Virus record (IMG/VR): IMGVR_UViG_3300022925_000181
Coordinates: 1 to 23,591 of that record
Source: a virus
DNA: 23,591 bases
Direction: 5' to 3' (one strand)
The notes under the pieces were generated by a model. The model was given only the letters and a program-made list of their open reading frames with translations, did not search any database and had not been told where the DNA came from. Shown piece after piece: positions 1 to 23,591 of the stretch. A program made the translations under genes and the position numbers. Numbering within the stretch: position 1 is the stretch's first letter; each line of letters starts with the position of its first letter.

Positions 1-1
1 T

Positions 2-3000
2 AATAGTTCTGTCTTATTTGAAGAAATTATTAATTTACAAGATTATAAGCCTTTTGATGACTTTAGAGTTACTGTAACTCGTACTACTTATGAGGATAAG
101 GCGTATAACTGGAATACTAATACTACTAATCCTAATTACACAACCGCTAGTAGTTCAAGTATTACTAGTCTTAATAGTATTATAAAAGAACCCTTATCTT
201 ACCCCTATACAGCAATGGCTAAGACTATGGTAAACTCCAGAAATTTTTCTGGAGTACCTTCTCGCACCTACCACTGTAAGGGTATGAAAGTACAAGTACC
301 AAGTAACTATGTTACTAGAGATGAATCTAGTACTGGGCAAGCTACCTACACGCGTAACGTCTCAACGGGGTCTATAGAGGCTTCTTACCAGGACTGGGAT
401 GGAAATTTTAGGTCAAAAAGAGTTTATACAAATAACCCGGCCTGGGTATTTTATGATATGCTGACAAATAATCGTTATGGTCTTGGTACTTGGTTAGATG
501 CTGTAGACATAGATAAATATGCACTGTACAGAATTGCTAGGTATTGTGATGAATTAGTACCCTATGGAACAGATTCTACAGTAGAGCCTAGATTTACTAC
601 AAATGTATATCTTACTAAAAGTACTGACGCTTATAAAGTATTAAAAGATTTAGCTACAGTATTTCGAGGTATGCTATACTGGCTAGATGGTCAGATGGTG
701 CCTATTGTAGATCAAGCTTCCGATCCTATCTATAATTTTACCGCTGGTAATATTATTGAAGGACAATTTACCTATGAAAGTACTGGTAGTAAGACTAGGT
801 CTAATCAGATAGTCGTGACTTGGAATAACCCAGACAGCAATTATAGGTTAGAAAATATAATTGTAGAAGACAGAGAGAATATTATATCTACGGGTAAAAT
901 TATTTCTGAGGAAGCAGCAGCCTTTGGTGCTACCAGTGAAGGACAAGCAATTCGTTATGGCCGATGGAAGCTATGGACTGCTAGAAATCAGACAGAAATA
1001 GTTAGTTTTAAGACTGCAATTAATGCTGCATTCCTTGCGCCAGGCGATATTATAAATGTACAGGATTCTAATCGTTATCATACTAATATACAATATAGTG
1101 GTAGAATTTCTTCAACTGGTACTTTAACTTCTACTACTATTCCTCTTGATAGAGCAATCGAATTAAATGTTGGCTCAACATATGAGTTGAGTGTTCTTAT
1201 AGAAGAGCCCGGTACTTTCTTAGCACAAACTTCAGCAACCATTAATTCAGTAAATTATGTAAGAGGGAATTTAATTACTGGTACATTTACAAAGGAGGAA
1301 GCTAGTAATTTAGTTGATGATAGCGGAGCTCTTGTAGCAACCGTATGGAAGCCCCATACTCGCGTAGAGTCGAAAGCAGTATCTACAGCTGCGGGTACTG
1401 GAATATCTTCTTTAACTGTATCTTCTGCTTTTTCGTCGGCTCCTAGTATTCAGACTATTTGGGCACTTAAAGAACTAGTAGATAGCTATGAAGTTATAGG
1501 CTCTAAAAAAATGTATAAGATTCTTGCTATTTCAGAAGAGTCTAAAAACACCTATAGTATTACAGGAGTAGAACATTATAATGAAAAGTATGATGCAGTA
1601 GACTTAGAGTTTGTATTAGCTATACAAGATCCTGTCTATCCTATTGCTAAAGCGGGGGATGAAGTTCCTGCCCCTCCAGCTGTATATGTTGTTGTAAATG
1701 ATTTAGATTCAGGTAATTTACTTAATGACGCTACCGTATATTGGGATACTCCCCTCGTAAATGGGCAGATATACCCTGATATAGCAGAGTATGAGTTAAT
1801 TCATAACTTTGAAGCTTACCCAAATCCACTGAAACTGAGTAAGGCACAAACAAGTGTACCAGGCCTTAATCTTCCTATTGGTACGCATACTATTGGTATA
1901 AGAACTATCAGTACTCAAGGAAAGCTATCTACTACTACTAAAAGTAGTTTTACAATTGAGAATATTCCCCTACAATCCATATCTAGGTATAGAGGAATAC
2001 CTTTGGGCGGAGTAATCTCTACTACGGCATTTGTAACAGCAGAGGGTATATTTTCATTAAATTCTGCTAATTATGCTTTTTCTCCCGCAGGTAACCCTAC
2101 ATTAATTAATACCTATAATTCTGAGCTTGTAAATACATATATTCAGGATTGCTCAGATATTCCTTCAATAAATTATAGCGCGCTTTCAAGTGCCGAAATT
2201 CGTCAACTAGCTGCTAGTTATATTTTTATAGACTCTTCTGACCCAAGCGACCCATTGAAACTAGTAAAATACTATGATGACCCAATTCTAGGCCTACGGT
2301 ACCTATATGATACAGGAATTGGAAATCAAGCTCCAAGCACTAATTTTAGTACTCAATCTGGTACAGTGTCTGTAGCTTCTGGAGCATTGAAAGTTGTAGG
2401 TATTGGTACATCTTTTACTACGCAGTATGTAGTTGGAGATATTATTAAATTTGGAACAGATAAAGCTGCAATAGTTGTATATATTGCATCAAATACCGAC
2501 TTACGTATTGATAGAAGCTTTACTACTAGTATTGCTGGAGTAGCCCACGCTAAATCTTTATTTACATACGATATGAATGATGATGCTATTATTGCCCAAG
2601 TTCGTAATAATAATGGAACTTTTGAGTACTATCCTGTTAATTTAGTAATTAATCCTGACTTGAATAATTCTGGACTCTCTGTAGTTCTACAAACTACCCC
2701 AAGTTTACTTAACTTTGATGCAACGTCATCACTTACAACTACATATGATAATATAGTATTAACTGCAAGTTCTTTATTGTTTACAAATCCAGAGTTTAGA
2801 ATTACAGGCCAAGGATTTGATAATGCTCAGATTAGTCAAATTGCAGAAACAGTATTTTCTCCTGCTACTACTGCACCTAATATATATACTAAGACTCTTG
2901 ATAAAGTAAGTACATTTACTACTACTGATTTAGTATTTACTGTGGAAGTACGCGAAGCTAATGACCCTACTAATACCAATAAACAAGCTACATCTACCAT

Positions 3001-4108
3001 AACTATACCGTTTATTAAAGATGGAGCTGCTGGAGCTGCAGGAGCCGATGGAGCTGATGGTGTTGATGGAGACACAGGCCCTAGAAATGCTCAGGTATAT
3101 TTTTTCTATAATACTGCCCAGGATTCTGCACCTACTGCGCCAACTACGGCACAAGTTAGTTATAATTTTAGTACTCAAACAGCTAGTATTAGCGCAAGCG
3201 GATGGAGTACTACGTTTAACCCCTCAGCTTTGAGCGGTGACGATACTGGGGAAAATAAATATTGGGCAGTAAAAGTTGTTTTTCAAGAAAATAGCTATAA
3301 TGGGTCTTATTCACCAACTATAAGTAGCGTATTTACTTGGATGAACTTCGATGGCCTTGTAACTTTTACGAATCTTGCGAACGGCACTAACGTGGACGGC
3401 GTAGATACTACCTTTATTGATGGCGGATCAATAATAACAAATACTCTTGAAGTTAATACGATAAAAAGTGGTACAAATGCACAAAATACTGACCATGAGT
3501 TTGGGTTTGCTACAGACGGCATTGAAGTAAATGGAAGCGCGTATGACACTACCGGACTATTTATTACTTCAGATTCTGATACTTGCATAGCTGTAACCGC
3601 TGTAAGTGAAGCAACTAGTGGTAGTACCTCTAGCGGCTTGGCTGCAGCTTCAAGAACCTCTCCTTCAGCTTATTTTTTCTATGACTCGGAGGGTACTTGG
3701 AGCACTGCATCCTCCGATTCTTGGGTATATTTATCTAGCTCTACTAGGTTAATAGCGGCTGGGGCGGGTGGTTCTTCTGAAAAGTTTTATGTTGATACTT
3801 CCGGAAACGTAGTAGCAGCAGGAAACGTTACCGCTTACTCAGATGCAAGGCTAAAAGAGAATCTCGAAGTAATTCCGAACGCTCTTGACAAAGTAGTTTC
3901 TTTAACTGGGTATACGTTTGATAGAACCGATTTAAATATTCGCCAGACAGGATTAATTGCTCAGGACGTACAAAAAGTATTACCAGAAGCAGTGAATGAA
4001 GGAGAGTATTTAGGATTAAATTATGGCTCTTTAGTAGGATTACTTGTAGAAGCAATCAAAGACCTAAAAGCAGAGATAGAGGAATTAAAACGTGACACTT
4101 CCAAGTAG
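2..4108 (+). CDS. Tail tip attachment protein, lambda J-like, with C-terminal S74 self-cleaving chaperone (5' end cut by window)
   Basis: The frame is open from base 2, so the ATG at 215 is internal and the gene starts outside the window. Codons before that ATG read on into SYPYTAMAKTMV, matching the lambda J-type stretch before the VQVPSNY motif. Next comes TNNPAWVFYDMLTNNRYGLG, a hallmark of the J family hub. Numbering from the ATG at 215, the middle is a long beta-rich region. A short collagen-like Gly-X-Y run lies at about residues 937-957, and the C-terminus is a peptidase S74 intramolecular chaperone beginning SDARLKEN at residue 1209. The expected Ser/Lys dyad is Ser1209 and Lys1214, and a coiled coil closes the protein. 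By family knowledge, J forms the central tail tip and binds the host receptor, while S74 domains drive trimer folding and then cut themselves off. The gene overlaps the next by 17 bases. The tail-tip and S74 calls are firm; receptor binding is inferred. Confidence 0.9.
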   Translation, partial: NSSVLFEEIINLQDYKPFDDFRVTVTRTTYEDKAYNWNTNTTNPNYTTASSSSITSLNSIIKEPLSYPYTAMAKTMVNSRNFSGVPSRTYHCKGMKVQVPSNYVTRDESSTGQATYTRNVSTGSIEASYQDWDGNFRSKRVYTNNPAWVFYDMLTNNRYGLGTWLDAVDIDKYALYRIARYCDELVPYGTDSTVEPRFTTNVYLTKSTDAYKVLKDLATVFRGMLYWLDGQMVPIVDQASDPIYNFTAGNIIEGQFTYESTGSKTRSNQIVVTWNNPDSNYRLENIIVEDRENIISTGKIISEEAAAFGATSEGQAIRYGRWKLWTARNQTEIVSFKTAINAAFLAPGDIINVQDSNRYHTNIQYSGRISSTGTLTSTTIPLDRAIELNVGSTYELSVLIEEPGTFLAQTSATINSVNYVRGNLITGTFTKEEASNLVDDSGALVATVWKPHTRVESKAVSTAAGTGISSLTVSSAFSSAPSIQTIWALKELVDSYEVIGSKKMYKILAISEESKNTYSITGVEHYNEKYDAVDLEFVLAIQDPVYPIAKAGDEVPAPPAVYVVVNDLDSGNLLNDATVYWDTPLVNGQIYPDIAEYELIHNFEAYPNPLKLSKAQTSVPGLNLPIGTHTIGIRTISTQGKLSTTTKSSFTIENIPLQSISRYRGIPLGGVISTTAFVTAEGIFSLNSANYAFSPAGNPTLINTYNSELVNTYIQDCSDIPSINYSALSSAEIRQLAASYIFIDSSDPSDPLKLVKYYDDPILGLRYLYDTGIGNQAPSTNFSTQSGTVSVASGALKVVGIGTSFTTQYVVGDIIKFGTDKAAIVVYIASNTDLRIDRSFTTSIAGVAHAKSLFTYDMNDDAIIAQVRNNNGTFEYYPVNLVINPDLNNSGLSVVLQTTPSLLNFDATSSLTTTYDNIVLTASSLLFTNPEFRITGQGFDNAQISQIAETVFSPATTAPNIYTKTLDKVSTFTTTDLVFTVEVREANDPTNTNKQATSTITIPFIKDGAAGAAGADGADGVDGDTGPRNAQVYFFYNTAQDSAPTAPTTAQVSYNFSTQTASISASGWSTTFNPSALSGDDTGENKYWAVKVVFQENSYNGSYSPTISSVFTWMNFDGLVTFTNLANGTNVDGVDTTFIDGGSIITNTLEVNTIKSGTNAQNTDHEFGFATDGIEVNGSAYDTTGLFITSDSDTCIAVTAVSEATSGSTSSGLAAASRTSPSAYFFYDSEGTWSTASSDSWVYLSSSTRLIAAGAGGSSEKFYVDTSGNVVAAGNVTAYSDARLKENLEVIPNALDKVVSLTGYTFDRTDLNIRQTGLIAQDVQKVLPEAVNEGEYLGLNYGSLVGLLVEAIKDLKAEIEELKRDTSK
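4078..4083 (+). promoter_or_regulatory. Ribosome binding site supporting a GTG start
   Basis: AGAGGA lies inside the 3' end of the J-like gene, 8 bases before the GTG at 4092. It supports initiation of the overlapping Calx-beta gene at that non-ATG codon. Confidence 0.6.
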
Positions 4109-5252
4109 TGGGCCAATATCTTTAGCAGATATTCAGACAGAGTTTGGAGGCAGTAATCCAATATCTCTGTCTGAGTATTATAAAAGTGGTCTTTATGTAT
4201 CTGCAGGAGCTACTGCACCAAATGTTCCTACTTCTGGGCTAATTAGTATTAGTAACTTTTATGGTGCTTCTGCAGTACCAACTACTTATTCATTTAATTC
4301 TATAAATTATTATGTGTATGAAGGATCTTCTGTTACTTTATATGTTACTACGACTTCGGTTCCGAATGGTACCACGCTATACTGGAGTTTGATAGATCCT
4401 GGGAGTGACATAACAACTGATAGTGGTTCCTTTATTATTAATAGTAATGCGGGGAATTTTTCTATAACCGCACTTTCAGATATAAATTATTATGAAGGTA
4501 CAGAAAATTTTACAGTAAGTTTGAGAACAGATAGTACCTCAGGAACTGTAAGGGACACAACTACTCTTTATGTTTATAATGTTGCTCCTGCTCCAATATA
4601 TTCTATCTCTGAGAGTAGTTCTTCTGTAAGTGAAGGAAGTTCTGTGAGTTTCTCTATTTCTACTTCTTACGTAGAAGACGGCACCCCACTCTATTGGACT
4701 ACTGCAGGGAATGTAAGTGCTGTTGATTTTTCTGATTTTATTAATGCTGGCTCGGTGACTGTATCAGGAGGAAGCGCATCAGTGTCTCGAACACTTAGAT
4801 TAGATTCTTCTACTGAAGGAACAGAGTCATTCTATCTAGAACTAAGAACAGGTAGTACTTCAGGCTCTATAGTAGCAAGTTCAGGTTATGTATATGTAGG
4901 AGACGTATCTATAGCTTCTTATAGTATTAGCCCTTCTTCTGGTAATGCTTCAGAAGGGGTTGGATCGGTAACATTTACAGTAAGTGTAACTTCTGGAACC
5001 GCGATTACAGGCACATATTCTTGGGAGATTGCTCATAGTGGTACTACAAGCGCAGACTTTTCCTCGGATTCTGGTACTTTCTATTTTAATGGTAGTAGTG
5101 GGTCTTTTGATATTACTCCATATGACGATATTATTGATGAAGGCACTAATGATGGTGCAGGGGCAGAGACTTTTTATATAAGTGTATATAATCAATTTGG
5201 ACAGGGAGTAATAAACTTTTCAGGTCCTTATGGTTTAATAGATAATGATTAA
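4092..5252 (+). CDS. Virion protein with three Calx-beta-like domains
   Basis: This is a 386-residue protein starting at GTG, with a ribosome binding site inside the previous gene and a 17-base overlap. The first ~60 residues (LPSSGPISLADIQTEFGG, then PISLSEYY and ISISNFYGAS) are a leader I recognise from phage structural proteins. The rest is three related beta-sandwich modules, at about 66-165, 168-275 and 276-386. Each has a YVYEGSSV or VSEGSSVSF strand, an LYW core motif in the first two, and an acidic EGTE/EGTN segment, which is typical of Calx-beta folds that bind calcium. Ser, Thr, Gly and Tyr are abundant, as in secreted or virion adhesins. Its place directly after the tail-tip gene suggests a tail-tip decoration or fibre that makes weak contacts with the cell surface. 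The fold is fairly secure; calcium binding and location are inferred. Confidence 0.7.
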   Translation: MTLPSSGPISLADIQTEFGGSNPISLSEYYKSGLYVSAGATAPNVPTSGLISISNFYGASAVPTTYSFNSINYYVYEGSSVTLYVTTTSVPNGTTLYWSLIDPGSDITTDSGSFIINSNAGNFSITALSDINYYEGTENFTVSLRTDSTSGTVRDTTTLYVYNVAPAPIYSISESSSSVSEGSSVSFSISTSYVEDGTPLYWTTAGNVSAVDFSDFINAGSVTVSGGSASVSRTLRLDSSTEGTESFYLELRTGSTSGSIVASSGYVYVGDVSIASYSISPSSGNASEGVGSVTFTVSVTSGTAITGTYSWEIAHSGTTSADFSSDSGTFYFNGSSGSFDITPYDDIIDEGTNDGAGAETFYISVYNQFGQGVINFSGPYGLIDND

Positions 5253-5264
5253 TAGGAGAAATTA

Positions 5265-5606
5265 ATGGATATAAGCAATATTTCAGTAACTTGGTCGGTA
5301 GATAAAGTATTTATTACTCCGGTAATACAAGAAAATAAAAATGTTATTACAAGAGTATTTTTATTAGCTAAATTTACTCGTGGAGAAGTATCGGGTACAA
5401 GAAATGTACAGTGTACTTTAAATACAGATAATTTAATAGGGTTCATTGATATTCAAAATGTGAGCGATGAACAAATAATTTCTTGGGCAGTAGAAACTCT
5501 TACTTCTGAACAAATTGATTCATGGAAAAAAAGCATGATTATGCAACTAGATGAGAAGGATGCTTTAAAAGGCTTAGTACTATGGCAAACAGTGAAGACA
5601 TCCTAA
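5265..5606 (+). CDS. Small hypothetical phage protein in the tail module
   Basis: This is a 113-residue protein with a clear GGAG ribosome binding site 6 bases upstream, following the Calx-beta gene after 12 bases. The N-terminal half is predicted beta-rich (SVTWSVDKVFITPVI, then RVFLLAKFTRGEVSG). The C-terminal half is helical and charged (SDEQIISWAVETLTSEQID, KKSMIMQLDEKDALKG). No signal peptide, membrane segment or catalytic motif is visible. Similar small proteins sit near fibre genes in other tailed phages, but I cannot assign a function. It is the last gene before the internal promoter at 5616, so it probably ends the transcription segment that starts upstream. The reading frame and ribosome binding site make it a confident gene; its role is unknown. 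Confidence 0.65.
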   Translation: MDISNISVTWSVDKVFITPVIQENKNVITRVFLLAKFTRGEVSGTRNVQCTLNTDNLIGFIDIQNVSDEQIISWAVETLTSEQIDSWKKSMIMQLDEKDALKGLVLWQTVKTS

Positions 5607-5615
5607 AAATAAATC

Positions 5616-5644
5616 TTGACTAAAAATCTGTACTTTGCTATAAT
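5616..5644 (+). promoter_or_regulatory. Strong sigma-70-type promoter inside the tail module
   Basis: TTGACT (5616-5621) and TATAAT (5639-5644) are separated by exactly 17 bases. This is one base from full consensus in the -35 box and perfect in the -10 box. The expected start near 5651 gives a very short leader before the AGGAG (5653-5657) and the ATG at 5667. It falls in the 60-base gap after the 113-residue gene, which is one of the few real gaps in this strand. It should drive the fibre genes downstream separately from the tail-tip genes. Confidence 0.8.
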
Positions 5645-5666
5645 TTCACCATAGGAGATAAATTCA

Positions 5667-6005
5667 ATGACTGCTGCTACTTACAACTTAACTATCGACC
5701 AGGGGTCTGACTTTGCAGTTCAATTAACTTTGAATGAGGGTGGAGTGGTAAAAGATCTAACTGGATGGGCCGCTCGCGCTCAGTTGCGAAGTAAAAAAAC
5801 TTCGACTAGTGTAGCAGCTACATTTACATGTACTATACCGACTCCTGATAATGGTATTATTATAATGGAACTTTCAAACTCTGAGACTGTAGGAATCCCT
5901 TCTGGACTATACTACTATGACTTAGAGCTTTATACTCCAAGCGATGTAAATGTTACTAGGCTTTTAGAAGGCTCAGTTAATATTACTCAAGAAGTAACTC
6001 GCTAA
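5667..6005 (+). CDS. Small beta-sandwich tail protein (possible baseplate/fibre connector)
   Basis: This is a 112-residue protein, the first gene after the internal promoter, with AGGAG 9 bases before the ATG. It reads as a single beta domain: YNLTIDQGSDFAVQLTL, then DLTGWAARAQLR, PDNGIIIMELS, SGLYYYDLELYTP, and a closing RLLEGSVNITQEVTR. The layout (an opening strand with a DQGSDF-type turn, a DLTGW turn, and a Tyr-rich strand before the closing EG-V strand) resembles small virion proteins common in marine phages. It also recalls the N-terminal domain of BppU-type baseplate proteins. That similarity is from memory of the pattern and is only suggestive. Its stop codon overlaps the next start (TAATG), so the two are probably translated together in fixed ratio. 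Confidence 0.6.
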   Translation: MTAATYNLTIDQGSDFAVQLTLNEGGVVKDLTGWAARAQLRSKKTSTSVAATFTCTIPTPDNGIIIMELSNSETVGIPSGLYYYDLELYTPSDVNVTRLLEGSVNITQEVTR

Positions 6006-6382
6006 TGTCTATAAGTATTTCTATATCCCCTTATGTTACGGAGGTAACTCCTAATAATTCTGTAATTGTAGTAGAAGCTTATACTACTTTTGTAACAAGA
6101 ACAGGCCTTGTATTTCCTGCTGAAAATATTACAGTAGAGCCCTATGGGCCTATTACTGCAGTAACCTTACAAGAAGCAATAGAGCAGCTTGCTGATCAAT
6201 CTTTTCGTTCCAGCACTACCCCTTCTGGGGCCAATATAGAAGAAGGTGATACTTGGTATAATACAGAAACAGAACAATTTAATGTCTATAGAGAGACGAG
6301 TCCCACCACATTTGAGTGGGTACCTATAATACTAGGCGATGCTACAGGTGACTCTGACTTAATAGACGCAGGAGCTTTTTAA
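6005..6382 (+). CDS. Hypothetical tail-fibre-region protein
   Basis: This is a 125-residue acidic protein whose ATG shares a base with the previous stop (TAATG), implying translational coupling. The N-terminal third is beta-rich (VTEVTPNNSVIVVEAYTT). A central segment, AVTLQEAIEQLADQ, looks like the short helical motif that often precedes fibre stalks. It is followed by GANIEEGDTWYNTETEQFNV and a Trp-containing strand, FEWVPIILG. The pattern of a short gene with a GDTWYNTxT motif is common in phage proteins that sit at the base of fibres, where the motif pairs with a description-like beta hairpin. I do not know its exact role. It lies between a small beta-sandwich protein and a large fibre, so an adaptor role is plausible. 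Confidence 0.55.
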   Translation: MSISISISPYVTEVTPNNSVIVVEAYTTFVTRTGLVFPAENITVEPYGPITAVTLQEAIEQLADQSFRSSTTPSGANIEEGDTWYNTETEQFNVYRETSPTTFEWVPIILGDATGDSDLIDAGAF

Positions 6383-6403
6383 GCTTATCTAAAGTAACTA
6401 ATT

Positions 6404-8173
6404 ATGACTCAAACTTTAAAAATTAAAAGGAGTACTACAACCGCATCTCCTAGTACATTAGAAAATGGAGAATTAGCTTATTCCTCAAATAGTGATAAGT
6501 TATTTATTGGGCGTCCAGGCGGGACGAGCGGTGATATAGATGCTGTTGGCGGTAAGTTCTTTACTGACCTGCTAGACCATACTGCTGGAACTTTAACTGC
6601 TAGTTCTGCTGTTATTATGGATTCCGGTAATAAAATTGATATTTGGAATGTAGATAATATTACTATTAATGGTAATGAGATTTCCTCTACAGATATTAAT
6701 GGAAATCTTAATATTACTCCAAATGGAACAGGTTCAATACTTTTAGATGGGCAGCTTTGGCCTCAGACTGCTGGAACAAATGGCTATGTACTAAAAACTG
6801 ATGGAATAAACCAATTAGCTTGGGGGCCTCCCCCAGCCAGTACCTTCACTATTAGTAATGGTAGCTCAACGGATGAATTTAGTACTGGAGGTACTCTCAG
6901 CTTTATTGGAGGTACAAATCTTACTACTGCTATAACTAATGATACTATTACTTTTAACGGCTTATCCGACTCTGATATTCGCGCATTATTTAGTGCAAGC
7001 CCTCCTATAACTTATAGTGCTGGCGCCTTTTCTATTGTAGATGGTGCTATTTCAAATGCTAAACTTGCAAATTCTTCTTTAACAATTGGTTCTACTCTCT
7101 TATCACTGGGGGGAACTTCTACTTCTTTAGCGGGACTTACAGAGTTAACTATTGATAATATTAATATTAATGGTAATGAAATTTCCTCTACAGGAGACCT
7201 GTCTCTTAATCCAAGTGGAAGCAATGTAATTACTGTAAATGGTGCACTTATTTCAGGAGTGGGTACACCTATAACTGATACAGACGCAGCCAATAAGTTA
7301 TACGTAGATAGTGTTGCACAAGGCTTGAATGTACATAATTCTGTTTATGTAGCAACTACTGCTACATTGGCCTCAACAACAGGAGGCACAGTCACTTATA
7401 GTAATGGAACTGCTGGTGTTGGTGCTACATTAGTAACAACTGGATCATTTACTACAATTGATGGCGTCTCTGTAGCCGTTGTGGGTCGTAGAGTTCTCGT
7501 CAAAGACGAGGTAGATCCTATACATAATGGCATTTATGTATACACTAATAGCACAACTATTACTCGTGCACTGGATGGAGATAGTCCCGCTGACTACGCT
7601 GGCGGTGACTTTGTATTCATAAGTAATGGTACAATTAACAATGATACTGGATGGGTGCAGACGGAAAATATAACCACTATAGGTACTGATACAATTATTT
7701 GGTCTCAGTTTTCTGGAGCTGGAACATATATTGCAGGTGCTGGATTAACTTTAACTGGTTCAGAATTTATAGTTAATGTTGCTGGAAGTGGCGGTATTGA
7801 GATTGTTACAGATGCTCTACAACTAAAATCAACTATCGCAGGTACTGGATTAACTTATAGTACAGGCGTATTAAATGTAATTGGCACTACAGATAGAATT
7901 ACTGCAGATGCAGATGCTATAGATATTGCCTCTACTTATGTAGGACAGGGTAGTATTACAACTCTTGGTACTATTACTACAGGTACTTGGAGTGCTACAG
8001 CCATATCCGCAATTAAAGGTGGAACTGGCCAAACTACTTATGCCACTGGTGATTTACTCTATGCTAGCGCTACAAATACTCTATCTAAACTAACAAAAGG
8101 TACTGCAGGTCAAGTATTAGTTAGTGACGGTACTACCCTTCTATGGGAATCTGTAGATGGAGGCACATTCTAA
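6404..8173 (+). CDS. Tail fibre protein with Mtd_N-like leader and repeated beta-stalk
   Basis: This is a 589-residue protein. The N-terminus (LKIKRSTTTASPSTLENGEL, then KLFIGRPGG) fits the Mtd N-terminal type of domain, which anchors fibres or receptor-binding proteins to the tail. The middle repeats NGNEISST and NxTPNGTGSI/NPSGSNVI modules (about residues 85-115 and 245-275). The second half carries the common phage module with GRRVLVKDE, NGIYVY, GDFVFISNGTINNDTGWVQ and TIIWSQFSGAG (about 330-450). It ends with GGTGQTTYATGDLLYA and GTAGQVLVSDG, a frequent fibre-tail motif. Gly, Thr, Ser and Asn dominate, as in trimeric beta-helical fibres. I infer a trimeric side or tail fibre; no enzyme motif is visible. 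No clear ribosome binding site is seen, so it may depend on coupling with the gene 21 bases upstream. Confidence 0.8.
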   Translation: MTQTLKIKRSTTTASPSTLENGELAYSSNSDKLFIGRPGGTSGDIDAVGGKFFTDLLDHTAGTLTASSAVIMDSGNKIDIWNVDNITINGNEISSTDINGNLNITPNGTGSILLDGQLWPQTAGTNGYVLKTDGINQLAWGPPPASTFTISNGSSTDEFSTGGTLSFIGGTNLTTAITNDTITFNGLSDSDIRALFSASPPITYSAGAFSIVDGAISNAKLANSSLTIGSTLLSLGGTSTSLAGLTELTIDNININGNEISSTGDLSLNPSGSNVITVNGALISGVGTPITDTDAANKLYVDSVAQGLNVHNSVYVATTATLASTTGGTVTYSNGTAGVGATLVTTGSFTTIDGVSVAVVGRRVLVKDEVDPIHNGIYVYTNSTTITRALDGDSPADYAGGDFVFISNGTINNDTGWVQTENITTIGTDTIIWSQFSGAGTYIAGAGLTLTGSEFIVNVAGSGGIEIVTDALQLKSTIAGTGLTYSTGVLNVIGTTDRITADADAIDIASTYVGQGSITTLGTITTGTWSATAISAIKGGTGQTTYATGDLLYASATNTLSKLTKGTAGQVLVSDGTTLLWESVDGGTF

Positions 8174-8188
8174 TAATTTTTTAACTTC

Positions 8189-8202
8189 AGCGTATATACG
8201 CT
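8189..8202. repeat. Perfect 14-base palindrome between two fibre genes
   Basis: AGCGTATATACGCT is its own reverse complement. It lies in the 47-base gap between the 589-residue fibre gene and the next fibre gene, 18 bases before the ATG at 8221. There is no T-run after it, so it is not a standard terminator. It could be an operator, a short hairpin with an ATAT loop acting on the mRNA, or chance. Confidence 0.45.
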
Positions 8203-8220
8203 AATTTATGGAGTAGCCAA

Positions 8221-8916
8221 ATGGCACAAACTATTAAATTAAAACGCTCGGCAACTCCCAGCAATATTCCGTCTACAGGACAGTTAGAGCTGGGCGAACT
8301 TGCCATCAATACTTACGATGGCAAGGTATTCATCAAAAAAGACGATGGTACAGAAAGTGTTGTAGAAATTGGTGGTGGCGGGGGTGGTTCATTAACTGAA
8401 AACTCTGTTGGAATATTTGAACTAGATGTATCCGATGGAACTTCTGGACAAGTACTTACAACTGATGGCGCAGGTACTCTTAGCTTTACAACTGTTGCTG
8501 GTAGTGGTTCAGAATTAGTATTAAATACATTCACGTATACAGCAACATCAGAACAAACAACCTTTACCGGTGAAGATGATAATACTAATATATTATCATA
8601 CAATTCTAGTTTTTTTCATGTGTATTTGAATGGTGTATTGCTGGATGACTCCGATTATGGCGCAACTGATGGAACATCAATTGTTTTAGGAACAGGTGTA
8701 GCCTCGGGTGATATATTAACCATACATACGTACTCAGCGGATGGTATAACATTAAGAGCTACTGCTAACTCTGTTGGAGTCTTGGAATTAGATGTATCCG
8801 ATGGAACTCCCGGACAGGTACTTACAACTGATGGTGCAGGTAATCTTAGCTTTACAAGTAGTTCCGGTGGAATATCCACCGGTAAAGCTATAGCAATGGC
8901 AATAGTGTTCGGGTAA
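8221..8916 (+). CDS. Short tail fibre protein with Mtd_N-like leader and duplicated internal module
   Basis: This is a 231-residue protein with GGAG 7 bases before its ATG. Its leader (MAQTIKLKRSATPSNIPSTG, LELGELAINTYDGKVFI) is a clear relative of that of the 589-residue fibre immediately upstream. A Gly-rich linker follows. A module (NSVGxxELDVSDGTxGQVLT, then TDGAGxLSFT) occurs twice, at about residues 60-91 and 186-215. Between the copies is a separate domain (LVLNTFTYTATSEQTTFTG to GDILTIHTYSADG). That middle part resembles a domain often found in phage fibres, with FFHVYLNGVLLDDSDY as its core. The C-terminus ends in STGKAIAMAIVFG, a tail seen in marine phage proteins. It is probably a paralogous or alternative adaptor or fibre. 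The family call is good; the receptor is unknown. Confidence 0.75.
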   Translation: MAQTIKLKRSATPSNIPSTGQLELGELAINTYDGKVFIKKDDGTESVVEIGGGGGGSLTENSVGIFELDVSDGTSGQVLTTDGAGTLSFTTVAGSGSELVLNTFTYTATSEQTTFTGEDDNTNILSYNSSFFHVYLNGVLLDDSDYGATDGTSIVLGTGVASGDILTIHTYSADGITLRATANSVGVLELDVSDGTPGQVLTTDGAGNLSFTSSSGGISTGKAIAMAIVFG

Positions 8917-8927
8917 GGAAAAAAAAT

Positions 8928-9290
8928 ATGGCAAATCCAAATATAGTTAATGTAACAAATATCTACGGCAAAACTGTTGGTCTTGCTGTAACAACTTCAG
9001 CAACAGCAATAATAGAAAATACTGCCTCTTCTGGTAAGGTTTTAAAAATAAATTCAGTGCTTATTTCTAATATTGATGGAACTAATCCAGCTGATATAAC
9101 CGCAAGTGTATTAAAAAATGGATCAACTTCGTTTTATCTCGCATTTACAATTAGTGTACCTGCCGATGCGACATTAGTTCTAATATCAAAAGACACTTCT
9201 ATATATTTAGAAGAAAATGATTCTATAGTTCTTGAAGCAAGTTCTAATTTGGATCTCAGCGCTATTTGTTCTTATGAAGAGATCAGTTAA
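8928..9290 (+). CDS. Small conserved virion-type protein
   Basis: This is a 120-residue protein, 11 bases after the previous stop, with AGGA upstream of the ATG. The sequence (NIVNVTNIYGKTVGLAVTTS, then SGKVLKINSVLISNIDGTNP, PADATLVLISKDTSIYLEEN and a final SYEEIS) matches a small beta-sandwich protein that I recognise as frequent in cyanophage and marine phage tail modules. It has no signal peptide, membrane segment or catalytic residues. The predicted fold is an all-beta jelly-roll-like domain, and such proteins are usually found in virions. I infer a tail or fibre accessory protein. The recognition is by memory of the family pattern and should be treated as moderately secure. Confidence 0.65.
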   Translation: MANPNIVNVTNIYGKTVGLAVTTSATAIIENTASSGKVLKINSVLISNIDGTNPADITASVLKNGSTSFYLAFTISVPADATLVLISKDTSIYLEENDSIVLEASSNLDLSAICSYEEIS

Positions 9291-9292
9291 TA

Positions 9293-10090
9293 ATGGCTTT
9301 TAATTATCAATATAATGATAGTTACATTGGTAAACTGAGTGCCCGCTTGAGTGATGGTGGGATAGGCAACCAAATGTCTGTGCAGGTAAAAGGAGCTACG
9401 GCTGTATTGCCTATTATTGCTTATGAAGATACTGTAAGCAATAATAGTACAACATTGGGCACATCTACCTGGTCAGCAAATTTTCCTTCAGTTCCGGCTG
9501 TTTCCGGAAATAGACATTTTATAATTATTACAGGTATTAGAGATGGAACTGATGTTAGGATCCCAAATCCTATTGATTGGTGTACTGGAATCACATTAAA
9601 TTCTGAGCCTGTAACAATTCACAAACAGGCTATATCCCGGTATAATGGCGCAGCAATCGGAATAATACAATTAAATGCTAGTGGTAGTATAGATGTTGCT
9701 TGTACTACTGATATTGAGGGTGGTGCAGATGGAGGTTGGTCAATAACTCTAATAGCTATAGACGAACCTACTTCATTCAGCGTAGAGGGTGTTGAAAGTT
9801 TCAATGATTCAACTTCAAGCCCAGAGACGTTTTATGTTCCTTTAATACCAAGTGTTTATAGTGTTGGAATTATTATGGCAGTTACATCAAATTCTACTCT
9901 AGCTCCATCATTTACTGCTACAGATGGCAATACTTGGACATTGATGTATACTGAAGATATTGGATCGAGTGAATATCATTCGGTATACCGAACAGACCCA
10001 ATAATATCTAACACCTTTTCTGGTAATATATCAGCTGGTTCTATTACTACTGGGTGGGCTGGAATACTTATTGTTATAAGCTGGAGTTAA
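9293..10090 (+). CDS. Beta-rich hypothetical virion protein
   Basis: This is a 265-residue protein starting 2 bases after the previous stop. It is rich in Thr, Ser, Ile and Gly, and alternating hydrophobic strands suggest a jelly-roll or concanavalin-like beta sandwich: RHFIIITGIRDG, YNGAAIGIIQLNASG, WSITLIAIDEPTSF, YSVGIIMAVTSNS, WAGILIVISWS. The first ~35 residues (YNDSYIGKLSARLSDGGIGN) look like an attachment leader. Two spaced Trp-containing segments (TSTWSANFPSVP and ATDGNTWTLMYTEDIGSS) could form a surface pocket, as in adhesins that bind sugars. That binding role is a guess from composition. The position inside the fibre cluster supports a structural or adhesion role. I do not recognise a named family. 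Confidence 0.6.
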   Translation: MAFNYQYNDSYIGKLSARLSDGGIGNQMSVQVKGATAVLPIIAYEDTVSNNSTTLGTSTWSANFPSVPAVSGNRHFIIITGIRDGTDVRIPNPIDWCTGITLNSEPVTIHKQAISRYNGAAIGIIQLNASGSIDVACTTDIEGGADGGWSITLIAIDEPTSFSVEGVESFNDSTSSPETFYVPLIPSVYSVGIIMAVTSNSTLAPSFTATDGNTWTLMYTEDIGSSEYHSVYRTDPIISNTFSGNISAGSITTGWAGILIVISWS

Positions 10091-10099
10091 TGAAGATAT

Positions 10100-11098
10100 A
10101 TGAGAAGAAATTCAGGTTTTATTGGCTCATTAAAAACCATCAGTGATTCTGAGGCTAATGGTATTCATGATTTATATGATCAGTTTAACCATTCAGCAAA
10201 CTGGCCAAAACCCCTTAGTGGAACTATTACTCCTAGCACTACCAATGTCACTGAAGGTAATGATATAACATTTAGTGTTAGTGTATCTGGAAATTTTACT
10301 GGAACTTTATATTATACAATTAATGATGTTACCGGCACTATGAGCACTGATGATTTTTCTGATTCAGCATTATCAGGTAGTTTTTCAGTTACAGATGGTA
10401 GTGGTTCTTTTGTTAAATCTCTTGTCGCAGATGGAGTTGAGGAGGGCGAAGAATTTTCCGTTTCGCTGAGATCAGTATCAACTAGTGGTGATATATTAGA
10501 TACAACTACAACTATCACTGTAACTGATGCCGATGTGCCTGTAGTAGATTGGACAGATCCTATAATTACAAGTACTGGTTTCAACGGCACAAATATTCCC
10601 AATATGATGAACAATTATTATCGTAGATTTATAGTTGCTTTTTCATATACATTAGCTGAAATGGAAGCTATACTTGGATCTTCGGACACAACTATATACG
10701 GGTTGAGATATTTTGTAGATAACCCACCAACATTTCAACCCTATCCTAATTATGCTATAGGTATGAAAAACGGCGCATTCAGTGCAACTGCAAATCCTGG
10801 AAATACTGGTTATACTATAGTATCCCCCCAACAAGATCAATCCTTTACTGGAGCATCATATAAAGAAATTATATTTGATACTCCATTTGTATGGTCAGCA
10901 CTTGGTGGATTAGCAATTGTAGCAGCGTGGGGACAAGTTCCTACTTCGTATAGTGCCACAGGCACGAATCGTATCGGCGCAGGTAACTTGTATTATAGTA
11001 GAACAGATAGTGCCGGCACATACACCATTAATGTAGATACGTTTCCATCTGCCAGTTCGAATATTCGTCCAGTACTAGAATTCAAACTAACACCTTGA
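10100..11098 (+). CDS. Calx-beta-containing virion protein with unknown C-terminal domain
   Basis: This is a 332-residue protein. A leader (RRNSGFIGSLKTISDSEANG, IHDLYDQF) precedes one Calx-beta-like domain at about residues 37-150. That domain has VTEGNDITFSVSVSG, GTLYYTINDV, DDFSDS, an EEGEEF acidic turn and SGDILDTTTTITV. The last pattern closely parallels the Calx-beta gene at 4092 (STSGTVRDTTTLYV), so the two probably share ancestry. The C-terminal ~180 residues form a separate beta domain (NYAIGMKNGAFSAT, FDTPFVWSALGGLAIVAAWG, RIGAGNLYYSRTDSAG) that resembles a galactose-binding or adhesin-type module in composition. It has no signal peptide and probably acts as a host-surface adhesin on the tail. 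An alternative ATG at 10090 is in another frame and was not used. Confidence 0.65.
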   Translation: MRRNSGFIGSLKTISDSEANGIHDLYDQFNHSANWPKPLSGTITPSTTNVTEGNDITFSVSVSGNFTGTLYYTINDVTGTMSTDDFSDSALSGSFSVTDGSGSFVKSLVADGVEEGEEFSVSLRSVSTSGDILDTTTTITVTDADVPVVDWTDPIITSTGFNGTNIPNMMNNYYRRFIVAFSYTLAEMEAILGSSDTTIYGLRYFVDNPPTFQPYPNYAIGMKNGAFSATANPGNTGYTIVSPQQDQSFTGASYKEIIFDTPFVWSALGGLAIVAAWGQVPTSYSATGTNRIGAGNLYYSRTDSAGTYTINVDTFPSASSNIRPVLEFKLTP

Positions 11099-11108
11099 GG
11101 ATATTAAT

Positions 11109-11558
11109 ATGTTTTACTCACACAACAGTCAAACTCCGGTTCAAAATCTTCCCCATAGAATTAGGTTAGCAGACGGAAGTACTAAAACAGACAACGCAAC
11201 TTTTACTGAAGATGAAATTATATCCGCTGGATATGTTAAAATAACCCAGGAAAAACCAAAACCATCTCGTTTTGAAAAAGTAGAATGGACTGGAGCTGAA
11301 TGGGTCTTGTTAGAAATGACTGATGCAGAAAAAGAAGAAGTTTTAGAAATGCGATGGAAATCTATTAGGGTCATACGAGATCAATTAATTGGGGAACTTG
11401 ATTGGAAAATCCAACGATATTTAAGCGAAGTTCGATTAGAATTGCCTTTAACAGATGACATAATATTAATTGATACCTATATGCAAGAATTAAGAGACAT
11501 TACAAAACAAGAAGATCCTTTTAATATTGTATGGCCCAAATTTTCGAAAGGTATATAA
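11109..11558 (+). CDS. Tail fibre assembly chaperone (Phage_tail_APC-like), first copy
   Basis: This 149-residue protein has an N-terminal beta part that starts like other tail-fibre assembly proteins (PVQNLPHRIRLADGSTK). It has an EW-GAEW motif, and a C-terminal helical domain IRVIRDQLIGELDW, then LTDDI, YMQELRDITK and DPFNIVWP. That last block (R-x-x-R-D-x-L-x-x-x-D-W to LRD and WP) is diagnostic of the phage tail assembly chaperone domain. These proteins guide fibre trimerisation and often pair with the fibre beside them. The gene lies just before the adaptor and beta-propeller genes. A second, different member (15204) lies after them. The target fibre is inferred from adjacency. Confidence 0.8.
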   Translation: MFYSHNSQTPVQNLPHRIRLADGSTKTDNATFTEDEIISAGYVKITQEKPKPSRFEKVEWTGAEWVLLEMTDAEKEEVLEMRWKSIRVIRDQLIGELDWKIQRYLSEVRLELPLTDDIILIDTYMQELRDITKQEDPFNIVWPKFSKGI

Positions 11559-11574
11559 ATAGTATAAGAATAAC

Positions 11575-11581
11575 AAAGGAG
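11575..11581 (+). promoter_or_regulatory. Strong Shine-Dalgarno for the propeller adaptor gene
   Basis: AAAGGAG, 10 bases before the ATG at 11592, in the 33-base gap after the first chaperone gene. It is among the strongest ribosome binding sites in the window and would feed translation of the coupled adaptor and propeller pair. Confidence 0.6.
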
Positions 11582-11591
11582 AAAATTTATC

Positions 11592-11984
11592 ATGAGTAAA
11601 TCCAGAGATATAGCTGATTCAGCTGATGTCATTAATAATCTTGATAACGTTACAAGCGACATTCAAAGCCAATTAGATGGAAAGCCTGGATATTATTCAC
11701 CAGAAGTTGTTTATACTTTAACAGGTGTTGACTTAGACCCAGCAAATGGGTCCCTGCAAATAAAGGCTATCAGCGAGAATACAACATTCACAGAATCCCT
11801 TAGTTCCGGACATGCTATAGTATTAATGTTAACAGGTGGAGCTTCCTATACTATAGGGTACCCAACAATAACTTGGGTAACATCAACGGGTAATTTAGCA
11901 CCTACTCTTACTGCAGCTGATACTTTAGTATTTTGGAAAACAGGATCAACCTTATATGGAGCATATGTTGGGAGTTATGAATAA
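11592..11984 (+). CDS. Adaptor/leader protein preceding the beta-propeller gene
   Basis: This is a 130-residue protein with a strong AAAGGAG ribosome binding site. The first 27 residues (MSKSRDIADSADVINNLDNV, TSDIQSQ) match the SKSRDIADSA-type leader of many phage fibres, which contributes an anchor and a short coiled coil. The rest (TFTESLSSGHAIVLMLTGG, YTIGYPTITWVTSTGNLAP, TLTAADTLVFWKTGSTLYGA) matches a compact beta-sandwich domain that commonly follows such leaders in fibre proteins. Here leader and domain form a free-standing protein, with the large repeat protein starting in the next gene. The stop and next start overlap (TAATG), implying coupled translation and possibly fixed stoichiometry. 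I infer that it links the propeller protein to the virion. That is likely but not shown. Confidence 0.65.
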   Translation: MSKSRDIADSADVINNLDNVTSDIQSQLDGKPGYYSPEVVYTLTGVDLDPANGSLQIKAISENTTFTESLSSGHAIVLMLTGGASYTIGYPTITWVTSTGNLAPTLTAADTLVFWKTGSTLYGAYVGSYE

Positions 11985-14900
11985 TGTTAAATAAAGCTTT
12001 ACAGGCTGCAGCAGGTAACGTTGCTGGAGATGTAGCACCGGTTGGTGCATGGGATGTATCCTACGCTAGTATACCAGGTGCTTCTGTTGATACAGATAGT
12101 ATTGCACCTTGGCACCCGGGAGGTGATATGCATGGATTATTTTTCAAAGCCGATGGAACTAAAATGTATGTAGTTGAAAGAAATGTCGATTATGTTCATG
12201 AATATGATCTAGTTGTACCTTGGGATATATTAACTCTTGTATATACTGGAAATTTCTTTTATGTAGGTTCACAAGAAACAAATCCTACTGCACTTTTTTT
12301 CAAACCTGATGGTACGAAGATGTACGTAATGGGGAGCACTGGTGACGATGTGAATGAATACAATTTATCTATTCCTTGGGATGTCAGTAGTGCTTTTTAT
12401 TCACAAGTGTTTTCCGTAGCTGCACAAGAAATAAATCCTTACGCACTTTTCTTCAAACCTGATGGTACGAAGATGTACGTAATGGGAATCACTGGTGATG
12501 ATGTCAATGAATACGACTTATCTGTTGCTTGGGATGTCAGTAGTGCTGTCTATTCACAGGTGTTTTCCGTAGCTTCAGAAGAGACAAGTCCATACGGAAT
12601 TCATTTTAATTCCGCCGGTACTAAAATGTTTATATGTGGTTTCACTAATTACATTTATGAATATGACTTATCCGTTGCATGGGATGTCAGTACGGCTGTG
12701 TATTTTTCTAAATATGGTGTTTATATATCAACTAACTATTTAAAGGGCATTTTTCTTTCGTCAGATGAAACTAAAATATATGCAATATCTTCTGGGACAA
12801 GTATTGCTGCAAGATTATATGCGTTTGAACTTTATACGCCTGGTACAATTTATCTAGCCGATCGGCCTGTATATTCCCAGCGGTTTTATGTAGGTTCACA
12901 AGAATCAAATCCTTATGCTCTTTTCTTCAAACCTGATGGCACAAAGATGTACGTAATAGGAACCACTGGCGACGATGTAAATGAATACGACTTGTCTGTT
13001 GCTTGGGATGTTAGTAGTGCAGTCTATTTACAATTGTTCTCTATAGCTGCACAAGAAATAAATCCTGCTGCACTTTTCTTTAAAGATGACGGTACAAAGA
13101 TGTATGTGATGGGATACAGCGGGGATGATGTGAATGAATATGATTTAGCTATTCCTTGGGATGTCAGTAGTGCTGTTTATTCACAATTGTTTTATGTAGG
13201 TTCACAAGAAAGTAATCCTTATGCACTTTTCTTCAAACCTGATGGTACGAAGATGTACGTAATGGGACTCACTGGCGACGATGTAAATGAATACAATTTA
13301 TCTATTCCTTGGGATGTTAGTAGTGCTGTCTATTCACAGGTGTTTTCCGTAGCTGCACAAGAAAGTACTCCTTACGCACTTTTCTTTAAAGATGACGGTA
13401 CAAAGATGTACGTAATGGGAGCCTCTAATAAAGCTGTATGTGCGTATGATTTATCTATTCCTTGGGATGTTAGTAGTGCTGTTTATTCACAGGCGTTTTC
13501 TGTAGTTCTTCAAGAAAGTAACCCTCAAGGTCTTTTCTTCAAACCTGATGGGACGAAGATGTATGTAGTGGGAACTATCAATGACTCTGTTTACGAATAC
13601 GATTTGCCTGTTGCTTGGTCTATGGGAAGTACTTCTCATACTGAAATTTTAGGTAGTGCCACTACCGGTAGTGGGATAATTATGAATAGCCTCGCTGACT
13701 ATATTGAAGGTATTCATTTTAACGCAACAGGAACTAAGATTTTTATTATTTCTCGATATAGCATACCCGGAGTATACGCGTATGATTTATCTGTTGCTTG
13801 GGATACTAGCACTATTATAAGTGCTTCAAGGTCTGTGCTGTTTACTTCATCGCAGGAATATTCCCCAACGTCTCTGTATTTTAGCAATGACGGATTAAAT
13901 CTATATATTGGGGGAAAAACTGGAATACATCATTATCAATTATCAGTAGCTTATGGTTTATCTTCAGCAACATATATAACAACTGAATTTGCTACTACTC
14001 CAGCAGATGTAGATACATGTCTTATATACTTTAAGTCTGATGGAACTAAAATGTATAGATTATTATCTTTAGCTGCAGGTACTTCCGTATACATAGAAGA
14101 GTATACATTATCTACTTCTTGGGATATTTCGACTACTACTTTAATCACATCTAGTTACATAGGTAATTCAAGCAATGAATATTTTTATGGTCTTTTCTTT
14201 AAACCTGACGGTACAAAAATGTATGTGGCAAGCTATTATATTTTTGGGGGTCAAGAAACCATAAGGGAATATAATCTATCGACTCCGTGGAGTATTAGCC
14301 CTAATAGCATTTCTAATAGTGTCACGCCATATGAGACTGGTGCTAGTACCCGGGGGATTTTCTTTAAACCAGATGGAAGTAAGATGTATGTTGGTGGATA
14401 TACAAGTAGATTATTTGAGTACCAGTTATCTATTCCGTGGAATATACGTTACTACAATTATCTATATGTGGGTGGTGTAGAGTCACTTCCTTACGCTCTC
14501 TTCTTTAAACCTGACGGCACAAAGATATACGTACTTGGAAGCTCTAGCAGAAGGGTTTATGAATATGACTTATCTATCGACTGGGATTTAACTACAGCTG
14601 TGTACGCGGGGTACTCTCAGTCGTTTTCTATATCTGCACAAGAAACAAATCCTCAATCACTTTTCTTCAAACCTGATGGTACTAAAATGTACGTAATGGG
14701 AAACATTGGTGACGATGTAAATGAATATGATTTGTCCGTTGCTTGGGATATAACTACAGCAGTGTACTCTCAGGTGTTTTCCGTAGCTGCACAAGAAGTA
14801 AGTCCTACTGCACTTTTTTTCAAACCTGATGGTACGAAGATGTACGTAATGGGGAGCACTGGTGACGATGTAAATGAATACGACTTATCTGTTGCTTGGG

Positions 14901-15199
14901 ATGTTAGTAGTGCTGTTTATTCACAGGTGTTTTCCGTAGCTGCACAAGAAACAAATCCTACTGCACTTTTTTTCAAACCTGATGGTACGAAGATGTACGT
15001 AACGGGGAGCACTGGTGACGATGTCAATGAATACGACTTGTCTGTTGCATGGGACGTCAGCAGTGCTGTTTATTCACAATTGTTTTCCGTAGCTGCACAA
15101 GAAAGTAATCCTTACGCACTTTTCTTCAAACCTGATGGTACGAAGATGTACGTAATGGGAGCAGCTGATATAGTATTTGAATATAATATAGGAGCATAA
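11984..15199 (+). CDS. Large beta-propeller repeat protein, putative receptor-binding/adhesin
   Basis: This is a 1071-residue protein whose ATG overlaps the previous stop. It has a short leader (MLNKALQAAAGNVAGDV), and then from about residue 40 the protein is nearly all repeats. About 20 units carry the core LFFKPDGTKMYVMG, then V-EYDLSV-WDVSSAVY and a QE-NP linker. The canonical unit is 51 residues (153 bases), and its FKPDGTKMYV motif is like the PDGxxxYV strand of YVTN, lactonase and related beta-propellers. The protein begins with the second half of a unit (AWDVSYASIPGASVDTDSIA) and ends with the first half (LFFKPDGTKMYVMGAADIV, then FEYNIGA). That matches the velcro-closed ring of a propeller. 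Units near 290-500 and after about 870 are almost uniform, whereas those near 205-290 and 520-860 have drifted. I infer two or three propellers used in surface binding. No catalytic motif was found. Confidence 0.8.
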   Translation: MLNKALQAAAGNVAGDVAPVGAWDVSYASIPGASVDTDSIAPWHPGGDMHGLFFKADGTKMYVVERNVDYVHEYDLVVPWDILTLVYTGNFFYVGSQETNPTALFFKPDGTKMYVMGSTGDDVNEYNLSIPWDVSSAFYSQVFSVAAQEINPYALFFKPDGTKMYVMGITGDDVNEYDLSVAWDVSSAVYSQVFSVASEETSPYGIHFNSAGTKMFICGFTNYIYEYDLSVAWDVSTAVYFSKYGVYISTNYLKGIFLSSDETKIYAISSGTSIAARLYAFELYTPGTIYLADRPVYSQRFYVGSQESNPYALFFKPDGTKMYVIGTTGDDVNEYDLSVAWDVSSAVYLQLFSIAAQEINPAALFFKDDGTKMYVMGYSGDDVNEYDLAIPWDVSSAVYSQLFYVGSQESNPYALFFKPDGTKMYVMGLTGDDVNEYNLSIPWDVSSAVYSQVFSVAAQESTPYALFFKDDGTKMYVMGASNKAVCAYDLSIPWDVSSAVYSQAFSVVLQESNPQGLFFKPDGTKMYVVGTINDSVYEYDLPVAWSMGSTSHTEILGSATTGSGIIMNSLADYIEGIHFNATGTKIFIISRYSIPGVYAYDLSVAWDTSTIISASRSVLFTSSQEYSPTSLYFSNDGLNLYIGGKTGIHHYQLSVAYGLSSATYITTEFATTPADVDTCLIYFKSDGTKMYRLLSLAAGTSVYIEEYTLSTSWDISTTTLITSSYIGNSSNEYFYGLFFKPDGTKMYVASYYIFGGQETIREYNLSTPWSISPNSISNSVTPYETGASTRGIFFKPDGSKMYVGGYTSRLFEYQLSIPWNIRYYNYLYVGGVESLPYALFFKPDGTKIYVLGSSSRRVYEYDLSIDWDLTTAVYAGYSQSFSISAQETNPQSLFFKPDGTKMYVMGNIGDDVNEYDLSVAWDITTAVYSQVFSVAAQEVSPTALFFKPDGTKMYVMGSTGDDVNEYDLSVAWDVSSAVYSQVFSVAAQETNPTALFFKPDGTKMYVTGSTGDDVNEYDLSVAWDVSSAVYSQLFSVAAQESNPYALFFKPDGTKMYVMGAADIVFEYNIGA
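12271..12329 (+). repeat. Long direct repeat, copy 1
   Basis: 59 bases identical to 14944-15002. The two copies lie 2673 bases apart and flank most of the diverged units of the propeller gene. They are a plausible substrate for deletion or exchange by homologous recombination. Confidence 0.85.
14944..15002 (+). repeat. Long direct repeat, copy 2
   Basis: Exact match to 12271-12329. After one mismatch (15003, which changes Met to Thr), identity resumes for about another 20 bases. Confidence 0.85.
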
Positions 15200-15203
15200 T
15201 ATA

Positions 15204-15641
15204 ATGTACTTAAGAATAAAAAATAATGATATAAAATATCCTTATAATTTAGGAACCTTTAGAAAAGAATATTCTTATATATCTTTGCCAAAGGTATTAT
15301 CTAACGACCTGCTAAAAGAATATGGAATATTTCCAGTTAAAGAAACAACAGCTCCAGATTATGATAATTTGACACATAAGTTAGTTAGAAATACCCCGGC
15401 ATTTAATAATTCCGAATGGGAAGAAGTATGGAGCATTGAAGAACTTTCAGAAGATATTGCATCAAGTAATATACGCAATAAGCGTGATAAGTTACTTACA
15501 CAAAGTGATTGGACTCAACTAGAAGATTCTCCAGTTAATAAACAAATCTGGAATATTTATAGGCAATCATTACGAGATGTTCCTGCACGAAACGGATTTC
15601 CCTATAGTATCAAATGGCCGGTAAAACCTTCATCAAATTAA
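15204..15641 (+). CDS. Tail fibre assembly chaperone (Phage_tail_APC-like), second copy
   Basis: This 145-residue protein has the classical start of this group (MYLRIKNNDIKYPYNLGTFR), an acidic middle, and EVWSIEELSEDIASS. The C-terminal domain is NIRNKRDKLLTQSDW, then NIYRQSLRDVPA and IKWPVKP. The R-D-x-L-x-x-x-D-W and LRD...WP pattern is shared with the chaperone at 11109. The two differ in the N-terminal half, so each may serve a different fibre or a different end of one fibre. The gene closes the tail module and is followed directly by the terminator. Family assignment is secure; the partner (probably the propeller protein just upstream) is inferred. Confidence 0.8.
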   Translation: MYLRIKNNDIKYPYNLGTFRKEYSYISLPKVLSNDLLKEYGIFPVKETTAPDYDNLTHKLVRNTPAFNNSEWEEVWSIEELSEDIASSNIRNKRDKLLTQSDWTQLEDSPVNKQIWNIYRQSLRDVPARNGFPYSIKWPVKPSSN

Positions 15642-15649
15642 AATGAAAT

Positions 15650-15676
15650 AAAAAACCCGCATAAAGCGGGTTTTTT
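15650..15676. terminator. Bidirectional rho-independent terminator between convergent operons
   Basis: AAAAAACCCGC (15650-15660), loop ATAAA, GCGGGTTTTTT (15666-15676). The hairpin has five G:C pairs and A/T tracts on both sides, so it can end transcription from both strands. It lies between the + strand tail module (stop at 15641) and the nrdB stop (15679). Confidence 0.95.
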
Positions 15677-15678
15677 GT

Positions 15679-16638
15679 TTACTTGAAAATGTCTTTCCAA
15701 TTTCCTGTTGTACTGGATCGAGAATACTCAGTAGCTCTATTCTCGAAGAAGTTAGCGTGTTCCACGCCATTTAACATATAGTCCAACCAGTCTAGAGGAT
15801 TTTTATCACTATGAAATATCTTTTTCATTCCTAATCCAAGCAGGCGTCTATCCGCAATATATCTGATATATTCCTTAACTTCAGAGGCTTCCAAGCCGGG
15901 AACATCCGCATTATTGAAGCAAAGATCAATAAAGGAATCTTCTAGTGCTACAGTTCTTTCAGCAGCACAGTAGATTTCATACTTTAAACTATCTGTCCAT
16001 ATCTCTGGGTTTTCTTGAATAAATGTACGAAATAGCTGACTCATTCCTTCAACGTGCAGGCTCTCATCTCGCACAGACCAAGTAATAATCTGTCCCATAC
16101 CTTTCATTAAGTTATGGCGAGGAAAGTTAAGTAAAATCGCAAAACTACTAAATAACTGCACCCCTTCTGTAAATCCAGAGTATATAGCTAAAGTCTTAGC
16201 AATATCTACTTTAGACCCCATACCAAAGTTACTCAAGTACTCATGCTTATCTAACATTTCCTTATGTTCTGCAAACTTCTGGTACTCCTCATCACCAAAT
16301 CCTAGTGTCTCCAGTAGCAAAGAGTATGCCTCTTGGTGTACTGCCTCCATGGAAGCAAAGGCAGCTAACATCATACGTACTTCAGGCTGTTTAAAAGTAG
16401 GTAAATAATGTGTTGCATATCCACAACACACGTCCACATCTGCCTGTGTAAAAAATCTAAAGATATTATTTATCAAAGCACGATTTTGTGGAGAGAGTTT
16501 CTCTCTATAATCTTTTAAGTCATCCGCTAAATTAACTTCTTCTGGCATCCAGTGCATATGCTGCTGACTTTTATAGTGTTCAAAAGCCCAAGCATAATTG
16601 AAAGGCTTATAATAATTACGTTCTTCTAGTAAACTCAT
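15679..16638 (-). CDS. nrdB: Class I ribonucleotide reductase small (beta) subunit
   Basis: The frame extends 8 codons further, to 16662, but the good start is the ATG at 16638. It has GAGGG 6 bases upstream and lies 2 bases after the nrdA stop; the longer start would overlap nrdA. The product (319 residues) holds the diiron and radical site: Asp67 or Asp69 in QADVDV, Glu98, His101, radical Tyr105 in MEAVHQEAY, Glu158 in FTEGVQ, and Glu192 and His195 in RDESLHVEG. With Tyr present, it should make a tyrosyl radical of the NrdB (class Ia) type. The C-terminal tail (RATEYSRSSTTGNWKDIFK) would bind NrdA. It supplies the radical for reduction of ribonucleoside diphosphates to make phage deoxynucleotides. 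It is the last gene of the minus operon. Confidence 0.97.
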   Translation of the reverse strand: MSLLEERNYYKPFNYAWAFEHYKSQQHMHWMPEEVNLADDLKDYREKLSPQNRALINNIFRFFTQADVDVCCGYATHYLPTFKQPEVRMMLAAFASMEAVHQEAYSLLLETLGFGDEEYQKFAEHKEMLDKHEYLSNFGMGSKVDIAKTLAIYSGFTEGVQLFSSFAILLNFPRHNLMKGMGQIITWSVRDESLHVEGMSQLFRTFIQENPEIWTDSLKYEIYCAAERTVALEDSFIDLCFNNADVPGLEASEVKEYIRYIADRRLLGLGMKKIFHSDKNPLDWLDYMLNGVEHANFFENRATEYSRSSTTGNWKDIFK

Positions 16639-16640
16639 TC

Positions 16641-18413
16641 TTAACCCTCGCAAGCAAGGCACGCGCCTTCTTCTGAAATTGAATCGAAAATGTACTGTCT
16701 AAGGGCTTCATCTGATACAGTCTCAGCCCTCTTCATTGCAGCACTTCTTAGATAATATAAAGTTTTTACTTTTCTTTTCCAAGCCATCATGTGTACTGCA
16801 TGAAGCTCTTGCTTAGTTACATTCGCAGGAAAAAATAAATTTAAGGACTGACTCTGGCAGATTTCTTTTTGACGATCTGAAGCGAAATCAATTAACCAAC
16901 GCTGATCAATTTCTACTGCTGTTTTAAAGACGTCTTTTGTCCACTCATCTAGAAAATCTAAGTGTTGCACAGAGCCATTATTTGTAATTATACTTTTCCA
17001 TATCTCATCTGTATTCATGCCTATTTCGTCAAGAGTATGTTCTAAGTATTCATTTTTAAGGAGGCTACTACCTGTCTTAGTTTTTTGTACAAAAGCATTA
17101 GCTCGGTAAGGTTCAATACTTGGGCTAGTATTACCACAAATGATACTACTGCTAGCATTAGGAGCAATAGCCAATAAATGAGCATTACGAATACCATAAC
17201 CAACACCGTCTGGGCATTCACCACGCTCTTTCGCCAAGAGTCTTGTAGCGCGTACGGCTTCCTGTTTAATATGTTTAAACATTTGCATGTTTCTACTTTT
17301 TGCAAGAGCACTTTGAAATGGTGTATTATGACGTTGTAAATATGCGTGGAACCCCATCGCGCCAAGGCCAATACTTCTTTCAAGGTATGCACTAGTTTTT
17401 GCTTTCTTAAGTTCATCTGGAGCTGTCCTAATAAAATAGTCTAGTACGTTGTCTAGCATACGTACGAGATCAGGGATAAAATTAGTGTCATCTTTCCACT
17501 CATCATATTCTTCCAAATTTACACTAGAAAGGCAGCATACAGCAGTTCGATCTATGCTTGTAGGCAGGGTAATTTCGGAGCATAGGTTAGAGTGATGAAT
17601 AGTCAACCCTAAGTCTTTTTGGTACTGTGGAAGTGCTTCCTGGACCGTGTCTTTAAACATTATATAAGGTTCGCCAGTCTCGACACGATTCTGAATTAAT
17701 TTTACCCATAGTGCTTTAGCGGCAACTGTTTTTGTAACCTTACCGTTATGAGGGTCAATTAAATCCCAAGAATCGTCAAAACCTGGGCTTCGTGTAGCAT
17801 TCTCGATAAGATGCATAAAATCATCGCCAATTACAACACCGTGGTGAAGATTTGTAGACTTACGGTTTATATCACCTCCAGTAGGTTTTCTAATGTCTAA
17901 AAATTCTTCGATCTCTGGATGTGAAATATCCAAATAACCAGCATAACTACCACGACGTGTAATGCCTTGTGAGAATGCTAACATTTCAGCATCTACTACT
18001 TTTAGAAATGGAATTACTCCTGTACTTTCGGAGCCATTGCTCGTTTTAGAGCCGACACTCCGAACCCCGCTCCAGCTTCCTCCAATACCTCCACCCACTG
18101 ATGAAAGGAAAGCATTCTCAGTATAGTGATCGGTAAGACCGCTTCTGCTATCATCCACATAGTTAAGAAAACAACTAATAGGTAATCCACGTGTTGTACC
18201 TCCATTACTAAGAATTGGGGTTGAGAACATGAACCATAGTTTACTTGCATAGTCATACAATCTCTGGGCGTGTTCTTCATCATCTGCAAATGCTTTAGAG
18301 GCTCTAGCAAATGCCTCTTGAGGGGAAGTCTCCTCTGCAACCATGTATCTATCTTTCATTGTTTTTATACTGAACTCTGAAAGATAATTATCTCGTCTAT
18401 AATTTAACTTCAT
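16641..18413 (-). CDS. nrdA: Class I ribonucleotide reductase large (alpha) subunit
   Basis: This 590-residue protein is much shorter than E. coli NrdA, mainly because the N-terminal ATP-cone is missing; it starts directly near the ten-stranded barrel. Active-site residues are present: Cys81 (ISCFLNY), Asn276-Leu-Cys278-Ser-Glu280, Cys293 (VCCLSSVNL), and Tyr553-Tyr554 for radical transfer. The C-terminal redox pair Cys585/Cys588 (GACLACEG) can be reduced by thioredoxin or glutaredoxin. PNASSSIICGNTSPS is the family phosphate-binding segment. Without the ATP-cone, dATP feedback control through that domain is not expected, which is common in phage enzymes. The gene overlaps the flap nuclease by 17 bases and touches nrdB. 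With NrdB it reduces ribonucleoside diphosphates. Confidence 0.97.
   Translation of the reverse strand: MKLNYRRDNYLSEFSIKTMKDRYMVAEETSPQEAFARASKAFADDEEHAQRLYDYASKLWFMFSTPILSNGGTTRGLPISCFLNYVDDSRSGLTDHYTENAFLSSVGGGIGGSWSGVRSVGSKTSNGSESTGVIPFLKVVDAEMLAFSQGITRRGSYAGYLDISHPEIEEFLDIRKPTGGDINRKSTNLHHGVVIGDDFMHLIENATRSPGFDDSWDLIDPHNGKVTKTVAAKALWVKLIQNRVETGEPYIMFKDTVQEALPQYQKDLGLTIHHSNLCSEITLPTSIDRTAVCCLSSVNLEEYDEWKDDTNFIPDLVRMLDNVLDYFIRTAPDELKKAKTSAYLERSIGLGAMGFHAYLQRHNTPFQSALAKSRNMQMFKHIKQEAVRATRLLAKERGECPDGVGYGIRNAHLLAIAPNASSSIICGNTSPSIEPYRANAFVQKTKTGSSLLKNEYLEHTLDEIGMNTDEIWKSIITNNGSVQHLDFLDEWTKDVFKTAVEIDQRWLIDFASDRQKEICQSQSLNLFFPANVTKQELHAVHMMAWKRKVKTLYYLRSAAMKRAETVSDEALRQYIFDSISEEGACLACEG
16645..16649 (-). 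promoter_or_regulatory. Ribosome binding site deciding the nrdB start
   Basis: GAGGG lies in the last codons of nrdA, 6 bases before the ATG at 16638. It favours this start over the in-frame ATG at 16662. Confidence 0.7.
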
Positions 18414-19239
18414 TTAGTAACTTATCCTTTATTTCTGAAATATTGTCAGACCCTATTGCTTCATCGCAATATGTTATTAAATCCATCAGTTGATAGTTTA
18501 CTAACAACTGTTCTGCGTTTTCGTTTAAACTCTGGATATACTTATAGCTGGATTTAAGTGGTAAAATATCATATATGTCTAGAGCACTTCCATATTCTTT
18601 TATTAGATCAGTGGCTCTCTTTGGGCCAATACCTGGAATACCTGGAACATTGTCCCCTTTATCTCCTGTCAAACATTTAAAAGAAATGTATTCTTCTATG
18701 GACACGTTATAGTGCTCGTCCCAATTATCCATTTTTACTTCCTTTCTGTTTATATAAGAAAATCTACTAACATTCTCTTCTATAAGTAAGTCCCAGTCTC
18801 GGTCACTTGATATTAGCCAAATAGTACCTAAGCAGTACAAATTTTTATCCTTTACTATATGTGCTGCTATATCGTCTGCCTCTACACCTTTGAACCTAAG
18901 TACTGGGTACCACTTAGCCAACTCTTCAAGAGTATTTTCATATTCTTGAAAGAAAGCCTCAAAAGCCTCTTTTTCTTCTACTGTTTGATCCTCAAACTTA
19001 TCTTTTCTATTCTGCTTATAGTCTGGAAAAATTGTCTTTCTATACGTAGATGATCCCCAGTCTGCTGTAATAATTATACGATTACAGTTGTAAGACTGAG
19101 CAAAAGAATTTACAGTACTTATATAGTCTGCACAAAAGTCTGTACGACCTTGATGCTTCCATCTAAATGCTAAGTTTAAGGCGTCTACTACTAAAGTAGT
19201 ATCTGTTTTTACTAGCTTATCTTTGAAATTAAATACCAT
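18397..19239 (-). CDS. 5'-3' exonuclease / flap endonuclease
   Basis: This 280-residue protein is of PIN-like FEN/T5 D15 type. Metal-site acidic residues are visible: Asp19 (VVDALNL), Asp60 (ITADWGSSTYRK), Glu120-Asp122-Asp123 (VEADDIAA), Asp146 and Asp148 (SSDRDWDLL), and Asp193 and Asp196 (TGDKGDN). The helix-hairpin-helix motif is NVPGIPGIGPKRATDLI at about 197-213. Basic residues after the TADW motif (YRK, YKQNRKD) would hold the 5' end or flap. Length fits phage and polymerase-associated flap nucleases. It would remove RNA primers and flaps in replication and trim ends in recombination. It starts inside the previous gene (11-base overlap) and ends inside nrdA (17-base overlap), so it belongs to the operon. 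T4 rnh and T5 D15 are functional analogues. Confidence 0.93.
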   Translation of the reverse strand: MVFNFKDKLVKTDTTLVVDALNLAFRWKHQGRTDFCADYISTVNSFAQSYNCNRIIITADWGSSTYRKTIFPDYKQNRKDKFEDQTVEEKEAFEAFFQEYENTLEELAKWYPVLRFKGVEADDIAAHIVKDKNLYCLGTIWLISSDRDWDLLIEENVSRFSYINRKEVKMDNWDEHYNVSIEEYISFKCLTGDKGDNVPGIPGIGPKRATDLIKEYGSALDIYDILPLKSSYKYIQSLNENAEQLLVNYQLMDLITYCDEAIGSDNISEIKDKLLNEVKL

Positions 19240-19678
19240 GATTTATAAACTCTATTTTTTCGCTTTGTAACCAATCTTCAGCGAGTATTATATAACAATT
19301 TAACCAAGAGATAAAGAAATATTTTAAGCAATGCTCAGGCTTTAAGCTAGTTACTACAAACACCTTTGACCTATTATATTTAAAAAATAATAAAGGCTCT
19401 TGATTACCATTTTTAGCTTGAAAATTTAGTTTATTCCACCAAAGTATTATGTTATTAGTCTTTTCTTGAGTAAACATTTTATCGCTTAAAGGAGATTCTG
19501 AGTAGTTTTTCACTTCTATACAGAATCTATTTCTCTCATTCGGGACATATAAGTCTCCTTTTAGGTACTCTAGCGCTCCGGACATAGGAACTCTTTCAAA
19601 GCGTAGCTTTGTAAAGTCCCTTAGCATATCTCTAATTAAATACTCTCCTCTAGCCCCTTTTGCCCTTGAATCTACCAT
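19229..19678 (-). CDS. PD-(D/E)XK nuclease, probable Holliday junction resolvase (Hjc-like)
   Basis: This 149-residue protein carries a PD-(D/E)XK core: Glu12 in KGARGEYLIRDML, Asp42 in KGDLYVP, and Glu55-x-Lys57 in FCIEVKNYSE. The start SRAKGARGE and the G-D and IEVKN spacing resemble archaeal Hjc resolvases and related phage enzymes, which bind and cut four-way junctions. Basic residues near the N-terminus would contact DNA. It lies between the gp46-like and flap-nuclease genes (1-base gap upstream, 11-base overlap downstream), which fits recombination or late processing of replicating DNA. Substrate preference cannot be read from sequence, so a VRR-type or RecB-like nuclease is an alternative. 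The fold assignment is good and the resolvase role probable. Confidence 0.72.
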   Translation of the reverse strand: MVDSRAKGARGEYLIRDMLRDFTKLRFERVPMSGALEYLKGDLYVPNERNRFCIEVKNYSESPLSDKMFTQEKTNNIILWWNKLNFQAKNGNQEPLLFFKYNRSKVFVVTSLKPEHCLKYFFISWLNCYIILAEDWLQSEKIEFINHGI

Positions 19679-19679
19679 A

Positions 19680-21482
19680 TTATTTCTCTAACCCGCTTAT
19701 ATTTCCTTTCTTTACTATTTCTATTTTATTGAGTAGTGGGTGTGTCCATGCGTGACTTACAATATAAGTATTTAAATCTTCTTCACCTAGGAGCACTTCT
19801 ATAAGTTTTTCCCTGCCTACTTCATCTAGAACATTGATTACTTCGTCTAAGAAAAGTATATTTAATTTGGACTTTGAAATACTACTCATTAACTTACGAA
19901 TAGCTATCAAAGTAGCTGTATTTACTCTTGCAAGTTCGCCAGAGCTAAGGGCAAGAATATCAATATTATTACCATCATCGGTAACTTCAACATTTAACTT
20001 ATCATTAGAAACTACAAAAGCTAATGTAAATCTACCATCTGATAGCTCAGATAAGTAGGTATTTACTAAAGCCTCTAATTCTTTTACGAGATTTTCTATC
20101 TTATAAGCTAATAGGCCATTAGTGCTAAATGCTTTTTTTAGTATTTCTAAGTTTATATTTACTGCCTGTTCTTTACTTAAAGAGTCTAGAGTACTTGTTA
20201 GCTCTTCCTGAAACTTCTCTGTCTGCTCCTGAATTACCTGAATCCTAGTATTTTTCCTGATTCTTTTTTCATTCTCTTTTGTGGTAGCATCCAGTGTTTC
20301 TTTTGCTTTCGCTATTCGACTGCGAATATCTTCTATTCTAGTATCAAGCTCTACTCTGTCTATGGGCTTCTCGTCCATGGAATAGTCAATAGACTTATAC
20401 AAGTCTGTCCACTCTTTTTCTATAGCTACTTTATGCTGGAAGTCACTATTATTCTTCCTAATTTTTGTAATTTCTGGGTTAATCTCGTTAGCTAATTTAT
20501 CTTTAGCTGCCTTAATAGTTTCTTGTTCAATTTTAATTAACTCTGACTTAAAACTGGTATCAATAGCCTGCTCACAAGTAGGGCAGTGATCTTCAAGCTG
20601 TAGTAGTTTTGCTAATAAAGTATTACAGTTTTTAATAGTAGCTGCAAGACTCCCAGCCTCACCCTGTAAATGGTCATACGATAAAATTTCTGTGGCACTT
20701 ATTGGGTAAGTACTGCTAATATCTATATCATCTAGCATTTTTTTATACTGATTATTACTTATAATTTTTTTATTTATTTCGGAAATATTTTGAAGTTCTA
20801 CTGTACTTAGACGTAATAACTTCTCATCTTCTTCCGTATTTATTTCTAATTCAATCAGTGGCAGTATGTATGTATCGGCTAAAATATTATCTTTCAACCA
20901 TTTTTCAATAGTATTTACCTGAGCATTAATACTGTTAATACGATAAGTAGACTCTTTTGCCACTTCTTTGAATACTTCAAATAATTTTACATACTCTTCT
21001 AGGTGTAATAAATCAATTAAAAACTTTTTTCTATTTGTATCTGTTGCAGTCAGAAACTGTAAACTACTGTTAGTATTCTGGTATACTAACTGTGAAAAAG
21101 TTTTGAAGTCAACACCTATTATGGCTTGAATATTTTTATAAGTATCTGTAGCCGTATGACTTGAAATATCTAGCCCATCTTGCTCTAATCTTACTTTTAT
21201 AGTGCCTCTACGAGTTATAGTTATTTCATATAGTGTACTATCTACTGTAAAAGATAAGTAAATATCATACCCACTATTTATATATCTATTTGGAATATCT
21301 GCCTTTTTTATTCCTTTAGAGTTCTTATTATATAGAGCTTCCTCAATAATTAACGGTATGGAAGATTTCCCCATACCGTTAGTGCCTACTATTTGAGTTA
21401 CAGTGCTATCGTCTAGGTCAATTTCATTATCTGCCCCATAACTAAAGCAGTTACTCCATCTGAGCTTTTTGAGAGTAATCAT
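19680..21482 (-). CDS. Recombination nuclease ATPase subunit, SbcC/Rad50/T4 gp46-like
   Basis: This 600-residue ABC-type ATPase has Walker A GTNGMGKSS (about 33-41) and a Q-loop region near YQNT (134-137). Long coiled-coil arms follow, with a zinc-hook motif Cys-Pro-Thr-Cys at 300-303. The signature LSSGEL is at 512-517, Walker B LNILFLDE is at 540-547, and the D-loop VLDEVG and a switch His577 (SHAW) follow. The arms are short compared with cellular Rad50, as in phage gp46. The frame starts within the gp47-like gene (32-base overlap). With the partner it forms the end-processing complex that makes 3' single strands for recombination-dependent replication. Confidence 0.95.
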   Translation of the reverse strand: MITLKKLRWSNCFSYGADNEIDLDDSTVTQIVGTNGMGKSSIPLIIEEALYNKNSKGIKKADIPNRYINSGYDIYLSFTVDSTLYEITITRRGTIKVRLEQDGLDISSHTATDTYKNIQAIIGVDFKTFSQLVYQNTNSSLQFLTATDTNRKKFLIDLLHLEEYVKLFEVFKEVAKESTYRINSINAQVNTIEKWLKDNILADTYILPLIELEINTEEDEKLLRLSTVELQNISEINKKIISNNQYKKMLDDIDISSTYPISATEILSYDHLQGEAGSLAATIKNCNTLLAKLLQLEDHCPTCEQAIDTSFKSELIKIEQETIKAAKDKLANEINPEITKIRKNNSDFQHKVAIEKEWTDLYKSIDYSMDEKPIDRVELDTRIEDIRSRIAKAKETLDATTKENEKRIRKNTRIQVIQEQTEKFQEELTSTLDSLSKEQAVNINLEILKKAFSTNGLLAYKIENLVKELEALVNTYLSELSDGRFTLAFVVSNDKLNVEVTDDGNNIDILALSSGELARVNTATLIAIRKLMSSISKSKLNILFLDEVINVLDEVGREKLIEVLLGEEDLNTYIVSHAWTHPLLNKIEIVKKGNISGLEK

Positions 21483-22416
21483 TGAATGTTCCTAAAATAG
21501 TTGATATATTTTCTTCTGGTATCTCTAGTATATAGAGTAGATACTCTGAAAGCTCTTCTGCTATAGTCATGTCTTTATCTATTACTAAACTAGCTTCATT
21601 ACTTCTTTTTATTACTTTTTTATCTAATAGCTCCGAATTTTTAACTCCGGCAAGATTCTGAATATCTCCTTCCAGCTCATATATGGTATGATCATATGTG
21701 CTTGCGATCATTTCATCTACGGAAGTTACTGTTTTCCTAAGTAGCTGAGGCAGCTCAAAGGCCTCCCACTTCCACTGCCAAGTAGACTCATCAATTAGTA
21801 GGTAACCCGTCTCTACTTTATTTCTATGAAAGGAGGTAGTCATAGGACTACCAGGGTATACTATATTTTTTTGGGTATTACTATGGGAGTGTAGGTCGCC
21901 CGAAAAAACTATAGGGAACTTTTCAAGTCTACTAAGTTCTATTTCTGGCTTTACGTGTGGGGGTATTTCAGCCCTTACATGAGTAAAAAGGGGCATAGAC
22001 ATATCAAATAGCTCAATACTATTATCTTTATGCAGGTCTGCATAAGGAAGTATATTAAACTTAAACTGAGAGTCTGTATATGAGGTATCTATTATAGTAA
22101 TAAGAGGATTAACATATTTACTAGCCTCTTTTAACTGAGTGAAAAAAGTTTTATTCTTTTTTGTGGCTTCATGGTTACCGTCATAGATAATAGTAGGAAT
22201 TTGTACTCCTCGAATAAACGAGAAGTACAATTCCAGTTCTTCCATAGTAGGTAGTCTATCAAAAATATCCCCACCTATAATATGTAAATGTAAATCAGGC
22301 CTTGACTCAATAAGCCTAACTTGGTCAAAGAAAGATTTATATCTATTACGCGCCCAGGCAACTGGTACATTCTTCTGCCCCAGTTTTATATGCCAGTCTG
22401 CGGTAAATAGTATCAT
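21451..22416 (-). CDS. Recombination nuclease catalytic subunit, SbcD/Mre11/T4 gp47-like
   Basis: This 321-residue metallophosphoesterase has the five standard blocks: TADWH (Asp7, His9), GGDIFDR (Asp50), GNHE (Asn81, His82), THVRAE (His146) and GDLHSH (His176, His178). Length is close to T4 gp47. It is the nuclease half of the gp46/gp47 complex, cutting in an ATP-gated manner. The start codon overlaps the SSB stop (ATGA), and its end overlaps the gp46-like gene by 32 bases, so the three are likely made together. After about 220 the protein lacks obvious enzyme motifs and probably forms the capping domain and the ATPase-binding region. Confidence 0.95.
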   Translation of the reverse strand: MILFTADWHIKLGQKNVPVAWARNRYKSFFDQVRLIESRPDLHLHIIGGDIFDRLPTMEELELYFSFIRGVQIPTIIYDGNHEATKKNKTFFTQLKEASKYVNPLITIIDTSYTDSQFKFNILPYADLHKDNSIELFDMSMPLFTHVRAEIPPHVKPEIELSRLEKFPIVFSGDLHSHSNTQKNIVYPGSPMTTSFHRNKVETGYLLIDESTWQWKWEAFELPQLLRKTVTSVDEMIASTYDHTIYELEGDIQNLAGVKNSELLDKKVIKRSNEASLVIDKDMTIAEELSEYLLYILEIPEENISTILGTFNDYSQKAQME

Positions 22417-23045
22417 CCGATTTTAAACTCATCTTCCAAAGTTTCATCAATCTCACCGGCAGGAGTGCTACGTAAACGATCAAGCAGCTCTTTTTGTGCA
22501 TCTGCTGTAGGTCGTGGCATAACCTCATCCATAGACTTAAGGTCTACTACTAAAGCGGTCTCTGCTTCTGTCAGAGGGCGAATTTTACATTTGAGAGGCT
22601 GAAGCTGATACTCTACATTATAAGGTAGTGGGCCGGTCTTGACTCGTTTAAAGCATAGGTCCCACCCAACTGAAACATCTGTAGGATCACCAAGGTCTTC
22701 TGCTGTGGTCATAATCTGTTCCCACAATTTTTTCTTCAAGTTCAGTACTTTGAGCTTGCCGTCTGTGGGGTCAATACACTGAGTGGCATAGCTCCAACCA
22801 CATTTCAAGTCAGGGTAATACTCACGAACCCAATCTTTTTCTTTATTAGTAAATCGTTCGAGGTTTCGATCAAAAGATAAACATTCAAAAGGAATATTTT
22901 TCTTATTATCTCCCTCAATCCAATATACATATCTAGCAAGAATATCGCCAACGATACGTACTTTATTATCTCCATCTCGATACACAAAAGTATCAATAGA
23001 TGATTTAATTGCACCGCCTTTCTGTTTGTTAAATGATATAGCCAT
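22413..23045 (-). CDS. Single-stranded DNA-binding protein, gp32-like
   Basis: This 210-residue protein has a strong AAGGAG ribosome binding site 8 bases before the ATG. The N-terminus (NKQKGGAIKSS) is basic and is followed by an OB-like beta core (FVYRDGDNKVRIVGDILARY, VYWIEGD, IPFECLSFDRNLERF). Basic and aromatic residues (KDWVREYYPDLKCGWSY, then KLKVLNLKKKLWEQ) would contact DNA. The last residues (EIDETLEDEFKIG) form an acidic tail, typical of phage SSBs that recruit partners. Position before the gp47/gp46 pair fits recombination. Homology to T4 gp32 is not plain by eye, so 'gp32-like' is a role call made from composition, tail and context. Confidence 0.68.
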   Translation of the reverse strand: MAISFNKQKGGAIKSSIDTFVYRDGDNKVRIVGDILARYVYWIEGDNKKNIPFECLSFDRNLERFTNKEKDWVREYYPDLKCGWSYATQCIDPTDGKLKVLNLKKKLWEQIMTTAEDLGDPTDVSVGWDLCFKRVKTGPLPYNVEYQLQPLKCKIRPLTEAETALVVDLKSMDEVMPRPTADAQKELLDRLRSTPAGEIDETLEDEFKIG

Positions 23046-23452
23046 TAATGCTTCTCCTTAGGGACTTCTTCATAGCGAAAATAGATATTATCTTCATCTA
23101 ATGTAAGTAGCCTGTTTTCTGTTAATATGTTTTGTATAACGGTATCGGAAGGTACTTTTATTCTATCTAGTGAAACTTTATTTGTAGAAATATAATCAGC
23201 AATACTTCGTATAGATGCTATGCTTATATATGTTGCTACTTCCTTCATAGAGTATCTAAAGGCATAATAAAGTAGTACATCTGGATTTAATAAAAAACTT
23301 TCTCCCGTAAAATTTATGTTGCTATATTTAAATATAGGGTCGTATCTATTCTTCGGGACTTCTTTATATGTAAGCATCTTTATAATTTGATAGCAGTTAT
23401 AGGGGTTTCCCTCTGCCTCTGTAAAGACTTTTTGCCAGTTGAATAATATCAT
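23045..23452 (-). CDS. Hypothetical protein, first complete gene of the early operon
   Basis: This 135-residue protein is not recognised. It has an N-terminal FNWQKVFTEAEGNPYNCYQI segment, then PKNRYDPIFKYSN, FTGESFLLNPDVLLYYAFRY, a helix ATYISIASIRSIADYI, and an acidic end. The layout suggests a small alpha-rich DNA-metabolism protein rather than an enzyme, since no catalytic motif is seen. Its stop overlaps the SSB start by one base, so it is coupled to SSB. The ATG at 23452 has little Shine-Dalgarno sequence, and a perfect promoter's -10 box ends one base upstream of it. A true start could be downstream (for example Met26, 23377), but the first 25 residues look like protein sequence. The start is therefore uncertain. 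Confidence 0.6.
   Translation of the reverse strand: MILFNWQKVFTEAEGNPYNCYQIIKMLTYKEVPKNRYDPIFKYSNINFTGESFLLNPDVLLYYAFRYSMKEVATYISIASIRSIADYISTNKVSLDRIKVPSDTVIQNILTENRLLTLDEDNIYFRYEEVPKEKH
23054..23059 (-). promoter_or_regulatory. Strong Shine-Dalgarno for the SSB gene
   Basis: AAGGAG, 8 bases before the ATG at 23045, inside the 3' end of the 135-residue gene. It is much stronger than the signal in front of the upstream gene, which suits an abundant SSB. Confidence 0.7.
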
Positions 23453-23453
23453 T

Positions 23454-23482
23454 ATTATACTCTGAATTTACCAATTTGTCAA
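23454..23482 (-). promoter_or_regulatory. Perfect sigma-70 promoter at the head of the early operon
   Basis: On the minus strand TTGACA (23482-23477) and TATAAT (23459-23454) are separated by 17 bases, which is full consensus. The expected start is near 23447, inside the annotated 135-residue gene. An inverted repeat (23484-23500) abuts the -35 box and could be an operator. This promoter should drive the whole recombination and reductase operon. Confidence 0.8.
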
Positions 23483-23483
23483 G

Positions 23484-23500
23484 AACTATTTTTTATAGTT
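23484..23500. repeat. Inverted repeat beside the early promoter
   Basis: AACTAT, TTTTT loop, ATAGTT. Six A/T-rich base pairs with a 5-base spacer, overlapping the stop codon of the upstream partial gene and lying just upstream of the -35 box. It could be an operator or a weak terminator; its A/T richness allows chance. Confidence 0.4.
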
Positions 23501-23591
23501 GAGATATGATATAACCTTGTTTCATATAATGCCCAATTCTATTAGAGGCTTGGGTTGTTGCAGTTTTGCCTTTTAAATGAATATCTATCAC
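23493..23591 (-). CDS. 3' end of an unknown upstream gene (start outside window)
   Basis: A reading frame is open on the minus strand from the window edge to a TAA at 23495-23493 (32 codons). It encodes IDIHLKGKTATTQASNRIGH and then YMKQGYIISQL. It has balanced protein-like composition and is in the orientation of the operon, so it is likely the tail of the preceding early gene. The piece is too short to identify the protein. The stop lies within the inverted repeat next to the promoter. Confidence 0.45.
   Translation of the reverse strand: MIDIHLKGKTATTQASNRIGHYMKQGYIISQL

Follow-up and report, generated by a model that had tools for sequence, protein, structure and literature searches.

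YVTN/lactonase-type propellers have seven blades in a single ring. In phages, the receptor-binding protein (RBP) of Staphylococcus phage phi11 contains a five-bladed propeller platform with a cavity that was proposed to hold GlcNAc (PMC4901313). The head of PRD1 P2 forms a distorted five-bladed ring and PhiKZ gp131C is seven-bladed (both cited in PMC4901313). Propellers built from highly repetitive, recently amplified WD40 repeats are represented by 2ymu and the WRAP proteins, and those studied are seven-bladed (PMC6805158).

The window, i.e. the whole stretch of 23591 bases analysed here, is one complete virus record, and its contig is a fragment. It contains an intact, open reading frame of 1071 aa with exactly 20 unit cores (core motif [LI]xFxxDGTKMY). 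The core-to-core distance is 47-60 aa and mostly 51 aa, the length of the canonical unit. The most plausible reading of the encoded adhesin is a row of four five-bladed propellers rather than two or three larger rings (probability about 0.8). The features of the locus are as follows.

215-4108 (+): central tail fibre J-like protein with a Peptidase_S74 end (family match; tail module context)
11109-11558 (+): second Phage_tail_APC gene, upstream of the adhesin (family match, PF16778, 3.4e-07)
11592-11984 (+): small ORF of 130 aa, overlapping the adhesin start codon by a single base, the last of the ORF and the first of the codon (gene reading)
11984-15199 (+): adhesin ORF, 1071 aa, 20 unit cores (ORF reading, motif search)
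11984-12094 (+): leader (MLNKALQAAAGN...) and lone WDVS half-unit, aa 1-37 (sequence; helix 2-9 predicted with low confidence)
12095-12829 (+): putative ring 1, units 1-5, aa 38-282, with a short closing strand at aa 38-40 (sequence, model)
12830-12880 (+): junction after unit 5, YTPGTIYLADRP linker in place of the WDVS half (sequence, model)
12881-13603 (+): putative ring 2, units 6-10, aa 300-540 (sequence, model)
13604-13672 (+): junction after unit 10, unit lengthened to 60 aa (sequence)
13673-14425 (+): putative ring 3, divergent units 11-15, about aa 564-814, modelled with low confidence (sequence, unit DNA identity, model)
14426-14458 (+): junction after unit 15, unit shortened to 47 aa (sequence)
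14459-15187 (+): putative ring 4, units 16-20, aa 826-1068, unit 20 being a three-strand half-unit (sequence, model)
15204-15641 (+): tail assembly chaperone directly downstream of the adhesin (family match, PF16778 Phage_tail_APC, 1.6e-21)

The original prediction, made from the sequence of the window, described about 20 repeat units, with the second half of a unit at the start of the protein and the first half at its end. Both features are found. The leader MLNKALQAAAGN is followed by a lone 'WDVS...' half-unit ahead of core 1, and the chain ends after '...FEYNIGA', with only the initial three strands of unit 20.

To determine the number of units in related proteins, the ORFs of loci found in two scans of viruses and one of cellular genomes were searched with a profile of the unit, and the proteins were clustered at 70% identity. 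The viral scans, which answer the earlier call for a search of phage proteins with the repeat core, confirmed 189 relatives in one case and 574 in the other. The relatives occur in many, largely marine, viruses and some are found in cultured phages. Raw core counts were used for the ring-size statistics. The core count is divisible by five in 94 of 99 non-redundant complete viral proteins (binomial p 5e-59), with 5 cores in 11 proteins, 10 in 63 (a share that is inflated because 10-unit proteins were the seeds of the second viral scan), 15 in 17 and 20 in 3. The rule also holds in the first viral scan, for which the 20-unit window protein served as seed, and in 32 of 39 non-redundant cellular-genome proteins (binomial p 1e-16). 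Several of the exceptions appear to be fragments or to contain weak units that escaped the count: L225 has 18 cores and a 162-aa gap, L197 has 14 cores and an 85-aa tail, and L076 is an ORF of 174 aa.

The spacing of the cores points to the same number. It is irregular at 94 of 123 fifth-unit junctions compared to 79 of 1008 other places (p 2.6e-62). Junction spacings span 39 to >600 aa, and a block of five is therefore regarded as a domain and the intervening sequence as a linker. An initial count with 'missing' units inserted into large gaps was dropped, the gaps being linkers between blocks of five. Among cultured phages, CRP-13 and CRP-2 have an arrangement of 5+5+5 units with 128-135 aa from the last core of a block to the first core of the next, the marine phages ICBM2 and S-SKS1 have one block of five each, and CRP-738 has 4+5 units, one unit being missed or lost. 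At the sequence level, the counts and the stand-alone five-unit blocks thus indicate exactly five blades per domain.

Structure prediction was applied to a 10-unit relative (L009) and to the full-length window protein. The AlphaFold model of L009, based on an alignment of 26 sequences (A1), reached a pLDDT of 93.9 and a pTM of 0.85. It contains 40 strands of at least 3 residues, four per unit, as in four-stranded blades. Strands of 3 residues are located at 34-36 and 294-296, where each five-ring would take its closing strand; the other outer (D) strands have 8 residues. Independent viral models can be superposed on about half of it (236-272 columns, 1.7-2.4 A), as expected of a rigid five-unit domain. 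The top fold matches of the model are propellers. Those from the PDB are tandem seven- and six-bladed proteins (TM 0.3-0.5), and no five-bladed entry was recognised among the best 50 PDB matches. In the window model, which had been proposed as a check, short closing strands are predicted at 38-40, 300-302 and 826-828, so that the split-blade pattern fits rings 1, 2 and 4. The model has a pTM of 0.41 and does not fix the orientation between rings, and ring 3 (about 564-814) is poorly predicted because the alignment is poor there. We infer that the rings close in three dimensions and that ring 3 folds. The earlier claim of a beta-propeller is judged right, and its closure through a split blade probably so, the predicted strand order and the short closing strands being in agreement with it. 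The two or three rings suggested at the same time are not borne out, since the fives in counts, junctions and closing strands point to four rings. With five blades per ring, a 7-unit slice, as suggested for modelling, would not be a natural domain.

According to the proposed architecture, the adhesin would form four five-bladed beta-propellers in a row on the tail. Each blade would comprise four strands, A-B-C-D, and each ring would be closed via a split blade, in which a short D strand at the ring start pairs with the A-B-C strands at the ring end. The same break would recur at both termini and at the junctions.

The predicted tail location of the adhesin is supported by the tail-module genes around it and by fusions in its relatives. 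In the window, the adhesin is encoded in a tail module (gpJ-like protein, S74, two APC genes) beside a fibre-assembly gene, and Calx-beta/Ig-like ORFs as well as small fibre-like ORFs are also found upstream. The N-terminus of the 130-aa ORF resembles fibre leaders (MSKSRDIADSA...) of the kind found fused to propellers in L080 and L203. In L206 and L228, five-unit blocks are joined to tail-fibre segments (phrog_38058, E about 1e-34), and a baseplate wedge subunit (phrog_2885, 1037 bits) is fused to the five-unit block of S-SKS1. A homologue of the downstream APC chaperone is located within 400 bases in 51 of the 91 viral relatives for which the sequence extends far enough downstream; the other 40 have no recognised APC gene next door, and none of 38 cellular relatives has a homologue within 400 bases. 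In Lentibacter phage ICBM2, the homologous adhesin gene is flanked by two annotated tail assembly chaperones. The chaperone encoded by the adjacent gene probably helps the adhesin fold or assemble.

Two successive candidate sets of adhesin and chaperone can be seen in the window (10100-11558 and 11592-15641), each with its own Phage_tail_APC gene in last position, and the pair resembles the repeated adhesin/chaperone pairs of ICBM2. The lambda gpJ-like tail protein with its S74 end shares the contig with genes (15679-23452) that, read by eye, resemble ribonucleotide reductase, RNase H, SbcC/D-like (gp46/47) and single-strand binding proteins.

Sequence variability is concentrated in two loops of the unit. 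Based on the mean entropy per column over 514 units and the strand map of the model, the B-C and D-A loops have 2.60 and 2.30 bits, compared to 1.06 and 1.17 bits for the A-B and C-D loops. In the propeller fold, the B-C and D-A loops lie on one face. The most variable columns of the near-identical window units, columns 3, 19 and 51 (with 4, 6 and 4 different amino acids, respectively, in eight units), fall in the same region as the variable loops of the family. A variable face on a conserved scaffold fits a receptor-binding protein. Mounted on the tail, the adhesin may bind a host surface molecule by its variable D-A and B-C loops, with one face per ring; receptor binding is the function that the unit sequences and the models suggest. 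Family members differ by whole rings, of which the phage proteins have 1 to 4, and such changes would alter avidity or the number of specificities.

Rings of another size, either one or two large ten-bladed rings or an arrangement of 7+7+6, are quite improbable. A total of 20 also equals two tens, and seven- or six-bladed propellers head both the sequence relatives and the PDB fold matches, but fifteen-unit and stand-alone five-unit proteins are common, blocks of exactly five are set apart by linkers that can reach several hundred residues, and every five units the short closing strand returns. Seven-bladed rings in particular are rejected on the count and junction statistics, which fall at five. 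Slightly less probable still is an open solenoid or fibre shaft with a role in structural spacing instead of binding. Fibre shafts often hold long tandem repeats and the window model (pTM 0.41) does not set the orientation between rings, yet a solenoid would leave the multiples of five and the split-unit ends of each block without a reason, and it does not account for blocks of five that stand alone as autotransporter passengers or for variability gathered in loops of one face.

That the protein is an enzymatic tail propeller (lactonase or glycan-active) and not a plain adhesin is unlikely. Phage propellers can be endosialidases (PMC4901313) and there are weak SGL/Lactonase matches. The SGL match of the window protein (54.6 bits, cut-off 26.3), however, has a best stretch of 28 residues, no enzyme family describes the relatives, the differences among near-identical units are centred on the loops, and no one blade was found to stand out as divergent and catalytic. 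A string of four five-bladed adhesin rings is retained as the preferred reading.

The 153-base periods with near-identical units noted in the original prediction were recovered by Tandem Repeats Finder (TRF) as arrays at 12263-12704, 12867-13575 and 14611-15163. Units 2, 3, 6, 8, 17, 18 and 19 share 79-93% DNA identity and are spread over three rings. Units 4, 5 and 11-15 mostly have 40-60% DNA identity to any other unit and match the regions described as drifted (about residues 205-290 and 520-860). In most near-identical pairs, the share of identical codons is 65-93%, whereas the codon usage of the neighbouring genes predicts 47%, and unit homogenisation is therefore above chance. A GENECONV-like permutation test yielded one significant tract (units 9/18, global p=0.003; units 8/9, p=0.056), and a PHI-like recombination test on the window units was not significant (p=0.20). 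In the family, units of one protein share an identity of 0.535, compared to 0.525 for units in matching positions of different proteins, and the nearest neighbour of a unit belongs to its own protein in only 71 of 630 cases; family-wide gene conversion or concerted evolution is unsupported by these values. Of the pattern originally proposed, local homogenisation thus stands, and repeated gene conversion is suggested at most by the single tract. The unit sequences indicate that blades have been copied recently in the window lineage, by conversion or by amplification, and the data fit both.

Whole-ring duplication alone was rejected as the source of homogenisation in the window, where the closest pairs are found at lags such as 16, 17, 6 and 1, not at multiples of five. 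A small lag-5 excess in the 63 ten-unit proteins (+0.026, p=3.7e-06) suggests that ring duplication may have founded the arrays. A doubtful possibility is retroelement-free diversification, in which ring cassettes would be gained and lost and blade recombination would reshuffle columns 3, 19 and 51 between rings. If so, one gene would carry several receptor specificities and make new ones by copying blades. Among the window genes read by eye, on a contig that is a fragment, none looked like a reverse transcriptase, which together with a template repeat near the gene would mark a DGR.

Cellular relatives include three from Pelagibacteraceae/Alphaproteobacteria (L122:5959-8001, L149:5959-8115 and L152:5863-8307), in which a five-unit block is the passenger of an autotransporter. 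They have a signal-peptide-like N-terminus and an autotransporter beta-domain (PF03797, 1e-23 to 1e-34). With five-unit autotransporter passengers in SAR11-type bacteria, phages and bacteria appear to share a surface-exposed module. In Polaribacter sp. (L091:5935-9702), ten units are followed by a long C-terminal part with a match to Por_Secre_tail (secretion sorting domain) just below the cut-off. Very long proteins of Reichenbachiella (L142) and Marinoscillum (L140) contain five or six evenly spaced five-unit blocks with about 120 aa of other sequence between them.

No Pfam, NCBIfam or PHROGs family describes the adhesin or its relatives, and no curated family, YVTN/lactonase included, covers a ring as a whole-domain match. 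Matches to Pilin_N, Phage_connector, PFO_beta_C, MmpL3 stabiliser and other Pfam/NCBIfam families are considered artefacts of repeat scoring, because no single stretch passes or the score is far below the cut-off, and because the matches differ between relatives. No DNA-level relatives of the window were found among 50,697 phage records (INPHARED). The closest solved sequence relative (A1 profile, PDB sequences) is the surface-layer propeller 1l0q (1.7e-15), which is seven-bladed; none of the 14 PDB sequence matches of this profile is a phage receptor-binding protein. None of the open-access papers searched quotes the unit motif, and among phage propeller adhesins they yielded phi11 but no tail strings of two to four five-bladed rings. 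The notion of an undescribed type of tail adhesin appears to hold for the unnamed family and its string of rings but not in the sense of an isolated oddity, given the 189 and 574 relatives, some of them in cultured phages. Propeller adhesins are already known, as is the amplification of near-identical blades in cellular propellers (PMC6805158). What appears to be new is the tandem five-blade string, which is unnamed in the libraries and open-access papers searched.

The multiples-of-five rule covers a large group of tail proteins in phages, which are now listed as 'hypothetical' or under misleading enzyme names. Judged by its sequences, the family looks like strings of putative surface-binding discs that grow and shrink by one whole disc at a time. 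The natural series of 1, 2, 3 and 4 rings makes the effect of ring number on host binding measurable, and the recently homogenised blades of the window provide a case for how propellers amplify.

Compared to known systems, the best profile-level sequence relatives of the window units are YVTN/lactonase-type propellers (1l0q, YbhE), which differ in having a single seven-bladed ring instead of blocks of five. Like 2ymu and WRAP, the window protein is an example of new propellers from amplified near-identical blades (PMC6805158), but its blades are YVTN-like, 51 aa long, arranged in fives and part of a phage tail. PRD1 P2 and PhiKZ gp131C also have propellers in presumed phage receptor-binding or baseplate-edge proteins and are not among the sequence relatives found with the A1 profile in PDB sequences. 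The phi11 RBP shares with the window protein the five blades and the role of a phage tail adhesin, and its propeller is likewise absent from these matches. It has one ring per chain and is a homotrimer with stem and tower, whereas the window adhesin has four rings in a row, near-identical blades and an adjoining APC gene. The proteins of Roseobacter phages CRP-2, CRP-13 and CRP-738, Lentibacter phage ICBM2 and Synechococcus phage S-SKS1 differ from the window protein in having 5 to 15 units, about 25-40% identity and an annotation as hypothetical or none, but are built of the same units in blocks of five (4+5 in CRP-738) and are encoded in or near tail genes.
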